DNA of 64,000 nucleotides from positions 62,025,719 to 62,089,718 of the forward strand of contig OY720348.1 in assembly GCA_963082975.1 (NCBI GenBank). The letters run 5' to 3'. The notes under the pieces are model-generated. The model made no database searches. It worked only from the letters and a program-made list of their open reading frames with translations, and was not told the DNA's origin. A program made the translations under genes and the position numbers. Source of the stretch: Labia minor (lineage: Eukaryota; Arthropoda; Insecta; Dermaptera; Spongiphoridae). Position 1 is the first letter of the stretch; every line of letters starts with the position of its first letter. Positions 1 through 64,000 of the stretch are shown here, in pieces.

Positions 1-170
1 CCAATTCAAAGAACCATGAATTCATATTAAAGAAAATCGGTGGAGGGGATAAGCGGCTGTGTGGTGGATTATTTTCCTGTTCGGTTGTCCCTTTCGAAAA
101 TTAAACATAAATGCAACCGGATCAGCGGTCAACCCTAATCGATTTTGGACCGAACTGAACTTCACCAACC

Positions 171-202
<32 letters not shown>

Positions 203-629
203 CTACAATCCATTCTATTCGTGGTAGGAAAGAGTAGCCGGAGTATGGATCAAACCACACCAAACATTTCTAATTGAATTATCATTATTGATTGAATATC
301 TATCTAATTATTAGGGGTCATGGTGGAGTAGATAAAAAGCAAAAGGGCAGATACAGAGGCAGATCAAGGGAGTCTGTCGAGGTGACGCCTCACTTCATTT
401 TCCAGTGAGTTAAATAAAAATTAGATAAATCAATCCATTGGAAATCATATGCATATAAAATGAAATTGAAATTATACTTGACATTGTTTTATTTTCCATC
501 ATGATACTTCATACTTTATCATCTAAATTTCAGCCACGTTTTCATTCAAGATGGCAATTTGGAATTCTACTTGAATGGATAACAGAGATAAAAAGTAAGC
601 TTTATAATAAAAGTAATTTGAATAAAAAT

Positions 630-1760
630 AAAAAGTACCTGAAACACCGAGCTATCGCTCGACCCTTTAACAAATTTATACAAATTATTATTATAAACTT
701 TAAAAATTTTACAATTTTTTAATTATTTATTACAATTGTTAAACGGGTTTTCTAAAAATGACCCATCAAAAATTTGTTTACTAAAATGGTGCAAATTAAT
801 TAAAATAACTTGATTTTCATTTCAAGATTTAATTGATAAAATATTTGATCCTATATTATATATATATATATATGTTGTTATTATAATTAGATGGCTTCAG
901 TTTTATATTTTTCAAAGTAGCAATAGAGCTTACTACTGATAATAATATAAATTCTGAAATTATATTGACACCTGTACTTGTCTATATTTTAATTAAGAAA
1001 GGAGGTTATATTTTTTTCTTTTTATTTAAATTAATCAAATATCATTTATATATTATTTATAAATTAATCTAAAAAACATTTTAATTAATATAATATAATT
1101 TATTTAATATTATTAGATCAATTTATTCAACAATTTATATGAAATAAGATATTCTTTAATTATTATTTTAAATGATTAAAGAAAAAAATTATTTTTAAAA
1201 AGTTTTTTCCTTTCTAATTTTTTTTTTTTGGGGGGGGGGGTGGGGAAAAAATATATAAATATATAAATATATTTCGTAATTTTATTCTAAAATATTATTA
1301 AAATAAATATTTTTAATTTTATTTCGAAATTAAATTAAAAATTTTAAAATATTTTAAATGTAAAAAATTATTAATACAATATCAATTAAAAAAGTATATG
1401 ACGGAAGGCAAATTTCAATATGGATGACGAAGTTGTTGACGTCATTAAAATTTACTATTTTAAATTAAGAAAATTCTAATAATAATTTTTTTTTATTTTT
1501 CCTGAGGCTGAAACCAATACAGATCAATTTTTCTTTATAAATATTATCTATGGTCTGAATTTCAAAAAAATCGGTTTAATATCTTTAATATCTTAAAAAT
1601 ATACAAATATATATACATATATAGATAGATATATAGATATATAGATATTATATTGAGATAATGTAATATAATTGATATTATATTGAACTTAATATATGTA
1701 TATAAACGAAGAAATAAAAATATCAATATAAAAAAAATCTCTTTGCTAAAAATTTAGTAT
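630..1760 (+). repeat. Repeat family F, copy 1 (Helentron-like candidate)
   Basis: About 1 kb, matched in inverted orientation by 50870-51860. Shared landmarks in order are a start block with GTACCTG and a hairpin-forming GCTATCGCTCGA; GGGTTTTCTAAAAATGACCC; a block reading GACACCTGTACTTGTC; the module AATACAGATC..TTTTTCTTTATAAA; and an AT-microsatellite end. No coding capacity was seen. Positions 1222-1246 contain a poly-T/poly-G tract. Class assignment is an inference from hairpin ends and module sharing with family C. Confidence 0.6.
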
Positions 1761-2177
1761 AATTTAATATAATTTGATGTATTGAATTGAACTTCCAAGG
1801 AAATTATTTTTCTATTGATCCATTGATAAAAAATTATTTTTAAAAAATAATATATATATATATATACGGTAGTGAATTAAATTAATTTATACAATAACAA
1901 GTCTCCTTTAATGGTAATTTTTTTTATTTTATTTCTATGATGATTCAAAGGAGCAATTGCTTTTGTGCTGTCCGTAAAACGATTGGCTCTTTGTAGGTCT
2001 CAACTGTCATATTACAATTAAATTCACATAAATTCTTTACAACGGAAACTAAAAGGAAAACCAACGTTTTTTTTATAAATGAACTTAAAAGACTTAATTG
2101 AATTATTACCTTGATGATTCGTTCTCTAAAAGTTATTATACCTACATGTAAAAATAATATTAGATTTTGCTATTTAT

Positions 2178-2679
2178 TTACAAACCGGGAAGCGTCATGT
2201 ATTTGAATGCAACTTTGCCAGTGGATTCCTTTTTTAATACCAAATAAACTCTCTTTATACAATATTTCTCGGTCTCTTCTAATTTACGAGATAGAAATTA
2301 TTAAAATTTGCATAAGAATCCATTGATATTTTATTTAGCTACCATGATTTATTCATTTGGCCAGAAGAGAACTCCTCCAATTTTCAGTTTTTTTAGTTTG
2401 GTTTGGATATATGAAAATTAAAATATTAATTAATTAAATAATTTTTCTATATCCAAATCCCACCAAAAAAACTGAAAATTAGTCAATAAGTGAAGAATTA
2501 GTGAATTAGTCAATAAAACATTATTATATAGATACTCATTTATCTGTCAAACTTTAATAATTTTTATCTCGTATACCAGAAGAGACCGAAAAATATTACA
2601 TAAGGAATGTTTCTTTGAATTAAAAAAGGAATCCACTTGCAAAGTTTCATCCAAATCCCTGAAGCTTCCTTAAACATAA
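2178..2679. repeat. Palindromic element G1
   Basis: A roughly 500-bp imperfect palindrome. The left arm (AACTTTGCCAGTGGATTCC, CGGTCTCTTCTAATTTACGA) is answered by its reverse complement on the right (AGACCGAAAAATATTAC, GGAATCCACTTGCAAAGTTT). An inner palindrome is centred on two AACTGAAAATT/AATTTTCAGTT blocks. Related to G2 and G3. There is no coding frame, so it looks like a fold-back/MITE-type element. Confidence 0.7.
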
Positions 2680-2739
2680 AATATTATAAATAAAATAAAA
2701 TTAAAAATATTTATTTTAATAATATTTTCTAATCAAATT

Positions 2740-2990
2740 ACGAAATATATATTATGTTATATCCACAAGCCATACTTTTCTGTCTTTCAGTGCATTAATA
2801 AGTACGTTTAAGGGCTGTATGTTTTATGACTATTTTTTTTTTACTTTATGTTCTTTTAAATTATTTGAAATTGTTTCATATATTTTGTGGTTTATTTTAA
2901 AAATAATAATCTTAATCTTAAATATATTCATAGTTCATAAGGAATAATTTTTTTAAAGTACAGAGCGGCGGCTCGGTGAACCCATTTTTA
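2740..2990 (-). repeat. Repeat family F', inverted partner of 33735-33980
   Basis: The reverse complement of this block matches 33735-33980. Shared features are GAGCGGCGGCTCGGTG against CACTGAGCCGCCTCTCGG, a run of A/T, ACATACAACCCTTAAA-like sequence, and CATAATATATATTTCG. A short piece (ATTATTTGAAATTGTTTC) is also found in family C, so the families share modules. Confidence 0.5.
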
Positions 2991-3708
2991 TTAAAATAGA
3001 ATATTAGAAAATATATATTCTGATGTAAATTTATAAAAGAATATGTGACAAAGCCAAATTCTATTTACTGTATCCCCGTGTTATATATAATATAACGTTA
3101 TTATATATAATAATAACATAAATTGCTTTCCTTTATTTCTTTAAAATCAATTTCATCTCGTGAACATTTGGCGTTTGTTATTTTTGATTTTTATATTACA
3201 ATAGTTTATTGATTAAAAAAAAAATAACTAAACAATAAATACATCGATGTTCTTTATAACTAAAAAAAATTATATTATATACCTTTTCATAATTTGATCA
3301 TGTAAAAATTATCAAATTGAATTTTCTTAAAAAGAATGGAAAAAAAACTAAATTCTATTATAGTCCACATTTTGAATGTATTTATTATTTTCTAGTAAGT
3401 ACACAAAAGCTTCTGAACTTAATCCTCAGTCCTTAATTCCATAAATACTATTTTTTTAATTCAGGATATTACATTCGAATTGAAATAAAATTGGATATCA
3501 ATGCTTAAAGTTTGATAAAAAAAAAATAAAAATAAATGATATATAAAAAAAAATAGTATATTTAATCGGTCTATTCGATTTTCTCTCAATGGAATTATCG
3601 ATGAAAAGGAAGCTCAGCCTATATTGTAGTAGATAAATTTTAAATTCTCTAATTTCTCATTTATTTCAAGCTTATATTTTAATAGGTTATTATAACTTTT
3701 TATTACAT

Positions 3709-3982
3709 CTTCTTCTTCGTTGTCGATAACTTCCTAGCGGAAGTGTCGTGGCCCTAATAACTCCACAGGAGTCATAGGATGTTCATGGGAAAATTTGACC
3801 GAAGTGGTTTCCCCTTGCCTTCTTCGGTGGGGCAGCCGATGTTAAATTGAATTAGATTTTTTTTTTATATTTATTAATTAAATTTATTAAATAAATATAT
3901 AATCTTGAGTTCTATGCTGGGATTCGAACTCAGGCTTCCTGTGTAGAAATCTAGTACTCTACCCACTCAGCCATGCTGCCCC
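3709..3982 (-). mobile_element. tRNA-derived SINE (family S2) with 11-bp target duplication
   Basis: On the minus strand the head reads GGGGCAGCATGGCTGAGTGG. It contains an RNA polymerase III box A (TGGCTGAGTGGG, complement at 3962-3973) and a box B (AGTTCGAATCC, complement at 3920-3930). The body holds CGGCTGCCCCACCGAAGAAG and the element ends in a (GAA)n-type tail. It is not a real tRNA, because the acceptor arms do not pair. Exact 11-bp direct repeats TTTTATTACAT flank it at 3698-3708 and 3983-3993, the hallmark of LINE-driven insertion. Confidence 0.88.
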
Positions 3983-4201
3983 TTTTATTACATATAAAAT
4001 ATTAATTAAAACAGAGATGCACAACCCCGGTTGGTGTACCAAGTAAAAATTTACTAAACTGAGATTGGACCAATCATATCAAAATAAAACAACGAATAAT
4101 TTTAAAATTTTATAACCTTATCTTACCTTATTTTTGTATTTTACTTGAGATTTGTTTAATATCAACGGATAATTTCGTCGACGCCCATCTTAGTTAATTA
4201 G

Positions 4202-4540
4202 TCATGTTTTCATCGAGCAAGCAACCTGGTGCGATGCTTTGTTTTTACCAGGTTGAATTTTCGAAAAAAAATGACTCGCAGAGATAAAAAGTTTTAAATG
4301 CTGGTATAATGCGCGTACGCAATTCAAGAATGATTTGATAATATTCAAGCTTATTACTTTTGAACAGGTTTTTTTTAGCTCAATGCTTGATTGTAATTCT
4401 ATTAGCTCCATTTGTAAATTTGGAGGCAATGATTCCACTTTTACATTAAATGGAGCTAAAAACATTGTAAACATTCCATATTTTGTACGTAGGAGACTCT
4501 GATGTTAAATTGTTCAAATAATTTTTCGAATTCTATTGAA
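4202..4540 (-). pseudogene. hAT transposase C-terminal remnant
   Basis: A minus-strand open stretch reads FLAPFNVKVESLPP and NLQMELIELQSSIELK, as in the region just before the hAT dimerisation domain in SCAND3/GTF2IRD2-like transposases (typically NPFxVDVESxPxxLQMELIDLQ). The expected following block (TYICEQLFS.MK) survives only as out-of-frame traces (SASHFFSKI). Upstream minus-strand sequence (LFEQFN) extends the similarity. No ends or target duplication were found, so this is a dead fragment. Confidence 0.65.
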
Positions 4541-4801
4541 TATCTGAAGTTTTTCTGGTCACTTTTAACATAAATAAATCAAATTGTTTGACCTCAATTG
4601 ATTTTCCTAAAACTGCAGCTTTGCTACAAAAGTTTTTATTTATATCTTGGTGGCAACTTAAATCAATTCATTCAATTTCAGAAGAGCCATTGATTATCCG
4701 TTCACTTATATTATGACCATTATTGTTCATGAAAGTTTCAATTTCTATTTTATAATTCTTATTCTTTCTTCCTTTATTCTTCTTCTAAACATAATCATTA
4801 A

Positions 4802-4884
4802 CACGTTCCCGCCGGCATGTACCACCGGTAGCACATGAATGTTTGGTCCCATCATAGACAAATTATGGAGCCGACAGGAACGTA
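4802..4884. mobile_element. Mini piggyBac-like MITE (TTAA flanks)
   Basis: An 83-bp element between TTAA at 4798-4801 and TTAA at 4885-4888. The ends are CACGTTCCCGCCGGC and, in complement, TACGTTCCTGTCGGC (12 of 15 match). TTAA duplication with CCGG-rich ends suggests the piggyBac superfamily. It is too short to encode anything. Confidence 0.6.
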
Positions 4885-5308
4885 TTAAAGGAATTTTTAT
4901 TAAAAGACCACATATTTGTATAATTTATTTAATTAATTAAATAATGGTACGACGTTTCGACTGATTATTCTGCAGACATTATCAAGTACTGTACGCTTGC
5001 CCCGACACAAGCGGACTCACAATGATCGTTATCAGCTTTTACATATAGTAATATCAATTTTTTACAAGTAAAACTTATTGTAACGTCATACTTCTTGTTT
5101 GTAAACACTTGCTTTGATGATGGTGACCGACTTCATGACGATATTTGAAAATTAGCGGGAAAATTACTTACTAACTTGGCAATATAGGTGGTGCTGATGC
5201 TACTGTATATAAAACCTGGTAACGATCATTGGGAGTCAGTCCGCTTGAGTCGGAGCAGGCATAAAGTACTTGATAATGACTGATGTGTTTTAATAAAAAT
5301 CCCTTTAA
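4885..5308. mobile_element. TTAA-bounded fold-back element
   Basis: The arms are long inverted repeats of roughly 110 nt. The left starts TTAAAGGAATTTTTATTAAA and the right ends TTTTAATAAAAATCCCTTTA A. Inside, CATTATCAAGTACTGTA and CAAGCGGACTCACAATGATC are mirrored on the right. The left TTAA is the same one that closes the neighbouring mini-MITE. It is non-coding. The class is probably piggyBac-like by its TTAA, but this is inferred. Confidence 0.6.
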
Positions 5309-6235
5309 TAATTATGAAAAAAAAACACAAAAGTTTTAATAAATATATTCTCTAGACATTTTCCTCGATTGAACCCCCAAATTTTGATATAATCAATGAG
5401 ATCGTTTTATACAGCTTCCTGCGATTTTTCAAAATTAAAAATTATATTGTTTGGCAAAAAAAAAAATTCATTTAATTGAAGAGAGAAAAAAAAATATTTC
5501 AGAAAAAAAAATTGAACGGGGAGAGGGGATGGGTCAAAACACTATATTTTTGACTCCAAATGTTAATAACAATAAAGAGAGTTAAAAACTTCAAATGATC
5601 AACAAAAAGTCTTCAAATAGGCCGAGGGATGGACATGCCTCAAGTGAAGTAACAGTAATATTTCATTAGTTTGATGAATTATTCCACAATATGAATTATT
5701 CTTAAATATTTATATTTAGACTATTCTATTTATATATGAAAATTTCTTTTAATAACCAGAAACCAACACGAAATGTATTTGATTGGTGAGTTAATTAAAT
5801 AGTACGATAGTTCAACTATAGTTCAACTTAAAAATGATTCTACCCACTCTTGTTTCTTATTGATTAATTATAACCGAAGGGATTGATCCCGCAGACCCAA
5901 TGAAATCGATACTAGAAAACCATTATCTCTCTAAAATATATATAATAATACAGTTACTTGATACAATTCAAAAAAGAACTGAAAAAAAATATTTTTATAA
6001 ATATAAAAATAAAATCTATACACTCCTATTCCTTTCAACTCTGTTAAGGTACCAGTACCATTAGTTGACAATATAATGACAACTTTATTAGAAAAATCTT
6101 CTAATTTTTATCAGATATCAATTTGGGTTTTGGGTGATATGATTCATTGGTTAATAATTAAGAATTTATCTACAAACCAATGCAATTTTCTATTTCTTTT
6201 ATTTTTAAAATTGTTATTAACATTAGCATCTAAAA

Positions 6236-6380
6236 GCACCATTAGTTAGAGATTTCCAGTGTTAAAAAATTAATTCTGGTACTTTCATCGATTCTATCAA
6301 GCTGAAATTCTATATATAGCAGTTTTATACAATTATTAATCATGTGAAAAATTATCAAACATATATCTTTATTTTTACAG

Positions 6381-6421
<41 letters not shown>
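6236..6421 (+). repeat. Family B internal fragment with (AC)n
   Basis: It matches the middle of family B (CAGTGTTAAAAAATTAATTC, AAGCTGAAATTCTATATATA, TATCAAACATATATCTTTA) and stops in an (AC)n run at about 6379-6421. Both element ends are missing. Confidence 0.65.
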
Positions 6422-6424
<3 letters not shown>

Positions 6425-7024
6425 TTAAAAATTAATTTATTAAAATATATATTATATAATATATTATATATAGTATATAATTTAATATATATATATATAT
6501 ATTCTGAAATTAATTTTAAATTATATAAATATATTAGAAATTAATTTAATATAATTTAACATATAATAATATATTAAAATATTTTATTTTATATATACAT
6601 AATTTAGTAATACTGATTATTAATGTAAATATAAATAATAATATTTAATATGGCAAATATGTAAAATTTTGTAAAGAATGTATCAGAAGTTTAGTGTCTA
6701 ACATTCTGGCGTATTGCGCATGCGTATATCGGTCGGGTCGATCTCACCGGTTGGGTCGTTTTGGAATCTCACGCGAGTTCTGTACTATTTCCCCATCCCG
6801 CAAAAGTGCTCAACGCCGCTAAAGAAGTTTTCACTTCAAAAATCAAAATTAGTGATTTGCCTTCTTAAGCATTCGAACAACAAAATATTAAAATATATAT
6901 TTGTTCGATTCTAAAAAAAGTAATTAATTGTGCCGTTTACTCAGACGGTGACTCAAAACTTTTATATTTACACATCCTCAATAGAGAAGGAATTACATAT
7001 ATCGCGCATTTAGAAATGTTTATA

Positions 7025-7225
7025 CAAGTGATTCTCAACCTCTTTTTTTTACCGCGGCACACTTTTAAAAATTTGGCGGCATACAAAGAAAAAGACAAGT
7101 GTAAAAGTTATTTACTTACCTATAATAGACTGTGTAATATAGTTAATGTGATTTAGGTTGAGTCGGCAACATTTTACAATAATCGGGCACATTTCTGAAA
7201 TAATATAACAGGGGTGGGCACACTT
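7025..7225. mobile_element. Degenerate hAT-type ends
   Basis: CAAGTGATTCTCAACCTC at the left resembles hAT termini (CAGTGGTTCTCAACC). At about 7207, CAGGGGTGGGCACACTTGG resembles another hAT end. No clean partner or 8-bp duplication was found, so these are remnants only. Confidence 0.35.
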
Positions 7226-8231
7226 GGTGATACTTAGAGCCATTTAATTTAATAAAATCTAAAAATGAGTTTTATTCTATGATATTAATTTTGTGTCCAG
7301 ATTGTCCGTAATTCTATAAAACAATTATAATTATTTAACTTAATTTACAGAAATTAAATTTATCCTTCTTGATTGATTTTTTTTTTTTATTATTATTATT
7401 TTATTTATTCAATCTTTTAGAAAATTAAGATAAAACAAAACACTTATTTAAAAAAAAAAAAATTACAAATAAAATAAATTAAAAAATAATCCTAAAAAAT
7501 AAATTAAAAAAAAAAACATGTAAAATTATTTGAACATAATAAATGATTTTCTAGAAATATGCTTTTTGCTGTCAGTCAAACTCTCCGTTGACAATAGAAA
7601 GGATGAAATCCATTTACTGAGTGAAAGTCCAATTAATTGTTATATTGAATGCACACTCATTTGTCCTTTTATTCTTTTGAAGCTAAAAATATTTCATTTC
7701 TCTTTTATAATTTTGAATTTGATAAAGAAAATTTTTATTCGTGTAATATAAAAATGAAATCTCCGTTGTTTTTTTTATATTGGTATATTTATACCTAACC
7801 TACCTAATTCCTCCATTCTCATGTAATTTTATCTTTTTTAAGTATATAAATTTACAGAGATTCTTATTTTTAAATATCTTCAAAATATTTGCGTCCCCTT
7901 AAATAAAAGACGTAGGTTGTCAAATTTCAAAATATATACTCATGAAAATGATAACTACTTTTTCTCTAACGAGAATATATATTAAAATCTCGAATGCCCT
8001 TAAACAAACTTTTTTAATAACTCGATTAAATTAATATTCTACTAATTATTAAATCGACCTGACATTCCTTCTTTTTGACAGTGACTTTACAATTCTAATC
8101 CTCTTATGTTTATCCTTAAATGTCTACCATTTCTGTCTTTGATCTAATTTTTTTTTATTTTATACGATTTACGGAATTAATTTAACCTCCTGTTGCATCT
8201 GTTGAGTTTATCGCATTTTATACGTTTATAG

Positions 8232-8285
8232 GTTCAGCGAATCTGGCAAGGGCGGCGACGGCGGAAGCGACGCGCCTGGTCCCTG
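8232..8285 (+). CDS. CaMKI: CaMKI internal exon (54 nt, symmetric cassette candidate)
   Basis: A short GC-rich island in AT-rich intron, bounded by an acceptor (tttatag) and a strong donor (ctg|gtgagt). Read with one leading base and two trailing bases it encodes FSESGKGGDGGSDAPGPW. The trailing TG plus the first G of the exon at 33578 make TGG, so the join reads GPW-LKHPNIVQ with no frame break. Its position matches the segment between the alpha-C helix (ending VLRR in fly CaMKI, from memory) and the beta-4 strand, where insect CaMKI carries a variable insert also starting FS. The length divides by three and both ends are phase 2, so skipping it keeps the frame. The fit of phase, position and splice sites is strong, but the composition is simple and no transcript was available. 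It could also be an exon used in only some isoforms. Confidence 0.72.
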
Positions 8286-9604
8286 GTGAGTTCTTGTACC
8301 AGAAATTGTCAGCCTTCGCCTGATTGCAGCCTGCAGCCTTTTGTAGCACTGGGCTCGCTGCTCTATCCTCGGTCGCTTCTCACTAACATTAACAATTGAT
8401 GCCTTCTCTCAAGCCCTAACCACTACCTAAAACCTTTAGCAACTTAATCGGATTGTGTAGGGAAGATGCTGGAAATTTAATTCTATCAACATCTCTTGAT
8501 AATGTCTAGTAGCGCTCGACTGTCCTGTCATATTTTTATAGATCTTACCTGCCCCTTATTTAGAAGAATACTGACCAATAATTCTTTGAAAATGTTTCAT
8601 GCATGTTGTTAAACTCAAGATTCAAATTACCAACTATTTAAGAGTTCATTCACAATCAGTTTAACTGCGTTGTTTCCATTTTCAAATAACGGTGTAAAAA
8701 TTTTACATTTATTGAAACGTAGAAGTGTGTATACCTTCTGTTTTTCTAGTCTCATTTCTTATTTAGGATGTACCTGCTTAGAACGGTGCATTTTCCATAA
8801 CCACTTGTTGACATATGATATAACACAGTTTAACTGATTGTATATGATACTCTTATACGTTCCAAAATAAAAATCTCCACTGTTTATATACAAACTCTCC
8901 ATCTACAAACATTCTGCATCTCCATGTTGTAGGAAAACTTGAAAAGATGTACTCTTTACAAATTAAATATCAATTAAAATAATTTCCAAGAATCAATTAG
9001 TTACGTTCAAAAACATGAAATCATTTATGCTAATTAGTAAGTAATATAGGATGTTGAAATACCGAGTTTTGTCATTGTCTCTCCATAGAATTCCTATTCT
9101 AAGGCATGTCTCCTTTTTAAGTTCAACAGAAGGAAAAATGGTGTAGACAATGCGTGTGCTTAATTTTCTAATTATATGAAATAAAAAGATAAAAAAGAAA
9201 TATCAACAAAAGATGCTCTTCTATTATTCAGGACTTTTTTGAAGAATTGTTGAACGATATTTTTCGTTTGATTTGGAGTGTTCATGTTTTTGAAATATTA
9301 TTGAAAAGAAAATCAATTGAATTTTAAGTGGAAATGATTTTCAATGCTAAAAGTTTTTTTTTTCTTTTTACTTCAAACCGTTCATTCAACGAATAGTAAT
9401 TTTAATTCAATAAAAAAATAAATGGATAAAATTTATTAAATTATATACAAAAAATGTTTTTGAAAGATATTTTTAATAGTAAAGGCAGTACAAAATAAAT
9501 TAAAAAGACATTCATTTTCAAATTTAAACGCGATTAATTTGTATTAAAATTTTTTTTTATGAATTCTATTACCGAAAATTATCTAACTGACAATATTATT
9601 ATTA

Positions 9605-10452
9605 AGTTGGAAGAAAAGTCATGCAGGTTTTGATATCTCTACATTTCAACTCATTTTTCTGAATAATAGATACAATAAATATTGGAGAAGAACTTAACGT
9701 TAGCCTACTGCTATTGTGGTTGGTTTGAAGCGCATTGAAAAAGTTAAATGCTCGATAAACCCTTATGATTTTAATGATTAACAAAAATCTTCACATTCGT
9801 AAATTTGTTCTCATCTGTTCTTACGCAACTCTGGCAACGGCTGGCATTACTTATGATGAAAAGTGGATCCTCAACGATAATAAGAAGCACTATGGGTAGT
9901 GTCAAGACTGAGTCACCCAATCAGTTCCAAAAAGTCAATACCCATAAAAAAAAATGGTTACATTGTGGTACGGCTGGTGTCATCCACTCTTTGAAAACTT
10001 GCCAGATTATTACAGCAGAGATCTATTGACAAGAAATCGACTAAATGTACAAAAAATAACGCCAGAATCAGCCGGCATTGCTGAACAAAAGATGGTCGAT
10101 TCACGGCAACGCCCCACGTTTCACAGATCACCACGAATTGGAGACCTAAGTTTCGCCACACCTTCCATACTCTCCTGACCTTTCTCCCACGGTTTTTTTT
10201 TTCAAACACCTGGACAACTTTCTCACACACTCAACAGAATCAGTAAGGAACAGGCAAAAAACACCTTCATCATTTTCATCGAATTCTGAGCACCTAATTT
10301 TTAACTTTAATGGAATCAAAGGGCTTGTCTCAAGTTGGAAAAAATGTGTTTAATCAGATGCAGCTTATTTCAGCTAGATTTGAATGACTATTAAACAAGT
10401 TATTGTGTTTTCAAGTTCACTCCTAAAACCTGCAAAAACTTTCTTTCTAACT
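9605..10452 (+). mobile_element. Internally deleted mariner element
   Basis: It is bounded by TA at 9603-9604 and 10453-10454. The terminal repeats are TTAAGTTGGAAGAAAAG with GCAGGTTTT on the left and, in complement, TTAAGTTAGAAAGAAAG with GCAGGTTTT on the right. The coding relic reads IRKFVLIC, ITYDEKWILNDN, MVTLWYGWCHPLFENLP, RLNVQKITPESAGIAEQK, then GLVSSWKKCV near the end, with frameshifts and stops. DEKWI holds the first catalytic Asp region; the second Asp region (HQDNARPH) is degraded to FHRSPR. It is about 850 bp against a usual 1.3 kb, and the N-terminal DNA-binding part is largely gone. Confidence 0.82.
9790..10370 (+). pseudogene. Mariner transposase pseudogene
   Basis: The coding remains of the element at 9605-10452. 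Overlapping short open frames (9805-10029 and 9954-10178) are pieces of one broken transposase in two frames. There are stops after NKKHYG and after the FATPSILS segment. It cannot encode an active enzyme. Confidence 0.8.
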
Positions 10453-11350
10453 TAATAACTAATTTTAAATAGACTCAAAACAGTTTTAAATTTTTATATA
10501 GTTAACTTTCATTGTTTCAAATATAAGGGAAACAATTAATATATATAAATATAGTAAAATATTATTTTCAATTCAAATTTTTTTAATAATTTCAATTTGA
10601 AATAATAAATATATTACTTTTAATTCCATTAAATTAATTCCATCTATTAGAATTTTACTTATTTTTATTTTTTTATTTGATTTTATTTATTAATTTATTT
10701 ATTTATTTTGGAAAATTCTGGAAATTCAATTGATTCAACCGTAATTTAATATTATATATAAGCACTTTTTAGAAATCAAATAAATAAATTTAACACAAAG
10801 AGGCGATGCGGAAATGTTTTTTTAATTATATATATACCTTTTCCAAGTGTACATCCTTTCACATACAAAGATTAGATTAGATTTTGTGAAACTACCCTTT
10901 ATCTATCCAATAAAAAGCACAATTATATATATATTCAATGCGACACAGAAACAAATGAGAACTTTAGGGAAGCAAACAAAAGAGAATACAACAAAAATTT
11001 TATTAACATCAATTGAACTTTAATAGCTTTGTCTTTGAAAAATAACAAACCAAATTATCAATTTTTACAAATTACTTCTTAGAGATAATGATTGTTTAAG
11101 ATATTTAATATGTTTTAGATTTCTCAATGATTAATGCAATATTTATAAAAAAAAAGAAACCTTCAAAAAGAAAACAAAGTTATTGTCATGAAACTGTATT
11201 CCATACTACATTTCCACTCCTACCATTATTATTACTCAATGGCATGATGGTTAGTTATCATAGACAAGAACAACATCTTAAGGATGTAATTTTCAAAAAT
11301 AGATAATTTAAATTGTTGTTTCTTAAAGATAAATATTGTTTCAATTACTG

Positions 11351-11649
11351 CAGTGGTCTCCAACCTTTCTAAACCGGTGCCCACCTTTTTTTAAAAAAAA
11401 TGATTGCGCCCTCCCTTCTTCAATTTTTGTAATAATCTAATTTCATAAATACTCACATAATATAGTAATTTATTTAATGGGTAAAAAAATAACACACCCA
11501 CACATACTCAATTAAACAAATACATATTATAGATTATTTTAGATTTTAGAAAAAAAATCTTAACAATAATTGTTCTAATACATTCACGCCGCCCTTATAA
11601 CACTCTCGCGCCCCCAGGTTTAGCGCGCCCCACTGGTTGGAAAACACTG
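11351..11649. mobile_element. Non-autonomous hAT element, 299 bp
   Basis: The ends are CAGTGGTCTCCAACC and, in complement, CAGTGTTTTCCAACC (13 of 15 match). An exact 8-bp duplication AATTACTG is at 11343-11350 and 11650-11657. The interior is AT-rich and non-coding, with GCGCCC blocks near both ends. Confidence 0.9.
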
Positions 11650-13146
11650 AATTACTGCCTATAAAATTTATTTTTCTTCATTATTTGTATTCTATTTTAT
11701 TTACAAAACTTTCTCGTTTTATCTGTGTCCCACTGAATATATAAATAATAAATCAATGAATAAATATTTTTCCTCCAAATTGTCAAATCTAGAAAAACGC
11801 AATGATTTTATAAATATTTTTATAATTCTCCAATTATTATAATTAGAAAATAAACAGATTACTATTTAAAAATAAGTTTTAATGAACCTAAATTAATCTT
11901 TAATTGAATTTAATAAAATAATAATTTAATGATCACTAATTGCTCATTAACATTCTATCCAATTATTAAGGTTCAAAGATTTGGTCAATTATTAACATAA
12001 AATTAATATATTATCTAGAAATGCATGTTGAATGGGGACGAACTGGCTTAATTAGAATGACTACTAAATTCTATTAATAAGCCAAACTGCCGAAACTTTA
12101 ATTATTCTTTGTTTTTATTTGTTTATTAGATACCGTAGAATTTAAATAGAAAATGAATTCATATCATATAAATTCATTTTCTATCTACAAATGAATATGG
12201 TAAACAAATTGATCTACAAGCAACTTGTATTATTATGTATTATTATGTCATTTGTATTTCAGCTTTGTGTATGAATGATCATCAAAATTAATTAATATTA
12301 TATCCTTATTTTATTGATGAAAAATTATCAATTCGTTATTTATATCTCATTTATCAGATACAACAAATGGATCATTTTTATAAAAAAAATATTTGCTTTC
12401 TATTTACTATTTAATAAATTAAATAACAACATAAGTAAACATGATGGTTCAAAAATAAAGGTTTAATTTCTACTATTGTATTTGTATGAATTTATAAAGA
12501 GTGTATTCTAATTAGTGAGACAAACTTTTTAACAAAAAATAGAGAATATAAAAAAAAGATTAAAAATTGTATAGGATTTTATTTTTAGGTGCTTTTTAGG
12601 TTCTCAACGTTAAAATTTATAAAACGACAACCTGCTAAGGGAATCTTCGGCACTCCTCACATCTATTCAAGGGTACTTTGCCCCCTGGACCCCTTATGTT
12701 TGTTTTATTGTACACTTTTATTTAATTTTTTTTCCTTTTAAATATTTAACTTTCGATTATGCATATCTATATAGCCTTAGTTAAATGAATATCTTGAAAA
12801 AAGTAATCCAAACTCAAAATTTTGAAATCGGGATTTTAATGTAAGTCCAAATAAAGCAATTAATTTATTGTTTAATTGAAAATTCTTATTAATTTGAAGG
12901 TAAATGCAATGGTTGAGGTATAGGAAAGAACAAAAGTTTTTAGAAAAATTTTGAAAAAATATTAAACAGCGCAATCTGAAACAAGTTTGATACCAGCCAA
13001 AATACTCAGAGTAGTCTAAAGAGTAAGTCTCTGTAGGAAATGATTCGAAATGAATGCCGATTTTCAACAAAATTCATTCATTCCAACATATTTATGGTAT
13101 TTAACACAATATTTATTTAACAATTTTCATGCCGATCGGTTTAAAC

Positions 13147-13452
13147 CGGTGACTCCCAAGGTGGGCGCTACCGCTCCCTCGTGGGTGCTGCAGCGATCCA
13201 GGTGTTCGGTGATGGCCACAGATTCATTTAGAGAAAATTACTTGTATATTATTTTTCTATTCTGAGATCAATAAATAGATACATAAATACAATGTTTCTA
13301 ATAACCTTTAAATATAATATATTTTGCAAATAGGTACATTTATCTTTTTGTTTAATTGTTATTAAACTTAAAAAAGTTAATTTCCAGGGGGGCGCTGAGT
13401 AAATTTTTTTCTGAAAAGGGGGCGCTTGACAAAATAAGCTTGGGAACCACTG
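13147..13452. mobile_element. Non-autonomous hAT element, 306 bp
   Basis: The ends are CGGTGACTCCCAAG and, in complement, CAGTGGTTCCCAAG. The flanks GTTTAAAC (13139-13146) and GTTTAACC (13453-13460) match at 7 of 8 bases. GGGCGCT motifs sit inside both ends. Non-coding. Confidence 0.78.
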
Positions 13453-13455
13453 GTT

Positions 13456-13765
13456 TAACCGTATCAGGGTTTAACTGTTTCAGCACCATCTAGTGTCCAG
13501 TTGAAACAAAATGGATAAGACCAAAATATATTCAGTGTGCTCAACTTCATAAGGATCGGTTTGACGGTATAGAAGTTCATGTACTTCAGTGCCATCTAGT
13601 GATAAGATGAAACAAAGTGGATAAGACCAAAATATTCAGTGTGCTTAACTGCCAATATCTACTAATTTTTATAAAATTATGTTTGACGTTATAGATGTTG
13701 ATGGCTTCATCGCCATCTAGTGTCGAGTTATAATTAAGTTGATACCATATAAACCTTCCCCATCA
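13456..13765 (+). repeat. Degenerate tandem repeat (about 106-121 bp unit, 2.5 copies)
   Basis: Three units start at 13481, 13587 and 13708, each with a CCATCTAGTG core. They continue with GTTGAAACAAAATGGATAAG-like and ACCAAAATATATTCAGTGTG-like sequence in units one and two. GTTTGACGGTATAGA-type sequence precedes units two and three. The repeat directly abuts the hAT element at 13147-13452. Confidence 0.75.
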
Positions 13766-14924
13766 ATATATATATATATATATATATAATCGCGGTCAAA
13801 TTACAGTCTATTGTTTACAAATATACAGACAGACAAACAATCATTTTATATTATAGATTTATAGGACAACAAAACAGACAAATTTCTTTTCTAACATATA
13901 AATATAAAATTTTATTTGATTATTTAAAGATAATTTATAGACACTCTGAAATGATTGTCAAACTCAACGGGGAGCTTTAGATTTTCTTTGTTGAGCTTGA
14001 ATTCTGTCTGACTGTTTGGGTGATTTGAGAGGTAAAATTTACCTGTGCAAAGAAGCTGCTAAGGAACATTTACAATGATTACAATTACAAACACATTTCA
14101 TTTTCCAAAAAAATAATATATATAGGTATATATAAATTTATGAATAAAAAAGTTTTTTTATTTCCAAATTAGATGCTAGTAGGGCTGGTTGCCTAAAGCC
14201 AGGGGATCTCATAAAATTGAATGGATGGATAGAAATGTGGAGTGTTAATTTACATATCGCTAAACTTTCACACCTTCCCACTTAGAAATAAACAAATCAA
14301 TCTCTATAATTATTAAATATTTTATTTTATATTCTTATATAATAAATAATTAATTAATAATATAATAATCAACAAGCATGTTTTTTCCAACAAAAATATA
14401 AATATCAAACTTTGATCAAGAATAATTTTGTATTTATTCTTAGTATTTTTTATGTGGTTAACCAACCAACCTATTAGCAATCCAAAAGACAAAACGATTA
14501 GAGTTTGTAATAACTTGACTAAAAAAGAGGCTGCTCCTATGAATTAAGATAATTTTCTTTATAATTGCAAAGAGAATTCTAATAAGATGACCTTTGAATG
14601 TTCTCCGACTCCTAAATGTCCAGGGAATTGTTATTTATTTTGAAAGCAATATATCCTTTACGAAGAGGGACTGCCTCTCATTATAATTAGGAAAGGTATC
14701 ATTTTTATTTTTTTTTACTAAGAACATTCCATTACCACCCATTTGCATCTTTTGGTAAACAAATATAGCATCTTTTGAGTCAAATTTTTATAATACTAAA
14801 TAATCTATGGAATGCTCTATGATATGATCTTTTCACTTTTTTTTTATGATATTTCGAAAACCTCTGTAAGCGCAAGTTTAAGAAAATTGTGTTTATTTTG
14901 TAAAATGTATAAATAATATGATAT

Positions 14925-14962
14925 GGCGCCACAGGGTGGGAGGCAACAGCGTTGGCTTCATC
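14925..14962 (+). mobile_element. SINE A head fragment
   Basis: GCGCCACAGGGTGGGAGG with a degraded box A region matches the head of SINE A. The rest of a SINE A copy resumes at about 15141, so the two may be halves of one interrupted copy. Confidence 0.5.
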
Positions 14963-15140
14963 CACCCCCCCCCCCTCTATTAATATTTCTGTAATTCCCC
15001 ACCAATAAATAGACTAGGTTTTTTCTTTACATATAGCCTTTTCAAGGTCAATAAGTCAAAAAAAAATATTTCAAAATATGTATAATGTAAATCTAAAAGG
15101 AAATTGTAAATTTATACTAATTATTAACATTAATCATCAA

Positions 15141-15379
15141 TGCTTCTCGTGGTCCCGGTCGGGTTCAAGTCCCGGGCCTTCTCTAACTGGAATCTATGGG
15201 ACGGAGTCAGCCCAGTCCCCAGAATCAAAATTAGGAAGCTACTTGATAAAAAGTAGCGCCTCCGATCAAGAAAATCAAGATAAAGGTAGATTGGACCCTT
15301 TCTACTGATCATATGACACCTAATTGATATAACCTACTTGATAGACGCTGACCTTGCGTAGGATCTACAAAAGTCAGGG
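15141..15379 (+). mobile_element. SINE A copy 1 (body)
   Basis: It has box B (GGTTCAAGTCC at 15163-15173), GACGGAGTCAGCCCAG, AGCTACTTGATAAAAAGTAG, GATCAAGAAAATCAAGATAA and the 3' end CTACAAAAGTCAGGG. The tRNA-like head with box A is missing here. Confidence 0.85.
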
Positions 15380-16228
15380 ATATAAATAATATTTTCAATC
15401 CCTCTCACTTAGATTTATTATTTATTTCAAGCACATTTTATTCTCTCTTTTCAAATCCCACTGGAATATAAGCTTCATCGAATTTATTTATTTTTTTATT
15501 TACCAGTGGTAAATAATTATTTATATATTCCTTTATTTATATTCAATGTACATTTTTGTTAAATTATTTAATTTTATTTTGAGAGGAAAATATATATATA
15601 TATATATATAAGTATATATATTTTATCTTTAAAAAAACAATCGGGAATGAATAAAGGAATTGGCTGTTTTCTTTTCGACTGAATGTTTTCTCATATCATT
15701 TTTTTTTTTTTTTTAATTTATTTTCAACGAGTGTTAAAATTTTTCCTTTTAAGACATCCTGAATCTTCTAAAAAATTATTTATTTTAGTTTCTTTTAAAA
15801 TATGATAAGCTAACGATTTTTCTCTTTTTAATAATAATTCTCGCAACCGAAAATAATCCAATAAATGTTTAACGTAATGAAGAGATTGAAAAGATTGATA
15901 GATGAGTTTATATTATTACTCATTAAACTTTTTCTATTTTATGAAATATAGAATTGAAGAACACATTCTAGAATGAAAGTTAAATGAATAGTGACGTAAA
16001 TAAAGAAAACGCCAGTCTAGCTATTAGCTCAGTTACTTTCTCAACAACAGCATTGATATAACAAACAAAATTAAAGAAAGTAATTTTGAATATCAATTTT
16101 ATTTTAAACGATTGACAGTTACATGATTTTATAGTATAAAAAATTATTTTTTTTTAATTTTGATTCAGATATTGTTGTTGTTGAGAAAGGCACTACGCAA
16201 GGCTGGTCTTCTCTTTTTGCCGGCATTG

Positions 16229-16337
16229 TATAGTGACGGAAAAAAAGTTTAAACGACAAGGGGCAACCAAGCGGTTAAGTCATTGCAATTGCCCGACAAC
16301 ATCGCCCCTGTGGCGATTATATTTTTCTGTCACTGTA
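16229..16337. mobile_element. Tc1/mariner-like mini-MITE
   Basis: 109 bp with inverted ends TATAGTGACGGAAAAA and, in complement, TACAGTGACAGAAAAA, bounded by TA. The inner sequence GACAACATCGCC..GGCGATTATATTTTT resembles a stretch at 45268-45310. Non-coding. Confidence 0.55.
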
Positions 16338-16433
16338 CATTTACGAACAAATATATAATTAAAAGAAAGGAACAAAAAATATTGAATTTTAATAAATTAA
16401 ATAATAAAATTAATCTTTTAATTAAAATAAACC

Positions 16434-16701
16434 CTTGTAGGTCCTACGCAAGGACAACGGTTATCAAGCCAGTTATATCAATTAGGTGTCCTATGATCAG
16501 TAGAACGAGTCCTATCAACCTTTACCTTGATTTTCTTGATTGGAGGCGCTACTTTTTATCAAGTAGCTTTTCCCCAATGTTGATCCCGGAGGCTGGGTTG
16601 ACTCCGTCCCCAGCTAGAGAAATTCCCATTGCCAGGCCCGGGACTCTAACTCAGGACCACGAGAATATGACTAAGTACGCTACCTCCCACTCTGTGTTGC
16701 C
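16434..16701 (-). mobile_element. SINE A copy 2
   Basis: Nearly full length on the minus strand: a head with a degraded box A (TAGCGTACTTAG), box B-like AGTTAGAGTCC, the ACTTGATAAAAAGTAGCG core and the GTCCTTGCGTAGGACC 3' part. No convincing target duplication was seen. Confidence 0.82.
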
Positions 16702-18570
16702 TTTTTTAATTTTTTAATACACAAGATATATATGATTCCGGGATTCACTATGGAATGAAAATGAAGAAAGATCATGTTAAATAACTTCAATGTATCGAAC
16801 GGTAACCCCCCCCCCCTTTCTCTCTCTCTCTCTCTATGTTGGTTTCAATATATGGAAAAGAATGAATGGGATTCCAATCTGCCTTTAACTTTGAACCCGA
16901 TTTTTTTTTTACTGATTCATTCCAATTGGGAGTATAATTCGGAGCATTAGAATGTATTCTTTTCAGATTATAACCAACTCTTCCATTAAACCGTCATAAG
17001 AGATACAGAACAAGAGAGAAGATATTCATTTTAAAGTTTTCATCAAATAGGCTTCATTTTACATGAAATCCGATCAGATTTTAGTTTTTTGTGAAATTTG
17101 TTAATATTTTACCTTGAACGAGATTATATAATTTCTTGAAATGTTACAGTTGGGCTTATAATCTTGATTTAAGAATAAATTCACTTCAAGAGTTACTTCA
17201 AATCTTTGAATATATTATTGCTTTTCCAAAAATGTAGCTGAATGAAGTTCAATTATTGTTAAAAAAATGTTTTTTTTTATTTTATCCCATGACGAAATAT
17301 GTTTATATTTTTTAAAAATCCTAGTTGATTTTTTTTTTGTCTTGATATATTTTTAATTTCCATATTAAATAAAATAAAATTTTATATATATTAATAGTAA
17401 TATATATATGTATATATATATATATATATACTAATAATTATATATCAAATATTTAAAAGCTAGAATAAAAATTGTATATAGAAATATAGAAAGAACATGT
17501 TATAGTATAGATGTAAATTTAAATTTACTTTTTTTTCCTTATTAATAAAATCCTCTTCTGGTTATTAAAAATAATGCTTTGATATATTAATTAATATTTT
17601 ACAACTTTTTTTCTATTTTATATAAATCTCTGTTCTTTTTATAATTAGAATGTTAATAATTTTTTTTTTTATTCTTAAAGAATATTACTATTCCAATTAT
17701 TTGAAATGCTACTTCAACGAACACATCTATTCTAATCACAAATACAATTTAAATAAAAATAGAATGACGAACAATGGCAGAATGATTCAATGTAAATATT
17801 TACACTTGTATAGGTTCCATCATATAGGTGTAGGATTTATTTTGCCCAAGACTCAATGAACCAATATTGAGCAATAAATTATTTACAAACAAACTGAACA
17901 AAAGTTTTATTATTTCCTATTATTCTTTATTTAAATCCTTTCAAATATTTGGATTTTCATGTATCATTTAATTTATTTGCTTACTACAAAAAATAGTTAC
18001 CTTAAAAATTTCGAGTTGTTATATTTTATTTGTGCAAAATTATATAAATTATATAACTAATAAAAAATTAAAAAAAAAAAACAATTAAATAAACATAGAA
18101 ATGCATTAAAAACAGAAAATAATTTTTACCAGAGTATCTTTTAAGATAAACAAAAGAAAAAAAAAATTGAAGTTGGTGAGTTTATTATACAAACAAAACT
18201 TTTTATACAAACAAAACTTTTTTTAAAATAAAAAAAAAATATTTTTTGTTTATTTGCGCATTAGTAAATGTTTAGATATAAGTTAGTTAGTTTTTAATTT
18301 TTTTATTTTATTTTTTTGTTAGATTTAGATTTTTGTAATATTGTGCATTTAAAATTTGTTCCAACCGCTAATGGATATGTTGTAAATGTAACAACCATTT
18401 AAAACGATTAGAACCTTAAAATTTTAACTATTTAATTAATTTATTTTGAATAATGAAGTTAAGAAAAACAAACGTTTTCTTGATTATTTTACAAATAAAA
18501 AAATAAAATATTTCTAAGTTCATGATAGATAATTTTATTATAACATTTAGTATGATGTCGTCATTATATA

Positions 18571-19232
18571 CAGTGGCGTACCTAGGGGGGTGCGGTGGGT
18601 GCGGTCCGCACCGGGCGGCACTTATCTTGGGGCGGCATTTTTTATATTTAGTTATAGTTGTAAAAAGCAACTTATTCATTTCATATTTATTTTTTTTCTT
18701 TCTTGAATAATAAATGATTATTATGATTATTATAAGTTTACTATTTGATTTATATAAATTATGATCAACTATATGATTTCGAATATTATTCCTCGGTGTA
18801 TATAAATGCAATTTAGTGTAAATTTTGAATTCTAATTCCAAGAACAGGATAATAATTTTATTTTATTGTATTCATTAAAATTCGTTGAATTCGTAAACGC
18901 ATCTTTACGATTTTGTTCAGCAATTTTTCCTAACTAAAATTTTTTGATACCAGTTTATAAATGTCATTTCTTTTGAAAAGTTTATATGATTACTTTGAAG
19001 TGATATACCAATATTTTTTAAATCAACGATTTTTCTTTTGAAAAGCAGGGCCGGCGGAAGGCGGTCTGCTAGGTTTAAAATTTACTCTGTGTATTAATTA
19101 ATATTGATTAAATAACTTAATAATTTATTTATGTGCATTGATTTATAAATACCACTATTTGATTGACTTATAATAAAAAGGGCGGCAAACTGGAGATCGC
19201 CCCGGGCGGCAAAAGTTCCAGGTACGCCACTG
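18571..19232. mobile_element. Non-autonomous hAT element, 662 bp
   Basis: The ends are CAGTGGCGTACCT, exact for 13 bases at both termini. An exact 8-bp duplication ATTATATA is at 18563-18570 and 19233-19240. Subterminal GGGCGGCA blocks are on both sides. A minus-strand open frame (18428-18841) and a plus-strand frame cross the left end and are chance frames. No transposase was recognised. Confidence 0.92.
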
Positions 19233-19779
19233 ATTATATAATATATAAATATATTATATATATATATTATTTATGTATATATATATATATATATATTGTA
19301 AGAGAAAAGGGGTTGCAAGCACTTATGGGTGCCGGGTTCGCACTTCTTGTCATCTAAGCTTTGCCAAAGAAAAAGATTTAATATTGTAAATGGATTTAAA
19401 AATATGTCAGGAAAGTATACTTTGATAGGTGTCAGGGGATCTTATATGGTTGATTAGGTGATAGAAGCACATCAGGAGATTTGGGAAGACTTTCAATTAG
19501 AAAACAGCATATAATCCGATCATATACCATTAGTATTGAGTAAGAAATAACAGTCATGTCAATCCAAAAATAATAAAAAATAAAAATAAAAAAATCGCAT
19601 CGAGGAAAATGTGGGCCGCTATTTGCTAAATTCATCCTTACAATTGTATATATCTGTAAATTATATAAATATCTGCTTTTCTATATATAAACAGATTTTT
19701 TCATTATTACTATTGAATTTATATCGACTTAAATCTCGAATTTTCAACATTATAATCAGTATGGGAGGAAATTTTAATA

Positions 19780-20120
19780 TATACTATATATATATATATG
19801 TATATAAAGCAAAATATTTAATTAAATATAAGTAAGTATATATATATACTAGTATATATAAATATAATTTCAAAAAGATATTTAATTACAAGATGAAAAA
19901 TGTTGACAATAAAAAATTTAGTAATTTTAATATATAAAATGGGTAACGGGTAGATTCTTTTCTATATAATCCCAATTTATTTATCATTATAAATATCCTA
20001 TATATAAAGCAAAAAATATTATAATATAATTAAATATAAGTATATGTATATAATTTCAAAAAAATATTAAATTACAAAATGAAAAATGCTGACAATAAAA
20101 TATATAGTAATTTTAATATA
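19780..20120 (+). repeat. AT-rich module duplicated in tandem before B1/E1
   Basis: Two diverged copies of a unit (TATATAAAGCAAAATATTTA, ATATAATTTCAAAAAGATAT, GAAAAATGTTGACAATAAAA). They are split by a 5' fragment of family E (GGGTAACGGGTAGATTCTTT at about 19941). The second unit also precedes the B4/E2 copy at 47900-48068. Confidence 0.65.
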
Positions 20121-20126
20121 TAAAAA

Positions 20127-20601
20127 TCTGGAGTGTCTCCACTCGACTATCTCGTAAATTTGAATTGGATTAAATAACATATATTATATTTCGATAAAAT
20201 TTAATTTATTAAATTATAAATTAAAATTAATAAATAATATTTATTATACCAGCGCGTGTTTGACGTTTTGTTGGTGGCACCAAGTCAGTCCAATTAATTT
20301 GGATACTTTCAGCGATTCAATCAAGCTGAAATTCTATATATAGCATTTTTTACAATTTGATGATCATGGTAAAAACTATCAAACATATATCTTTATTTTT
20401 ACGGTCAGTTTTTACCCTCTTCCGGATGAGCTACAGTTCTCAAAAGTTGATAGAAAACTTACCAATTTCGAAACACAGCGACATTTTTTCAACCTTACAA
20501 AGTGAAAATAACTCAGGGACCTCCAAAACGTATAAAAACATCAAAATTTCGACATCGAAAATTTTCGTGATCGCAATACTATCTCTGGCGAGATAGTAAA
20601 A
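20127..20601 (+). repeat. Family B copy 1 (Helentron/DINE-1-like candidate)
   Basis: The 5' signature is TCTGGAGTGTCTCCACTCGA (GAGTG/CACTC hairpin), then CTATCTCGTAAATTTG. The body includes CCAGCGCGTGTTTG, AAGCTGAAATTCTATATATA, GTTGATAGAAAAC and ACGTATAAAAACATCAAAAT. The 3' end is ACTATCTCTGGCGAGATAGT, an 8-bp-stem hairpin, then AAAA. The 5' ACTATCTCG and the complement of the 3' end form subterminal inverted repeats. A central part including the (AC)n is deleted here. Non-coding; the frame at 20440-20691 (-) is a by-product. Confidence 0.7.
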
Positions 20602-21640
20602 ATCATGATTAAAATGGGTAACGGGTAGATTCTTTTCTATAATCCCAATAGAAAAGATTTCTACTTCAGGGAGTAGCGTCCCTGCCCTCACGTGAGCTCA
20701 TGATTTCTTCTACCTCGCTCTTCTACACCGAGGAATCATGTCGTTTACCCGTTAACTACTTTCAATCCATTCCCTTACTCTTCCCCCCTCCCCTCCCTTG
20801 ATCCTTCAAAAAATCAAGTTTATTTGGATGAAGGAGAATATCTAGTATAGATTCATTAAAAAGAAAAAAAAATTAAATCTTGTCTCTATATAGGAGACTC
20901 TCGAGAGTCCCCTATATATATTTGAATAAACCCCCCGATGGGGGGTTTATTCAAATATATCCAGATTACGTCACTTTTTCGACTAGCAAAACCCCATATA
21001 TTCACGAGTGAGACATTTGTTATGAGTGCCTCTGAGAGGACCCACCTCTCCACGCTTCTTACTATTAACAAATTTGGAACTCATATATATATTATATTCT
21101 TTGGATAATTTTAAGAACGGATTTAGTCGATTTTGTTCACTTTATGGAAATTTATGACTAAATATTTTAACATTCTAACCAGAGCAAATGATTGAATAGA
21201 ATTTTAGCCAGATTTTCAATAAAATCGTTTTTTAGTTAAATAAAATTGGAATTTATACTTAATTTTTAATTTGTTAAATTTTTACACATTCAAACAACAT
21301 TTCCTTATAACAATAGATAAAAGAAATGCCAACATATTCGTCATAAAACGTAGATTCATTTTTACTACCATTATATAATTTTACGATGCTTCCTTAATTA
21401 AATATTAATTAATTAATTTTGACAGTTTTATGAGAATGTCCGCCACGTTGGTTGGCCGCGCATTTCAAACACAATTATTTAATTTGGTCAAATTATTCTT
21501 TGTTTGTGTTATCCATTTTTTCTTAAAGTCTAGATCTTATTTCACCACCTCTTGTATTTATATATATATTTACAAATTAGTACCCCGATCCCGAGCAGCC
21601 TCTAATTACGTATATATATATATATTTGAATAATGACTTT
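20602..21640 (+). repeat. Family E copy 1 (young, near-identical to 48615-49668)
   Basis: It starts ATCATGATTAAAATGGGTAA, followed by GATTCTTTTCTATAATCCCA, a polypyrimidine block (CCCCCCTCCCCTCCC) and the palindrome GACTCTCGAGAGTC at 20896-20909. A perfect hairpin follows at 20916-20960, and it ends past CCGCCACGTTGGTTGGCCGC. Comparison with 48615 onward shows a constant offset of 28013 and only a handful of substitutions up to about 21515; similarity then decays. No gene was recognised: the 61-aa minus-strand frame is conserved only because the DNA is. Confidence 0.75.
20916..20960. repeat. Perfect 21-bp-stem hairpin in family E
   Basis: The left arm 20916-20936 (ends AATAAACCCCCC) and right arm 20940-20960 (starts GGGGGGTTTATT) are exact complements with a GAT loop. 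The same hairpin is at 48929-48973. It is absent from the older E copy at 55195-55990. Confidence 0.9.
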
Positions 21641-22739
21641 ATTCATTTATTTAAAATTAACAATGTTTTATTTCAAAATTTTATTAATTAGAGAATCTAA
21701 CTCATTTTTTTTCGTGAATATTTCCGTCCTTATTATTTATATTAGAAGATATACTTATATGTATAGGTTTCCACATGTTTGAACATTCTTTTTATAAGTT
21801 CAAAAATCAGATATATATTTTTTAATACGTCATGGTAATTTATTTGAATAAAAAATTTAATTGTAACGATTAATATATATATATATATATATATATATGT
21901 ATTAACAAATAAATGAATTAATTATAATATAAATTCGTGTAAAACTTTTAATTATTCGTACATTTAAATTTTTAATTTTAATATCCATATTAATCAATTA
22001 AATATACTTGAAATTTATTTATTTATTCGAAAAATTTTTTGATATAATTTGATTAAATTTATAGTGGATGAATTATGAAAATGAGAAGATTTTTTTTAAA
22101 CCTTATAAATATATACTAATAATTTTAATAAATATTGATATTCTTAATATTCATATAATATATATATATTTCCAAGTTAGATTGATAAACGACTTAAATC
22201 ATTAACTTTGGCATCCTTTAATAGTTATTAAATCTTGTTCTATTAATTATTTAATAGAAAACTAAAACTAAAAATTATTTTAATCTAATATAAATTCTCT
22301 AGAATTCGATTTTTCTTTTAGATACTCTAAACCAATGAATTTAATATATGAAAAGAAAAGGATATGTGAATGAGATTTTAAAATATCATGTCCAGGTGTT
22401 ATATTATATATTGTAATCGGTTAATTATGTTCCTGAATTTTTCTGTTGTAATTTGTATTTCTAATCAGTGGTATTAATACAAAATTTTCGAATCGAACTT
22501 TTGTAATAAATTCAGGAGTTTAAAATTTTTCATAGAAAATTGAATACGGTTCATTTCTGACAAAACACATTTTTATCCAGTTTTAGTGATTCTCTGTTAG
22601 AATTCTTTATCATTATAAAAATTCTTATAATTAATTCTTAATTTAAGTCTCAATTGGGCTTAAGCTACTTTCAAAATAAACGATTCAATTATAGAACTAA
22701 CTCTGTAAACTTATTTGTCCAGAATGATAGTATTTACTC

Positions 22740-23075
22740 AAAATTTAAGTAAACTTAAAGGCTTTATTGATAGATAGACGAGCCCGCAAAAGGTGTTTCC
22801 AATTTAAATTTAAACTGTATTTGTAACTAACTTCATAATGTCACAGACATCACATACATAAATACATACGAGGGAAATTATTATTATTATAGATAACTTG
22901 AAGTTGTACATGGAGCTACGGATAACCCAGCCCCTAGCATTTATGGCGCCCTGGGTAATAGAATAAATTCCTCTTCCTATATTCGTAAAATTTATATTGC
23001 ATTCATAACCAAAATGCCGCCCTTCAGATTTGCCGTCCCGGGCAAATGTCTGTTTTATCCTCCACTAGAGTGGGT
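22740..23075 (+). repeat. Repeat block preceding LINE tail 1
   Basis: AAGGCTTTATTGATAGATA, GGATAACCCAG, CTATATTCGTAAAATTTAT, ATAACCAAAATGCCG and the CAGATTTGCC..CGGGCAAATG stretch recur in the same order at 49940-50150. Part of the block (CCTATATTC onward) also appears at 47703-47835. The GC-rich CCCGGGCAAATG block looks like a transposon end, but its family was not identified. Confidence 0.55.
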
Positions 23076-23099
23076 CCTGACGTTAGGTTTATTTACTTC

Positions 23100-23385
23100 T
23101 ACCGTTTTTCCTTTTACGTTTTCTCGATGACGTTTTCCTATAAACCCAACTTTTGGAAATTCGAAGAGCAATCGTAAAAATATTTTGGTGGGGAAACCGA
23201 GTAGGAAACGCCCGCTGGGAAGAGCAAGGAGGCGGTGGGGGGTGGATCGTGTAGAGACGTGAGAGAGATGGGAGAGGGTCGGGTTTGGAGGGTTGTGGCT
23301 CAGAGTAGGGATACTTGGAGAAGTGTGGTTGCTGCGGTCAAGAACTTTCGAGTTCCGTAAAGCCACAGAGAAACAGAGAGAAGAG
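23100..23385 (+). mobile_element. LINE 3' coding tail, copy 1 (degenerate)
   Basis: The plus strand reads LVGKPSRKRPLGRARRRW with frameshifts, then REMGEGRVWR, SRDTWRSVVAAVKNFRVP and a stop followed by SHRET. The pattern GRP..RW..D..RD...MG....W...AQDRDTWR is the C-terminal end of many non-LTR retrotransposon reverse transcriptases (RTE/Jockey-type). The minus-strand frame at 23055-23366 is its shadow. No 5' part is present. Confidence 0.7.
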
Positions 23386-25202
23386 CAATGGTACTAGATA
23401 GGTTCACCATTAAAATTTTTCTCCCAGATTTGTATTTTAACGAAACTATTTATTTTTTATACATATCTAATTATAATTATAAATTTAAAATCCAAATTTC
23501 ATATATGAAAAGTTAAACCTGTAGGTATTTTTTAAAAAATTCTAACTGATGAAAAAAAAAAATATTTATAATACTAATAATTACAATAATATAATGTTAT
23601 TCTTATACCAATTAGATAAAATAAAAGAATTGTTTAAAATTCAAAATCATTGAAATTTTGAAAATAAAAATAATAATACAAAAAAAAAATAGATTCGAAA
23701 ATTGATTAGAAAATAAATAATCGACACAGTAATACACACACAAAAAAAAATAGAAATACTTCTTAGTGTGGTTATCCAAACCATATTTTAAAATAATATT
23801 CTAAAAAAGATCAACTTTTAAAAATAATGATTGATTTGAAAGTAGCATGATTTATTTCATCTCCAAACGTATTTATAAAATCGAGGCGGTTCGTAGTTGA
23901 AAATTGGTTAAAAGGTAAACCAATTGGGAAACGACTGGTTGGTAGAACAAGCATACGATGATGAAATGTTAGACATGAGGGAATAATGAAAAAAATATGA
24001 ATTAGATCGATGTGGTTCTGAATAGGAACAGATGTAGGAATGCTCCTAATTCAAATAAAAATGATCTGGTTCATTAATACTACAGAGATAGGTAATGTAA
24101 AATTTTAAAATCCAACAGAACAAATATTTCAATTTTTAAATTTAAATTCTTATTTATCGTTCTTATATTTCTTTTCAAATATGAAAAGATTTTGAAATAT
24201 TAATTTATTTTGAATTCGATTATTAGATTTCTCTGGATATTCAAATGAAATCCAATTATTCAACCGTGAAACATTCAATTAAATTCTTTTTGTATATTCT
24301 AAAAAGTTATTCAAGTGACTTACCCTGAAAATCCCTTTCCCTTTGAGATTGCTAGTCACTTTCCAAAGGAACCGTGATGACTAATCAACAAACTTCTCCA
24401 TTGAGAAATTCCATTTCGTTATACCTAAATATTATTCCCTTCAATTGAACCAACCCTTCAACAACCACTACACTTCACCCACCATATATTAATATGTTTC
24501 AATCTAAATTTACCGATAGAGCTAACTTATTATTTTAGCTCAACTCAAAATACATACTCCATTTTCAATTAGAATTTGTTTTCATTCACAAAATAAGTTT
24601 GTTTCTTAACAGAAATGCTAATAAATCATTTCAAAATTTCCGTTTGAATTGATTTATAATATTACTAATATTTGTATAAATTCAAATATTCAATAAAATT
24701 TTTTTTTTTTTATATAAAATAATAATATTAAAATTTATTCAAAATTGTAATGGTGTAAATTTTCGATTTAAATTAAAAAAAAAACGTACGTTTTTTTAAT
24801 TTACTTTTCTTTTTTACCTCTGTATAAAATTTAGAATTTGTGAATATAAAACGATATATTTAGTTAAAAATAATTACACTAAAAAAATTAAAGTTGGAAT
24901 AAGAATTGACTACTTGAATTGAAGGCAAATACTTTTTTATCTTCCTAGCCTAACTCATGAAGAGATTCTGAATAATATATATTAATTGAATCGTGTTAAT
25001 TCAAAATATTCATTGTTACCAAACCAAATTTTTCAATATCTGAAAATAATTTGTTTTCCAGGACATTGAATCTTTTTTATAGGCAATCAATGTTTTGAGG
25101 AGTGGACAGTCTTCTATGTAGAAATGACTTTTACCTTGAGAAAACTAACAACTCTTAATAAAAATATGTGTTTGCTAGTAATTTACTGTATTGAACTATA
25201 TA

Positions 25203-25484
25203 GAAGAGAACACTGTTTATATTTACATTCGGTATTTTGGTAGGCAAATCACAGGATGTTGGCAATGGAACATTGCTGAGATAAAGACAGGCAATGCATT
25301 TTCTCAATATCTGGGATGTATTTTAATATCTTTAAGATCCTATTAAATCACAATTTAGTGGAAATACCTCGAAATTCGAAATAGTTCATATTTTTTCCAA
25401 AAATTAATCGGTTTTCACAATCATTAGTAATCTGTCACCCTGCTAGTTTCTTGCCTACCAGTGACGTCAGCTTATTCTCTTCTA
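25203..25484. mobile_element. MITE family I, copy 1
   Basis: Inverted ends GAAGAGAACA and, in complement, GAAGAGAATA next to TA dinucleotides. The interior reads GGTATTTTGGTAGGCAAATC, ACAGGATGTTGGCAATGGAA, TTCTTGCCTACCAGTGACGT. Copies are at 28686-28943 and (inverted, interrupted) 39700-40868. Confidence 0.65.
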
Positions 25485-25736
25485 TAGCTATGTGCTACAT
25501 TTGAACTTAATCGGAGGACCATTCAGAAAAGAAGACGCATTCTCCTTTATAAAACAAATATATAGGTATCTATATAATTGATTTAGGAAAAGATCAAAGA
25601 AAATTATTTTGCTATGACTTGAACAATTAGCGAGTTTGAAATTAAAATCACAATAATGAACAGACATTAAGGGACCCCTAGTCATTTAAAATTACATTCT
25701 ATTTGGGAACCGCATTCATTTAGAAATTTTGGTAGA

Positions 25737-26021
25737 ATAAAAAAAACCTCTGACTTTTGTACGTCCCACACCAGAACAACGCCTATCAAGTCGGTTATAT
25801 CAATTAAGGGTCGTATGATAAGTAGAACGGGTCCTATCAACCTTTACCTTGATTTTCTTGATCGGAGGTGCTACTTTTTATCAAGTAGCTTCCCAATTTT
25901 GATCCCTGAGTTTGGGTTGACTCCGTCCCATATACCCTAACTTCCTAACTAGAGAAAATCCCAGGCCCGGGACTACGGGAATGTGAGCCAGCCAAGATGT
26001 CACCTACCCTGTGGCGCCTTC
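25737..26021 (-). mobile_element. SINE A copy 3 with 10-bp target duplication
   Basis: Minus strand: a GGCGCCACAGGGTAGGTGAC head, ACTTGATAAAAAGTAGCACC core and AAAAGTCAGAGGTTTTTTTT tail. The flanks TTTTGGTAGA at 25727-25736 and 26022-26031 are exact. Box A is degraded. Confidence 0.88.
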
Positions 26022-27073
26022 TTTTGGTAGATAATCGAAACAATTTTTTTTTTTAAGTACTTTTGAGTTTTTAGTAATAGACTATTGTGACCCACACACA
26101 CAAAAGGCATTTTATGATTTCTTCATTGAAAATTTTTTTAGAATAAAAGAAGAGGAATAGTAAATGTTTGTCTTGGATGATTTATTGGGATATTTAATGA
26201 AAGTGATTTGTTCCTTACTTTTATTCCGTGAAGGGTGCTTGTGCAATAAAAGTTGATGGCAATGCATGCATGGTAAAGGCGCTGGGTTAGTATAAGCAGA
26301 TAGAAAAAAAATCAGATCAACAACTTTATTACATGTACAATCAGATGTTTTTATTTCCAGCAGTTATTTATCAATGTTATTAAGAACATTCTTATAGCAA
26401 ATAATCATTTAATGTTTATTAATCATTACTAGATAAATTATTACTCTGAAAATAAATAAACAAACATTTTATTTAGAAACAATTTATAGAAATACTTTAC
26501 CAATTTTCAGGTGGGTTTTCATCATCCCTTTAAATAATTAATAAAAATTCTTTATATTATTTTACCTGGAATTTTGATCCAGCTGATATCATATGAATTA
26601 AAAATTGATTATCACTGATCCGCTTATATCGATTATAAATTTAATTAATTATAATTGACTTTATACTTTTTTTTATTTGAATTCTTATTTCATTTTTTAA
26701 ATATTTTATATAAAGGATTAATTTATAATTTTATAATTAAATATATATAAAGAAAATATTTTAAAATTCAATGTATATAAAATAATTTCATAATTAATAA
26801 AAAAAAACTTGATTTAAATATAATAGTCTCTATTATTAATCAATATTTAATTGGATAATACAATATACTCGTAATATATTTTTCTTATATAAAAATTTTC
26901 TAAATAAATTGTTTTTTTTTCTCTGAAACCGCACTAAAATTTTTATAAAATATGATATATTCGTTTTTGTATTCCATAAATAATGGGTTTAGTCAGCAAT
27001 TATTTTTATTTTTTATTTCCTATTATAATACAATTGTACAAATCCAAATTTCACAAAAAAAAAATAATAAAAT

Positions 27074-27583
27074 TTGTTTACAAACGGGGAAGCTTCAGGG
27101 ATTTTGATGAAACTTTGCCAGTGGATCCCTTTTTTAATTCCAAAGAAAACTTTCCTTATGCAATATTTCTCGGTCTCTTCTAGTTTACGAGATAAAAATT
27201 ATTAAAGTTTGACAGATAAATTAGTTATCAATGAACAGCCATTTAGTAATGTTTTATTGATTAATTCACTAAATATTCACTTATTCACTAATTTTCGGTT
27301 TGGATAAAGAATAATTATTTAATTAATTATTTTTTTAATTTTCATATATTCAAACCGAACTGAAAAAAACAGAAAATTAGTGATGCCCTCTGCTGGCCTA
27401 ATGAATAAAACATGGTATCTAAATAGAATATCAATGGATTTATATGCAATATTTAATAATTTTTATCTCATAAACTAGAAGAGACCTAGAAATATTGCAT
27501 AAAAAAAGTTTATTTGGAATTAGAAAACGAATCCGCTGGCAAAGTTTCATTCAAATCTCTGAAGCTTCCTGGTTTGTAAACAA
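27074..27583. repeat. Palindromic element G2
   Basis: The clearest ends of family G: TTGTTTACAAAC on the left and its complement GTTTGTAAACAA on the right. Inside them are GGGAAGCTTCAGGGATTTTG and CAAATCTCTGAAGCTTCC, then the GCCAGTGGATCCC arm and its partner. The 510-bp length is close to G1. A transcript through this intron could fold into a long hairpin. Confidence 0.75.
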
Positions 27584-27614
27584 TTACCAAAAATGACATT
27601 AAAATACTTTAAAA

Positions 27615-27957
27615 CATATGTTCCCAAATTTTTTTTGTTTCGTAGACCCCTTGCCATGTTTTTCGGTTTTGAGTAGACCCCCTAAATTCATTTTGATTTT
27701 TTATAAAAAAAAAATAGAGCCTTAAAGAAAAAGAAAAAAATGTTTCAAAAGTCATGTCGGAAAAACGATTTACCTTTTCTTTTTTTAAGAGACATGTTCA
27801 AAAAATCAATGTCGGAAAACAATTTACCTTTTTTTTAGAGCCGGGAAAACACGTGGACCCCCATAGACCCCCGAAGACCCCCATTTTCATTTCATGGACC
27901 CCCAAATTTGTTATTCGCTGCCGTGGGGGTCTATATAGACCACTTTGGGCACCTATG
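27615..27957. mobile_element. Non-autonomous hAT element, 343 bp
   Basis: The ends are CATATGTTCCCAAA and, in complement, CATAGGTGCCCAAA (12 of 14 match). The flanks CTTTAAAA (27607-27614) and CTTTAAAC (27958-27965) match at 7 of 8. The interior has repeated GACCCCC blocks near both ends. The frame at 27754-27963 is a by-product. Confidence 0.75.
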
Positions 27958-28685
27958 CTTTAAACTGTAATTTTCAAAAGGATTTATTTAAAAACAATTT
28001 GATTTCAAGCGCAAACACTGCCCCTCCTCCCACTTACTCATATATACATATTTTGTACCGCGTTGTTGGGGGAAAAAAGAGGGAATATTGTATATAAAGG
28101 AAGATGTTTAAAAATATTTGAAGAGTAGGTGAGAATTATTCAAGGATAGATGGTAGAGATATTTATAAATCACTTCTGCCCCTTTCTATTCCTATGCACA
28201 GGAAATGATTCTAACTGAATTGCAAGAGAAAATTATACCCCTCTTATTTGCAGATTGAATTGAATCAAATGAGATGTGCGAATTATCATAACTTCAATGG
28301 ATATCGAAGAAATTCAAATTTCCATTCATTTTCCAACTTTAACTAAACCAATCCCATTTGCAGGTTTGAGGAATGTGATTCAAGTTCACGAGCACCAAAG
28401 AAATATTAATATTTTCTATTGTAATGAGATAAATATAGTATAATATTGTATTATTTTTATCATGTTATTTGATCTAATGTATATAAAATAGAATTGTCGG
28501 GTTATCTGACTTCCCCCTTCTCACTCATTTTCACGAATTATCGCTTTTACATACAATACATTTACATTTTATTATATTAAATTTTAAGTATACTAAGAAT
28601 TTATATTTTTATATTCCTTGTCAAAAGGGGTAGGGACGTATTCTCTGTATGACAAAGGGTAAAATTCTATGGCACTTTGTTTCTA

Positions 28686-28943
28686 TAGGAGAGAACAATG
28701 TTTATAATTATATCCGGTATTTTGGTAGGCAAATCACAGGATGTTGGCAATGGAACTTTGCTCAGATAAGGGGAGGCAATGAATATTCACAGAATTTGGG
28801 ACTGATTAATTAACAGTTTACTGGAAATACTTTGAAATTCGAAATAGTTCATATTTTTTGCAAAAACTAATAAGTATTCACAATCATTGGTAATTGGGCA
28901 ACCCTACTGGTTTCTTGCCTGTCAGTGACGTATTCTTTCTTAT
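28686..28943. mobile_element. MITE family I, copy 2
   Basis: Same interior blocks as copy 1 (GGTATTTTGGTAGGCAAATC, GGATGTTGGCAATGGAAC, GGTTTCTTGCCTGTCAGTGA), same orientation, with ends eroded but still near TA. Confidence 0.65.
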
Positions 28944-29533
28944 AAACTATTATAGATTTTAAAGAAATAATTAATTTCGATGTTTTTTGAATGTCTATTG
29001 ACAAAGACAATAACCTAGTTTAAATTAAGCATATATATATATATATATATTGTGTTAAATAGTAATCGACATAATAAAAATATATACATTATTGTACACA
29101 CACATTATTTGTATAACTTTTGTTTATCACTTGATTAGTTGCAAAAGAATTTAACAACAATTTTTTTTTTCTTATATTAAAATAATAATTTCATATTTAT
29201 AAATTAATTTTTTAATTTTTTTCTATTTGTTTTTTTTTTTTTTTTATTCCATAAGAAAAAATAATTCATTTAATTTATTTTATATTCATGAAGAAATTAA
29301 GTAAAAACTAATTCATTTTTCTGATTAAATATTTCACTTGGATAATGTCAACAATTTTAATTAATTGCTAAATGTTTTTTTTTTCTTTTTCAAAAACAAA
29401 ATAAAAAAAGTTAAATAAACATAATATAAACCCATTTCTGATTATATAAACGTGCTTATGAACTGATTACCCTGTTATATTATTTCAATTAACATAGAAT
29501 AAAAAATACTTTTTATATACATATAGGATTATA

Positions 29534-30887
29534 GGTTGTCCCATTCAAAGACGTCTGGAAATGTCAAACATTGTCACCCAACGATAAATGGGTTCTCTTT
29601 TCTAACGAATCAGTTTAAACATTTTACAGAGTTCTGGCTAAAACATCAAAATTAATATCATCAGCAGGTTATAATAAATTATTTGATTTGCTAATTAATT
29701 TATTTTCCTGTTCTAAATTTTGGTAAAAAAATCGTTGCCTCTTTTTAGTAAAATTCAACACATTTTTTTATTATATGAATTTATTTAAATCAAATATCCC
29801 ACATTATTATTTATAATGTTTCGACATTTTTCGGGCAGAATAATGATGCCATCAGAAAAGAATTTCTGCTTAAAAAACTGAATCAAATGCTTAAAAAAAC
29901 TTCGATTTAGTCCAGTTTAAATCCATTCAGAGACTTGATGATAAGTGATAGAGAGTCCTATGTCTGGACTGTATGGAGGGAGCATTAAAACCTCCCAACC
30001 AAACTTTTTTTTGACGGGTCATTATAGAAGTGTGATCAGACGTCTTTGTTAATATTTAATTCAGGCCACTTTCAATTGCCTGGCGTAATCTCTCTAGTTG
30101 TTCATAATAGAGTTGTGAAATCGTCTGACCAGCTGGATTTACTTTATGGTGCCTTCCCTTCCAGGCCACCACACAATTACCTTTTCTGATGTTAATTCAT
30201 GTTTTTTTGTGAACTGTAGAGACGACTTACCATTCCTTGATGATGACTTTTGTCGCTTTCGATTCTCGTTCCTGCTCCTTCATCACCTTGTTATGATAGG
30301 TTTCAGAAAAAGCTCAATTTCATTCCGTTACAGCAAATCGCAGATATTGATTTGATCTAGAATGTTTTTAATACTCAGAGCATTGGAAATTCAAACTCTT
30401 AGCTTTTTTGTATACGTTTATGTAGATAGTTTATGTTTAGCGCGGTTCTGTGGTACCAGGCACTACCGTTTACATTTATCTAAAACGGTTTGTCGGTAAT
30501 GCTTAGTTTTAGTTTATTACCAATATCGACGCTGTTAATAAGCCTATCTTGCTCGACATTTTCACAATCTGCATCCACTTATTTAGTGACTGAGCAACCA
30601 GAGCACTTAAAATTAATTCATCTTTAACATCAAAATTTTCAGAACAAAACCTTTGTAGTAGTTTTTTAAAGAGTATAGTAATATTTTTTTCATATGCCTG
30701 TGAAGTGTTCTTGTCTTAGTCATAATATTATTGCGATTTTTTTCATTATTTTACTCCTTGCTTAAACGCAAATAAATTTCTAACTACAAAACCAATATCG
30801 TTGTTTTGACACTCAATGTGTCACCTTTTTGAGTCAGGAGTAATTTGAATTTCAAGAAAAAAGGTCGCGAACTTTTTACCAGACCAT
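29534..30887 (-). mobile_element. Mariner element, second lineage (near full length, dead)
   Basis: The minus-strand 5' end reads GGTCTGGTAAAAAGTTCGCG; the 3' end in plus reads TAGGTTGTCCCATTC. Both are mariner-like and next to TA. In order the relic shows ENFDVKDE, VDADCENVEQDRLINSVDIG by frame-hopping, HYRQTVLDK, NEIELFLKPIIT, then LTSEKVIVWWPGREG, then NPAGQTISQLYYEQLERLRQ, then PPYSPDIGLS-like residues and a C-terminal ILPEKC. This is the full mariner order, with many frameshifts and stops. At about 1.35 kb it is full length. It differs from the copy at 9605. Confidence 0.85.
29800..30723 (-). pseudogene. Mariner transposase pseudogene, second lineage
   Basis: A start codon at 30723-30721 begins MTKTRTLHRHMKK, followed by the DNA-binding and DDE-type domains in broken frames. 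The VIVWWPGREG..NPAGQTIS block corresponds to LLCVWWDWKG..PPGQTIN of active mariners. It is inactive. Confidence 0.75.
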
Positions 30888-31619
30888 TAATATAAATTCA
30901 TTTTAAAACTAACTAGAAATTAAAATATAAATATTATTCAGTATTTATTAAATAAATACTTCTTTACGTTAATATGCCTGCAGATCGTTGAAAAGAGGGG
31001 AAAGCCAATTCAAATTAATGAAGTGGCAATTCTATAATTAACAAATACCTAATATTTGCTGCTTTTTTTACAATTGTTTATTAATTTTCTATTGCGTGTG
31101 GATATGTGTTAAAATATTATTATAATTTTACTATGTCATTCTATAGAGAGAGGTGTTTATTTATGAAATTCTTTATTTTGAAAATAAAACCCATATTTTT
31201 TAAGCTTTAATATAATTTTCTTATAAGGCTATATGATTTATTTTGCTATAAATGGATTACCTGTGAAATAGAGAAAGAGATAAAGAATAAATGGGCTTTG
31301 AGATTTTCTTTCTCTTACAATTGAATTTGGTGAAGAAAAAACAAATTATAGCGTTAGTGTGTTATATATTTTTGTTTAGAAAGTCCTTTGTCTGAGTAGT
31401 ATAGTAGTATAGTAACAATAAAAAAAAATAATAAAAATACTTTCGTTGGAGATTGAAAGTGAAAGGTCCAATTCCTTGACAGTTAATCTGCATTGTTTCA
31501 TATTCTACAAAATTTATATTATTTAATTTTATTTATTCTATTTAATTTAAACTAGTGTTTACGAAACTGACAATTCAAAAAGAAATGAAAAAGTGTATTT
31601 AAAAGATTAATATATATAA

Positions 31620-31899
31620 AACCTCTGACTTTTGTACGTCCTACGCAAGGACACCGCCTATCAAGTCGGTTATATCAATGTGGTGTCCTTTGATCAGTAG
31701 AACGGGTCCTGTCAACCTTTACCTTGATTTTTTTGATCGGAGGCGCTACTTATTATCAAATAGCTTCCCAATTTTGATCGCTGAGGTTGACTCCATTCCA
31801 TAGACCCCAGCTAGAGAAAATCCCTTCCCAGGCCCGGGACTTGAACCCGTGACCACGTGAATGTGAGCCAACTACGCTAACTCCCACTATGTTGCGCCC
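31620..31899 (-). mobile_element. SINE A copy 4 (best box A and box B)
   Basis: Minus strand: box A TAGCGTAGTTGG (complement at 31868-31879) fits TRGCNNAGYNGG fully; box B GGTTCAAGTCC (complement at 31837-31847) differs from GGTTCGANTCC at one base. The body and AAAAGTCAGAGGTTTT 3' end are intact. The flanks share ATATATATAAA, but this is low complexity. Confidence 0.9.
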
Positions 31900-32036
31900 T
31901 TTTATATATATAAATATAAATTAATCATATATCTTAGAATATAGATTCTTCCCCTTAAAAAGTTCTTAATATGTGAATAAAATATAAATATAAAATTCCT
32001 AATCAATATCAGAAAGATATATATATATATATATAG

Positions 32037-32290
32037 TGTCGACAGTTGCCAGGGATTATTTTATACAGCACACCTTCATCTTTGGCTTTAAATAATAGTC
32101 ATATAGTTTTTTTATATAAAACAATGTATTTATCAAATATATATATTCAAAACTACTTGACGGAATCGGGTCGTTTTTGTGATGCCGCTCATTTGATTGG
32201 TGCTCTGACAAGATACCGTACTTCTTTGATGGATGAAGCGATCTGTCACTTGCAAGCGAGGTTGCGGTGTTTTTAATAACTCAACGTCAT
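32037..32290 (+). other. Unclassified GC-richer block
   Basis: It starts TGTCGACAGTTGCCAGGG, resembling the TGTCGACACCCTAGG start of the block at 61600-61908. Later it contains TTGATTGGTGCTCTGACAAG and GGTTGCGGTG. It could be an LTR or transposon remnant. No partner end was found and no protein recognised. Confidence 0.25.
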
Positions 32291-32429
32291 CAATAATCAC
32301 TCGCCTCAACTATTGAGATATGAGTATTCGCTATTTCTTCTAATTAATAAAAGAATACAATCTGGACGCGCATTCCTTTTGGTATTGCCAATGTATGAAG
32401 TCATAGACAAATTAAATATTTCTATCTAT

Positions 32430-32690
32430 CTCTGTTGCTCTAGGGAACTCGAAACTCAACAACCACATTTCTCCAAGTGTCCCTATCCTGAGCTTCATCC
32501 ATCCAACTTTTACCCGCTCCCATCTCGCTCACGTCCCTTTGTGCATTGTCCTTCCACCCTGTCTTGGTCTTCCAAGCGGACGTTTCCCAATCGGTCTCCC
32601 CACCAATATATTTTTCGCCATCCTTTCCTCTCCCATTCTAGCCACATGCTCTGCTCATCGCAGCTTTCTGGATTTTATAACCCTAACTAT
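32430..32690 (-). mobile_element. LINE 3' coding tail, copy 2 (minus strand)
   Basis: The reverse strand reads NILVGRPIGKRPLGRPR-like sequence, then RDVSEMGAGKSWMDEAQDRD and TWRNVVVEFRVP before a stop, as in copy 1. The plus-strand frame 32313-32708 is a shadow. It is 5'-truncated, as usual for LINEs. Confidence 0.75.
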
Positions 32691-33577
32691 ATCAGACAAA
32701 TTAAATAGGTAATAATATTTTAACAAAAGTTTAGATATTGAAATTCTCCCATATATATATATATATATTTATATATATTTTTGTTGTTATAATAAGAATA
32801 AATATAAGCTGGGTCGAATTCTTATTTATTTTTGAAAAATATTTACAATTATTTCCTCTTCTACTAAAACATCAATTCCTTTCTTGGGTCGTTTTTCACT
32901 TTTTTTTTTTTTTTTTTTTTTTTAATGGACTTGTCTATGTTGCAAATTTATTTTTTGGTCTTTTGATATCCAAAAGAATTGTTTCAACTCTTTGTACCTG
33001 TCTATGATCAACGACACTGTGTGGCCTGTTTTTTTATCAAGTTTCATACCTACCTGGCTCTGTTAGAAACGTATTACGCCGTTTCCTGTTATTTTATATT
33101 TTAGTAGGATATTTTTGATTTTGAATTTTTTTTTTTTATACAAATAAATCCTATAATGACAATTCCATTATTACTTAAAGTTCTTTTTGATTTCTTTTCT
33201 TTTCAGAGAATTCCAACTCAAATCCATTTTCTCTTCTCTCTAACAAAAGAATCACACAAACAAATCTAATATTTGAAATTATCTTTGTTCAAAATGTAAG
33301 AATTGCGTGCGTTCTAAAAAGGTTACCAATTAATTACAGAAAAATCGGAAAGAAGATCCAAAACGGTTTATTCTAAAATAAGATAAGAAAAATTGCTTGT
33401 GTTATTTGGAATATATAAAAATTTAACCCAAATAAAGAAAGAAGAAATGATGATTGCATTTATCTCTACTTTCTCCCCTATTTTATATTTTATGGAATTT
33501 CTGTATATATATAATAACTTATTATTACTTTTATATAGGTATGTATACCCACTAACCTTCACTTTATTTTGTTTCAG

Positions 33578-33652
33578 GCTGAAGCATCCAAATATTGTCC
33601 AACTCCTCGAGACGTTTGAAGACAAACACAAAGTATACCTGGTGATGGAACT
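33578..33652 (+). CDS. CaMKI: CaMKI kinase-domain exon (beta-4/beta-5 to hinge)
   Basis: This exon of a calcium/calmodulin-dependent protein kinase I encodes LKHPNIVQLLETFED followed by KHKVYLVME; the final codon (Leu) is split across the next intron. The HPN motif and the hydrophobic VYLVMEL hinge approach are hallmarks of the CAMK N-lobe. The acceptor is tttgtttcag and the donor ct|gtgagt. It is phase 2 at both ends and 75 nt long. The wording is closer to insect CaMKI (IVQLLETYEDK, from memory) than to vertebrate CaMK1 (IVALDDIYES) or CaMK4. CaMKI is a cytosolic Ser/Thr kinase activated by Ca2+/calmodulin and by an upstream kinase. The exon is separated from its neighbours by roughly 25 and 29 kb of repeat-filled intron. 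Confidence 0.95.
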
Positions 33653-33734
33653 GTGAGTATCTAATTATTCTATCTCTAATTACTCCCTTTTTTAGCATTT
33701 CTTATGTCCTAGTATATTATATAGTACATGATTC

Positions 33735-34270
33735 ACTGAGCCGCCTCTCGGTACTTTAAAAAAAAATTCCCTTATGAACTATGAATATTTAAGATTAAGA
33801 TTATTATTTAAAATAAATAAACAACAAAATATATGAAACAATTACAAATCATTTAAAAGAACATAAATTTTATAAAAAAATAGTCATAAAACATACAACC
33901 CTTAAATGTACGTATTAATGCAGCGAAAGACAAAAAAGTATGGCCTTTGGATATAACATAATATATATTTCGTAATATGATTACAATGTATTATTAAAAT
34001 AAATATTTTTAATTTTATTTTGTTTATAATATTTTGTATTTAAAGAAGCGCGGCGTCATTTTTTATTATTAAAATTCCTATTTTAAATTAAGAAAAAACT
34101 AATAAAGTTTATTTTTCCCGAGGCTGAAACTAATACAGATCGATTTTTCTTAAAACTATCTATGGTGTGAATTTTAAAAAATTCCTTAGAGCGGTTCAAT
34201 ATATCAAAAATACAAATATATATATAATTTTTTGTAGTAAAATAAAATAAGATAAAAGATTTTTATTGTT
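33735..34270 (+). repeat. Repeat family F/F' copy 2
   Basis: It begins CACTGAGCCGCCTCTCGG, passes a CCCGAGGCTGAAACTAATA module and ends in the AATACAAATATATA tail. The module TTTAAATTAAGAAAAAAC is shared with family C. A second copy of only the tail lies at 34635-34795. Confidence 0.55.
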
Positions 34271-34551
34271 TTTTAAGATGAATTGGACAATATTGATGTA
34301 TCTGATTAGTATCAATTCATCACTGATAACAAACTGTGATAATAATTTATAATTTAAAAAATTATGCTATAATTTGATATTGCAATTAAAATCTTCCAAA
34401 ACTTGAAATTTATCGATATCAAACTAATCAAGAAAATATTTATATAAATATTTAAACATTCTTTATGTCTCATTAATTAATTTTGAAATATTTTCGCTTT
34501 TGTTGTATAAAATCCAATATAATCCCTTTAATATCTTACAAAATACAAAAA

Positions 34552-34610
34552 TCTGGAGTGTCTCCACTCGACTGTCTCGTAAATTTGAAATGGATTAATT
34601 AACACATATA
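34552..34610 (+). repeat. Family B 5'-end fragment
   Basis: It carries only the 5' signature of family B (TCTGGAGTGTCTCCACTCGA, then CTGTCTCGTAAATTTG), with the body missing. It marks a truncated insertion or a recombination scar between two family F tails. Confidence 0.6.
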
Positions 34611-34634
34611 TATGAGACTGAAAACCTATACCCT

Positions 34635-34712
34635 ATAACCTTTTCTTTATAAATAATATCTATGATGTGAATTTAAAAACAAATCCTTCGAGCAGTTTAA
34701 TATTTCAAAAAT

Positions 34713-34750
<38 letters not shown>

Positions 34751-34795
34751 GTATACGATTTTTGCTAGTATAATAAGATAAGATAAATTAGCTAA
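34635..34795 (+). repeat. Family F 3' fragment
   Basis: It repeats the last part of family F (ATCTATGATGTGAATTT, an AATACAAATATATAT tract, TTTTTGCTAGTATAATA, then TAAGATAAGATA). It is separated from the copy at 33735-34270 by AT-rich DNA and a family B 5' fragment. Confidence 0.5.
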
Positions 34796-35505
34796 GGTTA
34801 TATTCAAATAATTAAATTAAAAAAAAATTATGAGTTGAATAAATATTTTGAATGGATGTGGATGAATCATTATGATTTAAATAAATAAACTCTATAGAAA
34901 AAATTTTATTTGTAAAGGATGGATAAGTAAAAGATTGTGGTTATTGATCTTAACGCGCTGATAAGAATATAAAAAATAAATAAATAAATAAAACACATAA
35001 AGAATTCGTAAAAGGAAAGATGGCACAGAATCGGAGAGAAAGTGAATATCTTAAACTGATTATTGATTAAAATTTTGTTTGTGAATTGTGACTCAATCCA
35101 ATTTCAAGTATGAACCGCTCCCTTTTAATGGAGTCGTCTCAATTAGTTATACATAGGATCGATATGAGAATTAATAAACCTAAAACTAAAAAGAAATAGC
35201 TACGAGAATGAGAAATTAATTGATGAGAGATCTTTAAATTAATTAATAAGCAAATTAATTTGAGTAGTTTAAATTAATTAATCTTAAATTGGTGAGAGAA
35301 AAGTGAGGAGTTGAAGAATTGAAAGATAGCGAAGAGTGAGATTTCGAGCTTAGATGATGATTTATTGTAATTCAAATTTAATTTATGAAGCGTTATAAAG
35401 TGGAGAGGTTTTACTTATTGATGAGGGTTGGATGACTAACAGAACCCGGTAAGACAAAATTACAATTTGAAAATAAATAAACTATTGGCTAAAAAAAATA
35501 TGAGC

Positions 35506-36012
35506 TGTGGCCAGACACAGAACCGACCGACGATTTGAAATAAATTAATTTCCAAACAACATTATTTTATATATAAAATATAAAAAAAAAAATATTTTTT
35601 AAAACTTGAATTAAAATGATTAAATTATATTATCTTGGATTTTAATTTTAGTTTAATTACTCAATTATTAATTACTACAATATTTTAACTCAAAATTTTC
35701 CGACAATGAATATAAAATTAATTAATTACTTTGGAAACTACCACTTCCGATTTCCAGACATAGACCAAAAGTTGATGAATTCATGGTAATGATGCATTAA
35801 GTAAATATACCAAATTTTATCAAAATCCGTTGAGCCGTTCAAACTGTACACGTCTATACGGACACACAATGGACAGACGAACAGACATTATACTACTTTT
35901 ATTCTGTTAACAAAATGCATGATTCGTGGAGATATGTAAAAATCTCCACATGTGAAATTTGGTATGAAAACAAAACCTTTCCTTCCTATCGTCGGTCGAT
36001 AAAAATTGAAAA
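35506..36012 (-). repeat. Family C copy (eroded)
   Basis: Landmarks of family C in inverted order: GTGGCCAGACACAGAACCGA, CCACTTCCGATTTCCAGA, CCAAATTTTATCAAAATCCG, GACAGACGAACAGACATTAT, CATGATTCGTGGAGATATGT, TCGTCGGTCGATAAAAA. The centre is replaced by AT-rich DNA. Confidence 0.65.
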
Positions 36013-36550
36013 TAAGTTTAGCTTAAATAATCATGCTTTTATTTATTTAATTACTTATCTTTTCAATTATTCTTTTCAATAAATTGTATAGTGTGGTATC
36101 TATACATCTAAATAGCGCTTTTGAATTTTAAACTTTTTATCCAGGCCATTCTTTTGGAAGGAGGAATCTATCCCAATTATCTTATATCCACAAATTGTGT
36201 ATTGTCGATTATTTGCGTCCATGGTGGGTAAATAGAAAATCACTTAAAATCTTCTTAATTTTGTTATAAACAATTATAAATACAAGTATAAATAAAATAA
36301 AATCGCAATTGTATGCTTTTACATTTTTAATTCCAATCGCATTGACCAAACAACTAATCAATAAAAATATCCCCCTCTGATTCACAAATGTAATCTATTT
36401 ATTCTCAGAAAGCTTTTCTGGTAAAGTAAAAATAAATATTCACATAGAGAGAGATATTGGTCTTTTTTGTTATTCAATCGTCGAACATTCCTCAATAGCG
36501 AAATAATATCAAACACTATATTATTATCCAAAAGAATATTATAATGCAAT

Positions 36551-36790
36551 GGTAATCTCTGACTTTATAAGCCTATGAAAGGACAACGTCTATCAAGTTG
36601 GTTTCCGCCTAAACGCGGTAGAGAAGTCGTATGATCGGTATATTGGATCTTCTCAATCTTTGTCTTAATTTTCTTGATCAGAGGCCGCTCTTTATTTCAA
36701 GTAGCCAATATTGATAGCTGGGTGGACCTCGTTCCCATTGATTCCAACTAGATTAAAAATTTCCTTGTCCAGGACTCAAGGTTCACAAGC
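36551..36790 (-). mobile_element. SINE A copy 5 (eroded)
   Basis: It keeps the GACTTTATAAGCCTATGAAA and GGACAACGTCTATCAAGTTG 3' part, the TTTCTTGATCAGAGGCCGCT core and a decayed tRNA-like head. The oldest-looking copy in the window. A minus-strand frame overlapping it (36748-36954) is not a gene. Confidence 0.7.
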
Positions 36791-37132
36791 TTGAAAGTCA
36801 ATCGTGCTGACCCAAGGATTACAGTAATGTAATATAATATATAGATATTTACAAATAATATAGAAAATAGAAAAAGGAACGATGTAAAATAATAATTAGA
36901 AAAAACGCACAAGAAAGAACTAGAAGAGGTCGGAATAGAAGAAGAACTTGGCAAATGGCTTATAAACAGGAATAAGAAAACAAAATATTTCTATATATCA
37001 GAAAGAGAGATACAAAGAAAGTGATTATAGAATAAGAATAACTAAAAGAAATGGAGAGTAAATTATAAATATATTTAGTGGAAATAGATCACTAAATAAT
37101 ATTTAAAGAAACTAATATGCAATAAGAAAAAA

Positions 37133-37747
37133 TCTGGAGTGTCTCCACTCGACTATCTCGCAAATTTAAATTGGATCAACTTATATAATATTTAAATTAA
37201 ATTTAATTAACTAAATTATAAATTAAAATTAATAAATAAAATTTATTAAGCCAGCGCGTGTTCAGCTCTTTGTTAATGGCAGCAAGTCACGTGCTGGCGC
37301 GTGATTGCCAGTCAATGAAATTAATTCCGGATCTTTCGGTGATTCAATCAAGCTGAAATTCTATATATGGCAGTTTTATACAATTTTTAATCATGTGAAA
37401 AACTATCAAACATATATCTTTATTTTTAAGGTCAGTTTAGAGAAAAACAATTGAAAATATGATAGCTCAGTTCATGATAGGTCAGTTTTTACCATCTTCC
37501 GAACGAGCTACACTTCTCAAAAGTTGATAGAAAACTACGAATTTTGAATAATGTACTAAATTTCATTATTCTAACTCAAACCGTTTTTGCGTAATCTTGT
37601 CAACATATACAACACACACACATATACAGACATTTTTCTCAACCTTAGTGAAAATGACTCAGGGACCTTCAAAACGTATAAAAACATCAAAATCTCGACA
37701 TCGAAAATTTTAATGTTCGCAATATAGTATCTGGCGAGATAGTAAAA
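37133..37747 (+). repeat. Family B copy 2 (full length)
   Basis: It has both ends (CTGGAGTGTCTCCACTCGAC and a slightly mutated ATAGTATCTGGCGAGATAGT), CCAGCGCGTGTTCAG, a (CA)n tract at about 37611-37625 and AACGTATAAAAACATCAAAA. Non-coding. Confidence 0.78.
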
Positions 37748-38888
37748 AGTAAGAAAAGTTTAGGTGCCCTTCGCTTCTAAAAAAAACTATATTTACGTTT
37801 ATCTTTTGTATTTTTCTATTCTTTTATTATCTCTAAAATACTCTTATATAATTCAATATCAATATAATTAATAGGTAAGAATTTTAAAAAAGGATAATTT
37901 TCATTTATGATTCGGGTAACCATATGTATTGGTTTAAACAGTACCGTTTTTTTATCAAATCAACAAGCAACTTTTTTTAATTCAACTATTCTGTATAAGC
38001 AACTTATTTTATTTTTTATAAAGCTAAAAATTTGAGATGAGAGCTGTTCACAACAACATAACCTCAAATTGTGAAAATTTCTGTTATTGAAATATGTTTG
38101 TTTTATGGTGCCAGAATTGAAGTTAATTTCTGTTAATTAGAATAGTTACTAGAATTTCAGTTAGTTTCTGTTAATTAATTAATTAAGATTTTCCAGGTGA
38201 TAAGTATTTTTTTTTACTCTTTTTTTCCCCAATAAGAAATATTTTTATTGAATTAAGTTCAAATAAGTTGCTTATATAGAGCGTTCACTGTTTTAAGATA
38301 TATAATTAGAGGGCGAATTATTTATGTATAATATACATAAAGATTATAATGGTATACAAATAAAATATTTATATTTATATTTATCCTCCTAAATCTCAAA
38401 TCTATATTTTATAATACCGACCCGTGTACAATATGGTCACTCTATTTATGATATTTCTATGTATTTATAAATAATTTTATGTTATCTCACCCATAAAATT
38501 TTTATAACCAATACTTATTCTCCTTACATTTATTAAATACAGTTCTTAATTTATATAAATAAATCTACATTAATTAATAATCGATTAATAGGATGAAATT
38601 CATCATGTATCTCTATTAAACTGTCTATTTTTCATCTTCAATTTTATACATTACATTTTCTTTATTCTATAGGAGTAATTTTGAATTCATTTTTTTCTTC
38701 TTCTGATAACTTTTATCAATAATACAGTTTCTCTATCAACAATTTTTCTAGACGAGCATGCGCACTTGGTTCATTCTAAATAGGTTCAACTTTAATTTAT
38801 GATCAAAACCACAAAGTAGACTAAATTAAATTTTGAAATTATAAATTAGAAGCATTTAATATTTCAATAGCAGTAAGAAATTAAATAA

Positions 38889-39497
38889 GCTGGAGTGTCT
38901 CCACTCGACTATCTTGCAATTTGAATTGTGGATTAAATAACATAATATATTATATTTAAATTAAATTTAATTAATTATAAATTATAAATAATAAATATTA
39001 AACCAGCGCATGTTTGGCTTTTTATTGATGGCACCATGGCACGTGTTGGCGCGTGAGATTTGCAGTGTTAAAAAATTAATTCTGGTACTTTCAGCGATTC
39101 AATCAAGCTGAAATTCTATATATAGCGGTTTTATACTATTATTAATCATGTGAAAAATTATCAAACATATATCTTTATTTTTACGGTCACTTTAGAGGAA
39201 AAAAAATCAAAACGTTGTAGGTAATGACCCTCTTCCGGTTGAGCTACATTTCTCAAAAGTTGATAGAAAACTATGAATTTTGAATAATGTCCATGTACCA
39301 AATTTCATCATTCTAGCTCAAACCGTTTTTGCGTAATCTTGCCTACATACATACACACATACACACACACACACACAGACATTTTTCTCAACCTTAGTGA
39401 AAATGATTCAGGAACCTTCAAAACGTATAAAAACATCAAAATCTCAACATCGAAAATTTTCATGATCGCAATACTATCTCTGGCGAGATAGTAAAAA
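38889..39497 (+). repeat. Family B copy 3 (full length)
   Basis: It runs from GCTGGAGTGTCTCCACTCGA to ACTATCTCTGGCGAGATAGT plus AAAA, with CCAGCGCATGTTTGGC, CACGTGTTGGCGCGTGAGAT, and a (AC)n run at about 39358-39378. It is the best reference for the uninterrupted sequence around the insertion in copy 5. Confidence 0.8.
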
Positions 39498-39699
39498 GGA
39501 TTAAGTAATCCATTTTTCATAAGAAATTAACAAAGGAATACATTATACGAAAAATTGAATTATTTTATAGTTGTTATTTTTATGTGTACTTTAACTGAAA
39601 ATATTAAAATAGAAGAAATTCGAGAGCACAAATATCATATATGAAATGAGATTTGTTAGTAAGCCTGAGTAAAAATCTTAATCGTCTATTATTTATTCT

Positions 39700-40868
39700 A
39701 ATTAACCTCTAACTCGATGACGTCACTGGTAAGCAAGAAACCATCAGGGTTAATTTTGTAGGGTATGATAGTGAAAACTGATTATTATTTGGAAAAATCA
39801 ATAAAAAAACTTTTTAATATACACGCCTTTTAATCAAAAATGCCTTGAAAAATAGAAATTAAATATTAATTGAACCTTGAATATTATCCTTTACATATGC
39901 CCAACAAAAAAGCGTGGAGCGCATATGAACATAAGTAGTAGTTAAAGAATATAATATTATTATATGCGCCCTACGCTTTTTTGAATTAAAAAGTTTTTTT
40001 ATTAATTTATTTTCAAGTTTTTAGCTATTTTTATATTATTTCTTAATATTTTATTGTTGCTTGAAGATGTAAAATATTGCACTAATGACTACTATTTAAA
40101 TATGTTATTCTCGAACATATATTAGATTCGTATTAAGCGATCGGGGTACTGTCGTATACTATGCGGCACTGAGTTCTTTTCGGAATCACAGAACAACACA
40201 AGCACATTGTATTGAAAATGTATAGAAAATATAAAATATAAAAAAAATTGTAAATATAAATATATAATTGTATTATCATGAATCATTTAAATTCAAGATT
40301 TTAAAAATCCGAAATAGCTCAACTAGAAGTGGGTTAAAATCCAATTACAATTTTTTATTTTTTAACCCTTGATTTTTTTGTATCTTAACTAAGCCAAAAT
40401 AAAGAAAAGAATGAGAAAGAGAAAGAGAGAGAGAAATAAAATAAAGAACAAAAAGGTATATCAATTAAATTCACAAATTTTAAAATACCGTATTTTTGAA
40501 AAATTCAAAATATTTCTTTTTCATTATTGTAGTGGCATCGACTTTCAATATACGTTTCGAATTTGAGCGAAATCGATCAACTAGAAGTGGGATGAATTCA
40601 ATTACAAATTATTAACATTACAGTCAGAAAAGTCAAGTTAATAATAAAAATGTTATAAAAAGCCTATAAAAATATGAACTTTTTCGAATTTTAAGGCATT
40701 TCCACTAAACTGGTGTTTAATTGGATATTAAAAATTTTAAAATCAATCCTAGGTGTTGAGAAAAAAATTGCCTCTTATCTCTGCTGTTTCATAATCACAA
40801 CATCCTGAAAAATGCCTACCAAAATACTTGATATAAATTTAAACAGTCTTCTCTAGATCGAATTTACA
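39700..40868. mobile_element. MITE family I, copy 3, inverted and split
   Basis: The part at 39700-39799 (GACGTCACTGGTAAGCAAGA) and the part at 40672-40868 (GGCATTTCCACTAAACTGG, ATCCTGAAAAATGCCTACCA) are the two halves of an inverted copy. About 870 bases lie between them, including the small element at 39800-40003. Confidence 0.6.
39800..40003. mobile_element. Small AT-rich MITE with inner 21-nt-arm hairpin
   Basis: The 19-base ends AATAAAAAAACTTTTTAAT are exact inverted repeats (39800-39818 and 39985-40003). Inside, AAAAAAGCGTGGAGCGCATA and its near complement (39962-39982) pair at 19 of 21 positions around a loop of about 35 nt. Confidence 0.6.
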
Positions 40869-41408
40869 GATTAACAAAAAGTCGATAGCACATGAAATAA
40901 GAAAAATGAATGTCGATCATACAAGGAATTAAGTGCCTATATCACATTCTATATATTATCTAAAATGTTCTTTAAAGTCTTCTCTTTCCCATATTCTAAA
41001 GAAAAAAAATTGTCTGTTTATATTTAATTTTAATTTAGGAAAAACTGCGACACAAATATCTATATTTTTTAAATAATTTAAAATTTAAAATGAAATACCA
41101 ATAATATACGCAATATATTTTTTTAATATACGGTCCTCTCGCTTATTCAAAATCTCATTACATATTTCATTTTTAATGAAAATTATAATATTTTGTTCTT
41201 AAAATATGCATAAAACATATTTATATACATACGAAATATATTAATTTTCATTATTTTATTAATTACTTTTTGAATATGATCTTTTAAAATCTCTGCCCAT
41301 TTCGTTAATTTCTATTCTTTGAAAATTATAATTAATTAATATCTTAATTTCTAATAAAATATTAAAAAAAAACTTAAAGTATATACCTATTTTCCAATAA
41401 TCTCATTT

Positions 41409-42074
41409 TGGTAATTGTCCATATTAATTGTCATGCGATGGATTTAGATAAAACTTTACCAGTGGATTCTTTTTTTAATTCCAAAGAAACTTTCCTTACG
41501 CAATATTTCTCGGTCTCTTCTAGTTTACGAGATAAAAATTATTAAAATTTGCATATTAATTCAATTTAGCTATTATATTTATAATGGTTTATTGATTTGG
41601 CCAAAAGAGGAGTTCACTAATTTAAATAAAAAGGATTAAAGTTTGACAGATTAGCTGGTTATCAACATCAAAATGTGCAGCCAATTAAGTAATGTTTTAT
41701 TGACTAATTCACTATTTATTAACTTATTCACTAATTTTCGTGGTTCTTTTTCAGTTCTCGGTTTAGATATAGGAAAATTATTTAATTAATTAATTTTTTA
41801 ATATTTTCATATATACAAACCGAACTGAAAAAGACCCTGGAAAATTAGTGAATAAGTTAATAAATAGTGAATTAGTCAATAAAACATTACTTAATGGCTG
41901 CACATTACGATTTTCATAATCAGCTAATCTGTCAAACTTTAATCCTTTTTATCTCGTAATTAGAAGCGACCCGGAGAAATTGCATAAGAAAAGTTTCTTT
42001 GGAATTAAAAAAAGAATCCACTGGTAAAGTTTTATTCAAATCCATTACATGCCAATTAACATGGACAATTACCA
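41409..42074. repeat. Palindromic element G3 (longest)
   Basis: A 666-bp palindrome. The ends are TGGTAATTGTCCATATTAA and its partner TTAACATGGACAATTACCA. The arms contain the ACCAGTGGATTC, CGGTCTCTTCTAGTTTACGA, TTTGACAGATTAGCTG and TAAGTAATGTTTTATTGACT blocks and their complements. The left arm has an extra block of about 95 nt (near 41545-41635) not mirrored on the right. The outer ends differ from G1 and G2. Confidence 0.75.
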
Positions 42075-42805
42075 TTTCATTTAATAAATTAAAATGATAA
42101 CTTTAAGAATATATTAATTCAGGGAAATGGAAGAATGTTGTTGTATTTATTGTCACTATAGATGATTTCTTTAGAGCTAATTTCAATAATTTAAATTCAT
42201 ATAAAAAACCTAACCTAAATCCAAATAGGGATCTAAATATATAAATATGATGGAGGAAATTCATAGGAATAGGCCTAGCTAATTTTGCACCTAGTAATTT
42301 ATCATCCAAATATACTAAATACTAAACAATATTCAAGCATAGACAGTAACGTGAAAATATATAAAATTTAATTTCTCATCAAAATATAAACAAAATTATT
42401 TTCTATAAATGAATTAATTCCTACACTAAATTAATCGAGTCCCTGAATTCCTGTGGGTATTTATTGTCAATGAAATATTCCTATCTCATCTTTTTCATTA
42501 AAATATAATTAAAATTAATATAAATATGGAATTTACACAATGTTAAAAATTTTAAATTTTTTTCCAATTTCACCTTCTTCTTTTTCATGGGTTCTCCTAC
42601 TTCCCCCCCTTCTTTTTAATTCTTAATTACTAATCAAGATTCTAACGATTTCTGAAAATCTCTCAATAAGTAAATAAATAAAAAGGTGAAATTAAATTTA
42701 CTTTCAGATACATTTTATTGATTTTTATTTCTCTTGGCCCGAATCCATTCCTTTGATGAATAACTTATCTTTAATCCTTGGATTCGGTGGAAGAATTAAA
42801 TGAAT

Positions 42806-43784
42806 AAGCGGGAGTGTCCTCCCCTAGACTTTCCCGCATATAAATAGGTATAAAGAGTTGTGAATGAATATTTAGAATGTGTAAACTTGGTATTGATAAA
42901 GAGCCAGTTCGTATTAGTTTATTGGTATCAATTTTGATATTTGGTAACGTTTATATATATTTATATAGAATAAAGTGCTACTTCCGGTTAACTGATATTT
43001 TAAATGTAAAAAAAACAGATATGGATATAATATAAATATTTTTAATTTTATTTTATTTATAATATATAAGGGCTGGCTGTGACGTCATATAATTTTAAAT
43101 TAAGAAAAAACTAATGAAGATGATTTTTCTCGAGGATAACACGTGGAGATATGTCCTCACGTGAAATTTGATATAAAAATAACCCTTCACTTCCTCTCTT
43201 CGATCGGCAATACTAGCACTTCCGGTTTCCGAATTTGCACCAAAAGTTAATCAATTCATCCTACTGATGTATTAAGTAAATATACCAAATTTCATCAAAA
43301 TCCGTTGAGCCGTTCAGGCTGTACACATCTATACGGACGGACGGACATACGGACGGACAGACATCATGCTAAAAATACTTTTTTCTGTTAAGAAAATGCA
43401 TGATTCGTGGAGATATATACCTAAAAATATCCATAGGTGAAATTTGGTGTGAAAACAATACCAACCTTACTATCGTTGGTCGGTAAAAAAGAAACGCTAC
43501 TTGTATAGGTAAAATGTCACTTCCGGTAGTCGGATCGTGATGAAATTTGGTATCTCAATTTTTTTCATATTTTTAAATCTATATACAAAATATGAAGCAA
43601 ATATCTCGAAGCAAACTGGTACTTTACATGAAAGGTAAACGCAACCAGTGTAGGTAAAGTACCACTTCCGGTTAACCGATTTTGACGAAATTTTGATAGA
43701 AATCTACAAACTGTGAATAATATCGGTGTACCAAATTTCGAAGTCCTAGCTTGATTAGTTTTTGAGTAAATTTGCTTACAGACA

Positions 43785-43815
<31 letters not shown>

Positions 43816-44004
43816 CATACATACATACATACATACATACACACACACAGACATAATTCGAAAAATGGTATTTTCCGACTCAGGGAGGTCTAAAACATCA
43901 AGATCTATTGAAATCTCGAAGTCGAAATTTTTGACGATTCCAATACTTCCCTTATACGAAGTATGCGGGAAAGTAATTATACGAAGTATGCGGGAAAGTA
44001 AAAA
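42806..44004 (+). repeat. Family D (Helentron/DINE-1-like candidate), interrupted
   Basis: The 5' end is GCGGGAGTGTCCTCCCCTAG (GGGAG/CTCCC hairpin), then ACTTTCCCGCATA. The 3' end is TATGCGGGAAAGTAAAA, giving the inverted repeat ACTTTCCCGCATA. The body has CACTTCCGGTTAACCGATTT, a (CATA)n tract at about 43788-43840, and GACTCAGGGAGGTCTAAAAC. The terminal 25 bases are duplicated in tandem (43952-43976, 43977-44001). A partial family C lies inside at about 42998-43487. Frames across the microsatellite are not genes. Confidence 0.7.
42998..43487 (-). repeat. Family C fragment inside family D
   Basis: It carries GACGTCATATAATTTTAAAT, CACTTCCGGTTTCCGAATTT, GACGGACAGACATCATGC and TCGTTGGTCGGTAAAAA, but lacks the GTGGCCAGGTCCGAACCGAC end. 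D sequence CTACTTCCGG is found on its left and CGCTACTTG on its right. Confidence 0.65.
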
Positions 44005-44817
44005 GGGGGGATTAATAAAAATTATCAATAGTTTAAAACTACAAATCGAAATAAATATATTTAAGAAATATGTAGTCTACCTCGATAACGATATATAAAC
44101 TATTTTATTCTTGAAAGTTAAAATGAAATACAAAATATCTGAAAAATAAATTTTGAAAATATAAATTATATTTAAAAAAAATATATATTAATAGAATTTC
44201 AGTAAAAATTACAATACAATAAAAAAAAATTCGAAAAAATTCATGAAAATAAAAAATAAATAAAAATTTAATTAAATTAAACTAATTAAACTGTTGTGGG
44301 AATATAAATTTACTTTCATATGCAGATAAAAGATAATGATATATCGATGTCATATTCAAAACAACCCCTATTAGCCAGCACGGGACTTGTCTGTTAATAT
44401 TGATTTAATCTGGAGAAAGTTTTTAAATCTTTATGCTTAAGAATTTACTTAACGAAAATCCTTATCGTTTGTGATTGAGGATTCGGTTGAAAAAATTGTT
44501 AAGAAAATTCAATAAAATTTTTCCTTGTAATTTTGTTGATGGATGGGGGAATTTCAGGTCATCATTTTCAAATGTTATATTTGATGTTCCGTAAAAACTT
44601 TCCTATTAGGAAAAATAAGAAGGATATTGTTTGACTTGATAATTTTAATGTTAAAAGCTCCCTGAAACGGTTTATGGGACAGAGGTAATAAAATCCCGAA
44701 TTCAAAAGAACTTTTTCCATGTCACTAACTCAATATTTCTACTTTTCATCAACCTAAGCCCTTCTTATATTAATATTAATAATAATAATAATATCTACTA
44801 TATATTTGACTTCAATA

Positions 44818-45049
44818 GGCCAGATATTCCGCTATTTAAACCCCAAGAAAAAACAGCAGTGTAAATTGACATAGAAGTTCCTCTAACACATAACATTAAG
44901 AAAACAAAAATTGAAAAACAGGTGAAATGTAAGGAATTCGCGAAACTAGTAGTCTCCAAAATATTAGTGGAACTTGTCATAGCATCCAATTTATTTAGAG
45001 TAGACCAGAAGGTGATACTTCTGCAAACCTACAACATAATTCGCATGTT
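44818..45049 (+). pseudogene. R2-like LINE C-terminal end (remnant)
   Basis: The plus strand reads RPDIPLFKPQEKTAV, then IDIEVPLTHNIKKTKIEKQ, KCKEFAKLVVSK, and finally LFRVDQKVILLQTYNIIRML with a stop. This matches the restriction-like-endonuclease end of R2/R4-clade retrotransposons (RPDI, DIAVPxTHN, and a final KAVLLQTCHIVRKFL, from memory). It has one internal stop (after TAV). Confidence 0.6.
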
Positions 45050-45079
45050 GCACAAATAATAGATTATCCGGAAACCAAA

Positions 45080-45240
45080 CATTATGAGAAACACGTACTA
45101 AAGATGAATATTCAGTAGAAAATGTGGAAATGTAGGCGAGTCTATCGAGCATATCATTGGCGGTTGTCCGACGCTGACTTAACTACATATCTAAGAAGAC
45201 ACAAGTATCTGGAGGTATATATGGGGGCACTTTTGGCGGA
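45080..45240 (+). pseudogene. R2-like zinc-knuckle fragment, out of order
   Basis: The plus strand reads KCGNVGESIEHIIGGCPTLT, a stop, then TYLRRHKYLE in a neighbouring frame. This is the CCHC-type knuckle (C..C......H....C) that normally lies before, not after, the endonuclease block. It must come from a second or rearranged copy. Confidence 0.6.
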
Positions 45241-47702
45241 CAATGGCAATAGGCTTTTTCAACCGATTGATTGACCGACAACAGCGCCATCATGGCGATT
45301 ACATTTTTACACACAATTATTTTGTTTAACTGCAATAAATAAATGAGAATTATATATACATGCAAAAAGTTCTTTTTGGTTTGATGTTTTATTGCTCCAG
45401 TCGTTTCGGATAGGCTTTAGTCTATTTTCAAAATAAATTCAAAGTTATTTCTAAAATCAAATTTTTAAGAAATATTTCCTAATATGAATTAAATACTACC
45501 TTTAGGAGTTAAAATTTTGACTTCAAATTCTATGTATAGATTCTTCAATAATAATTCCCATTTAAAATCAGAATATACGTAAATGTAAATGAATCACTGA
45601 CCGAGAATTGTTTGTGAATGTTAGTTGATTGATTTTAATTAATGAATCTGGCTAAAATGTCATTTAGTCAACATTTTAATAATCAATAGATTGACAATTA
45701 AGGAGTTAATAGAATATTATCCGTAGCGTTTTCCAAATAAACTAAAAAATATAAGAATTTATAATGTTTGTATAAATAAGCCATTTATCAATTTTTTTGC
45801 CTCACCTCAACAGTTGTAAGAGACATTTTTATATTTTTTCACATATAAATACTTTAAAAACTTAAAATCAAATGTCCACTTATCATTCTATTATTTTAAA
45901 ATTATACCTAATATTTTATTTGTTTTTACTTTTTAATCGGGAAAAATTTCTGAGTTTTTTTATGAGTAAAATACTTATATTACCAATTCATTTCCGGTAA
46001 ATGTTTTTTTCACACATTTCCAAGTTTCAAGTCATCCTGATTCCAAAAATTTTTTGTATGTGTGGCAGAAACCTTGTGAACAAATTTCTAAATCAATCAG
46101 TAAAACTTATCATAACCATATTTTATATTTAAGCATATATTGAGATGCTGATAACACATAACGCTTGAATACATTCATAAATAAATAAATATCTATAAAG
46201 TAAATTAACCATATTTCTTAAATTATACAAAATTTAGAAAATTTTATATAAAACAATGTTTGAGTTAATTAATTATCTAAAATTTTGAAAATCACCAATG
46301 GGCGGAAGAAATGGGCAAACACAGTCAAGTGAAATGCGAATATGAATTTGAATATTTATTTGCCTACTTATTTTCATACCTTTGGTTTTGAGCTTATTTA
46401 CAGCATCAATTGTTGTGTTTTGATCTATTTGTATGAGGTTTATTTAAACGGTAAGATGGTCCTGGTCTTAGGGTCTTTAGAACAATTTTGGAAACATAAA
46501 AGCATTCATTTAAGGTTTACTAAAATATCGTTTTGTATAATTATTGTTGCCCAGATATTTACTTCATTACTAATTAATTTGTTTATATGGGAATTTTGTA
46601 AATAAAACCACATATTGATATTTTATTGTAAATTTATTCACAAACACAAAAAAATACACGTCTCGATTTTGCTCCTTCTGCAATCGTTATCAAGCGACTG
46701 CACTGTCCGAGCGTCCGACAATTTAATTAATTTGGTGTTTTATTTTTAAAGTGTAATTTGAATATTGTTTATTTGAGGAACATTATTTTAGATTTTCTAT
46801 AGTGCTTATTGAACGACCTCAAATTTAATTATATAATTTAGATTTATTATTAATTAATTTGTTTATTGTTAAAACTACCTTTTTGGCTTGCTTTTGTTAT
46901 CATTTTGTATTTCATACACATATCTATTTATACAAATATTTTAGAAAACTTAATTAAATTTGTTTTAATTTAATATATAAATATTTTCTTGTTTCATTGC
47001 AGGTGAGTTGAATCAATTGTGGTTTGGAGAACTTCCTGTGTTTTTATTTGTTAAGGTTAAGCAAATCTCTTTTAAAGAAGATTGCTGGCGACCGTGAATT
47101 GACCAGTCTTTCTAGAATTGTAAAATAAGTTAAGTAGGGAATTTAAGCCTTATACTTAATAATAAATTTGGCGAGTTCGTGATGGGAATGAATTTATAAC
47201 CCCTTAGCTTTAACAAACAATTTATTCTACAAATTTCCTTATTATATATATGAAAAGTTATGTCATACTTTAAATAATCAAGAAGAATGTAAACAAAAAA
47301 ATGAAAATAGCAATATTTCTTAAAATCTAACAAAATATGAAAAAAATGTTTGAATCAATTTATAAAGAATTAAATAATATAAATTTCGTCTTTTATCTTA
47401 TATATATGAAATATTTGGTCAGAATTTAAATAACAAAGAAAGTAATGTTTTTTATGAAGTTCCATAGAAAAGATTTATTTTATTTTTTTAGATTAATATT
47501 CAAAAGTATTTATAGATTGAAATACTGAAATGACTCAACACCATCGAAGTAATTTCGTTGAGACATGAAGGCAATCAAAATACTGAAAATCTTAAAAATA
47601 ATGTGAAAAAAATATAAAAAAAAAATTTGATGATTAAATATTATTTTACCAATTCCAATAAATTTGATGTTATACATAAAATTGTATACATTAAAAAGTT
47701 AG

Positions 47703-47835
47703 ATATGATCAGCGCTCTAGCATTTACGGCACCTCTGCCAATAGAATAAATTGTCGTCCCTATATTCTTAAAATATATTACATTCATAATCAAAATGCCT
47801 TCATTCAGAGTTTCCGGTTTACCGTCCTTTTAGTG
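47703..47835 (+). repeat. Fragment of the CCAAAATGCC repeat block
   Basis: CTCTAGCATTTACGGC, CCTATATTCTTAAAATATAT and ATAATCAAAATGCC match the blocks at 22925-23050 and 49985-50130. It lies just upstream of the B4/E2 composite. Confidence 0.5.
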
Positions 47836-48069
47836 GAATATATTGTATATACTTATATAAAGAAGAATATTATATTTAAAACAGTATTTGAGAGTTATTA
47901 TTTATCATTATAAATATCCTATATATAAAGCAAAAAATATTATAATATAATTAAATATAAGTATATGTATATAATTTCAAAAAAATATTAAATTACAAAA
48001 TGAAAAATGCTGACAATAAAAAATATAGTAATTTTAATATATAAATATAGTAATTTTAATATATAAAAA

Positions 48070-48614
48070 TCTCCACTCGACTATCTCGTAAATTTGAATT
48101 GGATTAAATAACATATATTATATTTCAATAAAATTTAATTTATTAAATTATAAATTAAAATTAATAAATAATATTTATTAAACCAGCGCGTGTTTGGCTT
48201 TTTGTTGATGGCACCAAGTCAAGTACTGGCGCGTGATTTGCAGTGTTAAAAAATTAATTTGGATACTTTCAGCGATTCAATCAAGCTGAAATTCTATATA
48301 TATAGCATTTTTTTACATTTTGATGATCATGCAAGAAACTATCAAACATATATCTTTATTTTCCGGATAAGCTACATTTCTCAAAAGTTGATAGAAAACT
48401 TACGAATTTCGAATAATGCCCGTCTACCATATTTTACTATTCTAGCTCAAACCATTTGCATAATCTTGTCTACATACACACACACATACATCGACATTTT
48501 TTCAACCTTACAAAGTGAAAATAACTCAGGGACCTCCAAAACGTATAAAAACATCAAAATTTCGACATCGAAAATTTTCGTGATCGCAATACTATCTCTG
48601 GCGAGATAGTAAAA
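48070..48614 (+). repeat. Family B copy 4
   Basis: It lacks the first few bases (starts CTCCACTCGACTATCTCG) but keeps the whole body, including a (CA)n/(CATA) tract at about 48470-48490 and the 3' hairpin ACTATCTCTGGCGAGATAGT. It runs directly into family E. The last 120 or so bases are identical to copy 1. Confidence 0.75.
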
Positions 48615-49608
48615 ATCATGATTAAAATGGGTAACGGGTAGATTCTTTTCTATAATCCCAATAGAAAAGATTTCTACTTCAGGGAGTAGCGTCCCTGCCC
48701 TCACGTGAGCTCATGATTTCTTCTACCTCGCTCTTCTACACCGAGGAATCATGTCGTTTACCCGTTAACTACTTTCAATCCATTCCCTTACTCTTCCCCC
48801 CTCCCCTCCCTTGATCCTTCAAAAAATCAAGTTTATTTGGATGAAGGAGAATATCTAGTATAGATTCATTAAAAAGAAAAAAAAATTAAATCTTGTCTCT
48901 ATATAGGAGACTCTCGAGAGTCCCCTATATATATTTGAATAAACCCCCCGATGGGGGGTTTATTCAAATATATCCAGATTACGTCACTTTTTCGACTAGC
49001 AAAACCCCATATATTCACGAGTGAGACATTTGTTATGAGTGCCTCTGAGAGGTCCCACCTCTCCACGCTTCTTACTATTAACAAATTTGGAACTCATATA
49101 TATATTATATTCTTTGGATAATTTTAAGAACGGATTTAGTCGATTTTGTTCACTTTATGGAAATTTATGACTAAATATTTTAACATTCTAACCAGAGCAA
49201 ATGATTGAATAGAATTTTAGCCAGATTTTCAATAAAATCGTTTTTTAGTTAAATAAAATTGGAATTTATACTTAATTTTTAATTTGTTAAATTTTTACAC
49301 ATTCAAACAACATTTCCTTATAACAATAGATAAAAGAAATGCCAATATATTCGTCATAAAACGTAGATTCATTTTTACTACCATTATATAATTTTACGAT
49401 GCTTCCTTAATTAAATATTAATTAATTAATTTTGACAGTTTTATGAGAATGTCCGCCACGTTGGTTGGCCGCGCATTTCAAACACAATTATTTAATTTGG
49501 TCAAATTATTCTTTGTTTATTTTACCTATTCTTTCTTAGAGTCTAGACTAGAACTTATTTCACCACCTCTTGTATATATATATTTACAAATTAGTACCCA
49601 GCACCCTC

Positions 49609-49658
<50 letters not shown>

Positions 49659-49668
49659 TATTTGAATA
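48615..49668 (+). repeat. Family E copy 2
   Basis: Twin of 20602-21640. It contains the GACTCTCGAGAGTC palindrome and the 21-nt-arm hairpin at 48929-48973. Visible differences in the shared kilobase are few (for example AGAGGACCC against AGAGGTCCC, and CCAACATATTC against CCAATATATTC). It ends in a long (TA)n run. Confidence 0.75.
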
Positions 49669-49939
49669 ATGGTTTTATTCCTTATAATACAAAATATAAA
49701 CATACATTTACAAAACAATTTAATACTCTTTCACATTATGTATGTTTGAAAGCGATTTGAAGAAATCACAATGTCCAGGTGATATATATCGAAATAAGTT
49801 TTAAAACAATATTTTTCGAACTTTGGTAATTAATATAAAATTTAAAGTTTAAAATTTATGTTCTCCTTCATTGATGTCTAATAGAAATTTTTATACGATT
49901 TATTTGCAAACTTATTTGTCCAGAATTAATGTATTTACT

Positions 49940-50150
49940 TGGGATTTAAGTAATCTTAAAGGCTTTATTGATAGATAACTTTAAGTTGTACATGAAACTA
50001 CGGATAACCCAGCAACCGCTCTAGCATTCATGGTGTCCTGGGCATTCGAATAAATTACCACCCCTATATTCGTAAAATTTATTGTATTCATAACCAAAAT
50101 GCCGTCCTTCAGATTTGCCGCTCCGGACAAATGCCCGGTTAGCTGCTCTT
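49940..50150 (+). repeat. Repeat block preceding LINE tail 4
   Basis: Counterpart of 22740-23075: AAGGCTTTATTGATAGATAA, GGATAACCCAGC, CTATATTCGTAAAATTTATT, CATAACCAAAATGCC, CAGATTTGCC. It follows family E copy 2 just as its partner follows copy 1. Confidence 0.55.
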
Positions 50151-50250
50151 TAGAGCGGATTCTGTTATGATGGAGTTGAGTGAGGATAGGAATTGGATGG
50201 AGATGGCACAAATAGAAATACTTTTAGAATTGTTGCAGCGGCATAAAAGT
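50150..50250 (+). mobile_element. LINE 3' coding tail, copy 4 (heavily eroded)
   Basis: Plus-strand traces of GELSQDRNWMEMAQ and RNTLR..VAAA match the LINE tail, at the equivalent place to copy 1 after the shared upstream block. Confidence 0.45.
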
Positions 50251-50869
50251 AGAAACATTGAAGAGAATTCGGGAGCAAAAATTTTGCTGGCAAAATAACG
50301 TTTATCCAATTCCATTAATAAATTAAAAACATATTCTACTTTTGTGTAAAATTATTAAAATAAATTATTAAACAACCTTTCTATATAGATATACTTTTAA
50401 TTATATATTCATACTTTAGAAAATGAACAGTGATTTCTAAGTGTATGTAATTAAAGGAAATTTACTTTTCTTGTTCATCCTTTTTAATTGAAGATTCATT
50501 CTGTTTGAAAGTATACTCTCCATTTTTCCTGTTTTTTTTTCAAATTTTTCATTTCACTTCATCTTTTCACTTTTTGATATATAATATTATCTTTATCTGT
50601 TCTTTTTATTTAAACTTTCTTTTAGAATCTTAAAAAACGACAATATTTATCTCCTGCTTTTCTGGTTATTAATCGTTTGAAGAATTAAATTTGTTGTCAC
50701 AAACTCTTGATTAGATCATTCTTTATTTACAAAAAATAAATAAATACAATTTTGCTAAATAAATAAAAAAAATTGCTCGTTTCGTTTGAAACACCCTGTC
50801 TACTCAAAATTTCACAATTACCTAACTAACGGATTTTTAAATTTCCTACCTCGCACTTTTGTTTTTCGG

Positions 50870-51860
50870 AATCTAATAAAATAAGGTATATATCTTATCT
50901 TACTATACTAGCAAAAATTGTATATATATATATATATATTTGTATATTTTTGAGATATTAAACCACTTTAAGGATTTCGTTGAAATTCACACCATAAATA
51001 ATATTTATAAAGAATAATCGATCTGTATTGGTTTCAGCCTCAGGTAAAATCAACTTTATTAGTATTTTCTTAATTATTTTAAATTGAATTGAATTGAAAT
51101 TTGCCTATCGCCATTCTATTTTATTTGATATTGTATTAATATTTTTTTATATTTAGAATATTTTAAAATTTTTCATTTAATTTCGAAATAAAAAATTAAA
51201 ATATTTATTTTAATTCCATTTTAGAATAAAATTATGAAATATATTTATCATTCTCCCACCAAAAAAAAAAGAAAAATATTCATTAAGTCAGCAACATTTA
51301 ATAGATATGAACAATTATAAAGGAAGAAACTTTTTAATATTTTTTTTTCTTTAATTAATATTCATTTAATATCATAATTAAAAAGAATATCTTATTTCAA
51401 ATAAATTGTTGAATAAATCGATCTAATAATATTAAAAAATTATATTATCCTTTCTTAATCTTCCTTTCTTAATTAAAATATAGACAAGTACAGGTGTCAA
51501 TATAATTTCAAAATTTTATTATTATCAGTAGTAATCCTTCGTCGAAACAGTCTATAAGCTATTGCTTCTTTGACAAATATAAAACTGAAGCCATCTAATT
51601 ATAAAAACATATATATATATAATAAAGGATCAAATATTTTATCAAGTAAATTTGAATGTACTTTTCATTTTGAAATGAAAATCAATTTATTTTAATTAAT
51701 TTGTACTATTTTAGGAAACAAATTTTTGATGGGTCATTTTTAGAAAACCCATTTAACAATTGTATAATAAATAATTGAAAAATTGTAAAAATTTTAAAGT
51801 TTATAATAATAATTTGTATATATTTTCTAAAGAGTCGAGCGATAGCGACAGGTACTTTGT
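50870..51860 (-). repeat. Repeat family F, inverted copy
   Basis: Reverse-complement counterpart of 630-1760 with the same landmarks in opposite order, ending in AGTCGAGCGATAGC near 51831. It includes TAAGATAAGATA-type sequence at its other end, also seen at 34780-34795. There is no open frame of note. Confidence 0.6.
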
Positions 51861-52423
51861 ATTACATACACAATCACAATTTCTTATGACAATAAATTTG
51901 TTTTCTATTTTCTTGGTGTGAATTCAGCAATTTATTTTCATCAGATATAGTTTCTAATTTCATTTGCTAGACAAGTTTTTTCCCCTTTCTCAGAGATACC
52001 CTACTCTGATTGCTAATCTTAGATATATAATTACATTTTATTATACATGATTATCCTCTCAATAATAAATAATATTCTCTAGAACAGGTGTGGCCAAACT
52101 TTTAGCTTTTAGGGGCTACTTTTTCAATAAAATATAGTCTGCGGTCGACTATGGATATGGGCAAATAATTTTAAAATTTTAGAAGATAATTAAAGAAGTC
52201 ATTATATCGCCGATTTAAATTGCAAACCTCCACTTTTGGTCAAAAATTACATTTTCACACTATAGGAAAGAGAAAAACACCTTACATTGGCTATTAAACA
52301 CCGCTATTATGCACCTATTTAATTGAAATCACGTGACAAGCCAAAAATGTATGCTTTTTAAGAAAGTTGTGCAAAATATGCTGAATATGAGTTAGCAGGT
52401 TTGCAATCTAAGCCGACGATATA

Positions 52424-53048
52424 TTTTTACCGACCGACGATAGTAAGGGAGATATTGTTTTCACACCAAATTTCACATGTGGAGATTTTTACATATCTCC
52501 ATGAATCATGCATTTTCTAAACAGAAAAAAGTATTTTTAGCATGATGTCTGTCTGTCCGTCTGTCTGTCCGTCCGTATAGATGTGTACAGCCTGAACGGC
52601 TGAACCGATTTTGATGAAATTTGGTATATTTACTTAATGCATCAGTGGGATGAATTGATCAACTTTTGGTGCAATTCCGGAAACCGGAAGTGGTAGTATT
52701 AGCGATCGACGATAGGAAGGAAAGGGTTATTTTCACACCAAAGGAGATTTTTTTATATATCACCACGAATCATGCACTTTGTATTGGTTTTATCCTCGAG
52801 AAAAATCATATTTATTAGTTTTTTTTTGATTTAAAATTATATGACGTCATCCAGCCATTCATGACGTCACAGCCTGGTCTTGCATATATATTATAAATAA
52901 AATAAAATTAAAAATATTTATGTTATATCAATATCTGTTTTTTATTACATTAATAGATATATTAAAATTATTTGAAATTGTTTCTGTAGCTGGAAATTAA
53001 TTTATTTCAAACCGTCGGTCGGTTCGGACCTGGCCACAGGTCAACTTA
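52424..53048 (+). repeat. Family C copy (inside the large hAT)
   Basis: It runs from TTTTTACCGACCGACGATAG through CATGATTCATGGAGAT-type sequence (complement), GTCTGTCTGTCCG microsatellite, GACGTCATCCAGCC and ACCGTCGGTCGGTTCGG to CCACAGGTCAACTTA. About 625 bp, non-coding. The ends carry the ACCGACCGACG inverted motif. Confidence 0.75.
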
Positions 53049-53143
53049 TTTATTTTATGAATTCTAACAATATTTATTAAAATTTTAAAAATACAATGTT
53101 AAGAAATAAATACGAACACAACAAATTTTAAGCATTACAATTT

Positions 53144-53347
53144 TTATTTGGATGAAACCTGGCATTGCATAAGAGCAGCAAGTTTCTCAAAATTTGGCTC
53201 ATATGAACTTAAAGCAATTCTTAAGCATGACTCTAAATGTAGATCCGTAATTTGCGATCGAGGTTTTGTTTTGATCCCATTCATATAAGAAAATGCGGAT
53301 TCACATAAATATGTGAAGCCAAAGAAGGAATTGAAACGAGCAACCAT
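53144..53347 (-). pseudogene. hAT transposase C-terminal dimerisation segment
   Basis: The 67 residues start MVARFNSFFGF, followed by TYLCESAFSYMNGIKTK, ITDLHLESCLRIALSSY, then KLAALMQCQVSSK and a stop. This matches the C-terminus of SCAND3/GTF2IRD2-like hAT transposases (TYLCEx.FS.M..IKsK.R..L.D.HLE.CLR.A). It is open to its natural end, but the catalytic DDE part upstream is not found; AT-rich DNA follows instead. Confidence 0.75.
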
Positions 53348-53895
53348 TATCCAAATATTTGGATATTTATCTTTGCTTATTAGTTTCCAAATCTATTTAT
53401 TATGTAATAATTAAATATATTTTATATTTATATTATTTTTGATCAACGAATAAAAAAATTAAAATATATAATATGTTTGTAATAAAGTGCTAAAAAATGG
53501 GAAAAAATTTTATATTATTAATTATATAGTCAAATACTAAAATATAGAAAGGTTAAATCAATAATATATTTATATATGTTCTTAGATATATGAAAGATAT
53601 GTTAGTTTTAATTATTATAATAATATTAATAAAAAAAAAATTGTAAATGGAAGGGCTATTATTTTTCATTTAAATTTATAACTTCAATTAAAATAAATAC
53701 TTCATTTTGCAATGGATATGAGAGGAGGGGGAGGTAGAGCCGAAATTTGGGTAGAGTAGAGTAGTCTAGGACTAAACGGTGTTTTGAGAAAGGGAAGCCC
53801 TTGGATAAAAAGTATATATAAATCGGGATAAGAAAAATATAAATATATGGTATATAAAAGATGTAATAACATATAGGATGATTATGATCTAAAAT

Positions 53896-54023
53896 TATTA
53901 CTATCTCGCCAGAGATAGTATTGCGATCACGAAAATTTTCGATGTTGAGATTTTTATGTTTTTATACGTTTTGAAGGTTCCTGAATCATTTTCACTAAGG
54001 TTGAGAAAAATGTCTGTGTGTGT

Positions 54024-54060
<37 letters not shown>

Positions 54061-55167
54061 AGACAAGATTACGCAAAAACGGTTTGAGCTAGAATGATGC
54101 AATTTGGTACATGAGCATTATTCAAAATTCATAGTTTTCTATCAACTTTTGAGATATGTAGCTCAACCGGAAGAGGGTCATTACCTACAACGTTTTGATT
54201 TTGTTTCCTCTAAAGTGACCGTAAAAATAAAGATATATGTTTGATAATTTTTCACATGATTAATAATTGTATAAAACTGCTATATATAGAATTTCAGCTT
54301 GATTGAATCGCTTAAAGTACCAGAATTAATTTTTTAACACTGCAAATCTCACGCGCCAACACGTGCCATGGTGCCATCAATAAATAAGTTGACCTGTGGC
54401 CAGGTCCGAACCGACCGACGGTTTGAAATAAATTAATTTCCAGCTACAGAAACAATTTCAAATAATTTTAATATATCTATTAATGTAATAAAAAACAGAT
54501 ATTGATATAACATAAATATTTTTAATTTTATTTTATTTATAATATATACTTAGCTGAAGTAGCCGGCGTTGCCCGGCGTTACCCGAGGCTGTGACGTCAT
54601 GAAGGGCTGGGTGACGTCATATAATTTTAAATTAAGAAAAACATAATGAAGATGATTTTTCCCGAGGATAAAACCAATACATTCGTGGTGATATGTAAAA
54701 AAATCTCCTTATGTGAAATTTGGTGCGAAAATAACCCTTCCCTTCTTATCGTCGATCGCTAATACTACCACTTCCGGTTTCCGGATTTGCACAAAAAGTT
54801 GATCAATTCATCCCACTGATGCATTAAGTAAATATACCAAATTTCATCAAAATCCGTTAAGCCGTTCAGGCTGTACACATCTATACGGACGGACAGACGG
54901 ACAGACGGACGGACAGACATCATGCTAAAAATACTTTTTTCTGTTAAGAAAATGCATGATTCGTGGAGATATGTAAAAATCTCCACATGTGAAATTTGGT
55001 GTGAAAACAATACCTCCCTTACTATCGTCGGTCGGTAAAAACCAAACATGCGCTGGTTTAATATTTATTATTTATAATTTATAATTAATTAAATTTAATT
55101 TAAATATAATATATTATGTTATTTAATCCAATTCAAATTGCGAGATAGTCGAGTGGAGACACTCCAG
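53896..55167 (-). repeat. Family B copy 5, split by family C
   Basis: Minus-oriented: 53896-54384 carries the 3' hairpin, a (GT)n tract at about 54017-54056 and the body; 55042-55167 carries the 5' part ending GTGGAGACACTCCAG. The C element at 54385-55041 sits between them. Confidence 0.8.
54385..55041 (-). repeat. Family C copy inserted into family B
   Basis: A minus-oriented full copy (TAAGTTGACCTGTGGCCAGG to GTCGGTCGGTAAAAA), also containing AGCCGGCGTTGCCCGG. It interrupts a family B copy exactly: B sequence stops at GCCATCAATAAA and resumes at CCAAACATGCGCTGG. No target duplication is evident; the target is a short T-run. Confidence 0.82.
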
Positions 55168-55194
55168 CTTATTTTTTAATAAATTTTAAAATAA

Positions 55195-55990
55195 TATCCC
55201 GGGTAGCGAGTAGATTCTTTTTTATAAACCCAGTAGAAAAGAATACTATTTCAGGGATTGGCGTCCCTGCCCTCACGTGAGCTCATGATTTCTTCTAAAT
55301 CCCTCTTCTACCTGGAGGAATTATGTCCTTTACCCATTGACGCCTTTCCATCCATTCCCTTACTCTTACTCTCCCCCCCTCCCTGATCATTCAAAAAATC
55401 AAATTTATTTGGATGAAGGAGAATACCTAGCATAGCTTCATTAAAAAGAAAAAAAAATGAAATTATTGTCTCTTATAGGAGACTCTTTAGAGTCAATTCT
55501 CCAACTAGCAAAACCCATTATATTCACGAGTGAGACATGTCTAATGTGCCTCTGAGAGGACCCACCTCTCCTACGCTTCATAATAGTAAAAACTTGGAAC
55601 TCATATTTATAGAACGATTTGGAAAATTAGCAGAAACACTTCTATTCAATTGGATTCAGTTTATACAAATTAATAACAAAATTTCATAAAAAATGAATAA
55701 AAGTAAAAAGATACAACAGAATTTTCGCCAGATTTTCAATAAAATGGATTTTTAGTGAAATATAAATGAAAATTATAATTAATTTTTATTTGGTATCATG
55801 TTTACACTTGAAATAAACATTTTCTGATAACAATATATAAAACGCATATCAAAATACTCGTTATTCAATGTAGATTCATTTTCACTAGCATTATATAATT
55901 TTATGATGCTTCCTTAATTAAATATTAATTATTGAATTTTGACAGATGCAATGTGATTTCGGCTGCCATGTTGAATGACGTCGAATCTTT
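55195..55990 (+). repeat. Family E copy 3 (older)
   Basis: Colinear with the young E copies (GTAGATTCTTTTTTATAAAC, CCTGCCCTCACGTGAGCTCA, TTATTTGGATGAAGGAGAAT, CACGAGTGAGACATG, GATGCTTCCTTAATTAAATA), with many substitutions and indels. It lacks the 21-nt-arm hairpin segment. Confidence 0.7.
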
Positions 55991-56454
55991 TGATTAATTA
56001 TATTAAATGATTATTCTTTGCATATCTCTTCTCTCAATACAAGATTATTTTTGATTCTTGTATTTCTTGTATTATAACTATTTCCATGATCATTTTTCTT
56101 TGTTTAAACAATATTTAATGAATAAAGTCTTTGCCATGTATTGCTTATGGGCTGAATTTTCGTAGCCTTCAAGTGAATTTCTTTCCTATGTTTTTACTAG
56201 TTGATCAAACAGTCGCATCGGATTGGAGTGTGACTTGTAATTCTTTTGTCTGAGTTCAAATCTTTCAATTTGTTTATTTTTTATAATTTAGATTTTTAAT
56301 AATATAATTATAAATGTTAATATATAATTATTTAAATTAATTATTATGAATATTAATTAATTTTATTGTTTTTATATATGAAGCAATAAGAAAAAATTGA
56401 ATAAGTTTCATGAAATGTAAAATTAATTTTTAATAAATTTAAAAATAATATCCT

Positions 56455-56590
56455 GGGTAACGGGTAGATTCTTTTCTATAATTCCAGTAGAAAAGAATTC
56501 TATTTCAGGGATTGGCGTTCCTGCCCTCACGTGAGCTCATGATTTTTTCTGCCTTCCCTCTCCCATGGAAAAATCATGTCCTTTACCTTT
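56455..56590 (+). repeat. Family E 5' fragment
   Basis: It starts CCTGGGTAACGGGTAGATTC and stops after AATCATGTCCTTTACC, about 90 bases before the right end of the large hAT. Confidence 0.65.
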
Positions 56591-57691
56591 TAACTTTTCC
56601 AACTTTGGCTTCGCGGGCTACTTTTAAAGCCTTTGCGTTCGACCGGTCGACCGCGGTCGACGTGTTGGCCACCCCTGCTCTAGAAGATTTTCATTTATGA
56701 ATGTTAATAAATCGTTCAACGACATGGATATAAATATGTTTTTGCTTAAATATTTGTTTGCACAAATCGTTATTAATTTTATAGGGGGAACAAGATTACT
56801 TTTTTATTACTTCTCTGATTATATATATATATCTGGTATATAGATATATAGTAGGTATATTATATAGTATATTAATAAATATTTAATATATTTCTAAAAC
56901 TTGATTTATTTTTAATCCCATTGATAACTGAATAGAGTAATTAATATATTTATAATTGGAAATTTTTTTAAAGTTAGTATATTTTTTTTTATTTTCAAAT
57001 TTTATTTCAACTTATTTTATTATTATTTTTATTTATTTATATTTATTATTATGTTTTCTTAGGTATATTATAAAGTATTATATACTAAGAATAAAATATA
57101 AAAACACAAATCCATCAAGAATTTAAACATTAAATTGTTTATTAGATAATACCAGATTAACGAGGTCATGCTTGAACATGGGGGGAAAGAACGGAGACCA
57201 TAGTATAATATCCTTTGAACTGCTATACACTCTATAATTTTTAGTTAATAACATAATCAGAGTTTCCAAAGAGAATCTTCATATTCCAGCCTATTTTACC
57301 AAAATAATAATAGTAATAAACCTTATCCAGGGACTTTGTAAAATCACTATCATACAAAGGGAATAATCTAGGGCACATGATAAGCAATATAATACTAATT
57401 TTAATAATAATAGTTGCCTTCCAGCCAATCTTGTTTAAGCAGTATAAGGATATTTTTAATAAAAGTATTTATTACTATTTACTAAAAAAAATTGAATTAT
57501 TTATTATATTATTATATAAATTTTATTATTTATTAGAAGGATATTTATTTGAAAGTAGGATATGACCGCTATGTATCTCGAAACTTCATCTCATAAAATC
57601 AAATAGGTACTAGTGAATAAGAGATATTAATGATTAATTAAAATATAGATTATAGATTCAATATACTTTTAATTATTTTTTATGATTACAA

Positions 57692-57956
57692 CTGAAAGAC
57701 GCCACAGGGTAGGAGGTAGCGTAGCTGGCTCACATTCATGTGGTCCCGGATCTGGCAATGGAATTTCTCTAGCTGGGGTATATGGGACGGAGTTAACCCA
57801 ACCTCCGGGAGCAAAATATTGTTAAGTAACTTGATAAAAAGTAGCACGAAAACCAAGGTAAAGGTTGATATGACCCGTTCTACTGAACAAAGGACATTTC
57901 ATTAACCCACTTGATAGGCGTTGTCCTTGCGTGAGGCGTACAAAAGTCAGAGGTTT
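57692..57956 (+). mobile_element. SINE A copy 6 with target duplication
   Basis: Plus strand: GCCACAGGGTAGGAGG head, box A TAGCGTAGCTGG at 57717-57728, decayed box B, and CTTGATAAAAAGTAGCACG core. It ends with AAAAGTCAGAGG and a T-run. A 16-base direct repeat, TTTTTT then ATGATTACAA, is at 57676-57691 and 57957-57972. This defines the full insertion and the T-rich tail. Confidence 0.9.
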
Positions 57957-59084
57957 TTTTTTATGATTACAAATAAGATAATTAATTAGAAAAGATATTA
58001 ACAATGAAGCAAAAACAAAAAAAAAATTATCGGGGAAAAGTTTGGACCAAAGATACTGGATAAAATTACTTATTATGTTGATATAAAGAGCTTTAAAAAA
58101 CCTAAAGGATTTAAAATGAGAAATATTTACAATTTTGACGTTTTATCTTACACAAAGAAGGCAGATCAAAAAGAAGTTTGGTCTTTTTCTATAAACATAT
58201 GAAATTGGGTTAATGAAACCAAAACTCTTTTTTCAAATGAGATCAATATAAAAAGGGATGGAAAATAAAAGAGAGAAAGAAATTAATTCTAACTCGAAAC
58301 ACGAATAATCAAATAGTCAAAAGAAAAGCCTCCGCCCTTAGATTTAATGAAATACTATTTTATAGCAAAAAAAACCTACTTTTTGTAAAAATAAAAATAA
58401 ATTAACATATTCGATGAAGGAAACAAATAATTAAAGAATAAGAATATAGTTTTTTTGCTTTATTTTATATTATTATGGATAGATGATATTTGCTTATGTG
58501 ATCATTGCTTGAAAAAAAAAAAACAACTGTAAAAATTAAAGTATTAAGAACAATGAAATGAACTTTGTTTATTAAATATTTTAGGAGTTAGAATTTAATA
58601 TCATTGGTTCTCTGGCATGTTATATCTTTAATAGGTCATCCTTCTCTAATAAATCATGATTTATAGCTTAGCGTGATCGTTGTTCTTTTTTTCTAAATAT
58701 TTTGGGATTATCTTGATTGGCAATAAATAAACGGAGAATGGAATAAAAGATGGGAGCGGAAACGCGGTAACTGCATTTATGAGACGATTTTCTAAATATT
58801 TATTAATATGAGTTTTCCTAGAAAAAATCAACAAGTGACGAGGGGAACTACGTTTTTATTCCCGTTTCCGATTGATCGAGAAATTGGATCTAGGAAAGTT
58901 GTGACATCGGCAACTGATTTACTCAGATTTGTCATTGTGTTTTATTTAATGTTATTCATGATAATTATTAGGGAAGTAGGAGATAAAATGAGCTATGAAT
59001 TACCATTAAGACAACTTAATAGCTCACCTGTAGTCAGTATAAATCAGTACAAGTAGGTCTAGCGTCTGCCCGGGGCGCCATATT

Positions 59085-59351
59085 TTGAGGGGTCCCGATA
59101 TAAAAATAAAATATTTTTTTCCATTTTCTTTAATAATACCAAATAAACGTCACGGCGCTAATTATTTTATGATTGTTAATTATGTGTTAATAATTATTAC
59201 GTTAATAATTGTTATAATATTTATAAGAAAACTATTTGTAGAGTCAGAATTCATAATAACTAAAAAAGAGATTAATGGAAAAAACCAAAAATTTATTTCA
59301 AATGAAATGCTATCTTATTTGTCAAATCGATATTATCTTGGTAAAGAATGA
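59085..59351 (+). other. Unassigned 88-codon open frame
   Basis: A frame with a hydrophobic centre and a Lys/Asn-rich end (KKEINGKNQKF, ISNEMLSYLSNRYYLGKE). Just before it, TGCCCGGGGCGCC resembles GC-rich transposon ends. It might be a transposase N-terminal scrap, but no family was recognised and AT-rich chance is likely. Confidence 0.15.
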
Positions 59352-59554
59352 AGTGATTGGCAAAATATTTAAAATTATCTAATTGATCAATTAATGAATA
59401 AATATTTTTTTTTTTGATTATGGTTTTAGCGGTGTCCGTGACGTATCTAATCATTGATGATTAATTATTCCAAAAATGATTAAAATCAAATTGTAGAAAA
59501 AACACGCTTATAATCATATTTTTAAAATTTTTTCTTTATAAGATTGTAATTGTG

Positions 59555-60193
59555 TTTTTACCGACCGTCGATAGTAAGGGAGGTATTGTTTTCACACCAA
59601 ATTTCACTTGTCGAGATTTTTACATATCTCCACGAATCATGCATTTTCTTAACCGAAAAAAGTATTTTTAGCATGATGTCTGTCCTTCCGTCCATCCATC
59701 TGTCCGTCTGTGTGTCCGTATAGATGTGTCCAGCTTGAACGGATCAACGGATTTTGATAAAATTTGATATATTTACTTATTGCATCAGTATGGTGAATTG
59801 ATCAACTTTTAGTGTATATCTGGAAACCGGAAGTGGTAGTATTAGCGATCGACGATAGGAAGGGAAGGGTTATTTTCACACCAAATTTCACCTGAGGAAA
59901 TGTTTTACATATCTCCATGCACTTTGTATTGGTTTTATCCTCGGGAAAATCATATTTCTTAGTTTTTTCTCGATTTAAAATTATATGACGTCATCCAGCC
60001 ATTCATGACGTCACAGCCTGGTCTTGCATATATATTATAAATAAAATAAAATTAAAAATATTTATGTTATATCCATATCTGTTTTTATTGCATTAATAGA
60101 TACATTTAAATTATTTGAAATTGTTTCTGAAGCTGGAAATTAATTTATTTCAACCCGTCGGTCGTTTCTGTGTCTAGCCACAGGTCAACTTAT
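59555..60193 (+). repeat. Family C copy
   Basis: Full copy from TTTTTACCGACCGTCGATAG to CCACAGGTCAACTTA, about 640 bp, with GTCCGTCTGTGTGTCCG microsatellite and two GACGTCA motifs. It lies alone, flanked by T-runs on both sides. Confidence 0.75.
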
Positions 60194-61604
60194 TTTATTT
60201 TGATAAGATAATTTGAATGTAAGTGTGCCAAATTTTTTTTTTTGGCAGGGGTTCTCAAAACTCTAGAACCGGCCCTACATGTAGTTATTGAATAGTGTTA
60301 CGGCAACATCGGAAATATAATTTTTACAATGTTGTTTTTAAAATTAAACAGCTCTCGAGCTTAGTTTCTCGGTCCCATCAATTGATATGATGATAATAAG
60401 TTTATGTTAATAATTATAATTACTTTTTGGTTATAGACAACTAGATAGATATTGATACTACAGTGGCCATTTTTCTTCGATTTATCGTATTCAATAATAT
60501 AAAATCGTTTTATTTCAAACAATTATAGAAAATGTTTTTTTCATTAATAGTTTATATTTGCTTTTGTTAAAATCTCAATAATCTTTTTAATTTAGTGATA
60601 TCAATTTTATTTATAAATGAGATAAAAGAATAGAATTGAAAAATATCATTGTAAAATTGTATGTTCATTAATCAAGTCTAATTATTTTTAAATTAGATAA
60701 ATTGAAATTGAATGAGTGGCGTTTTGTTTTACCTTTTATTGCTTTAATTCGAACAAACATTTCTTTAATATATAAAATCGTTTTTAGTAAAATAATTGCT
60801 TCACATTTACAATGAAAAAAATATCAAAGACCAATTAATATTCGAGAAATTATTATTGTATATTTTTTTATATATATTAATTTTCTCTTTAATCTTTTTT
60901 ATGTATAAGATGTATTTATTAAATGTTTGGATTAAATATTTAAATTAAACAAAAAAGGTTTGTTTTTTTTTAAATGAAAAATTAAATAAATAAAAATAAC
61001 CAAGATCAAAATTTATATCTGTGGATTGGTGTTTATAGCATTGGAGACCAACTTTTTGGATGAAAAAGGGCATATTTTTTTAAGTTTTTAACCTCAATCA
61101 ACGCTATTTAAAATATAGAATGTGAATAAATAATTATTTGTAAATTTCTTTTGATAAATAGGTATTAAATAATTTCAAAAAAATATTTGTTTTTAGGTGC
61201 ATATGGTTGGAAATGAATTAAAAAATAATTTTAATTTATTGCGATTCATCGAGGTTGGGTAATAAATTGTATGAGGGCTCACGTATGACCGAAATTGGCC
61301 ATCTATAGTTTACAGAGTAGGGAAGGGGAAACATTTATTTTGCAATTCTTACTTAAATGCTAACGTTTTTAACATTTTATTAAAATGTTTATTTCCAATG
61401 GAAGTTATTCAAATAATTATACATAATATTAATTTTTATTCTTGTTCTTTTATATATATGTAGGAATATTTTGATCTCGGACAAGAGCCTAAAATAATGT
61501 AGAATGTCGAGGAGATCGTTTTGGTGTCTAGAGTAAATTTTCTCGAGAGAGCAACAGGAAGACTTCTTCTTTGGGATTTTCAATAAAAGCTTAGATTTCT
61601 TAAA

Positions 61605-61908
61605 AAAACGTTTTATTTACAATAAATATACAAATTCAAACACTCTCAATACCCCCGGTCACAGCAAACTCTAGTCAACGCAATCTCTCACTGCATAACA
61701 TTCTCTCTGGTGTCCGACTCCAATTTATATATCTATCCCGCCCTTATCGAGCATTAATTGTGGTGGTAGAAGGATCGGGAGACTTTCCCCTGGACGTCAC
61801 CAAAGGTCTATTGTCAAGCATGATTGGGGGTTAGGGAAACCCGCGGCATTTCCGCTGGCGTGGGTTAATGAGTAGAGAAATATTTTATAACCTAGGGTGT
61901 CGACAATG
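61605..61908 (-). other. Possible solo LTR (minus orientation)
   Basis: Read on the minus strand, the block starts TGTCGACACCCTAGG. It has a TATA-like ATATATAAATTGG near 61720 with CAGAGAGAATG downstream, and a polyadenylation-like AATAAAACG near 61610. It is GC-richer than its surroundings. No matching second end, target duplication or primer-binding site was found, so this is tentative. Confidence 0.3.
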
Positions 61909-63100
61909 GCCCTTCCCAGAGTGAATGGAGTGAGAAGGTTGCAACACCCTCATCGCCGATAATCTTTCGGCCACAACTTTCACTTCCCACATGTATATGT
62001 TTAAAAAAAAATTATTTTCTCCAAATTTAATTTCCTTTAGGAATTTTATTTGAGTTAGATAAATACACACAAAAAATTCAAATTAAATAAAATCTATTTA
62101 TTTATTTAAAATTTTCCATGTGGTGGAGAATAACAGGATAACACAAATTTGCTTCAATTCAGTAATACTTTTCAAACATAAAAAGTGGCAATTAGATCAG
62201 TCAATTTGTACCCTTCTCTATGGCATGGCTTGAATGGCCAAAGGGGTTCCATCTCAAGAGGGTTCTGGTTTTTTAATAACCTTTTGAGAGAAGGAACACA
62301 TAATAATTAAATGTATATATGGTATTTGTGCTTATTTGAAAATCAATTCAATAATTGTGGTTGTTAATAAACAGTCATGAGACAATTAGTTTTAACAAAC
62401 AATTAATATCTTAATTTCTATTAAAATATTAAATAAACATGAAGTCAATATATTCCAACACTTTCATTAATTTAATTAAAATGATAACTTTAAGAATAAA
62501 TTAATAAATTAATTCTGGGAATTATATGAATGTTGTATTCATTGACATTATGGATCGAAAAACCATTTTTAGAAAATAGATACAAATATTATATATCTGC
62601 CCAGAAATCTGATCGAAATTCTGTCATTCTTTTTTTTTTTTTTTTTTTTTTTTGATGCCACTTTTTTATTTTTTTTATTATAAAATAAAATAAACATACT
62701 AATTAAAAACGAAAATACCTTTTCAAATAAAAAAAACTACAAAAAAAAATTATCAAAAAGACAAATAAAATATATATATATAATATAGAGTAAATTCCAT
62801 ATATATATATATATATATATATTTTAAGTGTTTGTTTTCCTAGCGACATTTATGTGAGGGTGTTAGTATTAGAGTGAGAGAGAAGAAAATAAAAAAAAAT
62901 ATTTAATTATGAAGACCATCCGTTACAGTTTTAAGTTTGTTTTTCTTTCGTTTTTCAATTGAATGTCTATATTTGACTTTATTCGTATATATTTTCATCT
63001 CTTGATAAATAATAATAATCCCTCTGTAGCTCTTTCTTTGCTCTGTGGTGTGGAAAAAAATGAAAAATAATAATAAATATTATTACTGCGTAGCTTATGA

Positions 63101-64000
<900 letters not shown>

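Follow-up and report, generated by a model that had tools for sequence, protein, structure and literature searches.

A cassette exon at the alphaC-beta4 joint of CaMKI in Labia minor looks like the orthologue of an exon annotated in many insects

The window, that is the whole 64,000-nt stretch of Labia minor DNA that was analysed, contains exons of a CaMKI gene (Table 1). CaMKI exons were sought by tblastn, with fly and human CaMKI as queries. Among the matches listed, 26 CaMKI proteins are identical to the two kinase exons in 70 of 71 residues, and by this agreement the gene is an insect CaMKI orthologue. The search gave no further significant CaMKI exon in the 25,292-nt intron and no upstream CaMKI exon within the window, and neither the activation-loop Thr nor the C-terminal autoinhibitory/CaM-binding segment gave a significant match within the 64 kb. 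Since the upstream exon lies outside the window, we infer the splice into VLRR from relatives, in which that exon ends in ENEIKVLRR or similar. The window is AT-rich (GC 0.27) and holds no RNA families or tRNAs. It also contains an interspersed sequence in three copies, at 63708-63947 (+), 32421-32648 (+) and 23176-23371 (-), the latter two being 81-82% identical to the first; they are probably fragments of one mobile-element family.

Table 1. CaMKI exons, introns and splice sites in the Labia minor window.
Feature	Position	Strand	Description	Basis
Cassette-exon acceptor AG (3' splice site)	8230..8231	+		sequence and PWM rank
Cassette exon	8232..8285	+	54 nt, phase 2/2, encodes FSESGKGGDGGSDAPGPW	sequence and homologous inserts
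Consensus 5' splice site gtgagt	8286..8291	+		sequence and PWM rank
Intron	8286..33577	+	25,292 nt, separates the cassette exon from the HPNIV exon	
CaMKI exon (HPNIV exon)	33578..33652	+	75 nt, LKHPNIVQLLETFEDKHKVYLVMEL, phase 2 in and 2 out, begins at the alphaC-beta4 junction	
Intron	33653..63195	+	29,543 nt, separates the 75-nt and 139-nt exons	
CaMKI exon	63196..63334	+	139 nt, 46 residues, matches relatives' CaMKI	tblastn

The cassette exon reads AG/G TTC AGC ... CCC TG/gtgagt. Its first G closes the upstream codon; then come 17 codons and a final TG, which the G of 33578 turns into TGG (W), the last codon of the cassette exon, and LKHPNIV comes next. The HPNIV exon likewise opens with a codon-closing G, and skipping of the cassette exon would be frame-neutral. 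An earlier, sequence-only reading had described a 54-nt island with an acceptor, a consensus donor and phase 2 at both ends, joined in frame to LKHPNIV. Each of these features is exact in the sequence, the exon being a multiple of 3 that joins before LxHPNIV in phase 2/2. The same reading had called the encoded loop Gly/Asp-rich, which is true of the Labia minor insert (6 G and 2 D among the 18 residues of FSESGKGGDGGSDAPGPW) but does not hold as a conserved property. On the plus strand of the window, approximate weight matrices rate the donor as strong, at rank 3 among 2504 GT sites, and the acceptor as weak, at rank 241 among 2583 AG sites. For comparison, on the same approximate scale the acceptor of the 139-nt exon ranks 195, which is little better, and that of the HPNIV exon 17, which is strong. 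The pyrimidine tract before the cassette-exon acceptor is interrupted (0.65 pyrimidine at -20 to -4). The exon has a GC content of 0.70, a value that just three other places in the window reach over 54 bases. Just past the donor, GC is 0.53 in 8286-8385 and then 0.37 across the next 100 bases. The hexamer TGCATG, which we take to be an Rbfox-type motif, occurs at 8600, 315 nt downstream of the exon; there are six on the plus strand of the window, and this one may be there by chance.

The sequence-only reading had called for an alignment of CaMKI from relatives, and this alignment places an insert at the same joint. Three protein searches, with the best 120 rows taken from each, gave 324 proteins, 322 of which were parsed (P0103 and P0217 were left out), and an insert was defined as lying after VL[RK][RK] and before [LF]xH[PS]NI. 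Among the matches listed, 171 of the 322 proteins carry an insert at the VL[RK]R^LxHPNIV joint and 151 do not. The distinct inserts number 116, and 113 of them start with F-S. An insert-centred query itself favours FS inserts, which the full-length query, not centred on the insert, does not; the FS start is found in 65 of the 68 distinct inserts from the full-length search and in all 48 first found by the insert-centred one, again among the matches listed. The three listed exceptions, P0035, P0037 and P0079, may be gene-model errors or alternative exons. FS inserts in this set span 11-26 residues (n=113), and the Labia minor insert, with 18 residues, falls inside that range.

Chance can be set against these counts. 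Of the AG...GTRAGT intervals with a length of 30-120 nt, 11 stay open in phase 2/2 within the first 33,577 bases; among these, the cassette exon alone has an FS start. Under a looser rule that admits any GTR donor, there are 211 candidate intervals in the same bases, 3 of them with an FS start. A chance open frame was rejected on position, phase and FS start, and a chance origin is hardly to be expected, given that 113 of the relatives' 116 distinct inserts among the matches listed share these features. Judged by everything that can be read from the DNA itself, the exon is real. Two intervals in the first 33.6 kb, 11618-11686 and 16567-16674, were considered as a second FS-type cassette exon and rejected, as they qualify under the loose donor rule only and are unlike the inserts by eye. 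A repeat-derived exon was likewise rejected: region 8232-8500 has no convincing second copy in the window, where its best other match covers 30 bases at 80% identity (E 0.047) and lies outside the exon. The window yielded no second, tandem HPNIV exon of the Macrobrachium kind.

R (59) or W (43) closes 102 distinct inserts out of the 116 among the matches listed, and the Labia minor insert, FSES...W, has both the FS start and such an end. The R/W end may reflect splicing, as the last codon is split NN/G in the window and AGG and TGG would suit a donor; the FS start is without such a ready splicing explanation. Residue 3 of the FS group is A (59/113) or E (45/113), and later positions diverge. 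Across the 116 interiors listed, 8% of residues are hydrophobic and 85 inserts are net negative. When aligned to 117 inserts, of which P0170 is a parsing artefact, the Labia minor insert beats at least 495 of its 500 shuffled versions for 76 of them, whereas the interiors exceed 95% of shuffles in only 14 of 117, so that the insert interior is barely conserved.

That the exon is optional at the alphaC/beta4 junction, and equivalent to the variable insert of the fly, had also been proposed, and annotated isoform pairs in six insect orders strongly support this. From species names we chose by hand 28 species that have one protein with the insert and one without, a list that is perhaps not exhaustive; the paired sequences were taken from databases, and many are automatic predictions. 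In 24 of the 28 the insert is the sole difference between the two proteins over 265 residues. Ungapped counts for the others are 261/265 (P0149/P0259), 209/265 (P0151/P0270), 205/265 (P0034/P0059) and 12/248 (P0145/P0244), the last being out of register, with P0145 beginning only 28 residues before the joint. By our own assignment from names, the paired species belong to Diptera (8), Odonata (1), Blattodea (2), Orthoptera (1), Hemiptera (1) and Hymenoptera (15). Unpaired entries with the insert among the matches listed come from Ephemeroptera, Phasmatodea, Thysanoptera, Trichoptera, Lepidoptera, Coleoptera (Carabus) and Neuroptera. The Labia minor exon thus looks like the orthologue, as far as its sequence goes, of one already annotated across many insects, mayflies, cockroaches and flies among them.

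No FS insert is seen in the named ticks, scorpion, horseshoe crab, spider, shrimps, crabs and krill among the matches listed, where the search giving the chelicerate and crustacean rows used an insert-free query that favours proteins without the insert. The insert-centred search listed no named chelicerate and one crustacean (P0170, in which the HPNIV exon is doubled and an FS insert is lacking). This distribution suggests that the cassette exon arose in early insects; springtails, silverfish, branchiopods and myriapods do not occur by name among the matches listed. In the same matches, bees and several polyphagan beetles occur only without the insert, and ants, wasps, sawflies and Carabus carry it; the bees and those beetles probably lost it independently. 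The bees in question are Apis, Bombus, Osmia and Andrena, and the beetles Aethina, Nicrophorus and Anoplophora. Since these groups are listed only without the insert, it is probably dispensable.

Alternatively, the exon could be constitutive in Labia minor, or never used. Its acceptor is weak by the approximate matrix, and all the Lepidoptera and mosquitoes named among the matches listed carry the insert, either of which would fit such a state; the open frame, the strong donor and the FS start argue against a decayed exon. We regard a constitutive or unused exon as quite unlikely, and consider the cassette exon likely to be optional in Labia minor.

The closest known case is that of Drosophila. 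The CaMKI of Drosophila sechellia is annotated as X1 with the insert FSANHFDGKCLNGTR and X2 without it, an orthologous exon difference, and both forms are paired in 8 Drosophila species. The joint is the same (VLRR^LTHPNIV), and the exon is frame-neutral with an FS start; however, the Drosophila insert has 15 residues and ends in R, whereas that of Labia minor has 18, is Gly/Asp-rich and ends in W. The best match in the region search (E 2.3e-21) is CaMKI isoform X1 of the mayfly Cloeon dipterum (P0121), whose insert FSENRGGADGEDDGPR, of 16 residues, is Gly/Asp-rich too; its isoform without the insert is not among the matches listed. A special relation to mayflies is not established, because in insert-only alignment an army-ant insert (P0117) scores slightly higher, 37 versus 35 for P0121. 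Mammalian CaMK1D aligns over the kinase domain and the alphaC-HPN region (best E 9.6e-147) but has no insert in the two aligned chains (LRKIKHENIV).

At 54 nt the exon exceeds the usual length limits of microexons. Its likeness to the fly neuronal microexons of the eMIC programme (PMC8797185) is that those are also short, frame-neutral, protein-modifying exons; the main text of that paper makes no mention of CaMKI. CaMKI is among the genes differentially spliced in Drosophila DN1 clock neurons, with the event unnamed in the accessible part of that report (PMC6025963). A 2025 loss-of-function study of Drosophila CaMKI describes sleep, flight and synaptic phenotypes, and its accessible part holds no discussion of splice isoforms (PMC12467204). 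Among the titles and abstracts listed, none concerns the insert or its function.

AlphaFold models of two relatives were compared, the mayfly P0121 with the insert and Periplaneta P0206 without it, each built on alignments of 60 close relatives. The kinase fold was recovered, and both models are weak (mean pLDDT 59.2 for P0121 and 58.6 for P0206). In P0121 the alphaC helix, 71-84, ends on F84, the first insert residue, and a loop runs to 107 before beta4, with pLDDT below 50 at residues 88-93. In P0206 the helix, 68-80, ends at the second Arg, followed by a loop at 81-88 with an isolated bridge and by beta4 from 89. In these weak models the alphaC-beta4 loop lengthens from about 8 residues without the insert to about 23 with it. 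A flexible, low-confidence region between alphaC and beta4 is suggested; it is only suggested because both models are weak overall.

We favor the following explanation, to which we give a probability of about 0.6, with the rival readings partly overlapping it: an orthologous cassette exon, included in one isoform and skipped in the other, adds a flexible loop that modulates the regulation of CaMKI. The parts differ in strength. The exon is almost certainly, by its sequence, the orthologue of the insect CaMKI alphaC-beta4 cassette exon, and for a regulatory effect of the insert on the kinase we see an even chance. Inclusion would place 18 mostly hydrophilic residues after alphaC, which ends in ...VLRR in relatives, and ahead of the HPN motif that precedes beta4; skipping would restore ...VLRR-LKHPNIV in frame. 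Labia minor would make both isoforms. The insert would form a surface loop that the fold tolerates, with catalysis still possible, and could modulate alphaC mobility, the handling of calmodulin or CaMKK, or partner binding; it may also present a docking or phosphorylation site at the hinge. The sequence-only reading had proposed that such an optional exon tunes activation or partner binding, and this, like skipping in Labia minor itself, is an inference. A flexible loop at the alphaC-beta4 hinge is the most economical mechanism, although a benign spacer would look identical, the interior being barely conserved.

The constant part of the insert is FS, which either mimics the displaced L-T or L-K, or completes V-L-R-R-F-S. 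If it is a mimic, FS would be a structural anchor, a buried hydrophobic residue with a polar cap, and the rest a tolerated spacer of little function. F-S does stand where proteins without the insert have L-T (105/151) or L-K (36/151) after VLRR among the matches listed, the weak insert model lengthens the helix by just one residue, to F84, and the interior is variable and hydrophilic. A mere spacer, however, leaves unexplained why an optional exon is kept in many orders, and why it begins with F-S rather than L-T; we find this reading doubtful.

If FS instead completes V-L-R-R-F-S at the end of alphaC, the exon would carry a splice-controlled candidate site for a basophilic kinase, with a hydrophobic residue at -5 and Arg at -3/-2. 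This site would exist only in the included isoform, could be used by CaMKI itself, PKA or a relative, and would alter alphaC and activity. Among the matches listed, Arg stands at -2 in 113 of 113 FS inserts, and -3 is Arg in 89 and Lys in 24, the latter weakening the case; later positions drift. The PKA site has the form R-R-x-S, with which V-L-R-R-F-S would agree, given VLRR upstream. The preference of worm CMK-1 and mammalian CaMK, PhiXRXX(S/T)XXXPhi in the accessible part of PMC12043318, shares the Arg at -3. The full consensus is not matched: -5 and -3 fit only if VLRR precedes, and a hydrophobic +4 is confined to 12 of the 113 inserts, each an FSANHF/FSANNF insert of the Drosophila type, with Lys in Labia minor. 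In addition, RR is also conserved without the insert (VLRR in 150 of 151 such rows among the matches listed), so that only FS is specific, and a Ser at the helix end may be inaccessible. We consider this reading unlikely. Its fullest form, a splicing switch older than the split of mayflies, dragonflies and neopterans that installs a regulatable alphaC-beta4 loop with a putative RRFS phosphosite, is distinctly improbable; if true, neurons could choose by splicing whether CaMKI answers a second basophilic kinase or itself, at a site of regulation outside the activation loop.

A further comparison is with the exon-20 insertions of EGFR, by which the insert would shift the kinase to an active alphaC-in state. 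The two sites may match residue by residue. What keeps CaMKI inactive is its C-terminal regulatory segment and not an EGFR-type dimer switch, a difference in autoinhibition that speaks against the analogy. The likeness is one of site: in EGFR, D770insNPG sits where alphaC ends and the alphaC-beta4 loop starts, and simulations point to a stabilising effect of such insertions on the active state (PMC7961794). The EGFR insertions are somatic, short, oncogenic and not spliced, in an unrelated kinase group, and the two studied there have three residues versus 11-26 in the FS inserts. We think it very improbable that the insect exon works in this way. The hinge, where short insertions activate EGFR, can nevertheless control activity in another kinase. 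A natural, optional and apparently long-lived insertion at roughly this hinge, together with fly genetics, makes its effect on a CaM kinase testable, and the part worth following is that FS stays fixed at a control hinge while the remaining loop drifts.

Chrysoperla carnea has two inserts at one joint, FNFNETNHKILSR in P0079 (X3) and FSEQTQ... in P0081 (X1), possibly a second alternative exon or a retained-intron model. P0170, CaMKI isoform X2 of Macrobrachium rosenbergii, carries tandem versions of the HPNIV exon, LQHPNIVQLMETYEDREHVYLIIEL and LTHPNIVQLLETFEDKHKVYLVMEL, which could represent mutually exclusive exons of prawns or an error in the gene model.
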